Made by a program: the position numbers and the translations under genes
The notes under the pieces: generated by a model
Seen by the model: only the letters and a program-made list of their open reading frames with translations
Told to the model about the DNA's origin: nothing
The model's database searches: none
Part shown: positions 1 to 64,000 of the stretch, piece after piece
How positions within the stretch are numbered: position 1 is the stretch's first letter
How the letters are laid out: every line of letters begins with the position of its first letter
From: Phycisphaerales bacterium
GTDB taxonomy: Bacteria; Planctomycetota; Phycisphaerae; Phycisphaerales; SM1A02
Length of the DNA: 64,000 nucleotides
Assembly: GCA_029268515.1 (NCBI GenBank)
Contig: JAQWNP010000003.1
Span: 1-64,000, forward strand
Direction: 5' to 3'

Positions 1-1056
1 AAAGGCGCTGAAGTCCACAAGATCGACGACAAGATCGCCATTGATGTCTGCTGGGTTCTCGCCAGTGGCTCCGAAGTTGACGAGAAAATCAGAGAAGTCA
101 GCAAGGTCGACAAAGCCATCGCCGTTGATGTCCTCTGGACATAAATTTGGCGCCTCCATTTCGCCAAAGATGATGAGATCTCCAGCGATTGCAATAGCAG
201 CTTCAAGGTTCATTGGTTGCGCAGACACTAAGAGATTTGCAATGCCGCCAGGAGGCAGGATCGTTGGCAATGGAAATGGAATGTTTTCAATTGGCGGCAG
301 TGTCTCACTGAGGTCAAGTGCGTCTTCAAATGACTCAGCAAGTGACAGTGTCATCGTAACGCCATCTGTTGATACCTCGATGGATCCCAGTAGCAGTAGC
401 GGCATGGGCAAGCCTGGCGTCGCAATTTCCTGGTCCAGCAACGAGGCTCCCAGTGTGAGTTGGCCCGGAATCAGTAATCCAAAGTCGTATTGGCCTGGCG
501 CCGTTTCGGTGAGCAAGCCGGGGCTGGGAAGTTCTGATTGCTCAAACGTAAGCGTTGTCAGTGAGCCAGAACCAATCGGGATGGGAAGCGAGAATCCCCC
601 AATAAATAAAGAGCCCGGGTTATAGGTTCGGAAGGTCACGAACTCAAGCACGATTGATAAGGGCATGGAGCCTGTGCTGTCGCCAAGCAGATCAAGCTGC
701 GTATTGGTGATCAAGATGGTGCCTAAATCAAAGTCGAGCTCAACATCCATGCTGCCCACGGGGTTGCTGTCGAGAAGTGCTTCAATTCTTGGCGTGACCG
801 AAGTGGTCACTGGTTGATTGCCACTTCCACCAAAAAGCCCTGGCCTCGTCATGGTGCCTTCGGGATTGGTCTCTTCGTCGTGGTCTCCGAGGAATGTCCC
901 ATTCATCACCAGTGAGAGAGAGGTGTCAAGAAACGCACTACTCATTTCTGAGTCAACCTGCATCGATATAGGATCTGCCTGCAGCGATGTTGTCACAAAT
1001 AGACTGGTTGCGATCGCCGTTAAGGCAACGCTTTTGCAAGGTTTTATACATGACAT
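1..1056 (-). CDS. Secreted protein with dockerin-like C-terminal repeats (3' end cut by window)
   Basis: An open frame runs from ATG at 1056 to the window edge with no stop, so the C-terminus lies outside. Residues 1-26 form a signal peptide (basic start MSCIKPCKS, hydrophobic core, cleavage likely after SLQA). The middle, about 250 residues, is rich in L, P, G and S and matches no family I recognise. From about residue 310 there are two EF-hand-like dockerin repeats, EDINGDGFVDLADFSDFL and ADINGDLVVDLVDFSAF, separated by NFGATGENP. This is the tail found on the secreted proteins at 50.9-58.1 kb. The upstream GGGAGG supports this start. The repeats probably bind calcium; whether they attach to a cohesin or act as a sorting tail is unknown. 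The gene is separated from HU by a 590-bp gap. Confidence 0.8.
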   Translation of the reverse strand, partial: MSCIKPCKSVALTAIATSLFVTTSLQADPISMQVDSEMSSAFLDTSLSLVMNGTFLGDHDEETNPEGTMTRPGLFGGSGNQPVTTSVTPRIEALLDSNPVGSMDVELDFDLGTILITNTQLDLLGDSTGSMPLSIVLEFVTFRTYNPGSLFIGGFSLPIPIGSGSLTTLTFEQSELPSPGLLTETAPGQYDFGLLIPGQLTLGASLLDQEIATPGLPMPLLLLGSIEVSTDGVTMTLSLAESFEDALDLSETLPPIENIPFPLPTILPPGGIANLLVSAQPMNLEAAIAIAGDLIIFGEMEAPNLCPEDINGDGFVDLADFSDFLVNFGATGENPADINGDLVVDLVDFSAF

Positions 1057-1572
1057 ACTGATAGCTTCCCTCCCCTTTTTTATCCCCTGAACAATCACGG
1101 TACCACTGGCAGGTATACAGAGCAATGATAAATTACAGCGAGCTGCCACGAGAACAGAGTTTGAGGGCTGATAAGTCAATCAGACATGCCTGATGCAGCC
1201 AAGAAGCACTGTTTGGCAGAATTCCTTCTCGACATATAGGGCTTCAGTTGCCCTTTGGGCCAGAGCATCATTTGAGAGAGTGCTCATCGTAAAACCCAGT
1301 CGCACCATCGGCTCTTTTTTAGACCGTGTGGCAATGAATTTTCAAGAGGCGGGCACAACGGTTTTGCTGGAGCGACTTGGTGTATGAATGTCTATAGGCA
1401 GCGCTCTTGTAATTGGCAGAGGGACCATTCGCGCTGGATTTATCTGGGCATGTTTTTCATTCCACAATAAACAGGCAGAAGTCTTCAGTGCACGCAGTCA
1501 AGCCATTGTTGATATCTGCAATTTTTATTCCTTTCAGATCAGTGAGCACTTGTTTGCCTTGATGGAAGAAAA
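1057..1572. other. Intergenic region without a convincing gene
   Basis: About 500 bp lie between the start of the dockerin-tail gene and the HU terminator. Small open frames exist on the plus strand (1193-1387, 1388-1636) but have no ribosome-binding site, no recognisable product and no coding character. The part next to 1056 should hold the promoter of the leftward secreted-protein gene, but I see no clear -35/-10 pair. Confidence 0.5.
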
Positions 1573-1602
1573 AAAAGCCGCCACATTGCTGTGGCGGCTT
1601 TT
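1573..1602 (-). terminator. Rho-independent terminator of the HU gene
   Basis: A perfect 9-bp stem, GCCGCCACA / TGTGGCGGC, closes a TTGC loop. Read leftward it is followed by a run of T residues (the A run at 1569-1576 on the plus strand). It lies about 45 bp beyond the HU stop codon at 1648. The A/T tracts on both sides could allow weak use in the other direction, but no plus-strand gene precedes it. Confidence 0.85.
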
Positions 1603-1647
1603 GAAGAGCAAGACTTACGTCCTACAAGTTCAATAATCTGATTTGTA

Positions 1648-2004
1648 TCAGACCATTTCCTTGAGGTTCTTCAGTGGTCGAACGCGGACGATGCTATGTG
1701 CAGGCTTTGCTTTGAACATCATCTCTTCACCAGTGAATGGATTCACGCCCTTGCGAGCAGCGCGACGTGGCTTATGCACTTTGACAATTTTCATGAGTCC
1801 AGGCACTGTAAATGCGCCAGGTCCGCGACGACCAAGATCCTTCTTGATCAGACCCGACATTTCTTCAAAGACACCACCGACCTCTTTGCGGGTCAGTCCA
1901 GTCTTGTCAGAAATTTCACTGAAGATCTGACTCTTGGTGCGTGGCTTGAGTTCGGTTGAACTCTTGCGAGAAGATGCTTTTTTCTTGGTTTTCTTTTTTG
2001 CCAT
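1648..2004 (-). CDS. HU/IHF-family DNA-binding protein with lysine-rich N-terminal arm
   Basis: Histone-like nucleoid protein that bends and compacts DNA as a dimer. The 118 residues divide into a basic arm (about 1-23, MAKKKTKKKASSRKSS) and a standard ~90-residue HU fold. The fold shows the helical dimerisation region (KSQIFSEISDKTGLTRKEV), the GPGAFTVPGLMKI turn and the DNA-contacting beta-arm with KPRRAARKGVNPFTGEEM, containing the conserved RxxxNPxTGE signature. The end, KAKPAHSIVRVRPLKNLK, fits the last strand and helix. The arm makes it longer than E. coli HU (90 aa); such extensions add nonspecific DNA affinity. GAAAGGA lies upstream of the ATG. It stands alone, with its own promoter and terminator. 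Confidence 0.93.
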   Translation of the reverse strand: MAKKKTKKKASSRKSSTELKPRTKSQIFSEISDKTGLTRKEVGGVFEEMSGLIKKDLGRRGPGAFTVPGLMKIVKVHKPRRAARKGVNPFTGEEMMFKAKPAHSIVRVRPLKNLKEMV

Positions 2005-2092
2005 CTGTCGTGAATCCTTTCAAGCATTGGTTGTTTTAGGGCTTCCCGGAGTTCCGATTGACTGCCTCGGGCCTATTCCCTTGATGCGCGGC

Positions 2093-2121
2093 AATATACG
2101 CTGGACGTGTCTCTGCGGCAA
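2093..2121 (-). promoter_or_regulatory. Predicted sigma-70-type promoter of the HU gene
   Basis: On the minus strand TTGCCG (2121-2116) and TATATT (2098-2093) are separated by exactly 17 bp, close to the TTGACA/TATAAT consensus. It lies 89 bp upstream of the HU start, leaving a leader of about 80 nt. The prediction rests on pattern only. Confidence 0.45.
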
Positions 2122-2202
2122 CCCATTTGACCCTGGAAAAATAGGGTTTTTGTATGTCTTTTTTGGCAATGTCCAATTATGGGTGCTGAGGTCGCTCATG
2201 AG

Positions 2203-2236
2203 AAAGCGGCCAGCCCTTGTCAGAGCCGACCGCTTC
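2203..2236 (-). terminator. Possible terminator downstream of tRNA-Ser(GCT)
   Basis: Read leftward, AGCGGTC and GGCCGCT pair (with one G-U) around a GC-rich interior, followed by a TTTCTC stretch. It begins about 7 nt beyond the tRNA 3' end, where a terminator is expected. The weak T tract makes this uncertain. Confidence 0.4.
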
Positions 2237-2242
2237 ATCAAG

Positions 2243-2331
2243 CGGACAGGGCGGGATTCGAACCCGCGGTAGAGCCAAAACCCTACGCCGGTTTAGCAAA
2301 CCGGTGCCTTCAGCCGCTCGGCCACCTGTCC
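2243..2331 (-). tRNA. tRNA-Ser, anticodon GCT
   Basis: Read on the minus strand the gene begins GGACAGGTGGCCGAGC and ends CCTGTCC plus discriminator G. The acceptor stem GGACAGG/CCTGTCC is perfect. The anticodon stem CCGGT/ACCGG holds loop TTGCTAA, giving anticodon GCT (reads AGC/AGU). A long variable arm and the T-arm GCGGGTTCGAATCCCGC are present, as required for a class II serine tRNA. CCA is not encoded. A TACAAT-like -10 box lies just upstream (plus strand ATTGTA at 2345-2350). Confidence 0.95.
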
Positions 2332-2405
2332 ATGCGAGGCAGGAATTGTACCGCCTTCGTGAGGCAATGGGTGCCAATATTCCTCAGGCGGATAGACTTG
2401 CTGGC

Positions 2406-3257
2406 ATGTCACAATTGCCGCCTAACCGTAGCCATGTCACCACCGAAATTCCCCATCCAGGCAGCTCAGATCTGGGGGCGATCGAAACGAGTGCCGCAGT
2501 CGCACTAATGATCGACGAGCAGCGGGCCGTTGCCGATGCACTAGAAATGGCTATGCCGGCCCTCGTGAGCTTTGTTGACGATCTTGCGGGCCGTATGAAA
2601 GGTGGCGGTAGGCTGATTTATCTCGGAGCAGGTACCTCTGGAAGACTCGGTGTATTAGATGCATCTGAGTGCCCCCCTACCTTTATGAGCTCGCCAGATC
2701 AGGTGCTCGGAATCATTGCAGGTGGCGACTCATCACTTAGGCTCAGCAGCGAGGGCATGGAGGACGATCCTCACGGGAGTCAGGAAATTCTCACCGATAT
2801 TGGGCTCAATAGCAGTGACACGCTCCTGGGGATTGCTGCTGGAGGCACGACGCCCTATGTCTTAGGTGCATTGCCCGCCGCCAAGAAGGCTGGCGTTATG
2901 ACAGGCCTTTTAACATGCGCAGAATCAGTCACATCCGTGGATTCCTGTGACCATCTGATTGTCATACCCACCGGTCCTGAGGTACTGCGTGGCTCTACGC
3001 GGCTCAAGGCAGGGTCAGCAACAAAAGCCGCTTTGAACATGATTACGACCATCGCCTTTGTTCGTCTTGGCAAAGTCCATCGCGATCTGATGATTGATAT
3101 TCGATGTACCAACGATAAATTGGCAGATCGAGCGATTCGTATTCTGGCAGAATTACGCCCGGGGCTATCGCGTTCCGATGCACATGCCAAATTGAAGGCA
3201 TGCGGCGGTTCACTGAAACAGGCATTGTCTGAGACGATTCAGTCTTTAGAAAGATGA
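2406..3257 (+). CDS. murQ: N-acetylmuramic acid 6-phosphate etherase
   Basis: MurQ cleaves the lactyl ether of N-acetylmuramate 6-phosphate to give N-acetylglucosamine 6-phosphate and D-lactate in cytoplasmic peptidoglycan recycling. The 283-residue protein has the SIS sugar-phosphate fold. GGGRLIYLGAGTSGRLGVLD binds phosphate, ASECPPTF carries the first catalytic glutamate, and EGMEDDPHG carries the second. SATKAALNMITT and NDKLADRA are typical late motifs. The length is close to E. coli MurQ (298). The frame stays open upstream to 2217 through the divergent tRNA, so it must start inside; I chose ATG 2406 (MSQLPPNRSHVTTE), which fits homologue N-termini. ATG 2367 is possible but overlaps the tRNA promoter area. 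The 3' end overlaps the convergent kinase gene by 12 bp. Confidence 0.92.
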   Translation: MSQLPPNRSHVTTEIPHPGSSDLGAIETSAAVALMIDEQRAVADALEMAMPALVSFVDDLAGRMKGGGRLIYLGAGTSGRLGVLDASECPPTFMSSPDQVLGIIAGGDSSLRLSSEGMEDDPHGSQEILTDIGLNSSDTLLGIAAGGTTPYVLGALPAAKKAGVMTGLLTCAESVTSVDSCDHLIVIPTGPEVLRGSTRLKAGSATKAALNMITTIAFVRLGKVHRDLMIDIRCTNDKLADRAIRILAELRPGLSRSDAHAKLKACGGSLKQALSETIQSLER

Positions 3258-4157
3258 GACTTTTCTGAAGTCAGCGAGTCTTTGCTTAAGGTCATCAGTG
3301 GAAAGGCCAGCGAGACCACCAAGCCCGAAGTCACGGATCGCAAAGCTTGCGGTGATGGTGCCCCAGGCGAGCGCCTCACGCAACGTCTCAAAGGAGTGAT
3401 CCCCAGTTCTGGCTAGATGCCCCATCATGCCACCAGCAAAGGAGTCGCCTGCGCCAGTTGGATCGACCACATCTTTCTGTCTTGCAGGAAATGCTGGCAG
3501 AACGACCGTCCCTTCACTGGATCTCAATAAACAGCCGTGCTCACCTTTTTTGACCACCACAAATGATGGTCCCATTTCTAGGATCGCATCACCAGCACTA
3601 ACCGCATTGGTGCAGCCAGTGAGTTCAATGGCTTCTTGGTCATTGAGCACCAGACCATCTACACGGGCCAAAAGTGTTCGTAACTCTGGTTGGGCGATAT
3701 CGATCCAAAGATTCATGGTGTCCGCGACACAAAGTTTTTGTCCGGGTACACGCTCAAGCATTGTGAGTTGTTCAGCAGGATGTGAATTCGCTAGAAAAAG
3801 CGTATCGCTGTCTTGAAACGAAGCTGGAACTTCAGGCGGTGCTTCATCAAGAACACCCAGCTCCGTATAGATTGTCTCACGCTGATTGACATCATCTAGG
3901 TACTTACCACCCCAGGCAAAGGTACGCCCTTGAGGTCGCTCCTCAAGACCAGACATGTCAATGTTTTTGAACGCCCTAAGCGCCTGTCGATGCGACTCTG
4001 GCCAGTCGCCCCCCACTGCTGCCACAAGTCGAACTGGTCCGTAGAGTGACGCTGCCGCTGCAAAGTGTGCGCAGGAACCACCAACGACACCCTCTTGCTT
4101 CTGAGTGGGGGTTTCAATCGAATCAATCCCAATTGTCCCAGTAACGAGAAGTGGCAT
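3246..4157 (-). CDS. PfkB/ribokinase-family sugar or nucleoside kinase
   Basis: ATP-dependent kinase of the ribokinase fold, 303 residues. The N-terminal GG motif (EGVVGGSCAHFAAAASLYG, about 23-41) matches PfkB signature 1. DPTGAGDSFAGGMMGHLA (about 232-249) is signature 2 with the anion hole and catalytic Asp (GAGD). A VVVKKGEHGCLL strand precedes it. The lid sequence does not let me name the substrate; fructose, ribose or adenosine-type substrates are all possible. It is the last gene of the minus-strand carbon cluster, 2 bp after the PrpD gene, so it is probably co-transcribed. Its end overlaps murQ tail to tail. Confidence 0.85.
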   Translation of the reverse strand: MPLLVTGTIGIDSIETPTQKQEGVVGGSCAHFAAAASLYGPVRLVAAVGGDWPESHRQALRAFKNIDMSGLEERPQGRTFAWGGKYLDDVNQRETIYTELGVLDEAPPEVPASFQDSDTLFLANSHPAEQLTMLERVPGQKLCVADTMNLWIDIAQPELRTLLARVDGLVLNDQEAIELTGCTNAVSAGDAILEMGPSFVVVKKGEHGCLLRSSEGTVVLPAFPARQKDVVDPTGAGDSFAGGMMGHLARTGDHSFETLREALAWGTITASFAIRDFGLGGLAGLSTDDLKQRLADFRKVSSF

Positions 4158-4159
4158 TG

Positions 4160-5590
4160 TTATGCGGTCACCTTTGCTGTCATGAGATCCATAAGGCGTT
4201 CGAGCGTTGCTTCATTTTCCATATGCATAATCAATGGGCGTAGCTCATTGCAGGCCTCGGATCCAACCACGCTACTTCCCAGGGCATTGAATTTCACGGC
4301 AATCTCATCTTCAGTCATCGGGTCGCGTGGGTCACCCTTGGGTACATCGACGCGATGTTGATATGTGGAGCCATCCTGCAATGTAATGGTCACTTGGCTT
4401 GGCTGGAACTTCGGGAAGAGTGCCTCGAATTCATCATTGGGAACAACTTTGATCTTATCCATGACTGGTATCAAAGCAGGGTCATCAATTCGTTCTTGTT
4501 TGAACTGCAGTGGTGTGACCATGCCATCAGCAAGGCCGACAGCCAAAGAATAAGGCAAGCTATGATCTGCCGTTTCTTTGCTCGTTGGTCGGTACTTTGC
4601 AGGGTCGCCAAGGATATCTGCAGCTCGTGCAATGACCTCAACTTTAATCTCTTGAACTTGATCTGGATTCAGATTTTGCTCCTTGACGATTTTCATCATT
4701 GCGGTCAAGGGCGCATGGCTCAGAGCCTCGATTGGGAATGATTTCATTCCGCAGTCGATGATTTTGTAATGATCGCTGGCAGAAGCTGGCAGGTCATCAG
4801 TCAGCATATTCAGGTGGAACTTGCCACCAAACTTCTCGAAGCAATGGACCAGTCCCTCTTTGCCGTCGATGACATGTTCTGGTCCAGAGTAGCCACGCGA
4901 AGCAAGCATTGCTGCTTCAACACCGCTGCGAGTCGCCATCGGATCGACGGTGTTCTTCATGTTAGTAAGTTTGCCTGCAGTGACCGCACCCAAGCACATA
5001 GATGGAGAGGCGCTGATACCAATGGCCTGCTGAATCTGTTCTGCAGGAAGCCCGAGCATCCTGCCTGCGACAATTGGTGATGCGATGCAGGTGATTGTCG
5101 CATGGTGCCAGCCATACTCACGTACGCCTGGATCTCCGAACTCAGCCAACCGCATTTCGATTTCGTGGCCGATGACTGTTCCAAGGATGAGATCTTTCCC
5201 GGAAAGACCGTTCATTTCACAGATCGATAGCGCCGCTGGAATGATATCTGATGGATGTGCTGGATCTGCTTTCCAATAGATATCGTTGTAATCCATTGCC
5301 CGAATGCAAAGTGCATTGAGCATCGCTGCCATGACCGGATCGGTTCGATAGCCGGAGCCAAAGATGGTGCAAAGCTCATGGCCACCGAGTTGCTTGGCAT
5401 AGTCAAGGAAGATTTGTAGATCATGCTGTTGGCTGCCGCCAAGGGCGCAACCAAATGAATCAAACAGGTAGAGCTTTGCCGTATGGATCGCTTCGTCACT
5501 GAGATCTTCATACTTTAGTTTTGCAGCCCATTGAGCGAGCTGCCAAGTAATAAAATCAGTGTTCGACTTTGAGGTGTCATGACCGCCCAT
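4160..5590 (-). CDS. MmgE/PrpD-family dehydratase (2-methylcitrate dehydratase-like)
   Basis: MmgE/PrpD proteins dehydrate tertiary hydroxy-acids (2-methylcitrate, sometimes citrate) or decarboxylate cis-aconitate. The 476 residues are the usual length. LYLFDSFGCALGGSQQHD, MDYNDIYWKADPAHPSDII and YGWHHATITCIASPIVAGRML are family landmarks, and KSFPIEALSHAPLTAM corresponds to the active-site lid region. The late GDPAKYRPTSKETADHSLPY resembles PrpD of the methylcitrate cycle more than generic MmgE. It sits between the dehydrogenase (48 bp upstream) and the PfkB kinase (2 bp downstream). No methylisocitrate lyase is nearby, so a complete methylcitrate cycle is not evident; a citrate/aconitate-linked role is plausible. 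AAAGGA precedes the ATG. Confidence 0.88.
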   Translation of the reverse strand: MGGHDTSKSNTDFITWQLAQWAAKLKYEDLSDEAIHTAKLYLFDSFGCALGGSQQHDLQIFLDYAKQLGGHELCTIFGSGYRTDPVMAAMLNALCIRAMDYNDIYWKADPAHPSDIIPAALSICEMNGLSGKDLILGTVIGHEIEMRLAEFGDPGVREYGWHHATITCIASPIVAGRMLGLPAEQIQQAIGISASPSMCLGAVTAGKLTNMKNTVDPMATRSGVEAAMLASRGYSGPEHVIDGKEGLVHCFEKFGGKFHLNMLTDDLPASASDHYKIIDCGMKSFPIEALSHAPLTAMMKIVKEQNLNPDQVQEIKVEVIARAADILGDPAKYRPTSKETADHSLPYSLAVGLADGMVTPLQFKQERIDDPALIPVMDKIKVVPNDEFEALFPKFQPSQVTITLQDGSTYQHRVDVPKGDPRDPMTEDEIAVKFNALGSSVVGSEACNELRPLIMHMENEATLERLMDLMTAKVTA

Positions 5591-5638
5591 GAGATGGGTC
5601 CTTTCACACGAGTAATGATATTTGCTACTTCGTTGAGT

Positions 5639-6787
5639 TTAGCTAGCACAGGCCTGAGATGACGTCACCTTGCGGGCAACTTCTTCAGCAACTTCCATCG
5701 TGGAATCGCCGTTGCCCCGACCCTTCACGTCATATGTTCCTGAAGTGCCTTCCGCAATCACGTCAGCAATCGCCTTCTCAAGTCGGGCAGCATCTTCAGC
5801 TTCGCCGAGCCAATCAAGCATGAGTTTGGCTGTGAGTAACATGGCCATGGGGTTGACCACATTTTGGCCTTCATACTTTGGTGCAGAACCATGGGTTGGT
5901 TCGAACACGGCATAGTTGTCGCCAATGTTAGCCGCACTTGCAAAGCCCAGGCCACCAACAAGGCCAGCACAGAGATCGCTGACAATATCACCAAACATGT
6001 TCTCTGCGACCAGTACGTCGTAGTCTTGTGGATTCTTGATCAGCCACATGCAGATCGCATCGATGTTCGCTTCCCAAGCCTCAATGCCACTGTAGTCCTT
6101 GGCAACGTCACGGAAAACACGAGTCATAAGCCCGCCGGTTTCTCTGAGCACGTTTGGCTTCTCGACCAGCGTTACGCTCTTTCGGCCGTGCTTCTTGGCG
6201 TACTCAAATGACTGGCGGCAAATTGACTCGCAGCCTTGCTGAGACATGATGCGTGTGGATAGCGCAACATTTTCTAAACCTTTGTCTTTCCACTTAATCA
6301 TCTTTGGATTGTCACACAGCGCATCGTAAACTTTCTCAGGCAGAGGGTACCATTCAACGCCGCCATAGCTGCCCTCGGTATTTTCACGGAAGACAACCAG
6401 ATCGATGTCACTTCGATAATTGAGTGGATTGCCTGGATATGCCTTGCACGGGCGCAAATTTGTGTGCAGGTTAAACATTTGTCGAAGCTTGACGATCGGG
6501 CTGAAGTACACCAGGCCTTTATCCTGAAGTTCAGGAAGTAGTTCTGCTTGGGCTTCTTCACGGGGCTTGCTTGTGATAGCACCAAACAATCCGCAATCGG
6601 TATTCTTGAGCACTTCAATTGTTCGATCAGGTAGTGGATTGCCTTCATTGATCCAATATTCCCAGCCAATATCCGCTGGGTGGTAACTGGCATCAAACTT
6701 CATCGCATCGAGCACGACTTTTGTTGCATCCATTACTTCAATACCGACGCCATCACCAGGCATCCACGCAATCTTGTACTTCGACAT
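5639..6787 (-). CDS. Isocitrate/isopropylmalate-family dehydrogenase, probably isocitrate dehydrogenase
   Basis: Beta-decarboxylating dehydrogenase, 382 residues from ATG 6787 (MSKYKIAWMPGDGVG). The open frame upstream to 7003 is noncoding. VFRENTEGSYGG is the substrate-binding motif with the tyrosine-containing loop, RIMSQQGCESI follows, VEKPNVLRETGG contains the catalytic lysine, and NMFGDIVSDLCAGLVGGLG is the metal-binding signature. Isocitrate is inferred from the aconitase immediately upstream. The cofactor pocket reads HGSAPKYEGQ and later GTYDVKG; Lys-Tyr and Tyr at these places match the NADP-binding residues of E. coli Icd, whereas NAD enzymes usually have Asp-Ile. NADP preference is therefore inferred. 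Isopropylmalate or homoisocitrate activity cannot be excluded. Confidence 0.82.
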   Translation of the reverse strand: MSKYKIAWMPGDGVGIEVMDATKVVLDAMKFDASYHPADIGWEYWINEGNPLPDRTIEVLKNTDCGLFGAITSKPREEAQAELLPELQDKGLVYFSPIVKLRQMFNLHTNLRPCKAYPGNPLNYRSDIDLVVFRENTEGSYGGVEWYPLPEKVYDALCDNPKMIKWKDKGLENVALSTRIMSQQGCESICRQSFEYAKKHGRKSVTLVEKPNVLRETGGLMTRVFRDVAKDYSGIEAWEANIDAICMWLIKNPQDYDVLVAENMFGDIVSDLCAGLVGGLGFASAANIGDNYAVFEPTHGSAPKYEGQNVVNPMAMLLTAKLMLDWLGEAEDAARLEKAIADVIAEGTSGTYDVKGRGNGDSTMEVAEEVARKVTSSQACAS

Positions 6788-6929
6788 GGGTCTCTTTCCT
6801 AAGTAGGTTGGCCCCCCCAAACAAGACGAGGGCTCATGGGTAAGCGATGAATATAACGTGGCCCCGGATTCCGTGGGAGCCATAGGCCGTGCAACTGCGC
6901 GGAACCTCAAGGAGGCCGCATTTGGCGGG

Positions 6930-8885
6930 TTAGGCCTTGGCCAACTTCTTTGCGACGAGTGCTTCAGCCCCCCCTGCCGCGATGACCTCCTGTGGGACGG
7001 CACCTAGCGGGGTGAACTGATACGTCTGATCTTCGATCAAGATCGTTGCCTGGACAAAATCGATGGTTATTTCTGGCCCAATGACGGTTAGCGCCTTATT
7101 TTCCTGCTCCTGAGCACGAAACCAATCCACTAGCTCAGCGCAATCGAGCACGATAAAACCGTTATTGATGGCATTTCGCTTGTAGGTCTGGCTAAAAGAC
7201 GAGGCAATCACACACTGTATTCCGCCGGCTTGCAGGCTGATGACAGCCTGTTCACGGGAAGAACCGGTTCCAAAATTGCGTCCTGCAACAATAATGTCAC
7301 CCGGGCGAGCCATTTCGGCGAATCCTGGGTCATAGTTCGCCATTGCCGCAGCGGCCATTTCTTGCTCTGTCACATCATCGCGATAGGTGAGTTTTCCAGA
7401 ATAGATTCCATCGGTATTGAGGTTATCAATGTCCAACCAGAGTACGCGGCCAGACATCTTTACTGGAAAGCCCTCCGCCATCGTTGTGCTGCCGCCTCCA
7501 CTTGTGCGTGCACCGATCAACTTTGTTTGCGTACTTGCTTTTTGATCCACGTAGTTTCTTGGAGCGCAGATATGCCCAGCCAAAGCAGACGCGGCAACCA
7601 CAGCTGGGCTTGCAAGGTATGCCTGTGCATCGCGACTTCCCATCCGGCCCTTGAAGTTTCTGTTCGTAGCGCTGATGCCAATTTCACCGGCTTTTAATGT
7701 GCCTGCTCCGAGCCCAATACAAGTGCCACAGCCTGGCGGCAATGGAATCGCTCCAGCTTCAAGAAGCTGTTGCCAGTGCCCACTTTCACTGGCGGCCTCT
7801 TGGACATTCTTTGATGCGGCCGCGACATAAAATTCGACATCTTCAGCAACCTTCTTGCCAGCAACGATTGAAGCTGCTTCCTGGAGATCCTCAAGTCGCG
7901 CATTGACGCAGCTCAGTAAGTAGGCCTTGTTAATTTTTACTTGCTCTTGTTCGATCTCTGGCAAAGCTCGCATGACTTTCACATGGTCTGGTCCTGAAAC
8001 ATGTGGAATGACGGTAGAAAGATCGAGCTCTAGCTCTGTGGCGTAGTGAGCATCCGGGTCACTATCGAGCCTATCAGCCCACCAATGATCAACATCATCA
8101 CGGGTAAATCGTGGGCCCTTCTTGCCTGCTCGCCGCGCTAAATAGTCCGCTCGCTTATAGAGAGCCTCTCGCAAGACCTCGTCGAAGGGAAGCACGCCAG
8201 CTAAGGCGCCCCACTCTGTCGTCATATTGGCAATTGAGAGGCGCTGATCCATTGATAGCAAGGCGAGTCCATTACCAGTGAACTCAACGGCCATATTCAA
8301 AACTTCGTCGTTATTAAAGAGTCCACACAAAGCAATGATCACATCTTTACCAACCACCCCTGCCTGGAGCTCGCCGGTCAGTGTGACTTTCGCCATCTGC
8401 GGTACTTGCCACCATGTTTCTCCAGTGGCCCAAATAGCGGCCGCATCTGTTCGCACCACTGGTGTCCCCAATGCCGCCACACCACCGTATAGATTTGAAT
8501 GCGAATCTGAACCAACGACCATGCTGCCGGGAATAACGTATCCCTCTTCAACCATGACTTGATGACTAATGCCTGTACCGGCTGGATAGAAATCAATGTC
8601 GTGGGTCCGAGCAAACTTCTCGATCTTGGCATATTTTCCTAGATTCTCGGGCGTCGTGTTCTGGATATCGTGATCAATGGCGAATACCGGCTGTCGCGAA
8701 TTGAATACTTCGCTTACGCCGATGGAATCAAACTTAAGCATGACACCAGAGGTATTGTCATGGGTCATAATATGCTTGGGCGCTATACGTACAAAGTCCC
8801 CGGCATGAACAAGTTCTGGATAGTCCAGAACATGTTTCTGGACGATCTTCTCTACGAGTGTCTGTGATTTATTGTGAGTGCTCAT
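6930..8885 (-). CDS. Aconitate hydratase, single-chain Aquifex-type
   Basis: [4Fe-4S] hydro-lyase interconverting citrate, cis-aconitate and isocitrate. At 651 residues it is shorter than AcnA (~890) and matches the compact aconitase type known from Aquifex, also related to homoaconitase. The large domain has IMTHDNTSGVMLKF, AIDHD, GSDSHSNLYGGVAALG, and the cluster cysteines in LLSCVNARLEDL and PPGCGTCIGLG. TNRNFKGRMGS and ASPAVVAASALAGHI follow. The swivel domain (about 480-651) contains GRNFGTGSSREQA, the active-site serine/arginine loop. It is followed 142 bp later by the dehydrogenase gene, so citrate-to-2-oxoglutarate steps are encoded side by side. Homoaconitase is the main alternative; the citryl-CoA genes upstream favour aconitase. 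Confidence 0.87.
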   Translation of the reverse strand: MSTHNKSQTLVEKIVQKHVLDYPELVHAGDFVRIAPKHIMTHDNTSGVMLKFDSIGVSEVFNSRQPVFAIDHDIQNTTPENLGKYAKIEKFARTHDIDFYPAGTGISHQVMVEEGYVIPGSMVVGSDSHSNLYGGVAALGTPVVRTDAAAIWATGETWWQVPQMAKVTLTGELQAGVVGKDVIIALCGLFNNDEVLNMAVEFTGNGLALLSMDQRLSIANMTTEWGALAGVLPFDEVLREALYKRADYLARRAGKKGPRFTRDDVDHWWADRLDSDPDAHYATELELDLSTVIPHVSGPDHVKVMRALPEIEQEQVKINKAYLLSCVNARLEDLQEAASIVAGKKVAEDVEFYVAAASKNVQEAASESGHWQQLLEAGAIPLPPGCGTCIGLGAGTLKAGEIGISATNRNFKGRMGSRDAQAYLASPAVVAASALAGHICAPRNYVDQKASTQTKLIGARTSGGGSTTMAEGFPVKMSGRVLWLDIDNLNTDGIYSGKLTYRDDVTEQEMAAAAMANYDPGFAEMARPGDIIVAGRNFGTGSSREQAVISLQAGGIQCVIASSFSQTYKRNAINNGFIVLDCAELVDWFRAQEQENKALTVIGPEITIDFVQATILIEDQTYQFTPLGAVPQEVIAAGGAEALVAKKLAKA

Positions 8886-8918
8886 GATGCCATTTTACGC
8901 CCTGTTTCTAAAAAAGGT

Positions 8919-9488
8919 TCAGGAGCCTTTAAAGGGGCGAAGGTGGCACAGCAGCCAGATTGGCCAGAAGATCTGAACAAAGGCAGCCCCGAGAAGGCAT
9001 ACGATCCCAACTGCAATATGGAGTTCAATTGAGATAAACCGGAGCACAGCAAGAGACTCATAGTGGCCCGTAAATGGGATGAAGGTCCATAACAGCGCCA
9101 AGATGGCCCAGCCCCATGTCATGATGGCTCCACCGGGCCGGTCCACAATCAAGTGGATCGATCCTATCAGCAATAAGATTCCCAGCAGGGTTACGACACA
9201 GTAGACCATGAGCACGACCATCGGGCCCGGAAGCATTTCAAGCCCTCTATTGGCTCCATCAACTTTAGAGATGTCACCAGGGATAGAAACCTCATTGATA
9301 GTGATCGCCTCAAGCCCATGATTTAGTAGATCGCCAACTTGCGCTGTAGTGGTGTTTACCTCATCAGAAATATTCTTTATGGCTGTAGAGGCAATCACGC
9401 CAGCGATACCAGCGCTAATCTGAAGGATGGCCACCATGACTGAAATCCAGGCCATACGGACTCGCTTCGGCTGTGCGGTGTTTTTCAT
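8919..9488 (-). CDS. Unknown four-helix membrane protein
   Basis: 189 residues with four hydrophobic segments, near residues 13-35, 74-104, 117-137 and 150-180. The first loop (about 36-72, KNISDEVNTTTAQVGDLLNH...) is polar and probably extracytoplasmic. I recognise no family. The start overlaps the stop of the preceding membrane-protein gene (ATGA at 9488-9485), indicating translational coupling. The next gene, aconitase, ends its upstream side 33 bp away, so this gene lies inside the carbon cluster although nothing in its sequence suggests an enzyme. Confidence 0.7.
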   Translation of the reverse strand: MKNTAQPKRVRMAWISVMVAILQISAGIAGVIASTAIKNISDEVNTTTAQVGDLLNHGLEAITINEVSIPGDISKVDGANRGLEMLPGPMVVLMVYCVVTLLGILLLIGSIHLIVDRPGGAIMTWGWAILALLWTFIPFTGHYESLAVLRFISIELHIAVGIVCLLGAAFVQIFWPIWLLCHLRPFKGS

Positions 9489-10498
9489 GATGGCAGCATA
9501 TCGGCAGCAAGCGAAGCTGCCAGTTCCGGGCGGGCCTCAGGATGGGTCCAACGCTGCCAAAAGCATAAAAAATCAGGATCACTGATTGACCCGAAGCTCA
9601 TTTGCTTACATCCCGCTGGGCCGATCAGCTGAAGATAAACAGAAGCAAACCTATTCGGACATAGCTGGGCAGCTCTAATAATGGCGACTGAGTCTTCAGT
9701 ATTCCAGATCTGCCCGCTCGAACTGACTGTGAAACCCGGTCCCGCGATTAGGCCCTTCGAATCTCTTTGGAACTGTCGAACAAAACGGCGAACAGGTGGT
9801 AAAGGCAACAGTCCACTGATCAAGAAAACAAAACCAACCGCAAGACAGATTATTTGACCATACAGGAGCGCGAGGCCTAGAGCATTGGCGGCGAGAATCA
9901 ATGAGATCACGATATTTGAAATCTTACGCTTGGAGCTTGCAAGAACATGCTCTGGCTCAGGAAGGCCAGGCAACAGCGCGATGCTCCTTAGAGATTGAAT
10001 AAAAGCAAGATCAGCAATGACCTCAGGTCTTGAGGTTCCTTGTTGCTTAAAACCGGAGTCAAGAGCCGTGATTGTCGACTTTGCATGCTGGCTAGAGGAT
10101 GATCTTTGAGGCAAGTTCGCTTGTTGAATGACAGAAAGCAGGCCTGCAACGTATGTTTGCCTAAGGTGCTTTTTTGTATATCGACGCGATTTGAATTCCT
10201 TGAGAGCGAGGAACAAACAAAGCAGCGCAGCGAGTAAAACGAGAAATCCGACGATGCCATTTGATCGAGCGCCAAGACTCACCATAAGAAAAATAGCTAG
10301 AAGCAGAAGAAACAAAATGAGCACGACTTCGTGAGCTAACGTTTCGTGTCGACCAGGCAAAGGCAGCCACAGCGTCTTTGGCGACCACTCCAGAAAAGTT
10401 TCTTTATCAAGAGGCAATCGTCGCTCAGGAAAAAGCGGCCGAACAGACATGGCCACAGTCAGTAGCACAAAAGCTAGGGCGAAAATGAGCGAAGCCAT
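9485..10498 (-). CDS. Unknown membrane protein with a central cytoplasmic linker
   Basis: 337 residues. Hydrophobic segments lie near 1-17, 56-75, 79-97 and as a pair near 195-232, the last ending GLLPLPPVRRF. A polar stretch of about 95 residues (98-192) separates the pairs, and a soluble C-terminal domain of about 100 residues (GLIAGPGFTVSSSGQIWNTE...) follows, containing SVYLQLIGPAGCKQM and WQRWTHPEARPELAA. No family recognised. Start and upstream stop share bases (TAATG at 10500-10496), and the stop overlaps the next gene, so it is tightly coupled within a three-gene block with the HD-like gene. Confidence 0.7.
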   Translation of the reverse strand: MASLIFALAFVLLTVAMSVRPLFPERRLPLDKETFLEWSPKTLWLPLPGRHETLAHEVVLILFLLLLAIFLMVSLGARSNGIVGFLVLLAALLCLFLALKEFKSRRYTKKHLRQTYVAGLLSVIQQANLPQRSSSSQHAKSTITALDSGFKQQGTSRPEVIADLAFIQSLRSIALLPGLPEPEHVLASSKRKISNIVISLILAANALGLALLYGQIICLAVGFVFLISGLLPLPPVRRFVRQFQRDSKGLIAGPGFTVSSSGQIWNTEDSVAIIRAAQLCPNRFASVYLQLIGPAGCKQMSFGSISDPDFLCFWQRWTHPEARPELAASLAADMLPS

Positions 10499-11103
10499 TA
10501 CTTAGAGGCGGCCTGCTTGCCCAGGAACTTGGCGATATCAAAGTCAACAAAATCGGCGTGATGAAAGATGATTGATTCAATGGTCCGATCAACTTTGTCA
10601 CCTTCATGACTATGCGTGGCGACAATGTGCATGACCTCTGCAGGTATGCCGTGCTTGTAGCACATCGCGACGCCGGAAAACGGATGACGCAACATTTGGC
10701 CAAAGTGCCCTTTGACAATGTGGCCATCCTTATCGCGATCAAACTCAAGAGGCTTGCCGCAATCGGCAAGTAGCGAGCCAGCGATAAGGTGATCTCGATT
10801 GATTGGTATGTCGCAACTAAAAGCGCTCTCTAGTACATCTGCGATCGCGATGCACTGTCGGACACATGAGTTGAGATGAGCGATAAAAGTCATGTCGATG
10901 TCGCCAGCGAGGAGTGTGAATTTTACTTCCCTTAATTCGTCGAAGGTCCAACCACTCCCGCCGCAACCTGTCGTGATTGCTTCATTCCAGACTGCGGAAA
11001 CGCTGTCTCGCAGTGAGGTGTTTTGGATGTCCATTAAATTAGGAAAGAGCTCAGCAATTTGTGGGGTGGTGTACTTCATCTTTTCTGTTGTCGCTGACGT
11101 CAT
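10498..11103 (-). CDS. HD-domain-like protein with altered metal site
   Basis: 201 residues with an all-helical HD-phosphohydrolase pattern. An early histidine (FIAHLNSCVRQCIAIADVLE) is followed by RDHLIAGSLLADCGKPLEF, where HD proteins normally read LLHDIGK. Then come GHFGQMLRHPFSGVAMCYKHG and HIVATHSHEGDKVDRT, and finally FHHADFVDFDIAKF, which fits the distal Asp. The defining His of the HD doublet is Ala here (AD in place of HD), while the Asp and several other histidines remain. It may bind metal differently or be a non-catalytic regulator. The gene is placed between the citryl-CoA-lyase-like gene (86 bp upstream) and two membrane-protein genes to which it is coupled. GAGAAG precedes the ATG. 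Confidence 0.7.
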   Translation of the reverse strand: MTSATTEKMKYTTPQIAELFPNLMDIQNTSLRDSVSAVWNEAITTGCGGSGWTFDELREVKFTLLAGDIDMTFIAHLNSCVRQCIAIADVLESAFSCDIPINRDHLIAGSLLADCGKPLEFDRDKDGHIVKGHFGQMLRHPFSGVAMCYKHGIPAEVMHIVATHSHEGDKVDRTIESIIFHHADFVDFDIAKFLGKQAASK

Positions 11104-11189
11104 AAGATTTTCTTCTCGGTTGGTTATGGTTTTGATTTATTGTCACGATTGACAAAACGAAGGCGTGCAGTGTAGCTCTGGTTGGCTCA

Positions 11190-11957
11190 CTAAAGTGTTC
11201 TTGTCTTTGGGCCATCGTAGGTATGCGATTTTGGGTCAATACGCCGCATTGGTCGCATACGGTCTTGCTCCTCGGCAACATGGGCCAGAAGCCCTGGGGT
11301 CCGGGCAATCATGAAGAGGCCATTCATAATTTGTGGCTCGAAGCCCAGATCAGCAGTCACCGCTGCAATAGCACCATCTACATTCAGAGGCAGGGTCTTG
11401 CCTGAGCCAGCGAAGATCTCGGCGACGGCATCTGCTGCAGCCATATGTGAACCTGAGACCCCCGCTTCTTCAGCCAGCTCAAACAGTCGACTTGTGCGGG
11501 GGTCGTTGCTATGGACACGATGACCAAAGCCACTCATTCGCTTCCCTTTGGACTTGAGTTCATCCAAAAAGGCGCTTGCGGCTCCTACTAAATCACCATC
11601 TTTACCAGCGCGCTCAATAATTGAACTCAATTGTAGCGCGCAGTTGGTGATCGCGCCCCCGTGAAACTCATTGACACTCATGATTCCTGCCGCAACAGAG
11701 GCTGAGACAGTCGCTCCAGTGGAAGCGACTTGGCGAGCTGATTGCACAGAAGGTGGTGTCACGCCATGGTCAATACTCGAGACCAAGATGGCATCCATCA
11801 GTCGACCGACCTCATCACTGGGCATTTCTCCCCGAAGCACTAGGTAGACGGCCTGTCCGAATGTCACCCTCCCCATGAGATCAGCGATGTTATAGCCGCG
11901 GACTCGGACCTCATTGGGCTTGATTTCTGTAATTGCTGTCGGCCACGTGTCTGCCAT
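11190..11957 (-). CDS. Citryl-CoA lyase-like protein (short citrate-synthase fold)
   Basis: 255 residues, far shorter than citrate synthase (~430), lacking its N-terminal part and matching the stand-alone citryl-CoA lyase type (homologous to the C-terminal domain of ATP-citrate lyase). Family features are ITEIKPNEVRVRGYNIADLMG at the start (cut here to its role: substrate-side helix), ILVSSIDHGVTPPS, VNEFHGGAI with the first catalytic His, MSGFGHRVHSNDPR with the second, and LPLNVDGAIAAV with the catalytic Asp. The end MRPMRRIDPKSHTYDGP is typical. It lies 30 bp after the SucD-like subunit, so ligase and lyase together would split citrate into acetyl-CoA and oxaloacetate. Another 3-hydroxyacyl-CoA substrate is possible. 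AAAGGGTG precedes the ATG. Confidence 0.82.
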   Translation of the reverse strand: MADTWPTAITEIKPNEVRVRGYNIADLMGRVTFGQAVYLVLRGEMPSDEVGRLMDAILVSSIDHGVTPPSVQSARQVASTGATVSASVAAGIMSVNEFHGGAITNCALQLSSIIERAGKDGDLVGAASAFLDELKSKGKRMSGFGHRVHSNDPRTSRLFELAEEAGVSGSHMAAADAVAEIFAGSGKTLPLNVDGAIAAVTADLGFEPQIMNGLFMIARTPGLLAHVAEEQDRMRPMRRIDPKSHTYDGPKTRTL

Positions 11958-11987
11958 GAGTCACACCCTTTTTCAAATTGAATGAGT

Positions 11988-12908
11988 TTAGCTGGAGGCT
12001 GGTATACCCAATGCGGCGAGTGCTGCGGCGGGAAGGTCACCAAATCCGTCGACTACGGTCGCGCCAGCTGATGTCAGAGCCGCAACTTTGCCCGCATGTG
12101 TGCCGCGATTGCCTTCAATGATTGCCCCAGCATGACTAAACCGTGTGCCTTCGCGGGCTGCCTTGCCTCCAATGTAGGCGACCACCGGCTTTGTCACTCG
12201 TCCAGCAGCCATGAGTTCAGCAAGTTGCTCTTCTTGGGAACCACCAATCTCACCGAAGATCACAATTGCATCGGTTTCAGGATCGTCTTGAAACATCATG
12301 GCGACATCGGGGATGCGAAGGCCAAGTACTGAATCGCCTCCCACATGACAAATCGTGCTAATGCCGAGGCCTGCTCTGCTGAGGTAGTACCCACATGATG
12401 AAGACATGCCACCACTGCGCGATATCACGCCCACTGTTTTTCCTGGGATGGGTTCATTAAACCATTGGCGGGCAGACTCAGCGCGGCCGCCAATCATGCC
12501 AAGCACACCGCGACCAGGGCTAATCACGCCGAGTGTATTGGGGCCAATGAAATCAGCGCCGCAGATTTTTGCTTGCTTAGCGATAGCCATGGCATCCCAA
12601 ACCGGTATCCGGTCAGGTACAAGCATGATGCGTTTGATGCCACCTTGCATTGCTTCAATCGCAGCGGCTTTAACAAGCCGCGCCGGCACGAAGATGACTG
12701 AGACGTCAACACTTCCAACACACTCTGTCATTGCTGCGACTGAATCGAATACAGGCAGGCCCTCGACTTCTTGCCCGCCCTTTCCTGGCGTGCAGCCACC
12801 GATGATGTTGGTTCCAAATGATTTCATAAGCCGCGTGCGGGCTCGGCCCTCTCGCCCGGTAATGCCTTGCACGCACACTTTTTTATCTTTATCGATAATG
12901 ATCGCCAT
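11988..12908 (-). CDS. CoA-ligase alpha subunit, citryl-CoA synthetase small-subunit/SucD-like
   Basis: 306 residues in the SucD fold. VCVQGITGREGRARTRLMKS opens the CoA-binding Rossmann domain, with GGCTPGKGGQEVEGLPVFDS next. IGPNTLGVISPG and IVIFGEIGGSQEEQ are ligase signatures, and FSHAGAIIEGNRGT carries the phospho-histidine. VGVISRSGGMSSS resembles ATP-citrate lyase (SRSGGM) rather than succinyl-CoA synthetase (SRSGTL). It starts within the stop of the beta-subunit gene (TGATG), so the two are translated together in stoichiometry. Together with the lyase gene downstream this favours citryl-CoA synthetase; succinyl-CoA or malyl-CoA ligase is the alternative. Confidence 0.82.
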   Translation of the reverse strand: MAIIIDKDKKVCVQGITGREGRARTRLMKSFGTNIIGGCTPGKGGQEVEGLPVFDSVAAMTECVGSVDVSVIFVPARLVKAAAIEAMQGGIKRIMLVPDRIPVWDAMAIAKQAKICGADFIGPNTLGVISPGRGVLGMIGGRAESARQWFNEPIPGKTVGVISRSGGMSSSCGYYLSRAGLGISTICHVGGDSVLGLRIPDVAMMFQDDPETDAIVIFGEIGGSQEEQLAELMAAGRVTKPVVAYIGGKAAREGTRFSHAGAIIEGNRGTHAGKVAALTSAGATVVDGFGDLPAAALAALGIPASS

Positions 12909-14470
12909 CAGCTTCTTTTTGCCTCCGTGTCGATGCCCTCAATCGCCAAGTCTACAAAGAGGATTGGGCATCCCGCTCTCTGTAATTCGATCTCTAAGCC
13001 AATGAACTCCGAATCTTTTCCTGCCGCTTCATCTTCTGAAATGGCGAGTGTGATGCCATCTGAATTTAGATTCAACAGTCCCTCTCCAAATTCTGCAATG
13101 ACCTGTTTAGCTTTGTCGTTTATTGCATTTTGGTCAATCCAAATGCAGCCTCCATTGATCTGGAATTGCGTGGCGTTATTGGTTCCAACGAAGTCTGGGA
13201 CAGATCTCTTGAGTTTGTCTGAGCGTGCATTGGGGTTTCGTGATTCAACGAGTGTCGCGAAGCGTTGCGCACAGAAAGCTGGGGTATCATCCTTGCGGTA
13301 GCCTTCTATTGTTCCGGGGAGCGAATCGCAAGCTGACTCCAGAATCTCGACAGCTCGATCCTCTGCATTGCCACCGAGGCGAATGACCACTGGCATGGAG
13401 ACGTTCATCTCTTTGAATGCTTTGGCCAGGCCATAGGCAGAATGAAACTGTTCTTGACTTGCTACGCCGCTACCAGAGCCGAAGTAACCGATCAGGCCTG
13501 GCTGACTCAGTATGACCCGAGCCGCGCGATAAACTTTTGCTGCAGATGGATTGCCTGATGTATCAGTAAAGTTTGCCAAGGTGAAGCCCAGGCTTGATAC
13601 CGCATCCATAGACATCATTGAACCGCCGCCACCAGCGCCATGAAAGCCGATCAAGCCAAGTGTTGCCTCATGTCCATCGGTCGGCAGTTGAGCAAAGTAA
13701 AAAGTACCTCGATGATCTTCTTGCTCAATGCGATAAGCAATACGTTCTAGTTCAGTCGCGGGGTGATCTAATTCTCTGGCGATTTCAATGCCAAGTTCGT
13801 CGTGACGAAAAACGGCATAGTCGTCCACGGTGACGCGGCAGTCGGCGGCCACGACGTTGCCGTCTTTGGTTGTGACAAGGGGATTGATCTCAAGCGATCT
13901 TGCTTCAATCTTCTGAGCCATCTTTACCGCATTAACGATTGCATCAGCAATCTTCGCATGTGTTTCACTTGGAATAGCTGATCCTTTGAGCAGCTGCTCA
14001 AGCTCAGATCGGCTCACGCCAGTTTCGACATCAATAGCGAGTCGGGCGACCTGGTCGGCGCGTTCTTCGATGCCGGAGCCGCCATGCAGGTCCACCAATA
14101 AGACAGGTGCTCGCGTAGAGTCATCAATTGTGAGTGACACAAAGAGCTCTTGATCAATATCAATCAGCTCTTCAATGAGAACCTCTTGCACCGGGAAGTT
14201 GCCAAAGGACAGTGACAAGAGCTTCTTGGCAGCGTCCTTTGCTTCTTCGCTCGATTCAGCAAAGAGAATTCCTCCCTTCGCCTTGCGCCCAGTGATCCAT
14301 GCCTGGGCTTTAAGGATGACGCCTTTGCTAGTCATTGTGTTGAGTTGTTCGTACGCCTCTTGGGCTTCTTGAGGGCTCGTAATGACGTGACCTCTGGGCG
14401 TGCTGATGCCACCCTGGCTCAATAGGCTCTTTCCTTGATGTTCATGCAGACGTGCCACTGGGAACTCCAT
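12908..14470 (-). CDS. CoA-ligase beta subunit, citryl-CoA synthetase large-subunit-like, with C-terminal extension
   Basis: 520 residues from ATG 14470 (MEFPVARLHEHQGKSLL, the usual SucC start); the frame is open to an ATG at 14527 without better support. ATP-grasp residues include VILKAQAWITGRKAKGG and SLEINPLVTTKDGNVVAADC. The ligase domain has FHGAGGGGSMMSMDAV, LANFTDTSGNPSAAKVYRAA, GYFGSGSGVAS and MPVVIRLGGNAEDRAVEIL. SucC and CcsA proteins end near here (about 390-430), but this one continues for about 100 residues (QINGGCIWIDQNAIND ... CPILFVDLAIEGID), an added alpha/beta domain I do not recognise. First gene of the cluster; its stop overlaps the alpha-subunit start. Confidence 0.8.
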   Translation of the reverse strand: MEFPVARLHEHQGKSLLSQGGISTPRGHVITSPQEAQEAYEQLNTMTSKGVILKAQAWITGRKAKGGILFAESSEEAKDAAKKLLSLSFGNFPVQEVLIEELIDIDQELFVSLTIDDSTRAPVLLVDLHGGSGIEERADQVARLAIDVETGVSRSELEQLLKGSAIPSETHAKIADAIVNAVKMAQKIEARSLEINPLVTTKDGNVVAADCRVTVDDYAVFRHDELGIEIARELDHPATELERIAYRIEQEDHRGTFYFAQLPTDGHEATLGLIGFHGAGGGGSMMSMDAVSSLGFTLANFTDTSGNPSAAKVYRAARVILSQPGLIGYFGSGSGVASQEQFHSAYGLAKAFKEMNVSMPVVIRLGGNAEDRAVEILESACDSLPGTIEGYRKDDTPAFCAQRFATLVESRNPNARSDKLKRSVPDFVGTNNATQFQINGGCIWIDQNAINDKAKQVIAEFGEGLLNLNSDGITLAISEDEAAGKDSEFIGLEIELQRAGCPILFVDLAIEGIDTEAKRS

Positions 14471-14551
14471 TTCTGAAGAAACTGATATGAGCAAATTGCT
14501 CGGAAGGTTCGGATCGTATGGTCGCATGCAGATGCTGACAATAGGCTGCCA

Positions 14552-15379
14552 TCATCTGGAGGGAGGTTGTTCTTCCTGCAGGAAGGACTTGCTCCATCCA
14601 ATGCCAATACTTACCCCCATCAGGGAGCCAGCCACATAGTCCAGCGGCATTGGGTAGCTTAATGGCAGAAGGTCTTGCATGACAAAGGCATTTGAGAGCT
14701 GGGATGTGGGGCCGGCTTCTAGCCACCCCCATAAGGCGCCGAGAAATCCTGCTGCGCAGGGTGCCGCGAACAGCAGCACGGGTTGTACGCTAGGTGCCAC
14801 GAGTCGGCCCACCAGGCCCGCCAGGGTCGCGCCAATTGTCACGGCTGCCAGGGTTTGGCCATCTACGGGTATTTTTGCGACCAGCCAAACAATCGGCAGC
14901 ACAATCAGGCCACAGGCACAGCTTTGAAGTGCTTGATTGCTTTTGAATGGATCAGGCAGTGGCTCCCCAGCAAGCGGCTTGATCTCAGGGATCGGTCCAG
15001 AGCAGCGAAATACAATCACGCTCACAAGAAGTACCAAGCCAGTCCAAACGGCCAAAGAAATGACGACAGGGCCCAGTTTTCCATGGAAGGCGATCTCCTG
15101 AAGTGGTGCCAGGTTAAGGCTCAAAACGGCCAATCCAAAGCCGACCACAAAGAGGCCCATAGAGGCGTTGTATGCCCTGCCGACCAAGATGCCCAGAGCC
15201 GTGGCACATGCCAGGGCTAAAATGATGGTTGTTACGGCCAGGACTGGTGAATCAGCAGTCATGGCAATCGGCCCAAGTGATCCTGAAGCTTGCCTCATAA
15301 ATGGGGCTACAGCGACACAAATCAGGGCTGCGACAAGGAGTGACGCGGTAAAGAGTATTTGGCGTGGTAATGCGCTCAT
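14552..15379 (-). CDS. Unknown polytopic membrane protein
   Basis: About 275 residues from ATG 15379 (MSALPRQILFTASLL); the frame extends to an ATG at 15454 that nearly touches hutH, which seems less likely. Hydrophobic segments are at about 8-25, 45-62, 66-85, 102-128, 150-167, 173-195 and 203-225, suggesting six to seven helices. The last part (PLSYPMPLDYVAGSLMGVSIGIGW) is a further helix. Glycine-rich helices (IGATLAGLVGRLVAP) are seen but no family motif. It lies 81 bp upstream of the CoA-ligase beta gene on the same strand and may lead that transcript. It is divergent from hutH. Confidence 0.65.
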   Translation of the reverse strand: MSALPRQILFTASLLVAALICVAVAPFMRQASGSLGPIAMTADSPVLAVTTIILALACATALGILVGRAYNASMGLFVVGFGLAVLSLNLAPLQEIAFHGKLGPVVISLAVWTGLVLLVSVIVFRCSGPIPEIKPLAGEPLPDPFKSNQALQSCACGLIVLPIVWLVAKIPVDGQTLAAVTIGATLAGLVGRLVAPSVQPVLLFAAPCAAGFLGALWGWLEAGPTSQLSNAFVMQDLLPLSYPMPLDYVAGSLMGVSIGIGWSKSFLQEEQPPSR

Positions 15380-15462
15380 GATGAGGATGTTGGCAACTAT
15401 AGAGACCCGTGGCCGCCCTTGCGCTTTAGGTACCGGGTGATGCGAGGTTATCATCTAAGGCT

Positions 15463-17019
15463 ATGGCAGAAAAATCTGGATCACTTGAGTTAACGGGCAG
15501 TCCAATCCACCTTGATGATTTGGCAGATGTGGCACGCGCTGGGCGTCATGTCACCCTGGCAGTATCTCAGCGTAAAGTCATCATGAGGGCCCAAGACGCG
15601 GTCAATGCTGTTTGGCAAGATGGTGCTGAGCCTGTCTATGGCATTAATACGGGTTTCGGTGCACTCTCGCGTTCAGTCATTGATTCCACAAATATCACAA
15701 CGCTTCAAGAAAATATTCTCCGCTCACATGCGGCCGGGGTTGGTGAAGCACTTCCTGAAGATGTGGCTCGAGCAATGATGTTGCTTCTCGCAGCCAGCCT
15801 GTCGCGCGGACACTCAGGCATTTCTTGTGACGTCATTGAGCAAATACTCGCTCTTCTCAATCACGGCATCACCCCAGTGATTCCGTCACGGGGATCAGTG
15901 GGTGCTTCTGGTGATCTTGCTCCATTGTCTCATTTAGGCCTGGTCTTGATTGGTGAGGGGCAAGCTTGGGTTGACGGCGAACGAATGGATGGTGGGTCTG
16001 CATTGGCAAAGCGTGGACTTTCCAAAATGCCATTGGCTGCAAAGGTTGGCCTTGCACTGATTAATGGTACGCATCTAATGGCTGCGATCGCATCGCTTGC
16101 ATTGATTGATCTTGAGAATCTTCTTCCTGCCGCCTTGCTTGCTTCGGCGATGGGTATTGACGCTTGCCGTGCTACTGACAGTTTTCTTGATGATCGACTT
16201 CATGCGGTCCGCTGTCAGCCAGGCCAAAGGCGTGTTGCGAAATGTGTGCGGACATTGCTAGCGGGCTCACAAATTATTCAAGATCACCAACAAGACGATC
16301 CCCGAGTACAAGATCCCTATAGCCTGAGAGCAACGCCGCAGGTGCTGGGCGCTGTGCTCGACACCATTGAACATGTCCGCGTGGTCATCGATGCAGAGCT
16401 CGGTGCCGTCACAGACAATCCACTTGTTTTTCCAGGGGAATCCAGTGGTGAGGCAGACTTTGTTGCCGGAGGTAATTTTCATGGAATGCCACTCGCTATC
16501 GCGCTCGATACGCTGTCAATTGCAATTTGTCACATGGCTGGTATCAGCGAACGAAGGTTGAACTGGCTACTCTCTGGCCGCGATGATCAAAATCCTGTTA
16601 CCCCCTTCCTTGCATCCGACCCAGGCTTACACAGTGGTCTGATGATTGTTCAGTACACAGCTGCCGCCTGCTGCAATGAGCTGCAATGCCTTGCGTCGCC
16701 AGCGAGTGTTGGCAACATTCCTACATCTGCTGGCATCGAGGACTACAACTCCATGGGTGCGACTGCTGCTCATCAGGTGCGCCAAGCTGTCGGTCTTGCT
16801 CGTAATGTTATTGCGATTGAACTCATGGCGATGGCTGAGGGGCTTGAGCATCAGCGTCCATTACTGAGTGGTGACCAGGTTGAGCGAGGCCACCAACTGT
16901 TGCGAGATGTGGTTGCTCCGTTAGAAGCGGATCGTAGTCCTGCTCCAGACATTGAAGCGATCTGCCAACTGATTGTGGCAGGTGGGCTGCGTGAGTTTGG
17001 GGATAGTCTCAATATGTAG
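15463..17019 (+). CDS. hutH: Histidine ammonia-lyase
   Basis: HutH deaminates L-histidine to trans-urocanate and ammonia, the first step of histidine catabolism, in the cytoplasm. The 518 residues are typical. YGINTGFGALS holds the conserved tyrosine loop, and GSVGASGDLAPLSHLGL carries Ala-Ser-Gly, which cyclises to the MIO electrophile. QDPYSLRATPQVLG and TDNPLVF are further active-site motifs, and the end SAGIEDYNSMGATAAHQVRQ fits the C-terminal shield region. The gene is followed 90 bp later by hutU and then hutI, so the first three steps are encoded together, although hutI is separated by an opposing STAS gene. No hutG/hutF-type gene is in the window. Confidence 0.96.
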   Translation: MAEKSGSLELTGSPIHLDDLADVARAGRHVTLAVSQRKVIMRAQDAVNAVWQDGAEPVYGINTGFGALSRSVIDSTNITTLQENILRSHAAGVGEALPEDVARAMMLLLAASLSRGHSGISCDVIEQILALLNHGITPVIPSRGSVGASGDLAPLSHLGLVLIGEGQAWVDGERMDGGSALAKRGLSKMPLAAKVGLALINGTHLMAAIASLALIDLENLLPAALLASAMGIDACRATDSFLDDRLHAVRCQPGQRRVAKCVRTLLAGSQIIQDHQQDDPRVQDPYSLRATPQVLGAVLDTIEHVRVVIDAELGAVTDNPLVFPGESSGEADFVAGGNFHGMPLAIALDTLSIAICHMAGISERRLNWLLSGRDDQNPVTPFLASDPGLHSGLMIVQYTAAACCNELQCLASPASVGNIPTSAGIEDYNSMGATAAHQVRQAVGLARNVIAIELMAMAEGLEHQRPLLSGDQVERGHQLLRDVVAPLEADRSPAPDIEAICQLIVAGGLREFGDSLNM

Positions 17020-17109
17020 TGGGAGCAAAATGTTAAGATATCGAACTCAGTGCACAGATCTTTGTTTCTGATTAATGCTACGCAGCCCTCTAGTAAAGTT
17101 GATTACCCA

Positions 17110-18774
17110 ATGACACAAACAGAAGCTCGAACCATTCGTGCTCCACGAGGAGCATCACTTACATGCAAGACCTGGCAGGCCGAGGCTGCGATGCGCATGT
17201 TGATGAATAATCTTGATCCGGAAGTTGCTGAAAAGCCCAATGAACTTGTCGTTTACGGTGGGCGCGGGCAAGCAGCCCGTTCATGGGCTGCCTACGACGC
17301 CATTATTGCCTCCCTTAAGTCGCTGGAGCCGGATGAGACGCTGCTGATTCAATCAGGCAAACCTGTCGGGATCATGAAAACGACACCTGATGCACCTCGT
17401 GTCATTATTGCGAATTCAAATCTTGTCCCCCACTGGGCGACGCAAGAACACTTTGATGATCTAGCCGCGCGTGGGCTGATTATGTTCGGGCAAATGACGG
17501 CGGGGTCTTGGATTTATATTGGTACGCAAGGCATTCTTCAGGGGACCTATGAAACTTATGCGCAATGTGCTCGAGAACATTTTGGGGGCACGCTTGCAGG
17601 CACCCTGAACGTGACTGCAGGTTGTGGCGGCATGGGTGGCGCCCAGCCACTGGCCATCACAATGAATGAAGGAACATGTCTCATTGCAGAGATCTGCAGT
17701 GAACGATTGGAAAAGCGCGTACACGATCGCTATTTGGACGAAGTGATAGAGGAATTAGACGCAGCAATCGATCGGGCCGTGGCAGCCAAGAATGCAAAAG
17801 AGCCGGTATCAATTGGCTGGCTAGGCAATGCCGTCGACTTGCTTGAGCGACTGAAGTCTCGCGGTATTGTTCCTGACACGCTGACAGATCAAACGAGTGC
17901 TCATGATCCTCTTGCGGGCTACTACCCAGCCGGACTTTCGCGTGCGGCGGCAGACAACCTTCGAGAGGAAGATCCAGAAGACTATGTTCGCCGTTCAATG
18001 GATACGATGGAGACCCACGTCAGATTGATGGTGGACCTTCAAAAGCAAGGTGCGCGGACCTTTGACTACGGAAACAATATTCGCCAGCGTGCGCTAGACA
18101 ATGGCTTTGCCGATGCTTTTGCATTTCCTGGCTTTGTGCCCGCTTATATCCGACCGCAATTCTGCCAGGGGCGTGGCCCTTTTCGCTGGGCTGCACTTTC
18201 GGGAGATCCAGCGGATATTGCAGCAACTGATCAGGTTATTCTTGATCTCTTTCCCAATGATGTGGCTCTCAAGAGATGGATCACAATGGCGCAGGAGCGG
18301 GTTGCTTTCCAGGGGCTGCCTTGTCGTATCTGCTGGCTTGGCCTCGGACAGCGTGATAAGGCCGGCCTTGCCTTTAACGAGCTTGTCGCGTCTGGAAAAG
18401 TAAGTGCTCCAATCGTGATTGGTCGCGATCATCTCGACTGTGGGTCGGTTGCTTCGCCAAATCGAGAGACTGAAGGAATGCTCGATGGATCAGATGCGAT
18501 CAGCGACTGGCCGTTGCTTAACTTTGCAGTCAGTACGGCAAGCGGTGCAAGTTGGACGAGTTTCCATCATGGCGGCGGTGTTGGTATTGGCTTTGCTCAG
18601 CATGCTGGTCTCGTTGTTGTCGCAGATGGAACAAAGGAAGCAGACGCTCGCCTCAAGCGTGTCTTGACCAATGATCCAATGATGGGTGTCATTCGTCATG
18701 TTGACGCGGGATATGAGTTGGCCGAGCGGGTTGCTGACCAGCAGGATGTGCCAATTCCGATGCGAGATCAATAA
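17110..18774 (+). CDS. hutU: Urocanate hydratase
   Basis: HutU adds water to urocanate to give 4-imidazolone-5-propionate using tightly bound NAD+. From ATG 17110 ([17 protein letters not shown]) it has 554 residues, almost the same as the Pseudomonas enzyme; the frame runs to 17050, but the added residues do not fit the family. [33 protein letters not shown] and [16 protein letters not shown] form the NAD pocket. Later [17 protein letters not shown] and [15 protein letters not shown] appear, and [20 protein letters not shown] is the C-terminal signature. It is translated from the hutH transcript after a 90-bp spacer; I see no strong ribosome-binding site. Confidence 0.96.
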
Positions 18775-18788
18775 GCTGCTTGCAGTAA

Positions 18789-19178
18789 CTATGCAGCCAT
18801 GAGCCGACGAAGTTTGCGAGCGGTGTTGCAGATCGGGATAAGCCGGTTGATTTTCATTGACTTGATAATCGTGGTCAATTCGTCATTGACGTTGACCATT
18901 CCTGTACCAAGGTGAAGACGATTGGCCTCGCCACGAATCTCAATCAGCATTCCAAGGCCCATGCTATTGAGGAATTTGACGCGATTGAAATCAAATACCA
19001 ATGCCGTGATGTGAGACGGAATGGCTGCAAGATGTCTCCGCACTGCTTGGGCAATAATCGAGACTTCTCGTGTGCCAATATTGGGGCCGACTGGTGTGAT
19101 CAGGAGTGCTGATTGTTCGATTGAAAAGTCTACGAACAGCGTTGCTGGTTTTTCGGTGCCTCGCACTGAGCTGTGCAT
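18789..19178 (-). CDS. STAS-domain anti-sigma-factor antagonist-like protein
   Basis: 129 residues, a single STAS domain as in SpoIIAA/RsbV. The core VFDFNRVKFLNSMGLGMLIEI (about 65-85) includes the serine (NSMGLG) that anti-sigma kinases phosphorylate in this family. The C-terminal helix (ELTTIIKSMKINRLIPI) is typical of the binding face. It points against hutU (14 bp between stops) and lies between hutU and hutI, apparently an unrelated insertion into the hut region. The partner kinase and sigma factor are not adjacent. A SpoIIE-type phosphatase, the expected antagonist of such phosphorylation, occurs at the right edge of the window, but any link is inference. Confidence 0.85.
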   Translation of the reverse strand: MHSSVRGTEKPATLFVDFSIEQSALLITPVGPNIGTREVSIIAQAVRRHLAAIPSHITALVFDFNRVKFLNSMGLGMLIEIRGEANRLHLGTGMVNVNDELTTIIKSMKINRLIPICNTARKLRRLMAA

Positions 19179-19438
19179 GTCATTGCCTCCTCCTGGCCGG
19201 CCATCTTCAGCGAGGCCAGGAATAATGGGAACTTTTACCCTGCTTCATGAGAAGGGATCGACATCACGCCACCCGGACTTGCCCGAGAACCAGGTTTAAA
19301 TCCGCTCTCATATGCCTCCTTGCCATTATTTCGGACCTTCTGGCCTGCATCTCTGTCACAGACCAACCCCCGCTCCTGGTTTGCTTCTCTGGTAACGGGG
19401 CTGACCCGAACCTTTCTGGGTGCTAGAGTGTCGGCCCA

Positions 19439-20698
19439 ATGGCCGATTTCACCATCATCAATGCCCGAATAGTGACCCTCGCTGGCGACAAGGATGCTCC
19501 AGGTCCTCGGCGCGGTGATGCGATGAATCAAATGGGTGTTATTGATTGCGGCTATGTCACCATTCATGACGGGATGATTTCAGCTGTTGGAGCAGGACTC
19601 CCTGAGCAAGATGGTCTTGAAGATGTATTCGATGCTGACGGCTGTGTTTTGATGCCAGCATTTGTGGATTCGCATACCCATGCCTGCTGGGCCGGCAGCC
19701 GACTTGATGAGTTTGAAATGGCTCAGGCTGGTCGTACCTATTTGGACATCCTCAAAGACGGTGGCGGCATTATGTCGACGGTCAGAGCCGTTCGTGAGAC
19801 CAGCGAAGAAGATCTGGTCTCGATGTTAATGCGAAGGCTTTCTTCGATGGCAGCGCTCGGTACTGGAGCGGTCGAAGTGAAGTCAGGTTATGGCCTCAAC
19901 ACAGAGAACGAACTCAAGATGATTCGGGCGATTCACGCCGCCAGTCAAGAGTCTGTCCAGCTGCTGGTCGGAACTTTCCTTGGTGCTCATGCAATCGACC
20001 CTGATGTGCCAGATTTTGTAGAACGAACCATTAGCGAGTGTTTGCCAGCTGTATGTGGTGAGTTTCCTGGTATTGCTTGTGATGCCTACTGTGAAAAGGG
20101 CGCTTGGTCTGTGGCAGATACCATTCGACTCTTTGAAGCAGCTCGCCAGCAAGGATGCCCCTTGCGGGTACATACCGATCAATTTAACTCTTTGGGTATG
20201 ACTCAGGCTGCAATCGAAATGGGTGCGGTGAGTGTTGATCATCTTGAGGCGATCTCAGATGCGGACGTCAAGCGACTCGCAGACAGCGAGACGATTGGAG
20301 TACTCCTTCCTTGTAGTGGCTTTAGCCTCGATGATCGCTATGCTCCGGGGCGTCGCCTGCTTGATGCTGGATGCGCATTGGCCATTGCTTCAAATTACAA
20401 TCCAGGATCAGCGCCCACGCCATCGATGGCATTTACTATTTCACTGGCCGTTCGGCGAATGAAGATGACTTGTGCCGAAGCGATTACAGCGGCCACCTAT
20501 AACGCGGCATGTGTTTTGGGGATACAGGATTCCACGGCCACCATTGAAGTAGGAAAGCGGGCAGATCTGCAGCTCCTAGATACAGACGATGAAAGAGAGC
20601 TTGCTTACGAGTTTGCTAATGCTGGCCCCCTGCTTGTGGCGGTCAGCGGTCGCATTGTGCATGCCAGAGCAATTGCGACCGATGAAGAAGAGTCTTGA
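19439..20698 (+). CDS. hutI: Imidazolonepropionase
   Basis: HutI hydrolyses imidazolonepropionate to N-formimino-L-glutamate, step three of histidine breakdown. 419 residues of the amidohydrolase TIM-barrel fold: the beta-sandwich start MADFTIINARIVTLAG, the metal motif VDSHTHACWAGSRLDEFE, the GAVEVKSGYGLNTENELKMI region, LRVHTDQFNSLG and VSVDHLEAISDAD with metal histidines, and ASNYNPGSAPTPSMAFTIS as the usual late motif (shown in part). It lies on the hutH/hutU strand but after a 660-bp stretch holding the STAS gene, so it may have its own promoter in 19179-19438, where I see no clear boxes. The start at 19439 fits homologue length. Confidence 0.94.
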   Translation: MADFTIINARIVTLAGDKDAPGPRRGDAMNQMGVIDCGYVTIHDGMISAVGAGLPEQDGLEDVFDADGCVLMPAFVDSHTHACWAGSRLDEFEMAQAGRTYLDILKDGGGIMSTVRAVRETSEEDLVSMLMRRLSSMAALGTGAVEVKSGYGLNTENELKMIRAIHAASQESVQLLVGTFLGAHAIDPDVPDFVERTISECLPAVCGEFPGIACDAYCEKGAWSVADTIRLFEAARQQGCPLRVHTDQFNSLGMTQAAIEMGAVSVDHLEAISDADVKRLADSETIGVLLPCSGFSLDDRYAPGRRLLDAGCALAIASNYNPGSAPTPSMAFTISLAVRRMKMTCAEAITAATYNAACVLGIQDSTATIEVGKRADLQLLDTDDERELAYEFANAGPLLVAVSGRIVHARAIATDEEES

Positions 20699-20754
20699 AA
20701 ACAAGCCTTTAGGGCACCCCCTGTTTTCTTCCTTAGCCTGTTAGGATTTACTTG

Positions 20755-21570
20755 ATGATTGTGTCGCGTGAACGTGATATTGATAATGCTGCTGCTGCCG
20801 CAAAGTGCGTCGTTGACACTCATTTTGCGTTGGTTGATTACGTTAAGCCTGGACTCACCTTGGCGGAGATTGATGAAGAGGTGGGACGAATTCTAAAATC
20901 ACTGCATTGCCGCAGCGCTTTTCGGAAGTACAAACTTGCCGGGCTTCCTCCATTTCCGAGCCACAGCTGTCTCTCGGTCAATGAGTGTATTGTTCATGGA
21001 ACACATAACATGCGTCTAGAGCCACTTGTGCCAGGTGACATGATTTCAATTGATATCGGAGTCAAGCACCATGGTTGGATTGGGGATGCTGCATGGACCT
21101 ACGGCATTCAAGAGGTTTCTGATGACAACTTGGCACTCATGCGAACCGGGCGTGAGTCACTGTCCCGTGGCGTTGAAGCAATGCAACCGGGACGGCCCTT
21201 ATTAGATTGGGCTCGGGCAGTACAGACCTATGTCGAAGATGAGTGCAAGATGCAGTTGATTCGCGGCCTTGGCGGCCATGGCTATGGCACGACATTGCAT
21301 GGCCCACCGTTCATCTCCAACGTGGTTCCTCGGCATGGTGCTGAGTGGCCTGATGCTTTTAAGACCTTCGACCCTGGAATGCTCCTGGCCGTTGAGCCCA
21401 TGATCTCACCCACCACTGCTGCTATTACTTCCGAACGCAATAGTTGGCCGATTTTCAGTGATGATGGATCGATGAGCGTGCACTATGAGGCCGATGTTCT
21501 CATTACCAGTGATGGCCCCCGGGACCTGACCAAAGGAATGAGCCAGCTGCCAGATATTGTTGGTAACTGA
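20755..21570 (+). CDS. map: Type I methionine aminopeptidase
   Basis: Removes the initiator methionine from nascent proteins, using two metal ions. 271 residues from ATG 20755, with AGGA 8 nt upstream (a TTG directly before it, at 20752, is not needed). All five metal ligands are recognisable: the two aspartates 11 apart in ISIDIGVKHHGWIGDAAW, His in GGHGYGTTLHG, Glu in LLAVEPMIS and Glu in SVHYEADVLIT. CLSVNECIVHG corresponds to the substrate His loop. The spacing and absence of an SH3 motif fit the short type Ia form. It follows hutI by 56 bp but is functionally unrelated; co-transcription is possible. Confidence 0.94.
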   Translation: MIVSRERDIDNAAAAAKCVVDTHFALVDYVKPGLTLAEIDEEVGRILKSLHCRSAFRKYKLAGLPPFPSHSCLSVNECIVHGTHNMRLEPLVPGDMISIDIGVKHHGWIGDAAWTYGIQEVSDDNLALMRTGRESLSRGVEAMQPGRPLLDWARAVQTYVEDECKMQLIRGLGGHGYGTTLHGPPFISNVVPRHGAEWPDAFKTFDPGMLLAVEPMISPTTAAITSERNSWPIFSDDGSMSVHYEADVLITSDGPRDLTKGMSQLPDIVGN

Positions 21571-21653
21571 GGCTCAAGTCCTGCCAAAGAGAATCCGTGA
21601 TATGCGATCAGCCAGTGCTTGTCGCTGGTGCGGGCCCTGTTGGCGTCATCGCT

Positions 21654-21670
21654 ACCGATTGTGAATCGGT
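21654..21670. other. Short perfect inverted repeat between map and the peptidase gene
   Basis: ACCGATT and AATCGGT form a 7-bp perfect stem around GTG. It lies 84 bp after the map stop and 105 bp before the peptidase start. There is no T tract, so it is not a standard terminator. It could be an operator or an mRNA stem, or chance. Confidence 0.3.
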
Positions 21671-21774
21671 CGCTGAGGTGGAGCATTGAATGGAGATGCA
21701 TTTGGCTTCGCGAAATCTCTGACTGAGCTATCATCACCGGTTCGCTATGTTGTCTCAATCCAAGGAGCTGTGAT

Positions 21775-23940
21775 TTGTCTACCTCAGTGCTGTTGTTTGC
21801 CTGCCTTTTCTTGATCCAGGATACGCCGATTGCCTCACCAAGCAGTCTGGAATACCCCGAGACGCGGACTGTCGATCATATTGATATCTACCACGGTGTT
21901 CAGGTATCAGATCCTTATCGCTGGCTCGAGGAGCATCCTCACAGTGCACCGGAAGTTGCGCAGTGGATTGAACAGCAAAATGAAGTGACGTTTGGATATC
22001 TTCACGACATTCCAGGTCGCGACCAGATACATGATCGTCTGACCGAGATATGGGATTATGAAAAATTCACGACGCCCTTCCGCCACGGTGAGAAGTACTA
22101 CGTTTTTCATAACACTGGTCTACAGAATCAGAACGTCTTGTTTGCCACCGATGACATTATCAAGCCCGGTAAAGTGCTGCTTGATCCAAATTCATGGTCC
22201 GATGAGGGAACCGTAGCGCTTGCGGGAACTTCTTTCACCAACGATGGAAGTCTGATGGGCTACGCCACGTCGAAGGCCGGCTCTGATTGGAAGGTCTGGC
22301 GGGTTCGTGATTTAGCGACCGGCAAAGATTTGCCAGACGTTATTCGTTGGACGAAAGATGGATCAGTCGCCTGGACGGCTGACAACAAGGGCTTTTATTA
22401 CGCTCGCTACCCCGAGCCAGAAGAGGGGCAAGAATTCTCAGCCGCGAACGAAAACGAAGCGATTTATTTTCATGCGATGGGAACGCCTCAGTCGGAAGAC
22501 ACATTAATCTTCTCGATGCCCGAGCAGCCAAAATGGGGCTTTGCTCCAACGGTTACAGAAGATGGCCGCTATCTTTTGGTGTGGGTGTATTACGGGACAA
22601 TACATAAGTACAAGGTGTACCTTTGGGACCTTCAGGATCCAGGCAGCGAACCAACTGAATTGGTAGGCGCATTTGAAAATGACTACAGCCTGCTAGGCAA
22701 TGACGGGTCCACATTGTTTATGAAAACAGATCGAGATGCGCCTCGGGGGCGCGTGATCGCCATGGATGTGGCAAATCCGAGCCCAGAAGCCTGGACCGAA
22801 ATCCTCCCACAAACGGACGCAACGCTTCAAAGTGTCAAGTACATCGACAATCACTTTATTACCAATGAACTCATTGATGTCACCTCTCATGTTCGCGTCT
22901 ACGACAAACATGGCCATCATGTTCGAGATGTGCCACTGCCTGGTCCTGGCCGAGTTGGTGGCCTCACGGGGCGGCCCTCACATGATCAAACATTCTTTAC
23001 ATTCACCAATTACACAACACCACCAACCATTTTCCAGTACGAAGTTGGTACGGGCAGAATGCGAAAACTCTGGCAGGCCGACATCAATGCAAAAGTTGAA
23101 GACTTTGAAACTGAGCAAGTCTTTTATGAGAGCAAAGATGGCACCAGGGTCCCGATGTTTATTTCCTATCGAAAAGGACTAGAGCGAGACGGAAAGAACC
23201 CGACCCTTCTCTATGGTTACGGTGGGTTTAACATCGCAATACTCCCCTATTTTTCAATCTCACGTCTGGTGTGGATGGAAATGGGCGGCATCTTTGCGGT
23301 CGCCAATCTGCGCGGTGGTGATGAATATGGAGAGGCATGGCACGAAGATGGCATGCTGATGAAAAAGCAAAATGTATTTGATGATTTCATTGCTGCTGCT
23401 GAGTACCTGATCGATGAGGGATACACAAGTCCTCAGCACTTGGCCATCCAAGGCGGCAGCAATGGCGGGCTCCTTGTTGGTGCATGCATGACGCAGCGGC
23501 CTGAGTTGTTCGGCGCAGCGCTTCCTGCTGTTGGTGTGATGGACATGCTGCGTTTTAGTGATTTTACAGTTGGTCATCTTTGGGTCAGCGAGTACGGCAG
23601 CACAGATCATCCCGATGAGTTTGCCAATCTCTACGCATATTCGCCGCTACACAACCTAGAACCAGGCACTGAATATCCAGCCACAATGATTACCACTGGC
23701 GACACAGATGATCGTGTCGTCCCTGCGCATAGCTTCAAGTATGCAGCGGCGCTTCAAAAAGCCCATCAAGGCGATGCTCCGGTTCTGATTCGGGTTGAAA
23801 CATCAGCTGGCCATGGCGCGGGGACACCGACCACAAAACGGATCGATGCCGTGACAGATAGTTGGTCATTCTTGGCCAATGAATTGGGCATGAAGCAACA
23901 GGCCGAAATGATTGTGGATGAGCCAGTCGAGCAGCAGTAA
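21775..23940 (+). CDS. Secreted prolyl oligopeptidase, family S9A
   Basis: Serine peptidase cutting short peptides after proline. 721 residues begin at a TTG codon supported by AAGGAG 7 nt upstream. Residues 1-22 (STSVLLFACLFLIQD...) look like a short signal sequence, so it probably acts in the periplasm. The N-terminal part begins YPETRTVDHIDIYHGVQVSDPYRWLE in the usual S9A manner, followed by a seven-bladed propeller to about residue 440. The hydrolase domain shows YGYGGFNIAI, GGSNGGLLVGACMTQRP with the nucleophile Ser, TGDTDDRVVPAHS with the Asp, and SAGHGAG with the His. The catalytic triad is therefore complete. Stands alone between map and the hpn genes. Confidence 0.93.
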   Translation: MSTSVLLFACLFLIQDTPIASPSSLEYPETRTVDHIDIYHGVQVSDPYRWLEEHPHSAPEVAQWIEQQNEVTFGYLHDIPGRDQIHDRLTEIWDYEKFTTPFRHGEKYYVFHNTGLQNQNVLFATDDIIKPGKVLLDPNSWSDEGTVALAGTSFTNDGSLMGYATSKAGSDWKVWRVRDLATGKDLPDVIRWTKDGSVAWTADNKGFYYARYPEPEEGQEFSAANENEAIYFHAMGTPQSEDTLIFSMPEQPKWGFAPTVTEDGRYLLVWVYYGTIHKYKVYLWDLQDPGSEPTELVGAFENDYSLLGNDGSTLFMKTDRDAPRGRVIAMDVANPSPEAWTEILPQTDATLQSVKYIDNHFITNELIDVTSHVRVYDKHGHHVRDVPLPGPGRVGGLTGRPSHDQTFFTFTNYTTPPTIFQYEVGTGRMRKLWQADINAKVEDFETEQVFYESKDGTRVPMFISYRKGLERDGKNPTLLYGYGGFNIAILPYFSISRLVWMEMGGIFAVANLRGGDEYGEAWHEDGMLMKKQNVFDDFIAAAEYLIDEGYTSPQHLAIQGGSNGGLLVGACMTQRPELFGAALPAVGVMDMLRFSDFTVGHLWVSEYGSTDHPDEFANLYAYSPLHNLEPGTEYPATMITTGDTDDRVVPAHSFKYAAALQKAHQGDAPVLIRVETSAGHGAGTPTTKRIDAVTDSWSFLANELGMKQQAEMIVDEPVEQQ

Positions 23941-23998
23941 ATGTGATACTCGCAGGATTGTGGCGATAGAGATCTGAACCTCGGCGATGCTCAACAAT

Positions 23999-25402
23999 TT
24001 AGCGGAGCCCGAGCAAGCGAGCCATCCAACTGATGGAGATATCTGGCCGCTCTTCAATGCAGCCTCCGGCCAGGCTCGCTGCTGCATAGCCGCTGCGTGT
24101 CGCCCCTTCCATCGTTGCTGGCCAGCCAGTTGAAGACCAATCGCCAGCAATCAGTAAATTGGAGACACCGCCGAGCGCCGGGGCGCCTGGGCCAGGACGA
24201 TAGGCGTTGATATCAGCTGTAGCGGCGAACGTAGCTCGCTTCTCTTTCACTGATCGATGAACCAGCAAAGTGGCATCTTTGATGTCTGGTAATGCGTCAC
24301 CTATTGCATCAAGAACGCGATTGACAATCGCCCCCTCATCAAGAGTCATCCATTGCTCTGCGCCACTGATAACAGCATGAATATGTTGCTGCCCGTCCTT
24401 GTCAGTTCCCTTGTTGAAAATCCAGTGGACATCACCACCTGCAAAGACCAAGTGGGGCAAGCTCATCACCTGCCGGTCAAACACCAGGTGGACTCCAAGA
24501 ATCGGACTCACTTCGAATTGGCCAAGATCTTGCAATCTTGCATCGGCGCTTCGCAATGGTTCTGAGATAATCTTGTCTAAACGATCAAACGGAAGCGTTG
24601 ATATCACCGTCTTGGCTTCAATGAGTTCATTTGCTGTGACCACGCCAGTGACACGGCGCCCATCAAAGTTGATGGCTTTGGCAGAAACGCCAAGTTGAAT
24701 TTCGCCGCCATATTTATTGAGATATGACTCGACAGTCCCATAGAGTTCGACCAGTGGCACTTGCGAAAGGCCCATGACATAGGAAAAACGATTGCCAAGA
24801 AAGCCCTCCTGAAACACCTGCAGCGCATGTGTCGCACCAACCCGGTCCACATCAAGATTGCAGGCACTCACGACGATTGGATTCCAAAAACGATCTATGA
24901 TTTCTGGCGACTGTCCTGCTTCGTCAAGGAAGAGCCTGAAGGTCTTGCCTTCCCAGTCACCCCTTCGACGAATACCAAGGCGCAACATGCGCAGCATTCC
25001 ACGTTGAATCTGACGTTTTTGGGCACGATCGAAGATTTTCATTCGACGCAAAGACTTGCCCAGGTGTAATGGTGCTGGAAGCCAATTGGCTTCAAAGCGA
25101 TCTGTTCCATTTCTATCAGCCTTTTGCTTCCCATCAGTCCAGTACAGGGTTCGATGCCACTGGATCTGATCAAGCACGTCCAGTCGCTGATAGAGGTCGA
25201 GAAGATTTGTGCAGCAGCCCAGCACGACATGCTGGCAGTTGTCCAAGACGGCGCCAGTACGCGGGTCGACAAAGCTAGTGGCTCTGCCTCCGAGTCGCTT
25301 CTTTGTTTCAATAAGTGTCACCGGACGACCAGCATCCACCAAGCTGATGGCTGCAGCAATGCCAGCAAGACCGCCACCTAGGATGACCACACGGTCGCTC
25401 AC
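23999..25402 (-). CDS. hpnE: Hydroxysqualene dehydroxylase (squalene-associated FAD-dependent desaturase)
   Basis: FAD amine-oxidase-fold enzyme that reduces hydroxysqualene to squalene, the last step of the HpnC/D/E route. 467 residues. The dinucleotide motif VVILGGGLAGIAAAISL with trailing ETKKRLGGRATSF is at the N-terminus. CQHVVLGCCTNLLDLYQRLD and FWNPIVVSACNLDVDRVGA are characteristic of HpnE rather than phytoene desaturase. The C-terminal FAD motif is LLIAGDWSSTGWPATMEGATRSG (cited in part). It overlaps the end of hpnD by 4 bp (ATGA) and is the last of three coupled genes. Confidence 0.92.
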   Translation of the reverse strand: MSDRVVILGGGLAGIAAAISLVDAGRPVTLIETKKRLGGRATSFVDPRTGAVLDNCQHVVLGCCTNLLDLYQRLDVLDQIQWHRTLYWTDGKQKADRNGTDRFEANWLPAPLHLGKSLRRMKIFDRAQKRQIQRGMLRMLRLGIRRRGDWEGKTFRLFLDEAGQSPEIIDRFWNPIVVSACNLDVDRVGATHALQVFQEGFLGNRFSYVMGLSQVPLVELYGTVESYLNKYGGEIQLGVSAKAINFDGRRVTGVVTANELIEAKTVISTLPFDRLDKIISEPLRSADARLQDLGQFEVSPILGVHLVFDRQVMSLPHLVFAGGDVHWIFNKGTDKDGQQHIHAVISGAEQWMTLDEGAIVNRVLDAIGDALPDIKDATLLVHRSVKEKRATFAATADINAYRPGPGAPALGGVSNLLIAGDWSSTGWPATMEGATRSGYAAASLAGGCIEERPDISISWMARLLGLR

Positions 25403-26286
25403 TTGCGAATGACCTGCGATGATCTCAAGCGAGCTTGGAGTGCAATGGAGCTCTTCTGCAGTGCAGTGAGTCGCAGGCGACGATTACTCGCCAATCGATC
25501 AGGCTGTTGAGCCAGCTTCTCAAGCAACTGGCGGTAGATTTTTGTCATGGCCCAAAGAGTTGATTGGCACGCCGGGTTAATCAGGGCGTCAAGCGGTGCA
25601 GACTCGATATAAAAGCACCGGGCTCGATCGATCTGGGCGATGATGAATTCGCGGCATTTCTTGCCATCGGTCCAATTGTAAAAATCCTCTGGCGTGATCT
25701 CGTGTTGTGCGAATTCATCCGCAGGAAGATAGACCCGGCCAATGGAATAATCTTCACGGAAGTCGCGAAGAATATTTGTGAGCTGAAAAGCAACGCCACG
25801 CTTGATGGCAAGGTCGTTGGCTTTCTCACTTGGACCTCGGTAGCCCCAGATAGCGATACAAACCAGACCAACGGTCGAAGCCACACGATGGCAGTATTGT
25901 TCAAGATCTTCGAAGCTCTCGTAGTGTGTACTTTGAACATCGTCCAATTGGCCACGCAGCATGTCATGAAATGGCTTGTGGTCTAAGGATGTGCGTTGGG
26001 CAACTTCTGAGAGTGCGATCCATACTGCTTCGTCTGAAGCGGGCGCACCTCGTAGTGCGATGTCGGTCAGCTGTGCAAACTGATTTAACGCTTCTTCAGC
26101 TTGCTTGGAGTCAACCGCATCATCGACCATATCATCAGCTTCTCGCATCCAGGTATAGACCGCATACAGTGAAGATCGCTGCGGCTCTGGAAGGAGCTTG
26201 AGTCCGTAGTAAAAATTCCGGGCTCTGGTCCGCGTAATCTGACGGCATGTTTCAAATGCCTGTGCTGTGCTAGCGAGCTGTGTCAA
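25399..26286 (-). CDS. hpnD: Presqualene diphosphate synthase
   Basis: Condenses two farnesyl diphosphates to presqualene diphosphate. 295 residues of the squalene/phytoene-synthase fold. First Asp-rich motif: YTWMREADDMVDDAVDS (about 44-60); second: LTNILRDFREDYSIGRVYLP (about 188-207). RARNFYYGLKLLPEPQRSSLYAVY opens the family profile. Both Asp motifs are intact, as expected for the first half-reaction. The start overlaps the hpnC stop by 4 bp and the stop overlaps the hpnE start, so all three are translationally coupled. Phytoene synthase is the main alternative but the neighbours argue for HpnD. Confidence 0.9.
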   Translation of the reverse strand: MTQLASTAQAFETCRQITRTRARNFYYGLKLLPEPQRSSLYAVYTWMREADDMVDDAVDSKQAEEALNQFAQLTDIALRGAPASDEAVWIALSEVAQRTSLDHKPFHDMLRGQLDDVQSTHYESFEDLEQYCHRVASTVGLVCIAIWGYRGPSEKANDLAIKRGVAFQLTNILRDFREDYSIGRVYLPADEFAQHEITPEDFYNWTDGKKCREFIIAQIDRARCFYIESAPLDALINPACQSTLWAMTKIYRQLLEKLAQQPDRLASNRRLRLTALQKSSIALQARLRSSQVIRK

Positions 26287-27272
26287 TTCGCCTTACTCCT
26301 TCTAAGCCGCCAGGCCAGGCACCAAGCGTTGAGTAGCAGTTGGGCTTTCGTGAATTTCGTTAATCGGGGCCTCATCAGACACGTCATGCAGTTCCACTGT
26401 TCTATTCGGCGGAGAATGGTGCGGCCTCCTGCTGCAAAGAGCCAGATCAACGGCCGAGTGGTTGGCGACACCTGATCAATTAATGGACAGCCTCGCTCGT
26501 AGAGCATCCAAGTTTTATCTACACAAAGGCGGATCGTCTTTTGAAATTCTCCCAAGAATGTCTGATCCGGCGCGTACCCTTGTCTGCATGAGGCATCCAG
26601 TCGTGCTTCAAAATCAGTACTCGAGATTAACGCGTTTGGTATGTAGAGTCGATCTCGCTCCAGCCAATCACGCTGAACATCTTGCCAATGATTTGTGAGT
26701 TGTAGTGCAGTGCAGATGTCATCGCTTTGGCTGAGCTGCTGCTTACTGACTGGCTCGTCCTCACAAACAGCAAGAACCAGTCGGCCAACCGGGTTCGCAC
26801 TCAATTGGCAATACGCCAAGACATCGTCCCAGCTTTCGTATCGTGTTTTGTGCTGGTCTTGCTCAAATGCAGAAATGAGGTCATCAAACGGTTTGACTTG
26901 GAGGCCTCGCCGTTCGATCGCAGGCTGTAGAGCAACAAAGACAGGGTGCCGACTCTCTCCGGCAAAGCATTTATGCAGTTCACTGCGCCACCACTGAAGC
27001 AGCTCAGTTGACCGATCTTTGTCCCCTATCTCATCACCCAGATCATCTGACCAGCGGCAGAAGCTATAGATCGCAGCAAAATCTGGTCGCCTCTCAATTG
27101 GGACGAGGCGACTGAGAACGGTGAAGTTCTCATAATGTCCGGTCGTAAGCCGTCGGCAGTAGGCCTGGGCCTCATCGAGCGTCACAGGCTGGACCTGATC
27201 TGGGCCATAAAGGGCCAACTGAGAGGCCGGATTAAGATGGGTATTGCTGTTCACTTTTAGAGGAAACTCCAC
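26283..27272 (-). CDS. hpnC: Hydroxysqualene synthase
   Basis: Converts presqualene diphosphate to hydroxysqualene. 329 residues. GHYENFTVLSRLVPIERR is the typical HpnC opening, with IYSFCRWSDDLGDEIGD as first Asp-rich motif and LTNHWQDVQRDWLERDRLYIP as the second (cited in part). The second motif is altered relative to hpnD (NHWQDVQRD against NILRDFRED), as usual for HpnC. First gene of the leftward hpnCDE operon. Its start region faces ispH (about 100 bp between starts), so isoprenoid precursor and squalene genes share one divergent control region. No squalene-hopene cyclase is nearby. Confidence 0.9.
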   Translation of the reverse strand: MEFPLKVNSNTHLNPASQLALYGPDQVQPVTLDEAQAYCRRLTTGHYENFTVLSRLVPIERRPDFAAIYSFCRWSDDLGDEIGDKDRSTELLQWWRSELHKCFAGESRHPVFVALQPAIERRGLQVKPFDDLISAFEQDQHKTRYESWDDVLAYCQLSANPVGRLVLAVCEDEPVSKQQLSQSDDICTALQLTNHWQDVQRDWLERDRLYIPNALISSTDFEARLDASCRQGYAPDQTFLGEFQKTIRLCVDKTWMLYERGCPLIDQVSPTTRPLIWLFAAGGRTILRRIEQWNCMTCLMRPRLTKFTKAQLLLNAWCLAWRLRRSKAN

Positions 27273-27375
27273 TGAGATGGGCCACTGTATCGGGCCTGAG
27301 GTGACCAGACCAGTCGATCAGGTCTTGAGTCGCCCGCAGGGGGGGCATATGATCTTCCTGGAGTATCAAAACACA

Positions 27376-28434
27376 ATGGAACTTATTCTTGCCAATCCGA
27401 GGGGTTTCTGTGCCGGAGTCTATATGGCGATTGACGTGGTCGATCAGCTGTTAGAAATTTGCCCAGAAGAGCCAATCTTTGTTTATCACGAGATCGTCCA
27501 TAACAAGCACGTGGTCGATCGCTTCAGAGAAGAAGGCGTTACTTTCGTTGATGATCTTCAAGAGGTCCCATCGGGATCGATCTGTGTCTTCAGCGCTCAC
27601 GGTGTGAGTCCGGCTTTGCGAAAAGAAGCGGCCGAACGAAACCTTACTGCGATCGACGCAACTTGTCCGCTTGTCACCAAGGTACATGCTGAAGCTGTTC
27701 GGTATGCCCGCAAAGGTTATCAAATACTCTTGATTGGACATGCAGATCACCAAGAGGTCATTGGAACCAGAGGTGAGGCACCAGAAGCAATGCAGGTTGT
27801 TGAGGCTGCTGAAGATATTCCAGGACTCAATATTCTGGATCCCAAGAAGCTTGTCTATCTGACTCAGACAACACTGAGCATGGATGATGCTGAAGTGATT
27901 ATCCAGGCGCTCAAAGGAGCGTTCCCGGAGATCAAGTCGCCGCCGAGTGATGACATCTGCTATGCCACGACAAATCGACAGATTGCAGTTCGGGCGATTG
28001 CTCCAGACTGCGATCTGGTTTTAGTTGTTGGTAGCATTACGAGTTCAAACTCTTTGCGACTGACAGAAATCTCGGAGGGGCTAGGAACGCGTGCCATTCT
28101 TATTGATGATAAATCTGAACTAAAATCAGAATGGTTTGAGGGCATCAATCGTGTTTTGATTACTGCAGGCGCCAGTGCACCAGAGCACCTCGTCAAAGAT
28201 CTTATCTTGCACATGATTGATGAATATGGTGGCGAGGTTGAACAGCGTGATGTTTCGCAGGAGGCTGTTGAGTTTGGCCTGCCCGGTACACTAAAGCACT
28301 TCATGCGGTCACGCGGCATTGATCCTTCTGGTCGCCGTATTCAAATGGATAAGACGGCATCAATTGATAGTTTTCTCGATGGCCACGGAATTGCACACCG
28401 CCGTGTTGATCTAACTGTGTCTGCCAACGGCTAA
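27376..28434 (+). CDS. ispH: 4-hydroxy-3-methylbut-2-enyl diphosphate reductase
   Basis: IspH performs the last step of the MEP pathway, giving IPP and DMAPP, with a [4Fe-4S] cluster. From ATG 27376 (MELILANPRGFCAGV) it has 352 residues; the frame opens earlier (27244), but homologues begin at MxxxLANPRGFCAGV. The three cluster cysteines are in GFCAGV, DATCPLV and DDICYATTNRQ. HADHQEVIGTRGE carries the proton-donor Glu, and GSITSSNSLRL the diphosphate-binding SxN. A C-terminal extension of about 40 residues (MRSRGIDPSGRRIQMDKT...) goes beyond E. coli IspH (316). The stop is immediately followed by the rlmN ATG, so the two are coupled. Confidence 0.94.
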   Translation: MELILANPRGFCAGVYMAIDVVDQLLEICPEEPIFVYHEIVHNKHVVDRFREEGVTFVDDLQEVPSGSICVFSAHGVSPALRKEAAERNLTAIDATCPLVTKVHAEAVRYARKGYQILLIGHADHQEVIGTRGEAPEAMQVVEAAEDIPGLNILDPKKLVYLTQTTLSMDDAEVIIQALKGAFPEIKSPPSDDICYATTNRQIAVRAIAPDCDLVLVVGSITSSNSLRLTEISEGLGTRAILIDDKSELKSEWFEGINRVLITAGASAPEHLVKDLILHMIDEYGGEVEQRDVSQEAVEFGLPGTLKHFMRSRGIDPSGRRIQMDKTASIDSFLDGHGIAHRRVDLTVSANG

Positions 28435-29526
28435 ATGAGTCATTCCGCAACAACTGCTTTCTTTGATCTCGATCAGGACCAGCTTGTCCATTGGTGCGAT
28501 GAGAATGATCTGCCCAGCTATACAGCAGGCCAGATACAACAATGGGTTTATCAGCACGGTTGCGCCAATCCGCAAGAAATGAGCAATCTCCGCCAATCGA
28601 CGCGCGATCTCTTGGCTGAAAAGATGGTTTTTCTAGAGGGCCAGGTGAACCGTCACCAGCTTGCCACAGATGGCACACAAAAAATATTGGTTCGTTGGCC
28701 CGATACAGGTGATGAACTCAAGCTTGGTGAGTCAGTAATGATTCCGGATGGCCAGCGCGCAACAGCCTGTCTTTCGAGTCAGATTGGGTGCCCTGTCGGT
28801 TGCCGGTTCTGCGCTTCGGGGCTGGGTGGATTAGAAGGAAATCTGACCGCTGGAAGGATCGTTGAACAGGTCTATCATCTGACTCGTTTAGCAGGTCGTG
28901 AGCGTATTACACATGTTGTCTTCATGGGCATGGGTGAGCCATTGGCCAATTTTGCAAGCGTGACCAAAGCAATCAAAACCCTCAACGCTCCCTGGGGATT
29001 TGGTATCGGAGCACGTCGCATTACCGTATCAACCGTGGGCTTGCCGGTAGCGATCCGTCGCTTGGCGGCATTTGATCTACCTATTACGCTTGCACTGAGC
29101 CTCCATGCTCCCAACGATGAACTAAGGCGCGAGCTCATACCTTGGGCTGAATATGCAACTATTTCTGAATTGCTAGATGCGTGCCAAGAGTACTTTCGTC
29201 GCTCCGGTCGAGAGATTACGCTCGAGTACCTTCTTCTGGGTGGGGTCAATGATTTTCCAGAACATGCCAGAGAGCTGGCTGTTGTAGCGAAACAGTTGCG
29301 TGCCAACATAAACTTGATCAGATATAACGAAGTCAAAGGCCTGCCTTATGAGCGTCCTGCCACAGATGACGTGCTTCGTTTTCAAGAGATCCTACGTGGC
29401 AAGCGCGTCAACGCGCATATTCGTAAGAGCCGGGGTCGTGATATCGCTGCCGCATGTGGCCAGCTGCGGCGATTGACTCAGCCAACGATTCAGCAGACCG
29501 CCGGTGATCTTAAAAGCAAGTCGTAA
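28435..29526 (+). CDS. rlmN: 23S rRNA (adenine-2503-C2)-methyltransferase, dual-specificity RlmN
   Basis: Radical-SAM enzyme that methylates C2 of A2503 in 23S rRNA and A37 of some tRNAs. 363 residues. The radical-SAM cluster motif CPVGCRFCASG (CxxxCxxC) is near residue 120, followed by HVVFMGMGEPLANF and ITVSTVGLP. RGRDIAAACGQLRR holds the C-terminal methyl-carrying cysteine; the other conserved Cys is the first in the ACLSSQIGC area by family alignment. The N-terminal helical domain (YTAGQIQQWVYQHG) binds RNA. It begins directly after the ispH stop. RlmN rather than Cfr by length and context. Confidence 0.94.
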   Translation: MSHSATTAFFDLDQDQLVHWCDENDLPSYTAGQIQQWVYQHGCANPQEMSNLRQSTRDLLAEKMVFLEGQVNRHQLATDGTQKILVRWPDTGDELKLGESVMIPDGQRATACLSSQIGCPVGCRFCASGLGGLEGNLTAGRIVEQVYHLTRLAGRERITHVVFMGMGEPLANFASVTKAIKTLNAPWGFGIGARRITVSTVGLPVAIRRLAAFDLPITLALSLHAPNDELRRELIPWAEYATISELLDACQEYFRRSGREITLEYLLLGGVNDFPEHARELAVVAKQLRANINLIRYNEVKGLPYERPATDDVLRFQEILRGKRVNAHIRKSRGRDIAAACGQLRRLTQPTIQQTAGDLKSKS

Positions 29527-29529
29527 TCG

Positions 29530-32500
29530 CTAGTCATCGCTTGGAATCTGGCCGTCTGATTCTGTGAAGCCAGCGATAATTCTCGTAATGTCATCTGAAG
29601 TAGCGCTCCGAAATTCGCCACTTTCGACCATTGTATTAAGCGTCTGAAACATCAGCAGCATCCGCTTGTGGTCAGTCGAGGAAGCATTGGCCACATCTTC
29701 TGCCATCGAGACCAAGAGCCTCCGGAGCTCCCTCTGCCGTCGCGTGCCTCTCCATCGAAATGGCACCGTGTGCCGAAGCTCGGAGGCGAGGCAAGCCATC
29801 CAATCACTTGTTCGAACATCTGCACGAAGACGCCACTTGAGAACAGTCAGCTCAAATCGCACCAAAAAACGTCTTTCGATTTCATCGCCGCGGGCATGCT
29901 TAACATCAAGCCGCTGGCGCGTTCTCATTCGATGTGCTCGACTGACAATCATCGCAGCGATATAAATTGGATCGCGAATGAGCATGCAGTCCGCAAGTGG
30001 AAGTACGGCAGATCTCGTGAGCTGTCGGCCATGATCTGCGCGGTCAACACTGTAGAGCCCAGTGATTAAATCTGCATATCGTTTCGCGTACTCATACCCA
30101 CCCCACTGCATACACCTGTAGAGACTATGGACGAAGTCGCTGGCAGACTCTCTTCCAGGTGCGGTTTCAAGCATGCCGGGCATGAGTGAGATTGAGTGTG
30201 TGAGGAGCTGACAGAATCTCTTGGGATCGTGCTTCTTGGCAAAGCGGCCAGGCCGCCACTGCCACCACCGCCGTGGTGGTACAAGGAGTTCAAGGCGTCG
30301 CACAAGTCGGCTGACTGATCCCTCCGTACGTACGCGAGGTCTGACAATTCGGTCCCGATGTACGACCAATCGTCTTCCAAATATAAAAGCTTCCATCAAG
30401 CGTCCAAACTGAGGCGATTCTGTTGCGCGCACAGCACTTTCCATCGCATCTGCCGTCAGTGGTATGAGTCCCAACTGGAACGCACTGCCAAGAAGAACCA
30501 GATCGGTCAAACGGTCGGTTAAGAACCAGCTTCGCCCCAGAGATGCGACATCTTCGAGAAGGCGGATATCTGTTCTCGCTGTCTCTCTGAGCCATTGATC
30601 CAAAATACCCATGTCAGGAGATCTGTGATCCGCATCAAACTCACCGGTATTGGCGACGACATAAGTTTGCTCAGCATTTGCCACACGAAGTGACCGATCG
30701 GGTGCAATAGCTCGAGCTGTTTCAATCGGATCGAGCCCCAGGAGCAAATCAGCATCACCAAAGGGAATTGTTGGCGGATCAGTGAGGCCATCACTACGCG
30801 GCTGAGAAAAGAGGAGCTGCGACCATGCCCGGCGACCAGCACCAATTGGACTGGGCTGATACCGCACTGCAACTGCGTAACCCATCTCATGTGCGGCCTG
30901 ACAGAGTATCTGTGCAATGAGACCAGGTGGATCTCCCCGATACCCTGCGAGATGGACACGCCAGTGGGCGCTCTTGCCATGAATCGGCGTTGGTGTTGGC
31001 AATACTTCAGACCCGAGTTCTCTGAGACGATGAACTGGCGGCCGAGTGCGTATGACCTCAACTTGCTCAAGGAGCGGACGAATTCGGCTTCTAAACGTAG
31101 CTCGATGACCTGCTGGCACCGCTTGTGCAGAAAACACCGAAGCAAGCGGCTCTACGGTATCGGGATGCTCGCGTTCACTTGTCACAGTAGCTCGCCTTGC
31201 ACGAATCCGGCAAGCTTCTTCAGCCGCCTGCCTTAATCGCTGCAAGGGCTGAAATCCGCGTTCGTCAATTTCCACCAACATTTGTTCGATCCGTCGCACA
31301 TCAAAGCGTGGCGGTGGGCCGTCTCGCACAATTAGAACTGTAAGCTTGGCGCCAAGCAGCCCTTCTGCAATCGCCTCTGTCAATGCAGTCACATCATCCA
31401 AATTGCCAACTAGTATTTTTGTTCCTTCAGTGACTTTGGCAGGTACTAATGCAGTTGCAAAACGTTCAAGATCGAGTTGGCCTGATGACTCCAGAATTAA
31501 CATCACGCAGTTCTTTTTAGCGAGGGCTGCCTGCGGTATCGCTCCCGCGCCATGCTGCACAAATGCGTCGTGAGACCATTTCTCAATGAATGTTGGTTGT
31601 TGTCGTGTCCCTAATTCCAAGTCACCATCAATCACGAGGCCTGTCGGCAAGGCGGCTGGTTCGATTTCTCCAGGATTTTCTACCAGTGACTGAAATGCTG
31701 AAACAACAAGTGCCTGCAGCGCTGCCCAAGCTGCCGCAGGACCGACTATCTCACCGCGTGGCGGCAGCATTACCTCTGGGCTTAGGATGGCCGGCGTAAG
31801 ATGGTGTTGTACCTGTCGACTAGGGCCAATCTCATGCAGTAGATGATCAATAGATCTCGCTAGCAAGGATGGATGAGCCACATCCCCAGGTGCAATCGTA
31901 CGAACCACGCCATCGCGATCTTGAGGTAGCGTACGTCCCCAAATGAGGCCTGGCTTCTGCCCCTGGGCTCGGAGTGTCTCTGCGGCATCAATAATTTTAT
32001 CCATCACACATCCAGGCCGAGTCTCAAGCACAATCACCTGGTGGCATCGGGTGAGGATTCGACTGATGGCTGGCAAGTCAACTGGATCGATCAAGCCCAA
32101 TTGCAAAATGGGCACGCGCCCCGTCAAGTTAAAAAGTTCGACAAGGTAATCAAGCGATGGATCAGCAACGCCCACGGTTATAAAACCAAAGTTTGCTCGC
32201 TCGCCAGGACTCGGTAGTGCTGAGGCACTATTGAGCTCCATGCGTCTGGCGACACGCATAAGCCCTCCACCCTCTTGCCCGCGCCAACGGCGTCGACGTT
32301 CATGTTGTCGTAACACTTCAGGTTCATCACCACGATTCGGTCGCCCCTCAATTGAACCTCCTGAATGAACCAAGGAGGAATGACAGATGATTGCAACCAC
32401 TTGCTTGCCCGCTCGGCCCAGTCGCAGTGCGAATTCAATAGAGTCGCGGAGTTGTGAGAGGCTTGCTGGTTCTAAGCATGGGATGCCAAATTTTGCAGCG

Positions 32501-32931
32501 GTTTGCCGAGGGCATAGGCGGGGCTCATTATCGTGGTCATCCTCAAGTAGCAGCACGAGGACACCCTTCGTAGAACGGGTTGCCTCAGTCATTCGCTCTA
32601 GTTCATCCCACACTTTGGCGAGTTGGTTATTTGGGACTGATGAAAGAACATTGCGACCAGCAAGTGTTTCATTCCAAGCCAAATGAACCGCGCGAGCGGA
32701 GTCCAAGGTGGAAAGCAACTCAATGTCATGCTGCTGGAGAATCGATTTTGTCAGGGACTCCTCCCCAGTGGAGGCCAGATCGGCCGGCCCCAGCCTTGGC
32801 GTCGCAATCAGCGAAATTGGGGGCTCGCACTCCAGGGCACTTTTGAGAATAGTCTGAGCATAAGTGAGATAGACAAGTCCACTGCCGGTATTCAGTGCAT
32901 GGGGCGCCTGTCTGTTTGATCCAGTTTCCAC
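29530..32931 (-). CDS. Large 2-oxoacid:ferredoxin oxidoreductase-like protein (fused indolepyruvate oxidoreductase type), probably degenerate
   Basis: 1,133 residues starting at GTG 32931. I read it as a divergent fused IOR. Residues 18-200 resemble the pyrimidine domain (HLAWNETLAG, VLVLLLEDDHDNEP, AKFGIPCLEP). About 247-310 resembles the transketolase-C-like domain (GRVPILQLGLIDPVDLPAI, QVIVLETRPG). About 430-560 sits where the thiamine-diphosphate domain belongs. About 656-860 resembles the gamma domain (HWRVHLAGYRGDPPGLIAQI, DADLLLGLDPIETARAI, DRLTDLVLLGSAFQLGLIPL). Residues 860-1133 are an extra Arg-rich helical region. No CxxCxxC ferredoxin motif, no CPGCPHR and no clear GDGxxxxxN thiamine motif is visible, so catalysis is doubtful. 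It lies 14 bp after the HAD phosphatase gene. The assignment is inference from pattern. Confidence 0.55.
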   Translation of the reverse strand: METGSNRQAPHALNTGSGLVYLTYAQTILKSALECEPPISLIATPRLGPADLASTGEESLTKSILQQHDIELLSTLDSARAVHLAWNETLAGRNVLSSVPNNQLAKVWDELERMTEATRSTKGVLVLLLEDDHDNEPRLCPRQTAAKFGIPCLEPASLSQLRDSIEFALRLGRAGKQVVAIICHSSLVHSGGSIEGRPNRGDEPEVLRQHERRRRWRGQEGGGLMRVARRMELNSASALPSPGERANFGFITVGVADPSLDYLVELFNLTGRVPILQLGLIDPVDLPAISRILTRCHQVIVLETRPGCVMDKIIDAAETLRAQGQKPGLIWGRTLPQDRDGVVRTIAPGDVAHPSLLARSIDHLLHEIGPSRQVQHHLTPAILSPEVMLPPRGEIVGPAAAWAALQALVVSAFQSLVENPGEIEPAALPTGLVIDGDLELGTRQQPTFIEKWSHDAFVQHGAGAIPQAALAKKNCVMLILESSGQLDLERFATALVPAKVTEGTKILVGNLDDVTALTEAIAEGLLGAKLTVLIVRDGPPPRFDVRRIEQMLVEIDERGFQPLQRLRQAAEEACRIRARRATVTSEREHPDTVEPLASVFSAQAVPAGHRATFRSRIRPLLEQVEVIRTRPPVHRLRELGSEVLPTPTPIHGKSAHWRVHLAGYRGDPPGLIAQILCQAAHEMGYAVAVRYQPSPIGAGRRAWSQLLFSQPRSDGLTDPPTIPFGDADLLLGLDPIETARAIAPDRSLRVANAEQTYVVANTGEFDADHRSPDMGILDQWLRETARTDIRLLEDVASLGRSWFLTDRLTDLVLLGSAFQLGLIPLTADAMESAVRATESPQFGRLMEAFIFGRRLVVHRDRIVRPRVRTEGSVSRLVRRLELLVPPRRWWQWRPGRFAKKHDPKRFCQLLTHSISLMPGMLETAPGRESASDFVHSLYRCMQWGGYEYAKRYADLITGLYSVDRADHGRQLTRSAVLPLADCMLIRDPIYIAAMIVSRAHRMRTRQRLDVKHARGDEIERRFLVRFELTVLKWRLRADVRTSDWMACLASELRHTVPFRWRGTRRQRELRRLLVSMAEDVANASSTDHKRMLLMFQTLNTMVESGEFRSATSDDITRIIAGFTESDGQIPSDD

Positions 32932-32945
32932 GCCTGGACCATCGC

Positions 32946-33845
32946 CTATGCTGATCCCGACGTCAACTTACCCGCAAGAATCTGATCAATTGCTTGGGCG
33001 ACCCCGTCATGACGATGGTCGTTTGTGACGTGATCAGCCGCATCTTTCACATGTTCATCCGCATTCCCCATCGCAATTCCCATGCCCACATTTTTGAGGA
33101 GATCAATGTCGTTGAGACCATCTCCGATTGCAGCAACCTGCGACGCATCCCAAGATCGACTCAGCATGATCCGCTCTAGCATCACCCATTTTGATACACC
33201 CTTGGCAAACACCTCGAGTAGCTGAACGCGCCCTATCTTCTTCCGATTGGCTTGCTGATCACCCTCAGGCGTGACTGCTGGCCAGAAGAGTATCTCAAGC
33301 TGATCGGAATATTCCCGACATAGAATCTCTGCGACTTCAGCGAGTGTCTGGTGAGCTGATACGGCACCAGCGCGAATAGAATGCTCGGGATGAGGATCAT
33401 CATCGAGTCGTCTTCGGTACTGGCAAGACATTGCAAGGTGATCAAACCACCACTCCGTAACCGGATCGAGTGTTGCATCTCCGACAGCAAGATAGTCATA
33501 TCCCGTCCTTGACGCGTCTTTGAGCAAAAGCACTTTGTGCTGAGCAGGAATCAAGAGATTTGCAATGAGCTCGACTTGTTCTGGCTGAAGAACAATGCGA
33601 TCCAAGGTGCGGCCGGCACTATCTGTGAGCAGTGCACCGCCAGCGCTGATCACGAGCCCTTGGTGTTCTACGGCTTTCAAGGCCGCGGCAGACTCTGAGG
33701 CAGTCCTGCCAGTTGCGATAATGATCTCCAGCCCGGCCTCGAGGGCTCGAAAAACAGCCCGCCGATTCTGATCGGAAACCTTAGCTTCAGGACCCATTAA
33801 TGTTCCGTCAAGATCTATAACGATCGCTTTAAAGTCCGTAGCCAT
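32946..33845 (-). CDS. HAD-superfamily phosphatase, Cof type (class IIB)
   Basis: 299 residues. Motif I IDLDGTLMG holds the nucleophile and acid/base aspartates, motif II is IIATGRTASE, motif III the Lys in the ANRKKIGRVQLLEV region, and motif IV AIGDGLNDIDLLKNVGMGIAMGNA. The cap between residues 90 and 200 is of C2B size, as in Cof/YbiV-type sugar-phosphate phosphatases. The end (DHVTNDHRHDGVAQAI) matches the family tail. The substrate cannot be told. It precedes the IOR-like gene by 14 bp on the same strand and is likely co-transcribed. Confidence 0.9.
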   Translation of the reverse strand: MATDFKAIVIDLDGTLMGPEAKVSDQNRRAVFRALEAGLEIIIATGRTASESAAALKAVEHQGLVISAGGALLTDSAGRTLDRIVLQPEQVELIANLLIPAQHKVLLLKDASRTGYDYLAVGDATLDPVTEWWFDHLAMSCQYRRRLDDDPHPEHSIRAGAVSAHQTLAEVAEILCREYSDQLEILFWPAVTPEGDQQANRKKIGRVQLLEVFAKGVSKWVMLERIMLSRSWDASQVAAIGDGLNDIDLLKNVGMGIAMGNADEHVKDAADHVTNDHRHDGVAQAIDQILAGKLTSGSA

Positions 33846-33950
33846 GTTCTGAAAGTAAGCCCTACAGAGAGGAGAGGCAAGTCAGTTTGCCCACCTCAGC
33901 CGCCCACCGTAGGCTACTGACATGATGAATCCCCAAAGGGGCACTAATCT

Positions 33951-34901
33951 GTGAGCAAGTCTAATTCCAAGGACAAACGTGCTTTGGCCAGCTCGCTTGA
34001 GCCAGCACTACAGGAATTGCTCAAAGGAAAACTGCAACCAATCCATTGGTTCAAAGCCGATTGGCAGCGCGGCGGGGCCGCGACTGGAAAGAGTATTTTT
34101 GAAGACCACAATGGCAAACATAACGTCGTTGTTAAGTTACCCGTTGGCCCGCAAGAACTTATATGGACGCGGCGACTACAAACAGCAAGCAAGCCATTGC
34201 CGATCCCCCATCTTTTTGCATCTGGTCATGAATTGGGTGGATATGACCTTGCATGGCTGATCATCGAATGTTTGCCGACTGGGCCGCTGGCGCTGCGTTG
34301 GCACGAGAATCATATCCAGAGAATTGCATCGGCATCAGCTCAGTTTTATGCCGCAGCTGGTGCCTATGAGATCGACCAAGCACCTAAAAGAGAGCCATGG
34401 GAAGACCTGATCCGCGACGCTCAAAAGTCGGTGAGGGTTAATAAAATATCTGAGCGAAAGCGATGGGCCTCAGCTCTCAGGACACTCAAACGTCGCTCGG
34501 AACAGTTGGTGCAGCAATGGCGGGCGAGAAAAACTAACCAATGGCTTCATGGTGATTTGCATATGGCCAATGCCATGACGCGAGGGGAATTTACGAAGGG
34601 CGAGGTGGTGCTCATTGATCTTGCGGAAGTCCATGTTGGGCACTGGCTAGAAGATGCTGTTTATCTGGAACGCCGGCTTTGGGCGATGCCAGAGCGAATG
34701 AAAAAGACACGTCCTGTCCGAGCTATTGCCACAGCTCGACGCCAGCTGGGCCTCGATGTTGAGGCTCAGTTTGGGCGATTAGCGATGATTCGCCGCGCGC
34801 TGCTCGCCGGTTCAGCCCCTGCTTTCATGCGTTCAGAGGGGCATCCTCAATATCTTGCAGCCTGCCTCACTCGGCTGGAGTCAGCCCTGGCATCTCTCTA
34901 A
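33951..34901 (+). CDS. APH-family phosphotransferase-like protein
   Basis: 316 residues starting at GTG 33951, with AAAGGGG about 9 nt upstream. It has the aminoglycoside-phosphotransferase/choline-kinase fold: NVVVKLPVG in the N-lobe supplies the ATP-binding Lys, LHGDLHMANAM is the Brenner motif with catalytic Asp and metal-binding Asn, and VVLIDLAEVHVGHWLEDAVYLE contains the second metal Asp (IDLAEV in place of the usual IDWE/IDFE; quoted in part). A C-terminal helical part follows. Families of this sort phosphorylate small molecules, sugars or ethanolamine-type compounds as often as antibiotics, so no resistance role is implied. It is divergent from the HAD gene. Confidence 0.75.
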   Translation: MSKSNSKDKRALASSLEPALQELLKGKLQPIHWFKADWQRGGAATGKSIFEDHNGKHNVVVKLPVGPQELIWTRRLQTASKPLPIPHLFASGHELGGYDLAWLIIECLPTGPLALRWHENHIQRIASASAQFYAAAGAYEIDQAPKREPWEDLIRDAQKSVRVNKISERKRWASALRTLKRRSEQLVQQWRARKTNQWLHGDLHMANAMTRGEFTKGEVVLIDLAEVHVGHWLEDAVYLERRLWAMPERMKKTRPVRAIATARRQLGLDVEAQFGRLAMIRRALLAGSAPAFMRSEGHPQYLAACLTRLESALASL

Positions 34902-35081
34902 AATACGCCTGTCAGACCTCCTGAGGAATCAGTAGATTGCCCAGGCTCTAGAACGGGGATACCATCGCCGTCTTCTATTGGCCTTTTTAGAACTGCACAG
35001 CCCATCGAATTGAGCGTATATTCTCTGGGTTGAAGACCAGCCTGATCACCCCCATTTTTATAAAAACTGACAGAGAAGCAT

Positions 35082-35816
35082 ATGGACCGCGATCGACTCA
35101 AAGATATTCATCAAAGTGACCTTAGTGAGAGCAGGGTCAATGAGGACTTCGTGGTTTGGATGAAAACCAAGGGGCCTTTCTGGCTTTTATTCTGCCTTGT
35201 CTTTATCGCGGCGTTTCTCTTCTGGAATCGGTACAAAGAAGGCCAGGCGATGCATGTTCGTGATGGCTGGGTTTCACTAGAGACAGCGACACTTCCGGAT
35301 TCATTACTTGAAGTTGCTCAACAATATCCTGATGTGGGCGCCGTGTCGGACTTGGCACGCCTGCGTGCAGCACAGCGTTATCTCGCCAGTGTGAATGCAA
35401 TGCGTAATTTCAATCACACGCCAGATGATCCACAGATACTCACCAGCGAACAGCGCGATACATATCTCGCTGATTCGAAGAGGCTTTTCCGTTCTATTAT
35501 TGACGAGCCGGATACAGATTACGACCGTACACTTGTGGTCATTAATGCACTAGCAGGCTTGGCTGCTATTGCAGAGATTCAACAGGATTCCGACAAATCC
35601 CAATCACTCTTAATGGAAGCAGCAAAGGTGGCGGATACTTCATATCCCATGCTTGCCAAGCGGTTGCTTGCTCGAGCTGAGTCTGAAGTACCTGCCGAGT
35701 TGAATCTCCCAACACCAACCCAAGAGAACTCGGCAATCATAAGTGACGAAACCACGCCACTGACGGTTGACCCCACTCTCAGAGACCTTATGAGCGCCCC
35801 TGACAGCGGGTCATAG
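35082..35816 (+). CDS. Single-pass membrane protein, YfgM-like with TPR-type C-terminal part
   Basis: 244 residues. An N-terminal cytoplasmic segment with VNEDFVVWMKTKG leads into one transmembrane helix (about 33-49, FWLLFCLVFIAAFLFW), then a periplasmic helical domain with Ala-rich repeats (DLARLRAAQRYLAS, VINALAGLAAIAEIQQDSDKS). This matches YfgM/ancillary SecYEG-translocon subunits in layout, although sequence similarity is weak by eye. The last 40 residues are low-complexity and acidic. A GAGAAG lies 6 nt before the ATG. It is followed 71 bp later by the pseudouridine synthase. Confidence 0.65.
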   Translation: MDRDRLKDIHQSDLSESRVNEDFVVWMKTKGPFWLLFCLVFIAAFLFWNRYKEGQAMHVRDGWVSLETATLPDSLLEVAQQYPDVGAVSDLARLRAAQRYLASVNAMRNFNHTPDDPQILTSEQRDTYLADSKRLFRSIIDEPDTDYDRTLVVINALAGLAAIAEIQQDSDKSQSLLMEAAKVADTSYPMLAKRLLARAESEVPAELNLPTPTQENSAIISDETTPLTVDPTLRDLMSAPDSGS

Positions 35817-35887
35817 CGGAGCTGATATTCCCACCCCGCGAGATAGAACCATCAGGCATTTGTTTGGCTGGCGCGATTGTTCCAACC

Positions 35888-37057
35888 ATGGCTGATCTCT
35901 CTAAAAAACCTTCACCAAAGGATCAAAAACCACAGGTGATTGCACCGGGTGGGCAGGTTGATCGAGATCGCCTCCTTAAACTCTGGGAGTCGTCTGGAGG
36001 TGAGGAAGATCAGGCCCCCACTGTGACATTCGTGCTTCAACGCGATCTTGTGAAGCGCCTTGATCGCTATCTCGTCGATCGTATTCCGTTTCTAAGCCGA
36101 ACAAGCCTCCAGCGTCTTATTGCTGAGCGCGCAGTGACTGTAAATGGTCGGTTACCGAAGGCTTCAACACGCCTTCGCCGTGGTGATGTCGTCGAAACCA
36201 GATTACCGCCACCGCCGAGTAAAGACATTCCCCCTGAACCGATGGATCTTGAGATCTTGTTTGAAGATGACGACCTTCTGGTCCTCAACAAACAGGATGA
36301 CATTATTGTGCATCCCGCCAGAGGGAATCTTCGCGGCACCCTTATTAATGGCTTGGCCTGGCACTTTAATGCTCGAGGGGGCCAGCTTTCACCGGTCGGC
36401 GAGTCCCTTGCCAGGCCTGGTGTTGTTCACCGACTCGATCGCCACACCACAGGCGCCATGGTCTTCGCTAAGAGTGAGGAAGCACACTGGCAACTTGGTA
36501 AACAGTTCGAGCATCGTAAAGTTGACAAACGCTATCTGGCAGTTGTTCATGGCAGAATGGAACCTCACACAGACATTATTGATTTACCACTTGGTCGTCA
36601 TCCAACGGTGCGCGATCGTTATGCGGTCCGGTGGGATCAGACTGGAAAGGCCTCGGTGACGATCTACCGAGTACGAGAGATCTACGAAGAGTTCTCCCTC
36701 GTTGAATTGGAACTCAAGACAGGTCGCACCCACCAGATTCGCATACACCTGTCTCACATAGGCCATCCCATCGTTGGTGATGACATTTACGGCGGCAAAC
36801 ACCTCACCCTTTCAGATGTATCTGGCGATCTGCACGCTACTCAAGAAGCATCCACACCGTTGATGCAACGACAGGCGTTGCATGCCGCTTCTCTTGGTTT
36901 TACACATCCAATAACCAAAAAGTTTCTGACCCATTTGGCGCCCTTGCCAACAGATTTTGCTCAACTCTTATTCATGCTCAGAAAACATCGTTTTGAGTCA
37001 ACGCCAAGAGTCACTGGAGCAACGGTAGACCTCGACCCATTTTTACCTGAGTCGTAA
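35888..37057 (+). CDS. RluA-family 23S rRNA/tRNA pseudouridine synthase (RluD-like)
   Basis: Isomerises uridine to pseudouridine in structured RNA. 389 residues from ATG 35888; a TTG at 35864 in the same frame is less likely. After about 45 polar residues an S4 RNA-binding domain follows (KRLDRYLVDRIPFLSRTSLQRLI), then the catalytic domain with LLVLNKQDDIIVHP and PGVVHRLDRHTTGAMVFAKS, where the Asp of HRLDRHTTG is the nucleophile. ELKTGRTHQIRIHLSHIGHPI is the late signature (quoted in part), followed by GDDIYGG. The long N-terminal extension is unusual. RluD is the closest match in architecture, but the exact site modified cannot be read from sequence. Confidence 0.9.
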   Translation: MADLSKKPSPKDQKPQVIAPGGQVDRDRLLKLWESSGGEEDQAPTVTFVLQRDLVKRLDRYLVDRIPFLSRTSLQRLIAERAVTVNGRLPKASTRLRRGDVVETRLPPPPSKDIPPEPMDLEILFEDDDLLVLNKQDDIIVHPARGNLRGTLINGLAWHFNARGGQLSPVGESLARPGVVHRLDRHTTGAMVFAKSEEAHWQLGKQFEHRKVDKRYLAVVHGRMEPHTDIIDLPLGRHPTVRDRYAVRWDQTGKASVTIYRVREIYEEFSLVELELKTGRTHQIRIHLSHIGHPIVGDDIYGGKHLTLSDVSGDLHATQEASTPLMQRQALHAASLGFTHPITKKFLTHLAPLPTDFAQLLFMLRKHRFESTPRVTGATVDLDPFLPES

Positions 37058-37070
37058 GGCCAAAAAACGA

Positions 37071-38240
37071 TCAACGTAATTTCAATGAAACCAGGGCAAC
37101 CATTGCCAGAATAATGGCCAAGACCCAAAAACGCTGCACAACTTGCGTCTCAGACCATCCGCGCAGATGAAAGTGATGATGAATGGGCGAACAAGCGAAG
37201 AGCCTTTTGCCCTTCGTGGCTTTGAAGTAACCAACCTGCAATACCACGCTGCCGAGTTCCATAAAAAACACACCACCAATAATGATTAGTAAGACCTCTT
37301 GCCTGATCGTTACTGCGATGAGGGCCAAGAGGCCACCAAGTGGTAATGAGCCTGTGTCGCCCATAAATACTTGCGCTGGCGCACAGTTAAACCACAGAAA
37401 TCCCAAAGAGGCTCCAGCCATCGCGCCTGCGACAACCATCATTTCTGCAGATCCCTCTACAAAAGGCAAGAGCAGCGTATGGGCGGCAGCAAGCGTACCC
37501 GCGATAAAGGCTAATGCCATAAATGCAAATGCTGCGACGCTGATACAACCCGCAGCCAAGCCATCCATACCATCAGTCAGATTAACAGCATTCGAAGTAC
37601 CTGCGATCAACAGTGTGCAAATGACAATAAATGGAATCGCCCCAAGTGTGATGACGCCAGCAACAGGCGCCAGTGCCTCAGCCCCTGGTTCATACGTGCG
37701 TTGAAATGGCAGCGTCAGCACATGAGCGGTAGAAGATCCGATTCCATTGCGATAAAGAAAGACACCTGCCAGGACACCAACACCCAACTGAAACAGTAAT
37801 TTTTCCCAAGCATAGAGCCCTTCTCGGGAACCTGGCTTACGGCGAGCGGTCGTCAACTTCAGCCAGTCATCAAATCCGCCGACCACTGCCAACCAAACCA
37901 AAACCAATAAGGCGAGATGGACGTAGCGATTAGTCAGATCAGCAAACAAAATCACTGTTACGAGAATTGATCCACAAACCAGCAACCCCCCCATCGTTGG
38001 CGTGGCATGCTTGCTGGCCATAAGAGCATTGACGTCTTCACGATAAAACTCGGGCGCATCTCCAAGCTTTTGGCGACGCAACCAACGAATCATCGGCTTG
38101 CCGCCAAGCAACACAAACAAAAAGCTGACCACCACCGCAGCAAAGCTGCGGAACTCCAACTGATAGAGAACCTGCAAAAGCGAATACAACCCCATCTCAT
38201 CAAGGACGCCGTTATATCGCTCAAGCAAGTTGTAGAACAT
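37071..38240 (-). CDS. mraY: Phospho-N-acetylmuramoyl-pentapeptide transferase
   Basis: MraY transfers phospho-MurNAc-pentapeptide from UDP to undecaprenyl phosphate, forming lipid I at the inner membrane. 389 residues from ATG 38240 (a GTG precedes it) with about ten hydrophobic helices. The signature residues are seen: HATPTMGG, the Asp pair in GGFDDWLKL, NAVNLTDGMDGLAAG, GDTGSLPLGG and the histidine cluster SPIHHHFHLRGWSE. It follows murF by 73 bp on the same strand and is the last gene of the queA-murE-murF-mraY group, part of a dcw-like cluster. No murD/ftsW/murG follow; a convergent pseudouridine-synthase gene ends 13 bp away. Confidence 0.95.
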   Translation of the reverse strand: MFYNLLERYNGVLDEMGLYSLLQVLYQLEFRSFAAVVVSFLFVLLGGKPMIRWLRRQKLGDAPEFYREDVNALMASKHATPTMGGLLVCGSILVTVILFADLTNRYVHLALLVLVWLAVVGGFDDWLKLTTARRKPGSREGLYAWEKLLFQLGVGVLAGVFLYRNGIGSSTAHVLTLPFQRTYEPGAEALAPVAGVITLGAIPFIVICTLLIAGTSNAVNLTDGMDGLAAGCISVAAFAFMALAFIAGTLAAAHTLLLPFVEGSAEMMVVAGAMAGASLGFLWFNCAPAQVFMGDTGSLPLGGLLALIAVTIRQEVLLIIIGGVFFMELGSVVLQVGYFKATKGKRLFACSPIHHHFHLRGWSETQVVQRFWVLAIILAMVALVSLKLR

Positions 38241-38313
38241 CACCGTCCACTTTAAAGAAGAGTCAATTCACAAAGGCATACCAATGCCAATCAGAACAAA
38301 ACGACCTTTCAGA

Positions 38314-39753
38314 TCATCTGGAACCACTGACGATCTCAATAACACGTTCGAGGCCAATGCCGCGAGAACCTTTTAGCAACACCCAATCATCAGCTCGTAT
38401 GGATTTGCACGCATGGGCGAGATCTGATTGCCTCCAATTAGATCTCGCGGTTGCAGAACGACCGCTGGCCTGTAGTTCTTCTGCTACAAAAGAGGCATTT
38501 GGGCCAACGCAGACGACCTCAGCAATACGCTGACTCACATCCATTTCAAGAAGGCCAAACGCGAGTTCCCGGTGCAGCTGCTCACTGGTAGAGCCAAGCT
38601 CCAACATGTCACCGAGCACGACAACAAGCCGAGCATCGAGCGGCGACTGCTCTAAAAAGGAAGCAAGTGAGGCCCTGACAGAATCTGGGTTGGCGTTATA
38701 AGCATCGTTACAGAATGTCACACTGCCTTCATCACCCAAATCAATATTTTGAATCTCAAATCGCATTGAAGATGGTTCAGCCAATACAAACGACTCACCG
38801 ATCACCTGATCAGGAACACCAAGTGATCTTGCGATTGCTAACACCGCGATCGCATTATGAGCGTTGTGTTCGCCTGGCAGAGCAAGATCAAAACGCATCG
38901 AATGGCCAGTCGCATCTGCCACTTCAAACCATCCACGGTTGGCCTGCCCATCCCAACCGCGGCCAATCAACTGCATCGCAGCACCAGGCATTGCCCCAGA
39001 GGTAACGACCTGCAAAGAAGCTGCAGTAACCTGCACCTGATCTTTGTAAACGTATGGAAAGACCGCAAGCCCGCCTGGCTGCACATGCTCTAAAAGCGAC
39101 AGCTTCTCGTCGACAATCGCTTGAGGCGAGTCAAAGCCAGCAAGGTGGGCTGTACCAATCATCGTAATGAGACCAATGTTTGGCTGAGCCATCTCCGCAA
39201 GCGATGCAATCTCCCCCATTGCATTAGTGCCAATTTCAACAACCAAGTATTCGTCATCTGGCGATGCGTTAAGGATGGTCAATGGAACACCCAAATCGTT
39301 GTTGAAGCTCGCTGCGGCAGCGGTCCCTCTCAGGTGCTTGCCGAGTGTCTTATGCAAGAGATCCTTTGTCGTGGTCTTGCCGCAACTGCCTGTAATGGCA
39401 ATGACGCATGTTGAGGTCAGGTGCTGACGCCAAGCATGAGCCAGTGCACCGAGGGCCGCCCTCGGATTAGCAACTGCAAGAACACCTTGGCCACTGGGGG
39501 CGATGCCATCCCATCGTCGATCACAGCCAGGCTGAACAACCACGGCCCAGCTTCCAATAGAAATGGCTTGTTCGATGAAGTCATGGCCATCGAAGCGGTC
39601 CCCCCTGATGGCGAGAAAGAGATCACCTCGCGCACAGCTTCGAGAGTCCGTAGTAACTTGCCCCTTAAATGTACCTTCCGGCACTTGTAACCAAGTGCCG
39701 CCTGTAACTTCTGCGACCCATGCAGGTGACCATGTTTTCGTCGCCATTAACAT
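38314..39753 (-). CDS. murF: UDP-N-acetylmuramoyl-tripeptide--D-alanyl-D-alanine ligase
   Basis: MurF adds D-Ala-D-Ala to the UDP-MurNAc-tripeptide using ATP. 479 residues. The N-terminal domain has FKGQVTTDSRSCARGDLFLA, the ATP loop is AITGSCGKTTTKDLL, the centre has EIGTNAMGEIASL and GEHNAHNAIAVLA, and the C-terminal domain includes FCNDAYNANPDSVRASL and VVLGDMLELG. There are two possible starts: ATG 39753 overlaps murE by 7 bp, while ATG 39747 (MATKTW) sits in a TAATG overlap with the murE stop and is equally likely. Coupled to murE upstream, with mraY downstream. Confidence 0.95.
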   Translation of the reverse strand: MLMATKTWSPAWVAEVTGGTWLQVPEGTFKGQVTTDSRSCARGDLFLAIRGDRFDGHDFIEQAISIGSWAVVVQPGCDRRWDGIAPSGQGVLAVANPRAALGALAHAWRQHLTSTCVIAITGSCGKTTTKDLLHKTLGKHLRGTAAAASFNNDLGVPLTILNASPDDEYLVVEIGTNAMGEIASLAEMAQPNIGLITMIGTAHLAGFDSPQAIVDEKLSLLEHVQPGGLAVFPYVYKDQVQVTAASLQVVTSGAMPGAAMQLIGRGWDGQANRGWFEVADATGHSMRFDLALPGEHNAHNAIAVLAIARSLGVPDQVIGESFVLAEPSSMRFEIQNIDLGDEGSVTFCNDAYNANPDSVRASLASFLEQSPLDARLVVVLGDMLELGSTSEQLHRELAFGLLEMDVSQRIAEVVCVGPNASFVAEELQASGRSATARSNWRQSDLAHACKSIRADDWVLLKGSRGIGLERVIEIVSGSR

Positions 39754-41255
39754 GAGGTAGAACCAACTCCTGCGCGAAGGCCTAGAGCTGCTCGGGCAAC
39801 TTCTCGATCATCAAAGTTCGTACGTTGAGTCCCAATGATCTGGTAAGGCTCATGTCCTTTGCCAGCAATGAGAATGAGATCTAAATGACTCGCATCTTCA
39901 ATTGCCCTAGCAATAGCAATCCCCCGATCAGCATCCTGCTGCATCTTGACTTGCGGGGAAGATGGAATGCCTCGACAGATCTCATTGATAATTCCTTGAG
40001 GGTCTTCTGTTCGAGGATTATCAGAAGTCACAAAGAGCTCGTCAGCCCATCGCGAAGCCACTTGTCCCATCCGAGGCCGCTTCGTCCGATCACGATCGCC
40101 TCCACAGCCGAAGACCACGCGAAGTCTGCCTCCTTGAGGCACAAGCGGCCGCAGAGCACTGAGCACGCGATCTAAGGCATCATCAGTATGGGCATAGTCA
40201 ACCAGCACCGTTGGGGCCTCCAAGGCAGCGTCGTGAGCAACGAACTCCAGTCGACCCGGAGGCGGTTGGCAGCAAGAAAGACCTCTTTCAAGGCCGGCAC
40301 GATCAACGCCAAGTGCCCATGCTGCAGCCACCGCCTGAAGCACATTTGCGGTGTTATGCAAACCCACAACAGGGACAAACGCCTCAATATCACCCCACTC
40401 GCCCGTGACGGTCACATGGGTTCCGTTGAGGCGAGCATCCCTGACCGTCGCCTGGCACATTGCCTGCCCCTCAGTACTGCTGGTAATGATCTTCCCGCCA
40501 CAGGCATGGCTCATGGCGATCGCAGCATCGTCATCACTATTGATGACGCCCCAGCCGCTGGCCGGGATCTGTTTAAAGAGTTTCGCCTTTGCCGCCTCAT
40601 ACGAAGCCATTGAACCGTGATAATCGAGATGATCGCCCGTGAGATTGGTAAAGATCGCTCCATCAAAGTTAATTGCATCGACGCGCCCTTGGTCCAACGC
40701 ATGGCTTGAGACCTCCATAGCGCAGCCGACGTAGCCTGCTCGAGCCATGCGACCCAGGTGCCGCGAAATATCCGTTCCTGATGGCGTTGTGAGGTTCGCT
40801 GTATGGCGACCTAGTCCATCATCGCACCAGATCGTTCCTAACAATCCAAAACGCACGCCTGCATGTCGCAGAATCAACTGCAAGAAATAGGCGACCGTCG
40901 TCTTGCCATTCGTGCCCGTAATACCCACAACCTTGAGTCGCTGGCTTGGATTGCCATGCACCCGCTCAGCAATCGTACGGGCCATTTGTCCGACATTTGT
41001 CGTTCGTAAGATTGCCATGCCTCTTTCACAGCTGGCTGGAACAACGTCATTCTGGTCAACCAGTGCTGCCGCCGCACCGGCCTGCTGAGCATCGGTGAGA
41101 TACGACAGGCCATCGTAGGTGCCACCTTTTCTGGCGACAAAGAGGCAGCCTGGGGCAACACTACGAGAATCTTCTCGGACATCATGAATAGACACGCCAG
41201 GCTGGGGGCAGCTAAAACTAATTGGAAGTCCGGCGATAAGAGCTTCAATATAAAT
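39747..41255 (-). CDS. murE: UDP-N-acetylmuramoyl-tripeptide synthetase, with probable ATT start codon
   Basis: MurE adds the third amino acid (usually meso-diaminopimelate in diderms) to UDP-MurNAc-L-Ala-D-Glu. The ATP loop GITGTNGKTTVAYFL, LTTPSGTDISRHL, EVSSHALDQGRVD and FTNLTGDHLDYHG are canonical, as are LVDYAHTDDAL and TSDNPRTEDP. DNPR is the motif associated with diaminopimelate. The first conventional start is GTG 41195, but that would remove the N-terminal helix. The frame continues upstream as IYIEALIAGLPISFSCPQPG, a normal MurE beginning, and there is no ATG/GTG/TTG in frame. An ATT at 41255 lies 8 nt after a perfect AGGAGG. I therefore set the start there, giving 502 residues. MurE follows queA by 62 bp. 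Confidence 0.9.
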   Translation of the reverse strand: MYIEALIAGLPISFSCPQPGVSIHDVREDSRSVAPGCLFVARKGGTYDGLSYLTDAQQAGAAAALVDQNDVVPASCERGMAILRTTNVGQMARTIAERVHGNPSQRLKVVGITGTNGKTTVAYFLQLILRHAGVRFGLLGTIWCDDGLGRHTANLTTPSGTDISRHLGRMARAGYVGCAMEVSSHALDQGRVDAINFDGAIFTNLTGDHLDYHGSMASYEAAKAKLFKQIPASGWGVINSDDDAAIAMSHACGGKIITSSTEGQAMCQATVRDARLNGTHVTVTGEWGDIEAFVPVVGLHNTANVLQAVAAAWALGVDRAGLERGLSCCQPPPGRLEFVAHDAALEAPTVLVDYAHTDDALDRVLSALRPLVPQGGRLRVVFGCGGDRDRTKRPRMGQVASRWADELFVTSDNPRTEDPQGIINEICRGIPSSPQVKMQQDADRGIAIARAIEDASHLDLILIAGKGHEPYQIIGTQRTNFDDREVARAALGLRAGVGSTSC

Positions 41256-41263
41256 GTGATGAG

Positions 41264-41269
41264 CCTCCT
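41264..41269 (-). promoter_or_regulatory. Ribosome-binding site deciding the murE start
   Basis: A perfect AGGAGG on the minus strand, 8 nt upstream of the in-frame ATT at 41255. It is 68 nt from the GTG at 41195, too far to serve it. It could serve an out-of-frame TTG at 41248, but that frame encodes no MurE sequence. Confidence 0.7.
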
Positions 41270-41317
41270 GTTCGTTTCTATCGGATCATGACACTGAGAG
41301 ACATGGACAAATACCGT

Positions 41318-42415
41318 TCAAGGAAGAATCAGCATGGCATCGCCATAGCTATAGAAGCGATATTCTTCTGCAATTGCGATTTCATACCAGTGTTTAATTT
41401 GCTCCAGACCAGCGAATGCAGCGGCTAGTGCAAGGAGCGAAGAGGATGGAAGATGAAAATTCGTCATCAATGCGTCTATGAACTGAAATGTGTGCCCAGG
41501 GGTGATGACAAGAGAGGCCTGGCCATGAATTGCGAGTGCCTGATGAGGAAGTGGGTAGGCCAGCGACTCAAGGGTACGCACAGTTGTGGTGCCCACAGCA
41601 ATGCGTCGCCCACTTCGGTCCTGAGAGAGTTGCTCGATCGTTTGCTTGGGTACCGAAAAAGTTTCAGGGTCAACGACATGGTCATCAATGTAAGAGCACT
41701 CGACCGTCTTGAAAGTGCCTGGCCCAACGGTCAGATTGACGTAAGCAAGGTCAACGCCTTTTTCGGTCATTGACTTTATCACCTGGGGTGTAAAGTGAAG
41801 TCCCGCTGTTGGTGCTGCAATTGATCCCGTGCACTGGGGATTTGCATAGACGGTTTGGTAAGCGTCCTGATCTTCGCGATCTAGCCCAGCGATCCCCTGT
41901 CGGCGTCGAGCTGCGAGGATATAGGGTGGTAACGGAGCAAGGCCAACTTGTTCCAAAAACGCCTTTGCGTCGAGTGCAGGCTCCGGATGCACAATCCATG
42001 TGTTCTTGTCAAACTCGTCCAACACCAACGTATGCGCGTCCTGGCAACCATGCCGATCATTAATTGCCAACTTGAGCCCTGGGCGCAACTTCCCATTGCT
42101 CTTAATCATGACTCGCCACTGTCCACCCTGTTGGCCATTGGGTTCTTTCAACGCCTCAATCCATAGACCTTCAATGTGTCCCCCGCTATCAACGCGATCG
42201 CCATGAAAGCGAGCGGGGATCACCGTCGTTTCGTTCAGAATGATGAGATCATCTTGTTTTAGAAAGTGCGGCAAGTCAGCTACGTGTGCGTGTTCAACTT
42301 CGCCGGTCGATTTATGTGTCACCATAAGTCTTGCGTGATCGCGGCTCTGGCAAGGTGTCAGCGCAAGTCGCTCTGGCGGTAATTGGTAATCAAGAGCCTC
42401 GGTTTCCAGCCGCAT
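41318..42415 (-). CDS. queA: S-adenosylmethionine:tRNA ribosyltransferase-isomerase
   Basis: QueA transfers and rearranges the ribosyl group of AdoMet onto 7-aminomethyl-7-deazaguanine in tRNA to make epoxyqueuosine. 365 residues, the family length. Landmarks are LDYQLPPERLALTPCQSRDHARLM, LPHFLKQDDLIILNETTVIPARF, YQTVYANPQCTGSIAAPTAGLHFT, LTVGPGTFKTV and the C-terminal TNFHLPSSSLLALAAAFAG (long ones quoted only by their first motif here). It lies upstream of murE on the same strand and may be transcribed with the cell-wall genes. No tgt or queF is in the window. Confidence 0.95.
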   Translation of the reverse strand: MRLETEALDYQLPPERLALTPCQSRDHARLMVTHKSTGEVEHAHVADLPHFLKQDDLIILNETTVIPARFHGDRVDSGGHIEGLWIEALKEPNGQQGGQWRVMIKSNGKLRPGLKLAINDRHGCQDAHTLVLDEFDKNTWIVHPEPALDAKAFLEQVGLAPLPPYILAARRRQGIAGLDREDQDAYQTVYANPQCTGSIAAPTAGLHFTPQVIKSMTEKGVDLAYVNLTVGPGTFKTVECSYIDDHVVDPETFSVPKQTIEQLSQDRSGRRIAVGTTTVRTLESLAYPLPHQALAIHGQASLVITPGHTFQFIDALMTNFHLPSSSLLALAAAFAGLEQIKHWYEIAIAEEYRFYSYGDAMLILP

Positions 42416-42659
42416 CCATGTTGCTCCGGCATTCCGATTGTCTCCTGAGGCAAAGCTCAGTCAACAAATAGGTCAGCGCTTCGTGGCTCACCACCGAGGG
42501 GGGTCGCAAAACCACATCCGGTACAGCTGCGACAAACCGAATAAATAGATCTGAAGGCCAGCAGCGGTACCTACATCCTTGTTGGCCTCATCTTATCGGC
42601 CGGGCAACGGTTGCGTAAGGCCGAGCAAGGGATGGCGCAAGCTGTGCACCATTTCTCTT

Positions 42660-43103
42660 ATGGAGATCCTTGCTGCATCGAGTCCCATGGTTCCAATACG
42701 TGTTATTGACACGCTGGCTGTTCCGCAGCTCAAAATAGAGCAGACCAGTTCAGTTCCACCTGCTCAGGCGAGTGCCAATAGGCCACCAGAACCATGGCCC
42801 TGTGATCTGCAAAGTGATCCCAATGCCCCGCCGCCATGGTGGTGGCTACAGAAATGGTGCTGGCAGCCAGTTTCCACTTTGGCAACTGCTCCGAATGAGG
42901 CCAGTCAGGCTCTGCCCATGGCAGGCCCCACAGAGTGTGGTCCTGATCCTCTCACAGTCTCAAAGCCTCACTCGAGCAATATTGGGCAGAAGCCTCCCAT
43001 TGCCGCGTCTGATGAGGTGGTTGAATCGCCTCAGACCATTGTGGTTCCAATCAACTATGCCTATATAAGCAATCTCGGCTCGCTAATGGATGTCCTCTGT
43101 TAG
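42660..43103 (+). CDS. Hypothetical Pro/Trp-rich small protein
   Basis: An open frame of 147 codons from ATG 42660 (MEILAASSPMVPIRVID); the frame is open from 42579, and ATG 42687 is also possible. No ribosome-binding site supports any of them. The product is rich in Pro, Ser and Ala with a striking PPPWWWLQKWCWQP tryptophan cluster near residue 60, and has no signal peptide, helix pattern or family match. It fills an otherwise empty 670-bp gap between queA and the HExxH gene, and its end overlaps that convergent gene by 21 bp. Codon use looks coding, but this is weak support. Confidence 0.4.
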   Translation: MEILAASSPMVPIRVIDTLAVPQLKIEQTSSVPPAQASANRPPEPWPCDLQSDPNAPPPWWWLQKWCWQPVSTLATAPNEASQALPMAGPTECGPDPLTVSKPHSSNIGQKPPIAASDEVVESPQTIVVPINYAYISNLGSLMDVLC

Positions 43104-43658
43104 GACCAAATGGCCCTTCCATGGAATGAGCTCAACAGGTAGCCGCTTGAGACCTCGCCGCCGGGCTTTGTCGACCGCATAACGGAGGGCTATATCCCGA
43201 CGTCGGAGGACTGCTTTCGTTATGTTAAATTGCTTGGTCTTCATCATCGCAAGCGCCCATTCCCAGGCGTGGTACTCCTCCAAGCAGCGCGGTCGGTATC
43301 GATTGAAGCCAATGGCATGGTGTCCAACCTCATGTAAGAAGACAACACAGCTCATGGGCCCGCGTGGATAAGGCGATTCGATCAGTCTTCCCAAGCTCCC
43401 ATCAACGCCTTTGACCTCCCAAGCACAGCCAGAAGTACTGCTTCGCCATTTGCGTACCTTGAACTCATAGGTGGTTTTCATTTCGTCGACGAGCGCGTCG
43501 TAACGTCGCTGCATCGGCTTTGTATTTTCAGCCGACTTGTTCTTGCTTCGAGGTGAACGCAGAACCTTCACATCCGACGGGCTTACCGGCGCGGCGCTCT
43601 TGAGCGGTGTCTTAAGCAAGTCCCAAAGTGTTGTGGCAAAGCGTTTCAATGTGTCCAA
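43083..43658 (-). CDS. Putative zinc metallopeptidase-like protein with HExxH motif
   Basis: 191 residues. CVVFLHEVGHHAIGFNRY contains HEVGH, the HExxH zinc/catalytic motif, in a predicted helix. Downstream glutamates in PRCLEEYHAWEWALAMM (about 18-25 residues later) could give the third zinc ligand as in gluzincins. The N-terminal 50 residues are basic (SPRSKNKSAENTKPMQRRYD), and the C-terminal part is Arg/Lys-rich (LRRRDIALRYAVDKARRRG). No signal peptide is evident. It is 15 bp downstream of fmt on the same strand, so probably co-transcribed with def-fmt, but I do not recognise the family. Confidence 0.7.
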   Translation of the reverse strand: MDTLKRFATTLWDLLKTPLKSAAPVSPSDVKVLRSPRSKNKSAENTKPMQRRYDALVDEMKTTYEFKVRKWRSSTSGCAWEVKGVDGSLGRLIESPYPRGPMSCVVFLHEVGHHAIGFNRYRPRCLEEYHAWEWALAMMKTKQFNITKAVLRRRDIALRYAVDKARRRGLKRLPVELIPWKGHLVLTEDIH

Positions 43659-43673
43659 CCTCTCGCACCACTT

Positions 43674-44591
43674 TCAGTCTATCGTGCAACATGAACCAGG
43701 CGTCAGTTCGGCCCCATTACAGAATGCAGCAAAGGGCATCATTCGAGACCCTGCTGGTTGAATCTCAAGCGGCCTTACAGCACCATTTGTACACTGAATT
43801 GCAAAGTCACTTCGCAGCTGCCCGCTAGTTCGACCTGCTTCATTCTCAGTAATTACTTCGACACGCCCGATCTTACATGGTCGGGGCCCCAACTTGGCCC
43901 GAGCGCCCGGCCATGGCGTAACACCATGGATCTGCGCACGAACTTGATCGGCGTCGCCCTGAAAGCGAACCAGGCCGTCATCTCGAGACAGTTTGGCTGC
44001 ATGTGTGACAAGTGCTTCATCCTGAGCCTCGCCCTGCAGAGAGCCATCGTCCAAAGCATTGAGAACATAATCAATTGCTGTCGGGCCCATCTCGGCAAGG
44101 AAATCATGAATCTCACCTGCAGTGCGACTGGGGTCTAATGGGCAAGCAATCTGATGATAGATCTCGCCGGCATCAATCCGCTGCGCCAAAGCAATGACGC
44201 TTAAGCCCGTTTCCTTTTTGCCCGACATGATGGCTCGATTAATCGGAGCAGCTCCACGAAACGATGGCAAAAGTGAAGCGTGGAGATTACATGCGAAGCG
44301 CTGTTCCAAGATTGACTGAGGCATTTTCTGCCCAAAGGCAATGACGACATTGGCTGTTGCATCCTGCTGTGAAAGCTGCTCGACAACGGATGGATCAGCC
44401 ACATCCTCAACAGTTACATGGTCAAGTCCGTGCTCACGTGCAAAAGAGGTAATCGGTGTTGGCGTTGACTTTCGACCCCGACCAGCTGGTCGATCAGGTT
44501 GGCTGACCACCTGTACAACTTCATGGTTGGTTTTGAGCCATGACAAAGTCGGTAGGCCGAAAGCACCGGAACCGTAGAACACGACACGCAT
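43674..44591 (-). CDS. fmt: Methionyl-tRNA formyltransferase
   Basis: Formylates initiator Met-tRNA using 10-formyl-tetrahydrofolate. 305 residues. VVFYGSGAFGLPTLSWL opens the formyltransferase domain; ATANVVIAFGQKMPQSIL, CNLHASLLPSFRGAAPINRAI (containing the catalytic Asn-His region, LHASLLPxxRGAAP) and GLSVIALAQRIDAGEIY follow. The C-terminal OB-like domain carries VTPWPGARAKLG. It follows def by 5 bp, the common def-fmt arrangement. The HExxH gene comes next. Confidence 0.95.
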   Translation of the reverse strand: MRVVFYGSGAFGLPTLSWLKTNHEVVQVVSQPDRPAGRGRKSTPTPITSFAREHGLDHVTVEDVADPSVVEQLSQQDATANVVIAFGQKMPQSILEQRFACNLHASLLPSFRGAAPINRAIMSGKKETGLSVIALAQRIDAGEIYHQIACPLDPSRTAGEIHDFLAEMGPTAIDYVLNALDDGSLQGEAQDEALVTHAAKLSRDDGLVRFQGDADQVRAQIHGVTPWPGARAKLGPRPCKIGRVEVITENEAGRTSGQLRSDFAIQCTNGAVRPLEIQPAGSRMMPFAAFCNGAELTPGSCCTID

Positions 44592-44596
44592 CTTGG

Positions 44597-45136
44597 CTAA
44601 GCCTCCTTATGGGAGTCACGTAAGCTCTTGATGGCTTTGCGTGTCACCAACCGGTCCATTGGTGTCATTCGATCGATAATGAGCGTGCCATTGAGATGAT
44701 CAAACTCATGCTGCCATACCCGTGCGCAATAGCCATTATCTTGATCCTCGAAAGCCTTGCCATTCTCATCAAATGCGCTGATGGTTGCACTCATTGGTCG
44801 CATAATATTGATGTGGATATCAGGAAGACTCAAGCAGCCTTCCTCCATTTCGCCAAGCGGTTTGGGATCGAGGGTCAGAATTGGGTTGATAAAGACCCTG
44901 CCCGAGCCCTTTATGTTCTCATCACTATCTGGCTGAGCTCGGGTGACAAAGATCCGCCACGGAAGGCCTATCTGCGGTCCAGCAAGGCCGACGCCTTTGT
45001 GTTCATAGAGCATTTCGATCATCCGTCTGGAAACAGCCCTGACCTCATCGTTAATCTCATTGATCTCTTCTGCAGGCTGCTTCAGGATGGTTGCTGGAAA
45101 GAAAACCAATTCGAGTTTGGAGATATCGATGGGCAT
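44597..45136 (-). CDS. def: Peptide deformylase
   Basis: Fe/Zn hydrolase removing the formyl group from nascent peptides. 179 residues. The three family motifs are intact: GVGLAGPQIGL (motif 1), EEGCLSLPDI (motif 2, metal Cys) and WQHEFDHLNGTLI (motif 3, HExxH with two metal His). Length is normal. It is the first gene of def-fmt-(HExxH gene), facing the divergent TPR gene 133 bp away. Confidence 0.95.
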   Translation of the reverse strand: MPIDISKLELVFFPATILKQPAEEINEINDEVRAVSRRMIEMLYEHKGVGLAGPQIGLPWRIFVTRAQPDSDENIKGSGRVFINPILTLDPKPLGEMEEGCLSLPDIHINIMRPMSATISAFDENGKAFEDQDNGYCARVWQHEFDHLNGTLIIDRMTPMDRLVTRKAIKSLRDSHKEA

Positions 45137-45269
45137 ATGTGCTCATGCTATGTTGCGGGCAGAACATTTGCCCCGTTTTTCGTATTCAGATTGACCGCCT
45201 CTTAGAATCCTCCTACCTTGCATCGTCCCAACCCTGCCCCGAGCAGGGGGGATTCATTGAAAGGACGGC

Positions 45270-46727
45270 ATGGCACTTTTTGGTCGAAAAAAAGGTGAAT
45301 CAGAAGACGGTGTTGAACCTCAGGAATCGGCTTTTACGCCATCTCCTGAAAAAGCCCGCAAGTGGTTTGAGCATGCTCGAACAATGGCTGACTCATTTAA
45401 TTATGACTCGGCCCTGGTCTACTACGCCAATGGCATAAAACTGGACCCGTCTCGGATGCCCGCTCATGAAGAAATGATGAAAGTTGCCTTGCGCTACCGG
45501 CAAGACGGCGGTAAGCCGGCCTCTGGAAAAGAGGTTCGATCAATTGGAGAAAGCAATGCTGTTTCCAAGTTTGCGGCTGCTGAATTCGCTTGGATGAAGG
45601 ATATTGAAAACGGTTCACTTGCTGTCAAAGCTATGGATGCCGCTATCAAGGCAGATATTCTAGAGTTTGGGCACTGGGTAGCCCCACATGCACTGAATCT
45701 ATCGCGACGGGCAAAACGTGTTTCTCGAGGCTCATTGATGCAAATCAAGCAGCTTGCGAGCAGCGTCGGTGCTTGGGATGTTGCAATCGCTGCTGGCACC
45801 GCCTCGCTGCAATTAGATCCCACAGATTCTGAGCTTGACCGTGAACTGAAGGAAATGGCCGCCGAAAGAGCTATGGATCAGGGTGGCTATGAAGAGAGTG
45901 TGGGTAAGGAGGGCGGCTTCCGAAAATTCGTTAAGGACATGGATAAGCAGCAAGCCCTCAGCGATGCAGATCAGATTTCTGGGAATCAGTCCACCGAAGA
46001 GCGAATTCTGGCCCAAGCCCGCGATGATTATGAAAACAATCCCAACTCCCCTGATGTCATTAATAGACTGGCCCAATTGGTCAAGAAACAAGGTGGCCAG
46101 GAGGCTGAAGTTGAGGCCATCGGGATCTATATGAGCGGATATGAGGCAACTGGCGAGTTCCGCTTTAAAATGCATGGCGATGACATCAAGCTTGCACAGA
46201 TGCGGGCCAAGCTCGACGAAATGCCTGATGATGAGGCCAAAGAAACGGCCAAAGCCGAACTTGCTAATACTGAGTTAACCCAATTCCAGGAAAGAAGCGC
46301 GAAGTATCCGACAGACCGGGCCCTCAAGTTCCGACTCGGCCAGGTTGCTCTTAGAGCTGGGAATATTGAACTTGCCACAGAGTGCTTTCAGCGGACCAAA
46401 GACGAACCTAAATTGCAGGTCAAGGCTGGGCATTTATTAGGACGCTGTTTTGCTGCTGAGACCTGGCATGCAGAGGCCATTGCTGAGTACAAAGAGGCGA
46501 TCGCGTCCCTTGATTCTTCGCAATCAGATCTGGAACTGCCTATTCGATACGATCTCATGGTATCGATGATTGATCTGGCTTCTTCGGAGCAATCAGAAGA
46601 GCAGGCCCGTGAAGCACTGGAGATTTGCTCTAGTATCGCCCGTAAAGACATTACTTATCTTGATATCCGCAATCGCCGTAAGGAAATTGATCAACTCCTG
46701 AAACAACTGCGCGAATCAAATGATTAA
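45270..46727 (+). CDS. Tetratricopeptide-repeat protein of unknown role
   Basis: 485 residues, soluble, no signal peptide. The N-terminal MALFGRKKGESEDG is basic/acidic. TPR-like helix pairs occur at about 27-60 (ARKWFEHARTMADSFNYDSALVYY...), 150-190 (VGAWDVAIAAGTASLQLDPT), 255-290 and 350-420 (DRALKFRLGQVALRAGNIELATECF, EAIAEYKEAIASLD; longer ones given in part). A charged linker rich in Asp/Glu/Lys lies between. Probably a scaffold for protein contacts. AAAGGA precedes the ATG by 5 nt. It is followed by kdsB after 48 bp. Confidence 0.8.
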   Translation: MALFGRKKGESEDGVEPQESAFTPSPEKARKWFEHARTMADSFNYDSALVYYANGIKLDPSRMPAHEEMMKVALRYRQDGGKPASGKEVRSIGESNAVSKFAAAEFAWMKDIENGSLAVKAMDAAIKADILEFGHWVAPHALNLSRRAKRVSRGSLMQIKQLASSVGAWDVAIAAGTASLQLDPTDSELDRELKEMAAERAMDQGGYEESVGKEGGFRKFVKDMDKQQALSDADQISGNQSTEERILAQARDDYENNPNSPDVINRLAQLVKKQGGQEAEVEAIGIYMSGYEATGEFRFKMHGDDIKLAQMRAKLDEMPDDEAKETAKAELANTELTQFQERSAKYPTDRALKFRLGQVALRAGNIELATECFQRTKDEPKLQVKAGHLLGRCFAAETWHAEAIAEYKEAIASLDSSQSDLELPIRYDLMVSMIDLASSEQSEEQAREALEICSSIARKDITYLDIRNRRKEIDQLLKQLRESND

Positions 46728-46775
46728 AGCGAGCAGCCTGAAATTTGCTCCCAAGTAAGCGAGGATCTAAATCGA

Positions 46776-47513
46776 GTGCCAGTCGTAGCTGTTATCCCCG
46801 CACGCCTTGACTCGACACGATTCCCTGGCAAGGTCCTGGCCGACGAAACAGGGAAGCCACTGATTCAGCACACCTATCAGCAGGCTTGTAAAGCGACGAG
46901 CATTGACCGAGTCGTCATTGCCACTGACTCTCAGGAGATCATGGCTGCTGCGGCGAGCTTTGGTGCTGAGGCAATCCTCACGAGCAGTGACCACCCCAAT
47001 GGCACCAGCAGGATTGCCCAGGCAGCGGCTGAAATCGACGCGGAGATCTTGGTCAATGTTCAGGCTGATGAACCTGAGATTCCACCCCTTGCTATTGATG
47101 CGGCTGTCGCTGCGCTCGAAGCTGATCCAGAAGCCCACGTTTCTACCCTGTGTTCACCCCTCTCCGATCAATCTATGGCCCTAGATCCTTCCGTAGTAAA
47201 GGTTGTAAGTGATTGTCATGGGCGAGCTTTGTACTTTTCACGCAGTCTGATTCCCTACGATCGAGATGGGCTGGGCCAGATCCAACCCATGCAGCACATT
47301 GGGCTATATGTCTATAGAAGAGCAATCCTGCCTGTTTATCTGAATCTTCCAGCGACGCCCTTAGAACAAGCGGAGAAGCTGGAACAACTACGACTTATCG
47401 AGCACGGTCTACCGATCGCCGTTGCGACCTACCCAGTACAACACCAAGGAATTGACACGCCTGAACAGTATGCTCAGTTTGTATCGCGATGTACTCAATC
47501 ACCTCAATCATGA
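46776..47513 (+). CDS. kdsB: 3-deoxy-manno-octulosonate cytidylyltransferase
   Basis: KdsB activates Kdo as CMP-Kdo for lipopolysaccharide inner core. 245 residues from a GTG start. VAVIPARLDSTRFPGKVLAD is the nucleotide-binding signature, IATDSQEIMAAAASFGAEAILTS follows (in part), and ILVNVQADEPEIPP contains the metal-binding Asp. HIGLYVYRRAILPVYL and LEQLRLIEHGLPI are typical late motifs. Its presence supports an LPS-type outer membrane. The pyrG gene follows 69 bp later on the same strand. Confidence 0.93.
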   Translation: MPVVAVIPARLDSTRFPGKVLADETGKPLIQHTYQQACKATSIDRVVIATDSQEIMAAAASFGAEAILTSSDHPNGTSRIAQAAAEIDAEILVNVQADEPEIPPLAIDAAVAALEADPEAHVSTLCSPLSDQSMALDPSVVKVVSDCHGRALYFSRSLIPYDRDGLGQIQPMQHIGLYVYRRAILPVYLNLPATPLEQAEKLEQLRLIEHGLPIAVATYPVQHQGIDTPEQYAQFVSRCTQSPQS

Positions 47514-47582
47514 GAAGCATGATTCGATGCAAAACTGAGGGGGCAGCTTGAGTGAAGTGGCCTCGTCGTGCTACACTCCATC

Positions 47583-49472
47583 ATGCACCCCAAGTCAAAC
47601 ACATCTGACGACGCCCCGGGCCACCAAGCGGATGGACGGGCGGGTTCTTCGTTATTACAAAGCACCAGCCGCTCAGTTGCTAATAGTGAATTCCACTCGC
47701 CAGAGCCGGATGGCTATCAGCGCGGCCGCCATCACTTTGTTGTTGTACTTGGCACAGTTATGTCTGGCCTGGGCAAAGGAATCTTTAGTTCTTCTTTAGC
47801 CAAGCTTTGCAAGGACAAAGGCCTTTCTGTTGCTCCAATCAAACTTGAAGGCTACCTCAATATTGACTCGGGGACTCTGAATCCTTATCGCCATGGTGAG
47901 GTCTTTGTGCTGGATGACGGCACTGAGTGCGACATGGATCTTGGCACCTACGAACGCATGCTTGACCAAAACCTCACGCATCGAAATTTTACAACTGCAG
48001 GCAAGATCTACACTGACATCCTAGCCAAGGAACGCCAAGGCGGATTCCTTGGACGAGACGTACAGATGATTCCTCATGTGACTGGCGAGGTAAAAAGGCA
48101 GTTGCGAGAATTGGCGATGACTGGTGGCCCTAACGGAGGCTCAGCAGACATTGTCTTTGTTGAGGTTGGCGGCACCGTCGGTGATTATGAGAATGGCTTT
48201 TATATTGAAGCGCTCCGTGAATTAGCTTTCGAAGAGGGTGCAGGCTCTGTTTGCTTTGTAGCGCTCACTTACATTCTCGAGCCCAAAACATTGGGCGAGC
48301 AGAAATCAAAAGCAGCCCAACTTGGCATCAAGAGATTGATGGAGACAGGAATACAGCCACACATGATTGCTTGTCGGGCTGACCACCTCGTGTCAGATAC
48401 CGTCCAGGAGAAAATTGCGATGTTTTCGAACGTGCCTCAGCGGCGCGTTTTCTCAATGCACGATCGTGATTCAATCTATTCAATCCCTGATTCGATGCGA
48501 GCTGAGGGGCTTGATAGAGAAGTGTTGACGGTATTGGATCTGCACCATCGTGTGGATTCACGCAAGGAAGATCGGGCAAGAGCAAATTGGCAAGACTTTA
48601 CAGGCATGCTCTCTGGTCGGCGTAAGCATTCAATCAAAATCGGCATCTTGGGAAAATATGCGGCACTCCGTGATGCATACGCGTCGATCGACAAAGCGAT
48701 TGAGCATGCTTCGGCGCATCTTTCAGCAGACACTGATGTCTCCTGGATCGACATCTCAGATGTGAACCCTGATAATGTTGCAGATCGACTAAAAGGAATT
48801 GACGGTGTCATCGTGCCTGGTGGCTTCGGCGAACGAGGCGTGGAAGGCAAGATCGCATGTGTTGAATACGTGCGCAATTCAGGGATCCCCTTCCTAGGGA
48901 TTTGCCTTGGCTTTCAGGTTGCAGTGATCGAATTTGCACGCCATGTTGTGGACCTGAAGGATGCTCATTCGACTGAGTTTATTCCCTCTGCCGATCAAGC
49001 TGTGATATCAGAACTTCCTGACCAAAAAGCCATTGAAGGGCTCGGCGGGACCATGCGCCTTGGTGGCCAAGATGTGCAAGTAACAAGCAAGACCTTGGCT
49101 TCCTTTTTGTATGCGGGCCAGGCCGCGGTGCGAGAACGTTTTCGCCATCGCTATGAAGTTGATCCCGGCTACATAGAGGCCATGACCTCAAAGGGACTGA
49201 TTTTCTCTGGCGTGCATCCAAGCCAACCAATCATGCAAATCATGGAGCTGCCTCAGACGGTGCATCCTTATTTCATTGGGTGTCAATTTCATCCCGAGCT
49301 CACCAGCCGGCCGCTGGCCCCCCACCCGATGTTCTGTGGCCTCCTGGCCAATGCGATTGCGCACGCCTATCCCAACCTGGCTGCATCAGCGATTTCCACA
49401 CGATGGCTACTGCCCATTGCCAACGGTGGTGGCAGCTCATCAGATACGAAAACAGTTCCATCAGCGGTCTGA
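47583..49472 (+). CDS. pyrG: CTP synthase, divergent form with N- and C-terminal extensions
   Basis: Aminates UTP to CTP with glutamine as nitrogen donor. From ATG 47583 it is 629 residues, against about 545 usually, with some 50 polar residues before the synthetase domain and a C-terminal tail of about 30. The P-loop region reads VVVLGTVMSGLGKGIFSSSL (usual: TGGVVSSLGKG) and the next motif KLEGYLNIDSGTLNP (usual: KxDPYLNxDxGTMxP). Magnesium residues are kept in DDGTECDMDLGTYER and EVGGTVGDYE. The glutaminase domain has FLGICLGFQ with the nucleophile Cys and CQFHPELTSRP with His and Glu. GTG 47568 is an alternative start. The differences look like a distinct lineage, not decay. Confidence 0.9.
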   Translation: MHPKSNTSDDAPGHQADGRAGSSLLQSTSRSVANSEFHSPEPDGYQRGRHHFVVVLGTVMSGLGKGIFSSSLAKLCKDKGLSVAPIKLEGYLNIDSGTLNPYRHGEVFVLDDGTECDMDLGTYERMLDQNLTHRNFTTAGKIYTDILAKERQGGFLGRDVQMIPHVTGEVKRQLRELAMTGGPNGGSADIVFVEVGGTVGDYENGFYIEALRELAFEEGAGSVCFVALTYILEPKTLGEQKSKAAQLGIKRLMETGIQPHMIACRADHLVSDTVQEKIAMFSNVPQRRVFSMHDRDSIYSIPDSMRAEGLDREVLTVLDLHHRVDSRKEDRARANWQDFTGMLSGRRKHSIKIGILGKYAALRDAYASIDKAIEHASAHLSADTDVSWIDISDVNPDNVADRLKGIDGVIVPGGFGERGVEGKIACVEYVRNSGIPFLGICLGFQVAVIEFARHVVDLKDAHSTEFIPSADQAVISELPDQKAIEGLGGTMRLGGQDVQVTSKTLASFLYAGQAAVRERFRHRYEVDPGYIEAMTSKGLIFSGVHPSQPIMQIMELPQTVHPYFIGCQFHPELTSRPLAPHPMFCGLLANAIAHAYPNLAASAISTRWLLPIANGGGSSSDTKTVPSAV

Positions 49473-49496
49473 TTCTAGTGTTGTATCGCTTGTGGG

Positions 49497-49524
49497 TTGA
49501 CCCCTGCTTGAGGTTTCCTAGACT
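49497..49524 (+). promoter_or_regulatory. Predicted promoter of the CAT-anticodon tRNA
   Basis: TTGACC (49497-49502) and TAGACT (49519-49524) are spaced by 16 bp, ending 24 bp before the mature tRNA 5' end. Spacing and sequence fit a sigma-70-type promoter, and pyrG ends just before it. Confidence 0.5.
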
Positions 49525-49548
49525 GGCCCTCTATCTCGAAAGTACTCT

Positions 49549-49622
49549 GGCGGTATAGCTCAGTTGGTTAGAGCGAGGGATTCATAAGCCCTAGGTCGCT
49601 GGTTCGAATCCAGCTACCGCCA
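49549..49622 (+). tRNA. tRNA with anticodon CAT (elongator Met, or Ile2)
   Basis: 74 nt. Acceptor stem GGCGGTA/TACCGCC is perfect, D-arm GCTC...GAGC, anticodon loop TTCATAA, and T-arm GCTGGTTCGAATCCAGC, with discriminator A. CCA is not encoded. The anticodon stem AGGGA/GCCCT has an A-G mismatch next to the loop. The acceptor begins with a paired G-C, so it is not the initiator. Elongator methionine and lysidine-modified isoleucine tRNAs share CAT and cannot be separated by eye; the T-arm resembles Ile2 of E. coli. Confidence 0.9.
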
Positions 49623-49658
49623 CTTCTATTGCTTCCCAATTCGATATTGGCCCGCGCG

Positions 49659-50549
49659 CTACTGAAGCATCGCGGCCCCTCGTACACCACTGGAATCACC
49701 ATGCTGGTTTTTGACGAGGCGTGTGGCAATTGCATCACTGAAAATCCACTGTCCCCACAATTCGGGAATGCGATTGTAGAGTCGAGTCATATTAGAGAGG
49801 CCGCCTCCCAGCACGACAACATCAGGATCCAGAATGTTGACCACAGTTGCAATGGCCTTTGCAAGACGCTCTTCATAGTGATGGACGGACTTTTGCGCCA
49901 GCGGCTCACCCGCTTCGGCACGCAGATAGATTTCAGCTGCATCCAGAGGCGCCCCGCCAAGCGATACATAGTCTTGAGTCATACCCTTGCCAGAGAGAAA
50001 GGTTTCTAAGCACCCTTGTCGGCCACAATAACAATCGGGCCCTGGTGTCTCTTGGCTTGTCGGCCAAGGCATTGGATTATGCCCCCACTCACCAGCAATA
50101 GAGTTCGCTCCAACAACTGGTTTTTGGTCAATACAGATTGCACCACCTACACCAGTGCCAAGAATCACACCAAAGACACATCTGGCCCCTGCTGCAGCTC
50201 CATCGATTGATTCGGACAGTGCGAAGCAGTTGGCATCATTGGCCAATTGAATCTTCCTATCAAGGATCTTCTCGAGATCGACATCAAGGGGCTTGCCATT
50301 CAAGCAGACCGTGTTCGAGTTCTTGAGCAATCCAGTGACAGCGGATATCGCTCCAGGTGATCCGACACCGACCGAATCCGCGCTGCCTAAGTGATTCTCT
50401 AAGTAAAGGACTAGATTCTTGATTTCAGCCAAGATTGAGTCGTAGTGAGCTGCTGGCGTAGGCACACGATGCCGCAACAGCTCGGCGCCAGCATGATCAA
50501 GAGCAATGCCTTCAATCTTTGTCCCACCGAGATCGATTCCGATTCGCAT
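49659..50549 (-). CDS. ROK-family sugar kinase
   Basis: 296 residues. MRIGIDLGGTKIEGIALD is the ATP phosphate motif, GVGSPGAIS and NDANCFALSE (catalytic Asp) follow, and VILGTGVGGAICID with NSIAGEWGHNPM (sugar-binding Glu/His) are ROK signatures. The zinc motif CYCGRQGCLETFLSG is present. Fructose/mannose (Mak-like) or N-acetylglucosamine is the likely substrate; murQ elsewhere in the window makes an amino-sugar role conceivable. It follows the broken lipoprotein gene, and its first codon lies inside the direct repeat that starts at 50545. A truncated relic of its 5' end occurs at 52186-52260. Confidence 0.9.
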   Translation of the reverse strand: MRIGIDLGGTKIEGIALDHAGAELLRHRVPTPAAHYDSILAEIKNLVLYLENHLGSADSVGVGSPGAISAVTGLLKNSNTVCLNGKPLDVDLEKILDRKIQLANDANCFALSESIDGAAAGARCVFGVILGTGVGGAICIDQKPVVGANSIAGEWGHNPMPWPTSQETPGPDCYCGRQGCLETFLSGKGMTQDYVSLGGAPLDAAEIYLRAEAGEPLAQKSVHHYEERLAKAIATVVNILDPDVVVLGGGLSNMTRLYNRIPELWGQWIFSDAIATRLVKNQHGDSSGVRGAAMLQ

Positions 50550-51131
50550 TGCGTTGGCATTACCTCACGCTTTAAAGGGCATGTTGCTATTCGTCTTCCA
50601 TTGCTTCGTGCATCTGTTCTTGCGACTCGGCTTCGCTCCAAGGATCTGCATCAAACCACCCAACAGTCCCTTCGGGTTGAGTTGGTTCTAGTTCCTACAT
50701 ATCAGTTTCATTGGAACCCGCGAGCTGCCACATTTCAGCTGCATGTCCTTTGAGCTCTAGCTGCTCTTTTTGAGCAGAAAGATTCTTGGTTGAAACGGGG
50801 TCATTACATCCGGATAGTGCACAAGTCACCGCAAGACCAATCGAGGTCCCCGATAAACACTTCAAGTGCCACCTCCACACATACGCATTTGCTTAGTCCG
50901 AAACAACACAGCCGAAGCTGACAAGGAAAGCAGAAAAATCAGTCAGGTCTACGGTTCCATCTGGACCGTTGCCGCTAGGTCCACCGCCAGCAATGTCAGC
51001 TGTACCCGAGCCACCATACTGAATCAAGAAGATAGAAAAGTCTTCCACATCAGTAATCCCGTTGCGGTCGATATCACCAGGGCATTCCCAAGCACATTCA
51101 TCTAAAAGAAGATCTCCATTGATATCTGCGC
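50545..51131. repeat. Direct repeat copy 1 (ROK start - lipoprotein - dockerin tail)
   Basis: About 587 bp repeated at 52256-52842 with a constant offset of 1,711 bp, meaning no insertions or deletions between copies. It covers the first codons of the ROK gene, its leader, the whole lipoprotein gene, and the 3' end of the esterase gene encoding the dockerin tail. Similarity continues more weakly to about 51183. Differences are scattered point changes. Confidence 0.9.
50587..50865 (-). pseudogene. Small lipoprotein gene, disrupted by a nonsense codon
   Basis: Equivalent in position, length (279 nt) and sequence to the intact lipoprotein gene at 52298-52576. It starts at TTG 50865 with GGAGG upstream, and encodes a lipoprotein signal ending TCALSGC, then NDPVSTKNLSAQKEQLELKG. 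After GSNETDM a TAG (50697-50695) replaces the CAG of the other copy, cutting off the last 36 codons, although the remaining sequence still reads through in frame to the matching stop. The product would be a 57-residue lipopeptide; it may still be made. Confidence 0.8.
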
Positions 51132-52068
51132 CTTCTCCCATTGCAATATCGTCTGAATCAGCAATACCGTTGTCATTGCAGTCAACAATGCAATCTGTGC
51201 ACGGATCAATCAACTTGAAGAAGTTCCATGCTTCTCGAGTCGCATCGATATCCATGTTGCCCCACTGGCCGGGATAATCATGCCCGCCCCCGATCACCAG
51301 GTAGTACCAGAGCGACCGATCATGTTCGGTCGAGGTGTAGATATCGAGCCTGACCGTACTTCCATCGTTAGGATCCGAGTTAGGCAGGAACGTCCGAGTC
51401 ATCGTGGGCGTCTCCATGATGTCCGCCCAGAACGCCATCGTTTCAGGGATCGATCGATAGGCACCCCATCCACCGCTGTTGTTCATGTCCCCCTTGTAGA
51501 GCGTGACTGAGTCGGAGGTTCCATTCATCGACAGAATCGGCCGGACTACCGCGGGGTTGCAGTTTGTGAAGAGGGTGTCGAGCATCATGCCGATGATTGG
51601 GGCAAAAGCGGTGAAGGTTTCTGGTTCTCGGCAGGCGAGCTGGATGCACATCTCCGCTCCATTCGAGAATCCGGTGACGAAGGTTCGCTCTGGGTCAAGA
51701 CCATGCAGGTTCTGAAGATGAATGGCAAGTGAAGAGAGAAAGCCATCATCGTCGATATCGATTCCCTGATGAAAGTCGTAGTCGACATCCCAGAATCGAT
51801 TGTTGGACTGGTCGCGCGTGCCGTTGGGAAACACCACAACGAAGCCTTCCTCGTCGGCAAGCTCCGTCCAGCCATAGTTATTCATCATGTCGTTGTTGTT
51901 ACCGCCATACCCATGCAGCGCCACGACCAGCGGCGAATTTCCCGGAAGTGAGTCCGGAATATGAATCCGATACCTCCGGTCGAGTCCATCGTGCTGGAAT
52001 GAAATATTTTGTGCACTTGCAGTGACAGCAGGCATCGCGCAGACAAGAAGAATAAATAGCTTCAGCAT
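50893..52068 (-). CDS. Secreted esterase of the PHB-depolymerase/feruloyl-esterase (LpqC) type with dockerin tail
   Basis: Alpha/beta-hydrolase, 391 residues from ATG 52068 (MLKLFILLVCAMPAVTASAQ, signal peptide); the frame continues upstream to 52125. LVVALHGYGGNNNDM is the oxyanion region, VTGFSNGAEMCIQLAC the nucleophile elbow (GFSNG), MNGTSDSVTLYKG the acid Asp and VIGGGHDYPGQW the His. From about residue 300, CIVDCNDNGIADSDDIAMG and DIDRNGITDVEDFSIFLIQ lead into VDLTDFSAFLVSFGC, the dockerin-like tail. It probably acts on polyesters or plant/algal esters outside the cytoplasm. The tail lies in direct repeat copy 1, so the catalytic part and the tail have different histories. Confidence 0.88.
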   Translation of the reverse strand: MLKLFILLVCAMPAVTASAQNISFQHDGLDRRYRIHIPDSLPGNSPLVVALHGYGGNNNDMMNNYGWTELADEEGFVVVFPNGTRDQSNNRFWDVDYDFHQGIDIDDDGFLSSLAIHLQNLHGLDPERTFVTGFSNGAEMCIQLACREPETFTAFAPIIGMMLDTLFTNCNPAVVRPILSMNGTSDSVTLYKGDMNNSGGWGAYRSIPETMAFWADIMETPTMTRTFLPNSDPNDGSTVRLDIYTSTEHDRSLWYYLVIGGGHDYPGQWGNMDIDATREAWNFFKLIDPCTDCIVDCNDNGIADSDDIAMGEGADINGDLLLDECAWECPGDIDRNGITDVEDFSIFLIQYGGSGTADIAGGGPSGNGPDGTVDLTDFSAFLVSFGCVVSD

Positions 52069-52185
52069 AAGACTAATATACCTGGACTTACGGGGTCGCC
52101 TTGTGGCAAATGAGCATTTAGCCAAAACACGATTTACAGCAGCCAGAAATGGCCATCCTTAACATTGTTCCAGCTCCTATAACTG

Positions 52186-52260
52186 TCATTCTGGGTAATG
52201 ATTGGGTTTCGTTAAGAATGAGTTTTTGTGTGCCGCTGGCGTAGGGACACGATTTCGCAT
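52186..52260 (-). pseudogene. Relic of the ROK kinase 5' end
   Basis: A 24-codon frame reads MRNRVPTPAAHKNSFLTKPN... and stops. Compared with the intact ROK protein (MRIGIDLGG...RHRVPTPAAHYDSIL) it keeps Met-Arg, lacks 24 residues (a 72-bp in-frame deletion), then matches RVPTPAAH exactly before diverging. It follows lipoprotein copy 2 just as the real ROK gene follows copy 1. It lacks the ATP motif and cannot be functional. Confidence 0.8.
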
Positions 52261-52842
52261 TGCGTTGGCATTACCTCACGCTTTAAGGAGCATGTTGCTA
52301 TTCGTCTTCCATTGCTTCGTGCATCTGTTCTTGCGACTCGGCTTCGCTCCAAGGATCTGCATCAAACCACCCAACAGTCCCTTCCGGTTGAGTTGGTTCT
52401 AGTTCCTGCATATCAGTTTCATTGGAACCCGCGAGCTGCCCCATTTCAGCTGCATGTCCTTTGATCTCTAGCTGCTCTTGTTGAGCAGAAAGATTCTCGG
52501 TTGAAACGGGCGCTTCACACCCGCATAGGGCGCAAGCCCCCACAAGGCCAATTGAGGTCACGAATAAACGCTTCAAGTGCCACCTCCACGGATACGCATT
52601 TGCTTAGTCCGAAACAACACAGCCGAAGCTGACAAGGAAAGCAGAAAAATCAGTCAGGTCTACGGTTCCATCTGGGCCGTTGCCACTGGCTCCACCGCCA
52701 GCAATGTCAGCTGTACCCGAGCCACCAAACTGAATCAGGAAGACAGAGAAGTCGTCCACATCAGTAATGCCGTTGCGGTCGATATCTCCAGGGCACTCCC
52801 AAACGCATTCATCTGGAAGGAGATCTCCATTGATATCTGCGC
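52256..52842. repeat. Direct repeat copy 2
   Basis: Partner of 50545-51131, offset 1,711 bp throughout. It carries the ROK start codon region (now a relic), the intact lipoprotein gene and the dockerin tail of the 505-residue secreted protein. Weaker similarity continues to about 52894, where the two host genes become unrelated. Confidence 0.9.
52298..52576 (-). CDS. Small acidic lipoprotein
   Basis: 92 residues starting at TTG 52576, supported by GGAGG about 7 nt upstream. The signal MKRLFVTSIGLVGACALCGC ends in a lipobox with Cys near residue 20, so it should be lipid-anchored. The mature part is polar and ends very acidic (WSEAESQEQMHEAMEDE) with a GWFDADPWSEA segment. No family recognised. 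It lies 27 bp after the dockerin-tailed gene on the same strand, probably in one transcript. The second copy at 50587-50865 carries a stop codon. Confidence 0.8.
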   Translation of the reverse strand: MKRLFVTSIGLVGACALCGCEAPVSTENLSAQQEQLEIKGHAAEMGQLAGSNETDMQELEPTQPEGTVGWFDADPWSEAESQEQMHEAMEDE

Positions 52843-54121
52843 TTGTCCCGGTCGTAATATCATCTGCATCTTCAACGCCATTTGCGTTGCAGTCAAAGTT
52901 GACAACAGTTGTGTTGCCTGGAACCACCATTTGAGCGGTGACGGAATTTCCCTGCCCACGAACAGTCTGGGGGCGGAACAAATCCATTTCTATCACCCCA
53001 TCTTCCGGTGCAACTTCGGCGTCAAACCAGAAATTGTAGGTGGTACCCCAGCGAATGGCATTGGCATTTGGGTTCTCTTCATAGGTTGAAGTTGCCCACA
53101 AAATGTGCCCCGTTGGATGAACAAAGCCAGGCCAGTCGGTGGCATCAAATGGTTCGCCGCTATGGTAATTAACATCATTGAAGCCAATGTTGGTGACATT
53201 GACACTTGGATCAATAGGCACCTTAAAGGACCGAATGCTTCGGTGACTATTGAGATTTTCGACAGCGTATTCATAGTGCCACACGCCATTGCCAAGATCA
53301 GTCGCCTTACCAGCGGCAATCACAAGGCCTTCATGATTCACGCGCACGTCGGTTTCGACAACCTCGGGATCGTGATCTTGCCAGATCCGTACCGCTGCCT
53401 GGCCAACCTGAGGATCATGGCTACTGCTGATATCAATATCCCAATCACCATTGCTTGACGTATCGAAATACATGCGCCGATACGATTCGTTGTTGTCGCC
53501 ATTTTGATTGGTGGCATCATCCAGAGAGATATAAAGCGAGGTGGCAAAATATTTTGTTTCGTCGTTGAGCCCCTCAACAATCTCACTTTCGCTTACTCGT
53601 AGGCGCTTATACGTCACATCACCAGTCTGGTTATAGTCCGTCGCTGGCCAGGGGTGATAGCCACTGTGCGCATTGACTTCAAATCGCGGCCCGAGCAGAC
53701 TTTGGTTGCCATTGAGCCCACTGGTATAGGTGTCGGCGCAACCAACACCGAGTTCATAAAAGCTACCAGAGGGTACACATTCACAGTATGCCTGCTGTAG
53801 TGCCCCAAACCCATGCTTGAGCCAACCAATGCCAATCTGGCGCAGTCGCCCATCCTTAAGAACATAAACATGTTGGGAGATCACTGGTTTTTCATTTGAA
53901 TTATCGTGCCACCACAATTGTTCAGTGCCGATATTTGCGGCGATTGTTGCAATGCTAAAAGCTGCATTTCCATCTAGGCTTCCGTAGCCACGGCCGTTGG
54001 GGATGTCGCTCACAACAACATCAGCACCAAGACCTCCACCACAATCACTTTGACCAAAGGAGGTATTGGCCATCATGCCCAAAACCAAGATCACAGGAAT
54101 CAATCGTAAGCAAGTATGCAT
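52604..54121 (-). CDS. Secreted protein: uncharacterised planctomycete domain plus dockerin tail
   Basis: 505 residues from ATG 54121 (MHTCLRLIPVILVLG..., signal peptide ending TSFGQ), with GAAAGAAG upstream. Residues about 30-395 form a domain also present in the 1,222-residue neighbour: shared features include LWWHDNSNEKPVISQHVYVL, GWLKHGFGALQ, CEC, SGLNGNQSLLGPRFEVNAHSG, RIWQDHDPEVVETDV, NLNSHRSIRSFKVPI, VNYHSGEPFDATDW and NANAIRWGTTYNFWFDAE (each also found there in modified form). The domain is unknown to me; its Trp/Asn-rich conserved blocks suggest a beta-rich binding or surface module. The tail (DIDRNGITDVDDFSVFLIQF ... VDLTDFSAFLVSFGC) is nearly identical to that of the esterase because both lie in the direct repeat. 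Confidence 0.8.
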   Translation of the reverse strand: MHTCLRLIPVILVLGMMANTSFGQSDCGGGLGADVVVSDIPNGRGYGSLDGNAAFSIATIAANIGTEQLWWHDNSNEKPVISQHVYVLKDGRLRQIGIGWLKHGFGALQQAYCECVPSGSFYELGVGCADTYTSGLNGNQSLLGPRFEVNAHSGYHPWPATDYNQTGDVTYKRLRVSESEIVEGLNDETKYFATSLYISLDDATNQNGDNNESYRRMYFDTSSNGDWDIDISSSHDPQVGQAAVRIWQDHDPEVVETDVRVNHEGLVIAAGKATDLGNGVWHYEYAVENLNSHRSIRSFKVPIDPSVNVTNIGFNDVNYHSGEPFDATDWPGFVHPTGHILWATSTYEENPNANAIRWGTTYNFWFDAEVAPEDGVIEMDLFRPQTVRGQGNSVTAQMVVPGNTTVVNFDCNANGVEDADDITTGTSADINGDLLPDECVWECPGDIDRNGITDVDDFSVFLIQFGGSGTADIAGGGASGNGPDGTVDLTDFSAFLVSFGCVVSD

Positions 54122-54364
54122 AGTTCTTCTTTCTTTCTGAAAACACATCTCTCAGATCTGGGCCTCACTGAAAAATTCAAACTCTACTGATACATGACAG
54201 TTCAACCCGTCCGATCCAAGGGTAAGTCCTACCCCAACTCAATCTTTTGTTTCCTAATCGACTGAAGACACATTCTAAGCGACAACGGTGCTCGTATGCC
54301 ATGCTCTGCTGCCGAGTTAAATAATTACATTAAACGATGGCGGAATGATCACCCCAAAACAACA

Positions 54365-54403
54365 GGTTGCCCGCCCCTTACTCGATGTAAAGGGCGGGCA
54401 ACC
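54365..54403 (-). terminator. Terminator of the 1,222-residue secreted protein gene
   Basis: GGTTGCCCGCCC (54365-54376) pairs perfectly with GGGCGGGCAACC (54392-54403), a 12-bp GC-rich stem with a 15-nt loop that can extend by TAC/GTA. It lies 37 bp past the stop at 54440. The T-rich stretch after it on the minus strand is short (TGTTGTTTT). Confidence 0.75.
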
Positions 54404-54439
54404 TCGAAAAAATCCTAAATTAACACGGCGCGATCAGGG

Positions 54440-57400
54440 TTAGTCTGAAGTGCATCCCCAATCAATGAGAAGCTGTGAGAAGTCAGCAAGGTCGACGACG
54501 CCATTTGGTTGCGTGCCACCCTTGCCAGCACCCGCAATATCTGGTGGGCCTGGAGTGCCATAAAAGAGCAGCAGCATACTGAAGTCAGACAGCCCAACAA
54601 TTCCATCACGATCGAAGTCTGCGGAACATGTTGGCCATGTGCAATCATCAGGAAGGCCATCGTAATTGATATCCAAGTAAGAGCCAGCCAAGAATGCTGC
54701 TTCCATCGCAGCGCCATCGCTGACTCCATCAAGATCACAGTCACTCAAGACGGCGGCGCAATCATCAAGAATACCATCCGGTCGGCCTCGTCCACCATTC
54801 TGCGAAAGATGGGCTTCAAGGTCTGCGAACTCCTGCTCAGTCAGCTCATGAGAGCCACCTGCGTGAGATGTCCCTGGAGCGAGCTTCACCCACAAGAAGG
54901 AGCGTGACGCATTCTGGATATTAGGACCAGTCTGCCCACTGCCATCAGGAAGGTGACAGAAAGCACAGTTGTTTTCGGCCATCACGATGGAACCATTCTG
55001 TAAATTGCCAACAGGTCCACCTTCGAAGTCGGCAAAGGCGCCACTGTCGATATCACATTCATCAGGAATACCATTGAGGTTGCAGTCCTCACTGGTGCCA
55101 CTGGCGATGTCTTCATCATCATCAATAAGATTGCCGTTGCAGTCTTTGGGCTCGCTGTTGCAAGGACTATCACCAGGACCCGTAATAGTCATCGTGCCAG
55201 TACCTGCTTCTGACTCATCCCAGCCACCAACTCTGATGGTATACATCTCGCCAGCGACCACTTCAGCATTGAGAATCGAGGAATAGCCAGAACACCCATC
55301 GGTGTCATCCTGACATTCAAGGAGCGTCATTGTGGCACAATTATCACCAGAGTAGATCATGAGATCAGAATCGTAGTTCACTTGATTGCAGGTGCTCACA
55401 GTGAGTGTGCCGCTCCCACAAGCTTCGTAGAGATACCAGATATCGTTATAGGAGCCATCCCACTTACAGCCGGTTTCACTTGGGCCATCAGTGGTTGCAT
55501 TGGTTGTATCAACAGGCCATACGCCATCGCTGACTAGAACAGCGCCACCACAATCGTTGTTATCACCAAGGTCTTCGAACTGACAATTGAAGCAGCCGTC
55601 GCCAGCATCATTGTTGCCATCGTCACATTCCTCGCCCTGCTCAACGATGCCATTTCCACAGACAGGATCAGTGCCGCCGTCATCACAAGCGAACTTATAA
55701 ATACGACCAGAGCTGGTAACGATATAGAGTTCGCCAGCAGCATCTTCACCGAATGAAATAATGGCGCCATTGGAGCCCGACCAACCCAAAGAACTGGTCC
55801 AGTCCTGCTCATTACTCAGCGAGTCCGATGCCGGATCATAGTCAAAGCTGCGGATCCAATCGGCACAGTACTCGGCGTAAAAATAAGTGCCTTGCAGCCC
55901 AGGAATATCGCAGCCGCGATAGACATAGCCACCGACCACTGTGCAAACGCCGCCACTATGAGCATAATCGAGAATCGGGAAGGTATAAGCTGAAGAAGAA
56001 CTACATCCAGACGTGTTGTAGTTCGCATCTCCCTCATAGCATCTCCATCCGAAGTTGTAACCGCCACCGCTATCAGCTATTTCAAAGCTGATTTCCTCCC
56101 GCGCGTCCTGGCCGACATCGCCGATATACATATCACCGGTCAATCGGTCAAAGCTAAATCTCCAGGGATTGCGCACCCCAAAGGCCCAAATCTCATCTCG
56201 TTCCGAGGAGCCTACATAGGGATTGTCAGCAGGAATATAATTTCCCCCTGGATTATCCACATCGAGACGCAGCATTTTACCTAATAGGCTATTGCTGCTT
56301 TGTGCTCTGTTATTCGGGTCGCCACCACTGCCGCCATCGCCCATGCCAATATAAAGATAGCCATCTGGGCCAAAGGTAAGGCAGCCACCATTATGGTTCG
56401 AGAAATCTTGGGTGATGCCCAAGATGTTGGTTGCGCTACTCGAATTAGCGACATCCGGATTGCCGCTCGAAACTTCATATCCAGCGATGACTGTATTACC
56501 GCTGCCGTTGGTGTAGTTCACATAGAACTTGCCATTGCTGTCATAGTTTGGATGGAATGCCATGCCGAGCAAGCCTCGTTCACCAGAACCGTTGGTTAGC
56601 CCTGTGATATCGAGGAACGGCGTGCTATTGGTCGTACCATCGCTGAGATTTAAGATCTTGATCAAGCCATCTTGCTCAACAACAAAGAGGCGATCAAAAT
56701 CACCTGGTGGCGAGCAGACATAGGTTGGCGTTGTGAATCCCGAGGCAACTTGATTGAGTACCACAGTGCAGGTACCAAGATCTTCGCATTCATCGGGGAC
56801 ACTATTGCTGTTGCAATCTGCAACCGTACCGTTGGCAATTTCATCGAAGTCATCAATGCCATTTCCATTGCAGTCGGCCACTGAACTATCACCAAGAGGC
56901 AGCACAGTCAGGCCGGAGACAGAGGTTGCTCCAGCTCGCGTCGATGGTGGGCGGAACAATCCCATGGATGCCAGGCCAGTACTCGAGCCCGGTTCAACAT
57001 TTGCATCGAACCAGAAGTTGTACATGGTGCCCCAGCGAAGCGCATTTGCATTTGGATTTGAGCTGTAGCTATCCGTGGTCCAAGTGATTGTATTACTGCC
57101 AGAATCAACATTACTGCCCCAGTCCGTGAGGTCGTATGGCTCACCGCTGTGGTAATCAACATCCGAGAAGCCAACATTGAAGATATTGGCGCCATCTGCA
57201 AAAGGAATAGACAGGCTTTGGACACTTTGATGTGAATTCAAATTCTGCAATGCGTATTCGTACCGCCATACACCAGGCGATGTTTCAGTCGCCTTTGCCG
57301 CCATAATCAGGAGGCCTTCATCCGGGATAAAGATGTCTGTTTCGGTCACGCTTGCGTCATAGTCCTGCCAAATCTGAGCAGCAGATTGCCCTATTTGGGT

Positions 57401-58108
57401 GGATCCAGTTACCTGCATTGTGTACGAGCTCGATGTCTGGCTTACAGTTGCTGGTCGATAAGACTCATTGTTAAAGTGATTGCCCGCTGCAGCATCGTCT
57501 GGAGAGATGTACTGAGCCGTGGCGAAGTAGAGGCAGCCGTCATTCAGCGCTGGATCCAAGTCAGCATGCGGAATCTGAATACGCTTAAAAACCGTATCGC
57601 CAGTACAACTGAGGCAGTCGGCAGCTGCAATATGGCTACCTTCATATGCATTGATTTCATACTTTGGGCCCATGCCGCCTTGGTCACCATTGAGACCGGC
57701 GCCGTATGGATCAGTACATCCTGGACCTAATTCAGAACCATCATCATCTGGATCGCACTCGCAAAAGTTTCCTTGAAGTGCGAAGAACCCATGCTTGAGC
57801 CAACTTTGGCCAAGATGTTCGAGCCGACCATTACAAAGTCGGTAGATATTTTGAGTGATCACTGGTTTTTCGTTTGTGCCTGAACGCCACCATAATGGTG
57901 TGTCGCCCGCATTCAGAGATGTGGTGCCAACCGAAAATGCGGCAACGTTACCCTCTGAGCCATAGCTATTCATGCTTGGCAACTCGAAGACCACAACGTC
58001 CGGGCCAACTTGACCACACTCTTGCGCTGAGGTTGCTAATGGGAAAAGACCACACGCCATCGCCGCAATACATCCGGACCCCACGAACTTGCCTCTTCTT
58101 ATGTGCAT
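54440..58108 (-). CDS. Large secreted multidomain protein: unknown domain, glucose/sorbosone-dehydrogenase propeller, Cys-rich repeat, cytochrome c motif, dockerin tail
   Basis: 1,222 residues from ATG 58108 (MHIRRGKFVGSG..., signal peptide), with AAGGAG 11 nt upstream. Order: signal (1-28); unknown domain shared with the neighbour (about 30-405); Asn/Asp linker repeats (DCNGNGIDDFDEIANG); sugar-dehydrogenase six-blade propeller (about 450-810: LFVVEQDGLIKIL, RGLLGMAFHPNYDSNGKFYV, GPDGYLYIGMGDGGSGGDP, FGVRNPWRFSFD, IGDVGQDAREEI, GYNFGWRCYEG); CGNGIVEQGEECDDGNNDAG (DUF4215-like); a PPC-like beta domain (about 850-980); one CxxCH haem motif, NNCAFCHLPDGSGQTG (about 1048); dockerin tail (1160-1222). 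Likely an extracellular sugar oxidase passing electrons to its own haem; no obvious Met ligand follows the haem motif. Confidence 0.85.
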   Translation of the reverse strand: MHIRRGKFVGSGCIAAMACGLFPLATSAQECGQVGPDVVVFELPSMNSYGSEGNVAAFSVGTTSLNAGDTPLWWRSGTNEKPVITQNIYRLCNGRLEHLGQSWLKHGFFALQGNFCECDPDDDGSELGPGCTDPYGAGLNGDQGGMGPKYEINAYEGSHIAAADCLSCTGDTVFKRIQIPHADLDPALNDGCLYFATAQYISPDDAAAGNHFNNESYRPATVSQTSSSYTMQVTGSTQIGQSAAQIWQDYDASVTETDIFIPDEGLLIMAAKATETSPGVWRYEYALQNLNSHQSVQSLSIPFADGANIFNVGFSDVDYHSGEPYDLTDWGSNVDSGSNTITWTTDSYSSNPNANALRWGTMYNFWFDANVEPGSSTGLASMGLFRPPSTRAGATSVSGLTVLPLGDSSVADCNGNGIDDFDEIANGTVADCNSNSVPDECEDLGTCTVVLNQVASGFTTPTYVCSPPGDFDRLFVVEQDGLIKILNLSDGTTNSTPFLDITGLTNGSGERGLLGMAFHPNYDSNGKFYVNYTNGSGNTVIAGYEVSSGNPDVANSSSATNILGITQDFSNHNGGCLTFGPDGYLYIGMGDGGSGGDPNNRAQSSNSLLGKMLRLDVDNPGGNYIPADNPYVGSSERDEIWAFGVRNPWRFSFDRLTGDMYIGDVGQDAREEISFEIADSGGGYNFGWRCYEGDANYNTSGCSSSSAYTFPILDYAHSGGVCTVVGGYVYRGCDIPGLQGTYFYAEYCADWIRSFDYDPASDSLSNEQDWTSSLGWSGSNGAIISFGEDAAGELYIVTSSGRIYKFACDDGGTDPVCGNGIVEQGEECDDGNNDAGDGCFNCQFEDLGDNNDCGGAVLVSDGVWPVDTTNATTDGPSETGCKWDGSYNDIWYLYEACGSGTLTVSTCNQVNYDSDLMIYSGDNCATMTLLECQDDTDGCSGYSSILNAEVVAGEMYTIRVGGWDESEAGTGTMTITGPGDSPCNSEPKDCNGNLIDDDEDIASGTSEDCNLNGIPDECDIDSGAFADFEGGPVGNLQNGSIVMAENNCAFCHLPDGSGQTGPNIQNASRSFLWVKLAPGTSHAGGSHELTEQEFADLEAHLSQNGGRGRPDGILDDCAAVLSDCDLDGVSDGAAMEAAFLAGSYLDINYDGLPDDCTWPTCSADFDRDGIVGLSDFSMLLLFYGTPGPPDIAGAGKGGTQPNGVVDLADFSQLLIDWGCTSD

Positions 58109-58553
58109 TGAATTCAATGCTCCTTCTCTCGATACCATTGGGTTTGGGTATTTACTTCTCTGATCTCTCTGAAATCTTGGGAATGAACGAAGGCAAATGA
58201 CCTTCAGAACACACTTCTCTCCTCATCCAATACGAGCCCATAAGCGTATCGGATGCGAAAAAACCAACTTGATCCAATGAAAGTGGCCCGCTGGCGATTC
58301 AAATTTTCTTGGAATCTAGCCTAGGGCTATTTTTACCAGGCACGACTCGATCCGCTAAAGGGTGCCCCAGAACGATGGCATAGCCAAAGAGAAAAGTGGT
58401 ATTTGAGCCGAAAAATCGCTCTATCTCGTCCGATTTCCTCCATCCGATAGGAGATTTTGCACAAAAAGCACCCCGAAAAAGACTAATGAGACACACCGAC
58501 AGCTGCTCAAAATAGATAGAATTCCGCCCACGACCATTTTCTCATTTTGCTTC
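58109..58553. other. Intergenic region between a divergent gene pair
   Basis: About 445 bp between the leftward 1,222-residue protein gene and the rightward tRNA-Ser. It should hold both promoters, but I see only weak matches (a TTGCAC near 58455 and AT-rich TAGATAGAAT near 58514 for the tRNA). A 65-codon minus-strand frame (58299-58496) has no coding signs. Confidence 0.4.
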
Positions 58554-58640
58554 GGTGGGGTGGCAGAGCGGTTGAATGCGCCGGTCTTGAAAACCGGTAT
58601 GGCCTCCGGGTCATCATGGGTTCGAATCCCATCCCCACCG
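58554..58640 (+). tRNA. tRNA-Ser, anticodon TGA
   Basis: Acceptor stem GGTGGGG/CCCCACC, discriminator G. D-arm GGCAGAGCGGTTGAATGC, anticodon stem CCGGT/ACCGG with loop CTTGAAA giving TGA (reads UCN codons). A long variable arm (GGCCTCCGGGTC-type) and T-arm ATGGGTTCGAATCCCAT complete the class II fold. CCA is not encoded. Confidence 0.95.
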
Positions 58641-58644
58641 CTTT

Positions 58645-58673
58645 GGTACGCTCGCCCCTCAGGCGGGCGTACC
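58645..58673 (+). terminator. Hairpin terminator between tRNA-Ser and the convergent kinase gene
   Basis: GGTACGC-TCGCC pairs with GGCG-GGCGTACC around CCTCA, followed by TTT on the plus strand. It sits 4 nt after the tRNA and 1 nt before the end of the leftward kinase gene, so it may stop transcription from both sides. Confidence 0.6.
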
Positions 58674-58674
58674 T

Positions 58675-61137
58675 TTACGGTCCCTGATCACCAATTTCTT
58701 CGACGAAGACTGAGGCCTCCTGTGCCCCATCATTGCCACAGAGCCAATCCACCTGCTGGCCACTCAGATCGGCAACGAAATTGCAGCAATCCATAATCGC
58801 TTGTTCCTTCAGTGCGACTTGCCAAGCAGAGCTTGGTTCAGCGAGCGCAATCTGCCTGTAGAGAGAGACAATCTCATTGAGTTGCCCCTGCTCATAAAGA
58901 CAAGCTGCCACAAGATTGAGATACTGCACTGACTCTTTGTTGATCAATCCATACTGGCGGTTCGCTTCTTCCAATGCTTCAGTCGCTTTTGTAAGAGCAG
59001 CGACAGCGTCCCCAGACTGCAATTGGGCACGAGCCAAAGTTGCTCTAATCTGACGTTGAAGCGAGGGCCGCTCTTCTAATTCTGAAGTCAAGCTAGCCAC
59101 TGATTCCAACAACTCGATAGCCGCTTGCAATTCTCTTTGTTCAATCAATATCTTTGCCAAGATCAAAGTTGCATCTTTGAACTGCGGGGCCTCCGCACCT
59201 AAAACGAACTCAGTCATATCCTTGGCATCCGTCGCCATACGTTTTGCTTCATCAAGATGGCCTAGCCCTGCATATGCGATCGCAAGCTGGGAAGATGCGT
59301 AGAGCGTGCTTGGATGACGTGAACTGATCGCTTTCAGTCGCGGCATTACTTCTTCAATTTCTCTTGCTGCTTCCGTGTAGTTGCCTTTTTCTATCTGAGC
59401 ATAAGACACTGCCAAGAAAGCATTGAGCGACTGAATATCAAATTTTCCATAGGCCTCAATGGATCGCTGGCGAGCATCTTTCGCCAACGTCAACCCCTCC
59501 TCATATTGCCCCTTGGCAATTCGGTCTTTACTGGTGCATAGGAGCACCGCGACATATTCGGCATCAGTCATCGCCTCACGGCTTCCTTCGGTCGCCAAAA
59601 GATCACGAAAGATCTCCATGGATTCTTGAATTCGGCCTTGGTAATTAAGCACAATACCCAAGGCCACTTTTGATTGAATTTGCCGTGGATCACTTGGACT
59701 CAGATTGGCTTGCCGAATTTCCGAAGCCGCTCTCAAATGACGCTCAGCTTCGATGTATTGCCCCAATGATTGGTAGACAAGTCCAAATGTCATTCGGACC
59801 TGAGCTTCAGCAAGTGGCACTTGTTGGAATCGCTCCTCGATCCTGCCCACTGAAGAATCAAGCATCATTCGGAGCAATGTGGTGTCATATTGCCGACCCA
59901 GATGTGGCATTGCATGCGAGAACGACTCCTGCATGAACTCTGCCATTGCCTGATACTGAGCGGCTTGCTGCTCTGCTTCTGCTTGCCGAATCTGGGCCTG
60001 GGCTTTTGCGGCTCGCTCACGAACGGCCGACACTGAAGTAGCAATCACTGCAGCAAGCAACATGAGAAAAATTGCAATCGAGGAGAACACCAGTGGACGA
60101 TGTCGCCGAACAAACTTTTTGGCGTGATAGATGCGACCGGGTGGCCCCGCTTCCACAGGCTGATTATTAAGCACCCTTTGGATTTCATCTCTAATTGCGA
60201 GCGCTGATTCGTATCGCCGTTGACGATCCTTTTCCAGGCAACGCATCACAATCCAATCAAGATCGCCCCGCATAGAGCGATACGACAATCTATGTGCCTC
60301 TCTTCTGTCTCCATGCTTGCCCAATGCCAGCTGGCGCGAACGAAGGCTTGGCTTAATTGGCTCAACACTACTCACAATACGGTGAGCCTCAACGTGGCCT
60401 TTTTCACTGAGCGACTCTGATCCAAATGGGCGGTCTGCAGTCAAGAGTTCATAGAGAACAACGCCAAGCGCGTAGACATCGCTGCGGGTATCAATGTCAC
60501 CCTCGGTACCCAACAGCTGTTCAGGGCTCATGTAATCCAGTGTCCCTACAACCTGCCCCGCCTTTGTATGTTCTGACGGTTCGTGCGAACTAATTGCCTT
60601 CGCGATGCCGAAGTCAATCACCTTCGCCACAGGGGCTGCCGCTTCTGTCGTAACTAAGATATTGGCCGGCTTAAGATCGCGGTGTATAAAACCACGTTCG
60701 TGTGCATGCTGAACCGCGGCACAGACCGACGAAAAAAGTTCAAGGCGACCCTCTAATGAAACGGAGTGTTGCTCGCAGTAGGTTGTGATCGGCAAGCCAT
60801 CAACGTATTCCATAGCAACGTAGGGACGATGGTGATTGGTTTGGCCAGCCTCATAAATTCTCGCAATATTGGGATGAGCCAGTTGAGCCAATGCTTGCCG
60901 CTCTAGCTCAAACCGGCGAATGATCACGAGAGATTCCACGCCTGACTTCAGCAACTTAATCGCAACGATTCGTTTGATGGGCGATACCTGCCGAGCTCGG
61001 TACACAAGGCCAAAACCACCTTCGCCGACACAAGCCTCAATCTCAAAGTGACCGACAAGATCACCAGGCGATAAGTCGGGCTGCCCATAGCCCGACCATC
61101 CAACTGGCTTGGCGGCATCACCGGTTGACCCCAGCAT
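58675..61137 (-). CDS. Hanks-type serine/threonine protein kinase with transmembrane segment and TPR-like C-terminal domain
   Basis: About 820 residues from ATG 61137 (MLGSTGDAAKPVGW); the frame also opens at TTG 61218. Kinase domain (about 25-325): glycine loop VGEGGFGLVYRARQ, Lys in IVAIKLLKSG, catalytic loop FIHRDLKPANIL, metal loop VIDFGIAKA, GTLDYMSPEQLLG and DVYALGVVLYELLT. All catalytic residues are present. One transmembrane helix (LVFSSIAIFLMLLAAVIATS, about 350-370) is followed by a coiled-coil stretch rich in Ala/Gln/Glu and a long helical TPR-like domain that would lie outside the cytoplasm (SLGQYIEAERHLRAASEIR, EEVMPRLKAISSRHPSTLYA, QLQSGDAVAALTKATEALEEA). The layout is typical of planctomycete receptor kinases; the signal sensed is unknown. 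Confidence 0.92.
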   Translation of the reverse strand: MLGSTGDAAKPVGWSGYGQPDLSPGDLVGHFEIEACVGEGGFGLVYRARQVSPIKRIVAIKLLKSGVESLVIIRRFELERQALAQLAHPNIARIYEAGQTNHHRPYVAMEYVDGLPITTYCEQHSVSLEGRLELFSSVCAAVQHAHERGFIHRDLKPANILVTTEAAAPVAKVIDFGIAKAISSHEPSEHTKAGQVVGTLDYMSPEQLLGTEGDIDTRSDVYALGVVLYELLTADRPFGSESLSEKGHVEAHRIVSSVEPIKPSLRSRQLALGKHGDRREAHRLSYRSMRGDLDWIVMRCLEKDRQRRYESALAIRDEIQRVLNNQPVEAGPPGRIYHAKKFVRRHRPLVFSSIAIFLMLLAAVIATSVSAVRERAAKAQAQIRQAEAEQQAAQYQAMAEFMQESFSHAMPHLGRQYDTTLLRMMLDSSVGRIEERFQQVPLAEAQVRMTFGLVYQSLGQYIEAERHLRAASEIRQANLSPSDPRQIQSKVALGIVLNYQGRIQESMEIFRDLLATEGSREAMTDAEYVAVLLCTSKDRIAKGQYEEGLTLAKDARQRSIEAYGKFDIQSLNAFLAVSYAQIEKGNYTEAAREIEEVMPRLKAISSRHPSTLYASSQLAIAYAGLGHLDEAKRMATDAKDMTEFVLGAEAPQFKDATLILAKILIEQRELQAAIELLESVASLTSELEERPSLQRQIRATLARAQLQSGDAVAALTKATEALEEANRQYGLINKESVQYLNLVAACLYEQGQLNEIVSLYRQIALAEPSSAWQVALKEQAIMDCCNFVADLSGQQVDWLCGNDGAQEASVFVEEIGDQGP

Positions 61138-61328
61138 AAAGCTCTCGCTTGCAGGTCCTCTCGGAGGAAGATTTTCCTGATGGTCTTCTGGCGTCAATCT
61201 TAGGCCCCTTAGAATCAATACTTTAGCCGCCAGAACGAGAAAACCGAACAGAGAGTTCTCAAAGGTGTCCAGAAGCTACTATTGGCACGGATTTCTGTGC
61301 TTGTGCCCACCCTATTACAATCATCACT

Positions 61329-62498
61329 ATGAACACTGTTCTTACTAGCCAAGTTCTTAATTGCTTCCTCGCCACCACCTCGCCTGAATCTGAAGCGGCG
61401 CCAGCATGGTTCTGGAGCTTTTTTGATTTCACGAATATCTTCTGGCTGACGATTCTTGTTGTATTTGCCGCAGCCATCCTTGGCGTCATCTTTCAGTACC
61501 GCAGTCGTGACGGTTGTCTCAAGAGAATCAATGGCTTCAATGTCACATTTGTTTCAAACACCAGCACTGCCCACTGGGGCAAGATCAATGTCTTTTCACA
61601 AGGCATTGAGTTGGCCTGGAGCGAGCCACACAAAACAGCATCGGGCTTGATCAAGAGCTCTCTACTTGTCAGTGAAGATGAACTTGGCCAAGGTCGTGGG
61701 ATTGTGCGCTCTGTTACAGGTCTCACTGAACATGGACGGCAATTACGACGCAAGCAAATCATCCAAAGCACCAACCCAGGAATGATCAGGCGAACGAGAC
61801 GTCGTATCTACTGCTTTATGGGTTCAATTCGTGACGCGTTCTCGAGTGCGCTTAACATGGCTGTTGGCCAAGTGAGCAGAGGCACTGCGATGGGTTCAGC
61901 AATCAGTTCACAATCATCGAGTGTCTCCGGGCTTTCAAAGTCGATTGTCGGAGCGACAGCCTACGAGCCGATGCTTGAACGCCACCTCGGCTTACCCGTC
62001 GTACTGTCGTTTGCAAATCCAGATGGAATGACTCCAGCAAACACCGAACTACCTGGCTACCTCGTGGCCTATACCTCCAAGTACGTACTGATTTATGCCA
62101 TGGAAGATGAGGCGTTAGAAAGATGGACTTTCAATGTTGCTGATGTTGCCGCATTACCAGAACAATCCCAACTTGAGCTGGTCTACAAGCAAGGCGAATT
62201 TACAATTACCTGCCGTGATCGTGACGCCATATTGATCGAGAGCATTCGTTTTGGCCAGACGACCCAAGCTCTCAATGTATTACTGCTCCCTGGGGCTTCA
62301 GCGACCATTCGGCCAACAGAGCCTGCCCCGTACGAGTTCACAGTAAGAACCACCCGGCGGTATGACATTGTTTGCCCTCGAGGCCTTGGTGCGGTTCGCT
62401 TTACCAGCCTAGAAGATATTGCAGATCACAAAGACAGGCATAGGCGGGGCATTCGGAATCGCACCATGGCACGCATAAGAAAGATGTCGAAGCAATGA
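61329..62498 (+). CDS. Unknown single-pass membrane-anchored protein
   Basis: 389 residues. One hydrophobic helix near 36-55 (IFWLTILVVFAAAILGVIFQ) follows a short N-terminal segment, and the bulk is probably cytoplasmic. The first soluble part resembles a small beta domain (INGFNVTFVSNTSTAHWGKI, GIELAWSEPHKTASGLIKSS), then a basic segment (MIRRTRRRIYCFMGSIRDAF), a Ser-rich linker and a second beta-rich domain (LPGYLVAYTSKYVLIYAMED, YKQGEFTITCRDRDAILIES). The C-terminus is Arg/Lys-rich. No family recognised. The last bases overlap the next gene by 4 bp, so they are translationally coupled. Confidence 0.75.
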   Translation: MNTVLTSQVLNCFLATTSPESEAAPAWFWSFFDFTNIFWLTILVVFAAAILGVIFQYRSRDGCLKRINGFNVTFVSNTSTAHWGKINVFSQGIELAWSEPHKTASGLIKSSLLVSEDELGQGRGIVRSVTGLTEHGRQLRRKQIIQSTNPGMIRRTRRRIYCFMGSIRDAFSSALNMAVGQVSRGTAMGSAISSQSSSVSGLSKSIVGATAYEPMLERHLGLPVVLSFANPDGMTPANTELPGYLVAYTSKYVLIYAMEDEALERWTFNVADVAALPEQSQLELVYKQGEFTITCRDRDAILIESIRFGQTTQALNVLLLPGASATIRPTEPAPYEFTVRTTRRYDIVCPRGLGAVRFTSLEDIADHKDRHRRGIRNRTMARIRKMSKQ

Positions 62499-63025
62499 AT
62501 CAGATACCTCGCACCCTTCTGCTTTTGGCGATCTCTTGGCTTGCTTGTTTTTTTCTAAATGCGTGCGCGCCGACTTACGTACCGATGAAAATTAAAATCC
62601 GAGAGATAACAACGAAGAAGCCGATTGCGGACACCCCTGTTGCCGTCAGGCAAAACCAGTTGTTCTTGCCCTTCCCACCTTTTCGGACATTGCCGTTTTC
62701 TTTGACTACATTCCAGCGCCCTGGCAATACGGCCTATGGAATCACCAATAGCCAGGGCTTCATTGCGTTTGACCAGGTGACCATTGGCCCCGCTCAAATC
62801 ATCATTACTGATAAACAAGGTCATATACAGATTTTTTATGCTGACCATGCCATTGAGAATACATGGACACCAATGAGTGGCAGCACTCTGCCACACCGCT
62901 ATGAACTTCAGATCATCGAAGAGGCTGACAGGAATGAGCAAACGCAATCACCGGCAGCCGAAGTCGCCTCACCAGTCTCTGAGACACCCTCTCAGCAGCT
63001 TACCGTGCCGCCAACTGGCTGGTAA
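62495..63025 (+). CDS. Unknown lipoprotein, coupled to the preceding membrane protein
   Basis: 176 residues. Signal MNQIPRTLLLLAISWLACFF with lipobox LNAC (Cys near residue 24), so it is probably lipid-anchored. The mature part begins APTYVPMKIKIREITTKKPI and looks like a carboxypeptidase-regulatory/Ig-like beta domain (DTPVAVRQNQLFLPF, GITNSQGFIAFDQVTIGPAQ). The tail is Pro/Ser/Thr-rich. ATG overlaps the previous stop (ATGA). It ends directly against the convergent phosphatase gene (63026). Confidence 0.75.
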   Translation: MNQIPRTLLLLAISWLACFFLNACAPTYVPMKIKIREITTKKPIADTPVAVRQNQLFLPFPPFRTLPFSLTTFQRPGNTAYGITNSQGFIAFDQVTIGPAQIIITDKQGHIQIFYADHAIENTWTPMSGSTLPHRYELQIIEEADRNEQTQSPAAEVASPVSETPSQQLTVPPTGW

Positions 63026-64000
63026 TTAGTGAATCGCCACAGAGACAATGGTCGTGTCATCAGCTAACTGTGGCCGCTGCGCAAAGGACTGCAGATCAGT
63101 AAAAATCTGTTCAATATCTTGGATGGGCGACTGATTGCTTTTGACAATATCAATCACACGATCCATTCCAAATTGACTTCCACTGAGATCCGGCTGCTCA
63201 ACAACCCCGTCACTGAATAAGATGATTCGCTCGCCGACCTGAAGATCTGTGACTTCGCTTTTGTACTCACTGTCTTCCTCAATACCAACCAGTAATCCAG
63301 TTGGGCGATCGGGTGTCCAACACGATCCACCAGATTGGCATCGCATCCAGTGCCCGTGGCCAGCATCAACATAGGAAAGTTGGTTCGACTTTACATCAAT
63401 GACGCCAACCCACAGTGACAAAAAGCGATTCAGAGCCGAACGCTCAGTCACATACCTATTGAGCTGAGTTACAGCCTCGCCAGGATCACCATATCGGATG
63501 AGCGTGGCATGTAGAAACGATTGCGCTGCTGCCATTAGGATTGCCGCGCCAACACCCTTGCCACTCACATCTCCAACCAGAACCGCCGCTCGACCATCTG
63601 GCAAAGGAACAAGATCGAAGAGATCACCCGAAGCGTGTCGCCCTGGGCGCATAATCGATGCATAGGTCAAGTTTCCTAAAGAACCCTCTTCCGCAGGAGT
63701 CATAAACTGCTGCGCTTCTCGTGCCGCTGCGAGATCAACTTCAAGACTCTTTTGCCTTCGCTCCAGCTCAAGACGTTTAAAGTTGGCTAGAGCCAAACCC
63801 AGAATTCTCGAAACCGCCTGACAAAACCCCATGGCATCTGACCGAACTTCCGATTCACGACTGCGCGCATCCAAATAGAGGTACGCAGCGACCGAGCTAC
63901 CTATGTGTACTGGTGCGCAGAGCGCGGAGTGAATATTGAGATCGGCAATGCTCTGGCCATAGTTCATGGCACTGTCAGCCATCATGCAAGCCATGTGCCC
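63026..64000 (-). CDS. GAF-domain SpoIIE-type (PP2C) protein phosphatase, 5' end cut by window
   Basis: The frame stays open to the right edge, so the N-terminus lies outside; a Met at 63994 is internal. Visible residues begin in a GAF-like sensor (NIHSALCAPVHIGSSVAAYLYLDA), then a coiled-coil helix (ALANFKRLELERRQKSLEVD, AAREAQQFMTP), and the SpoIIE/RsbU phosphatase domain with GDLFDLVPLPDGRAAVLVGDVSGKG (metal Asp pair, GDVSGKG), LTQLNRY-type helix, VDAGHGHWMR, IILFSDGVVEQ and ADDTTIVSVAI at the end. Such phosphatases dephosphorylate STAS-domain proteins to release sigma factors. A STAS protein is encoded at 18.8 kb, but a direct link is not shown. Confidence 0.9.
   Translation of the reverse strand, partial: GHMACMMADSAMNYGQSIADLNIHSALCAPVHIGSSVAAYLYLDARSRESEVRSDAMGFCQAVSRILGLALANFKRLELERRQKSLEVDLAAAREAQQFMTPAEEGSLGNLTYASIMRPGRHASGDLFDLVPLPDGRAAVLVGDVSGKGVGAAILMAAAQSFLHATLIRYGDPGEAVTQLNRYVTERSALNRFLSLWVGVIDVKSNQLSYVDAGHGHWMRCQSGGSCWTPDRPTGLLVGIEEDSEYKSEVTDLQVGERIILFSDGVVEQPDLSGSQFGMDRVIDIVKSNQSPIQDIEQIFTDLQSFAQRPQLADDTTIVSVAIH

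Follow-up and report, generated by a model that had tools for sequence, protein, structure and literature searches.

A gene cluster with a predicted citryl-CoA lyase in Phycisphaerales and Verrucomicrobia, and its possible role in a reductive branch from 2-oxoglutarate

Does the Phycisphaerales bacterium GCA_029268515.1 harbor a citrate-cleaving enzyme system, and which metabolic route would it serve? The question is raised by three neighbouring minus-strand genes at 11190-14470 of the window, i.e., the whole stretch of 64,000 nucleotides analysed here (positions 1-64,000 of contig JAQWNP010000003.1, forward strand). A preliminary description interpreted them as a Hydrogenobacter-type citryl-CoA synthetase plus citryl-CoA lyase, possibly part of the acetyl-CoA-releasing half of a reductive TCA cycle. 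All three ORFs were found at those positions; moreover, the module is larger than first noted and runs SucC-SucD-lyase-HD protein-homoaconitase-like aconitase-IDH2-MmgE/PrpD. Its features are the following:

12908..14470, minus strand: SucC-like (ATP-grasp) ligase subunit of about 520 aa, with a C-terminal extension of about 110 aa
11988..12908, minus strand: SucD-like ligase subunit (306 aa), with the SRSGGM loop and the phosphohistidine motif FSHAGAI
11190..11957, minus strand: predicted citryl-CoA lyase (citrate-synthase fold, short form, 255 aa), from profiles, structure match, residues and tree
10498..11103, minus strand: HD-domain protein whose metal motif reads AD in place of HD (HDIG profile, AF2 fold)
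8919-9488 and 9485-10498, minus strand: two membrane-type ORFs (type judged by eye), accessory, inside the gene run
6930..8885, minus strand: aconitase-family enzyme, homoaconitase (LYS4)-like, single chain of 651 aa (TIGR00139)
5639..6787, minus strand: IDH2, isocitrate/homoisocitrate-dehydrogenase-like (Iso_dh; SPIV substrate motif, K-Y coenzyme motif)
4160..5590, minus strand: MmgE/PrpD-family protein (MmgE_PrpD_N, 242 bits)

The longest ORF of the SucC-like gene spans 12908-14527; the end at 14470 given in the preliminary description agrees with an ATG at that position and with the homologues, whose alignment to the protein starts at ARLHEYQ. A GTG is located at 14458, after this ATG. The IDH2 ORF opens at 7003, and homology begins only at the ATG at 6787. 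The aconitase and the isocitrate dehydrogenase previously reported on the same strand both belong to the same conserved cluster; the HD and MmgE/PrpD proteins are cluster members that had not been mentioned.

The cluster recurs in Phycisphaerales and Verrucomicrobia (including soil Udaeobacter), with gene order and strand mostly kept. A single AclA-like chain combines SucD and lyase in 32 of 74 loci, among them 25 of the 26 verrucomicrobial ones. Of the related loci, 67 have 2 kb or more of downstream sequence, and the HD gene was retrieved in 52 of these; among the 21 such loci of Verrucomicrobia, only 8 have HD directly adjacent. Where 7 kb or more follow downstream (45 loci), 34 harbor the aconitase, 33 IDH2, and 20 MmgE/PrpD; in one locus (L049), the aconitase-IDH2-MmgE/PrpD genes lie upstream of SucC. 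ORFs similar to the two membrane-type ORFs, which match no Pfam family over cut-off, are rare, with 1 and 7 occurrences, respectively, among 80 loci. Furthermore, one distant planctomycete (G169) carries IDH2-type (50% identical to that of the window) and HD-type (33%) genes beside an ACL-like SucC and a SucD-lyase fusion; on its contig C26, ferredoxin oxidoreductase genes (26813 and 30023) lie on the opposite strand, upstream of IDH2 (31312). Nine further genomes listed for the window's family showed no lyase, with at most six candidates scored per genome.

Profile scores, the match to a solved structure, the catalytic residues and a tree all identify the 255-residue protein as a predicted citryl-CoA lyase, with similarity well above chance level. 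It scored 262.7 bits against the citryl-CoA lyase model NF004869 (cut-off 212), 259 against NF004866 (cut-off 245) and 194.1 against NF004868 (cut-off 193), and fell under the cut-offs of three further lyase models. The best solved structure is the Hydrogenobacter citryl-CoA lyase 6hxp (183 bits), the next best reaching 76 bits. The two catalytic histidines and the aspartate previously reported are present (His99, His146 and Asp194) and invariant in the 79 rows of the alignment, window protein included; likewise invariant in these rows are Arg154, Arg219 and Arg238, which we take to be the expected oxaloacetate binders, by analogy with citrate synthase. In a tree of 27 rows, the Ccl-type lyases, including that of the window, are split from the citrate synthases with support of 100/100, a separation that carries a long-branch warning. 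The main match to the Pfam citrate-synthase profile covers positions 162-354 of 357; the protein is indeed a short form, but its supposed lack of an N-terminal synthase domain holds only in part, as a short stretch aligns to profile positions 10-55.

As for the ligase pair, its sequence indicates that it is not an ordinary SucCD. A further sucC was found elsewhere in the genome (518 bits against the succinate-CoA ligase model, cut-off 370), and since the genome has this copy of its own, the pair should not represent the succinyl-CoA synthetase of the TCA cycle. On the same model the cluster SucC-like subunit reached 209.5 bits, under the cut-off; the SucD-like subunit scored 259 bits against sucCoAalpha (cut-off 353), and the cluster ligase subunit also remained under the cut-off of the malate ligase model. 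Pfam assigns to the SucC-like protein ATP-grasp_2 (127 bits) and Citrate_bind (28.9 bits, cut-off 26.8). Compared with solved structures, it matched Thermus SucC with 171 bits, and CcsA (6hxq_B) and AclB (6hxj_A) with 112.8 each, while the SucD-like subunit matched SucD best (236 bits; CcsB 146). In the SucC tree, the SucC-like sequences form their own clade (100/99), with long branches, between a group of CcsA and AclB and a group of SucC and the f73 type, which would place them on a separate branch near CcsA/AclB. They share with the ACL/CCS type the stretches GGGGS, P-x-T-x-x-E and SGNP, absent from E. coli and Thermus SucC. The presumed second substrate loop, assigned by analogy with human ACLY, reads ASQEQ in 55 of 58 sequences and ANQEQ in three of 58; AclB has ANFTD and CcsA ANNTR, and the A-N-x-T loop common to these two is not matched. 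The short protein does group with citryl-CoA lyases, as first proposed; membership of the CcsAB family is not supported for the pair, because the SucC-like sequences branch on their own and carry a different second loop. The substrate loop has been the subject of docking work (PMC9504748, in the part available).

The SRSGGM loop reported for the SucD-like subunit is present there and recurs in 70 of the 71 homologues that are 290 aa or longer; FSHAGAI, the predicted phosphohistidine motif, occurs in all 71. The AF2 model of the SucC-like protein (pLDDT 87.7) has an extra C-terminal domain, which lies beyond residues 5-408, the range spanned by the structural comparison. A ferredoxin-like nature of this domain was dropped, no ferredoxin-type cysteine set being kept (window protein and 55 homologues, over 480 aa).

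The HD protein scored 33.2 bits against the HDIG model (cut-off 27.6), with no Pfam family over cut-off and no solved chain matching by sequence at E ≤0.1. The best fold match of its AF2 model (pLDDT 90) is the HD domain of YhaM (Z 14.4), and LADxGK occurs in 55 of 55 homologues. A PhnZ/MIOX-type oxygenase is not claimed, PhnZ having only Z 7.9 versus 14.4 for YhaM. The genome has a second MmgE/PrpD (C6:568750), distinct from the cluster copy; a role of the latter as a methylcitrate enzyme is not favoured, the second copy being on C6, the contig of prpB-/prpC-like genes.

Against the homoaconitase model TIGR00139, the aconitase scored 742 bits (cut-off 530), whereas the PRK07229 aconitate hydratase model gave 371 bits, under its cut-off of 612; among the 25 models shown, the sole other one over cut-off was the small-subunit model TIGR02087, by 3 bits. 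IDH2 matched Pfam Iso_dh with 276 bits, and its best NCBIfam model was the methanogen homoisocitrate dehydrogenase (333 bits, under the cut-off of 540). Its residues K376, Y377 and Y424 are invariant in 33 rows. The coenzyme site shows K-Y in 34 of 34 rows typed as IDH2, and D-I in the other IDH of the genome, which we take to reflect NADP and NAD, respectively, by analogy with the E. coli residues. The substrate site (SPIV) has Ile where canonical IDHs carry Asn. Since the genome shows only two Iso_dh proteins, a LeuB role for IDH2 in leucine biosynthesis was considered; it is not favoured, as the RENTEG motif is retained in IDH2 and the arginines are retained in the lyase.

In G169 (90% complete), IDH2 is the only Iso_dh apart from a LeuB-like one, and in G014 (76% complete) the only one found; as the only candidate IDH of both genomes, it points to isocitrate as the probable substrate. 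Two other G169-like genomes (G124 and G139) harbor IDH2 plus a canonical IDH, so that only G169 and G014 speak for isocitrate; this makes citrate cleavage slightly less probable and a route on a citrate homologue slightly more so. Three order-level carriers (G372, G303 and G319) have a second K-Y IDH, of the SLNV type, besides IDH2, and an NADPH-linked IDH is therefore not unique to the cluster.

Outside the cluster, the window's genome encodes an AcnA-like aconitase, an IDH that looks NAD-type and at least one full-length citrate synthase; the last is also found in 14 of 15 other carriers. The genome has one POR_N oxidoreductase gene, which could be of the 2-oxoglutarate or pyruvate type or other. 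POR_N genes are absent from four of 13 close carriers, number 1 to 7 in the other nine, and 3 to 8 in four distant genomes. Given the separate TCA enzyme set and the POR_N count, a whole reductive TCA cycle is not supported. Citrate cleavage commonly serves as an indicator of autotrophic growth through this cycle; as nearly all carriers keep citrate synthase and some lack POR_N, carbon fixation should not be concluded from the presence of these genes alone.

These data suggest, with a probability of about 0.55, a dedicated NADPH-driven branch from 2-oxoglutarate to acetyl-CoA and oxaloacetate beside the oxidative TCA set. IDH2 (NADP-type) and the aconitase would convert 2-oxoglutarate, CO2 and NADPH into isocitrate and then citrate; the SucC-like and SucD-like subunits would form citryl-CoA from citrate, ATP and CoA through the SucD phosphohistidine; and the lyase would release acetyl-CoA and oxaloacetate. 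The purpose would probably be to obtain both products from five-carbon substrates such as glutamate. The points for this proposal are the lyase identity, the ACL/CCS-type stretches with Citrate_bind, the SucD-lyase fusion, the kept gene order, the G169 locus, IDH2 as sole IDH candidate of G169 and G014, and its K-Y site; those against it are the ASQEQ loop, the homoaconitase-like aconitase, the homoisocitrate model and Ile of IDH2, the additional IDHs of G124, G139 and the three order-level carriers, the few verrucomicrobial loci with an adjacent HD gene, the deviating arrangement of L049, and the lack of a lyase in the family genomes checked. The MmgE/PrpD and HD proteins are not required by the scheme.

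In principle, a citrate homologue such as homocitrate might take the place of citrate (2-oxoglutarate + acetyl-CoA <-> 2-oxoadipate + CO2), a possible but rather doubtful alternative: the ligase and lyase would make or split the CoA ester, MmgE/PrpD dehydrate, the homoaconitase-like enzyme hydrate, and IDH2 decarboxylate. Every step would have its own paralogue beside the TCA and methylcitrate-type copies, and the aconitase, 212 bits over the homoaconitase cut-off, the best model and SPIV motif of IDH2 and the divergent SucC-like loop would fit; against this, the arginines expected to bind oxaloacetate are invariant, no candidate IDH besides IDH2 was found in G169 and G014, and no lysine or 2-oxoadipate gene was recognized by eye among the ORF families shared around the lyase in 80 loci. 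In its broader form, which we regard as speculative, the seven-gene set would be a third tricarboxylate pathway of Phycisphaerales and soil Verrucomicrobia, working on a citrate homologue in parallel to the TCA and methylcitrate cycles, with the ligase-lyase pair making or spending ATP and the HD protein as a further step or regulator.

It is unlikely that the flow runs in reverse, as an energy-saving detour around citrate synthase from acetyl-CoA and oxaloacetate through citryl-CoA to citrate (the ligase making ATP) and 2-oxoglutarate (IDH2 making NADPH). The ligase and lyase are chemically reversible, acetate-oxidising Desulfobacter runs ATP-citrate lyase in the synthesis direction, and the cluster stands beside an oxidative TCA enzyme set; however, the full-length citrate synthase would pull flux irreversibly, and the ferredoxin oxidoreductases near the G169 cluster suit the reductive direction. 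Finally, it is highly improbable that the pair is simply the oxidative-cycle succinyl-CoA (or malyl-CoA) synthetase, next to an unrelated or decayed citrate synthase: the structure matches of both subunits to SucD and Thermus SucC would agree with it, but the other sucC far over cut-off, the subunit scores under the succinate and malate ligase cut-offs, the loop changes, the SucD-lyase fusion and the invariant lyase residues do not.

If the reductive branch from 2-oxoglutarate is real, reductive 2-oxoglutarate metabolism would have a bacterial counterpart, in soil and marine species. The existence of split and fused forms inside one family is also relevant to the origin of ATP-citrate lyase. 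The occurrence in Phycisphaerae is not as unexpected as first thought: according to the available part of PMC5459899 (2017), CCS/CCL and fused AclA occur in the planctomycetes Mushroom Spring OTU-14 and Planctomycetes bacterium DG20, such genes being annotated as succinyl-CoA synthetase and citrate synthase, in split and ccsB-ccl fused versions, with Phycisphaerae relatives named. In one open literature library, citryl-CoA synthetase together with Phycisphaerae was found only there; nothing was retrieved on Udaeobacter with citrate lyase, or on a gene cluster joining HD domain, citrate lyase, isocitrate dehydrogenase and aconitase, and the accessible portions of PMC9560492 and PMC6662431 held nothing on these clusters. 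Planctomycete citrate-cleavage genes were thus already published in 2017, and the complete gene set and its occurrence in common soil bacteria seem to have drawn little attention.

The genes described in PMC5459899 are of the same kind, with the same split and fused forms; unlike here, its available part treats them under reductive TCA carbon fixation and describes neither the HD, IDH2 and MmgE/PrpD neighbours nor verrucomicrobial members nor the presence of TCA enzymes in the same genomes. The Hydrogenobacter CcsA/CcsB and Ccl (6hxq, 6hxp) are likewise three separate genes of the same types, Ccl being the closest solved lyase, and CcsA has ANFTD..GNP- and P-x-T-x-x-E-type stretches in common with the SucC-like subunit; the latter differs in its own branch, its extra C-terminal domain and ASQEQ instead of ANNTR, and the window genes cluster with HD, MmgE/PrpD, homoaconitase-like and IDH2 genes in carriers that nearly all keep citrate synthase. 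With ATP-citrate lyase AclA/AclB (Chlorobium limicola 6hxj) the cluster shares the SucD-lyase fusion of nearly all verrucomicrobial loci and the GGG(A/G)S and SG(D/N)P loops, whereas in the window SucD-like and lyase are separate, ASQEQ replaces ANFTD and similarity is low (112.8 and 117 bits). Animal cells carry out reductive glutamine metabolism via cytosolic IDH1-aconitase-ACLY; the enzymes of the present putative system, encoded in a single bacterial cluster, belong to other lineages, but the proposed reaction sequence and the putative NADP-type IDH are the same in both.

Three adjacent minus-strand genes spanning 14470-11190 encode a SucC-like subunit, a SucD-like subunit and, as the distal member, the following protein:

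11190-11957, minus strand, putative citryl-CoA lyase

The lyase scores 262.7 bits against the citryl-CoA lyase model NF004869 (cut-off 212), its Pfam Citrate_synt match covers chiefly the C-terminal half, and its top match among solved structures is the Hydrogenobacter lyase Ccl (183 bits; runner-up 76). Residues His99, His146 and Asp194, which we take to be catalytic after citrate synthase, and Arg154, Arg219 and Arg238, whose roles we assume in the same way, are unvaried across 79 alignment rows. In a 27-row tree, for which the program warns of long branches and which includes the host genome's own two citrate synthases, the lyase joins Ccl and other planctomycete lyase domains and is split from the citrate synthases (100/100). 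Model score, structure match, catalytic residues and tree placement thus agree with the preliminary description, where the short citrate-synthase-fold protein was read as a probable citryl-CoA lyase.

In the ligase pair, the SucD-like subunit harbors the phosphohistidine motif FSHAGAI in all 71 homologues and SRSGGM in 70 of them; it reaches 259 bits with the SucD model, under the cut-off of 353, and the solved structures rank as SucD (236 bits), CcsB of Hydrogenobacter citryl-CoA synthetase (146) and AclA of ATP-citrate lyase (117). For the SucC-like subunit the corresponding values are 171 bits for Thermus SucC, 112.8 for both AclB and CcsA, and 101 for E. coli SucC, and the Citrate_bind cut-off is exceeded by 2 bits. 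Three of its stretches, GGGGS, P-x-T-x-x-E and SGNP, are similar to AclB and CcsA and absent from E. coli and Thermus SucC; where AclB has the loop ANFTD and CcsA has ANNTR, all 58 homologues read ASQEQ or ANQEQ. Some 110 further residues extend its C-terminus; a Pfam search gave no family over cut-off for them, and the AF2 model shows them as confidently folded. The affinity to the Hydrogenobacter enzymes proposed for the module holds in the trees for the lyase, which groups with Ccl, but the SucC-like subunit forms a clade of its own between {CcsA, AclB} and {SucC} (24 rows, long branches).

Species genomes were scanned with a seven-row lyase alignment, which retrieved at least 570 relatives among at least 587 matching stretches, and the best 80 loci were kept. 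Their record titles refer to Planctomycetota or Verrucomicrobia, except for one "uncultured bacterium" and one "Vicinamibacteraceae". The genes near the lyase in these 80 loci code for SucD (74), SucC (65), the HD protein (58), aconitase (43), the isocitrate/homoisocitrate-dehydrogenase-like enzyme IDH2 (39) and MmgE/PrpD (22), all on the strand of the lyase apart from one HD and one MmgE/PrpD gene. Of the 45 loci that extend 7 kb or more downstream, 39 have HD, 34 aconitase, 33 IDH2 and 20 MmgE/PrpD; of the 65 that extend 3 kb or more upstream, 61 have SucD and 59 SucC. In 32 of 74 loci of the set (25 of the 26 Verrucomicrobial ones and seven others), SucD and lyase are one continuous frame. 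Where at least 2 kb lie downstream, HD adjoins in 8 of 21 Verrucomicrobial loci versus 44 of the 46 others, and one locus (L049) has its aconitase-IDH2-MmgE/PrpD genes on the upstream side of SucC; both observations speak against a tight operon in every lineage.

A GNAT-acetyltransferase-like ORF family (by eye) occurs in 29 of the best 80 loci; the 12 offsets listed place it 718-773 bases past the lyase start (about 773 in locus L043), directly behind the lyase. It is absent from the window, since the lyase-HD gap there is just 86 bases. Other genes of the window, all named by eye, are:

3246-4157 and 2217-3257, PfkB-like kinase and MurQ-like genes, adjoining MmgE/PrpD and kept in 3 of the best 80 loci
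15463-20698, plus strand, HutH-, HutU- and HutI-like genes (histidine degradation), divergent from the cluster
23999-27272, minus strand, two adjoining squalene/phytoene-synthase-like ORFs plus an FAD-dependent oxidase-like ORF, which may make precursors of hopanoids or carotenoids
29530-32931, minus strand, 1133-residue ORF resembling a fused indolepyruvate:ferredoxin oxidoreductase

HutH-like genes are present in 14 of the best 80 related loci. The Hut-like neighbours tie to the branch that the cluster would encode (2-oxoglutarate to isocitrate, citrate, citryl-CoA and finally acetyl-CoA plus oxaloacetate), in that glutamate, its proposed five-carbon input, is a product of histidine breakdown.

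Among 392 genomes sampled from the phylum, at least eight, counting the window's own, have the lyase at E 1e-30 with up to six candidates scored per genome; under the same limit it was found in none of the nine further genomes listed for the window's family. The order to which the Udaeobacter genome belongs has it in at least 38 of 213 genomes, the candidates scored per genome again being limited.

Regarding the ordinary TCA enzymes, whose presence the preliminary description had left open, the host genome holds outside the cluster two full-length citrate synthases (one adjoining a prpB-like gene) and an ordinary sucC. Also present are an aconitase that by eye looks AcnA-like and an IDH whose motifs read S-V-N-V and D-I. 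Of the 15 other genomes carrying the lyase, 14 have one or more full-length citrate synthases, and in the fifteenth (Udaeobacter, G399) the gene is fragmented and interrupted by stops. Exactly two matches to the Iso_dh family were obtained in 13 of these 15, and 11 have one within 9 kb of the lyase; of the 16 genomes searched for MmgE/PrpD, 13 have it, always with two or more matches. The ferredoxin oxidoreductase domain POR_N is absent from four of 13 close carriers (G319, G395, G397 and G404), the others having up to seven, and the host has one. Across the family the data thus do not point to a full reductive TCA cycle (its acetyl-CoA-releasing half had been envisaged at first as one option), and some members may still possess one.

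IDH2 carries K-Y at the coenzyme site (34 of 34 rows typed as IDH2) versus D-I in the host's other IDH; taking K-Y, after E. coli Lys344, Tyr345 and Tyr391, as a mark of NADP preference, we predict such a preference for IDH2. An NAD/NADP division between the IDHs is not general, given that an additional SLNV-type IDH in three genomes (G372, G303 and G319) likewise has K-Y. The HD protein is modeled with an HD fold (AF2 pLDDT 90; YhaM match with Z 14.4, rmsd 3.4, 164 aligned); its HD motif is AD in all 55 close homologues and intact in the distant relatives G014 and G169.

On contig C26 of G169 the order is IDH2, HD, two aconitases, SucC-like and a SucD-lyase fusion, with POR_N genes upstream on the opposite strand (26813 and 30023), and the sole other Iso_dh is LeuB-like (judged by eye). 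In G014 (76% complete), no Iso_dh besides IDH2 was found, and no citrate-synthase-family gene besides the lyase, which seems to be divided between two contig ends. Both genomes point to IDH2 being an isocitrate dehydrogenase and to a reductive-TCA-like origin of the gene set. G124 and G139, of the same family as G169, lend weaker support: they have a canonical IDH beside an IDH2 that shares the SPIV and K-Y motifs.

The steps of the proposed branch might instead act on a homologue of citrate such as homocitrate: the cluster aconitase is nearest to homoaconitase, the top model of IDH2 is homoisocitrate dehydrogenase (under cut-off), Ile replaces Asn in its substrate motif, the SucC-like loop is divergent, and the dedicated MmgE/PrpD is unexplained with citrate as substrate. 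On these grounds we regard a citrate-homologue pathway as a less likely but real alternative.

As for citrate cleavage itself, the SucD-lyase fusion of G124, G139 and G169 (loci L014, L021 and L022, one planctomycete family) occupies a frame that stays open for about 750 codons in G139 and G169 and is cut by a contig end in G124. Its citrate-synthase part is longer than in the Verrucomicrobial fusion (about 573 residues), and it is perhaps a type II ATP-citrate lyase. Published work reports ATP citrate lyase as not found in six other planctomycete genomes (PMC11588811) and ACL genes of low similarity in Nitrospina (PMC3578206). PMC5459899 describes citryl-CoA synthetase and lyase (CCS/CCL) genes from a planctomycete bin and places them between Aquificae CCS-CCL and type II ACL; it names relatives from Phycisphaerae, Planctomycetes and Spirochaetes, and a second planctomycete in which the genes are fused. 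Since citrate-cleavage genes were thus already known in planctomycetes, Phycisphaerae included, what is new here, as far as the literature searched shows, is their gene neighbourhood and spread.
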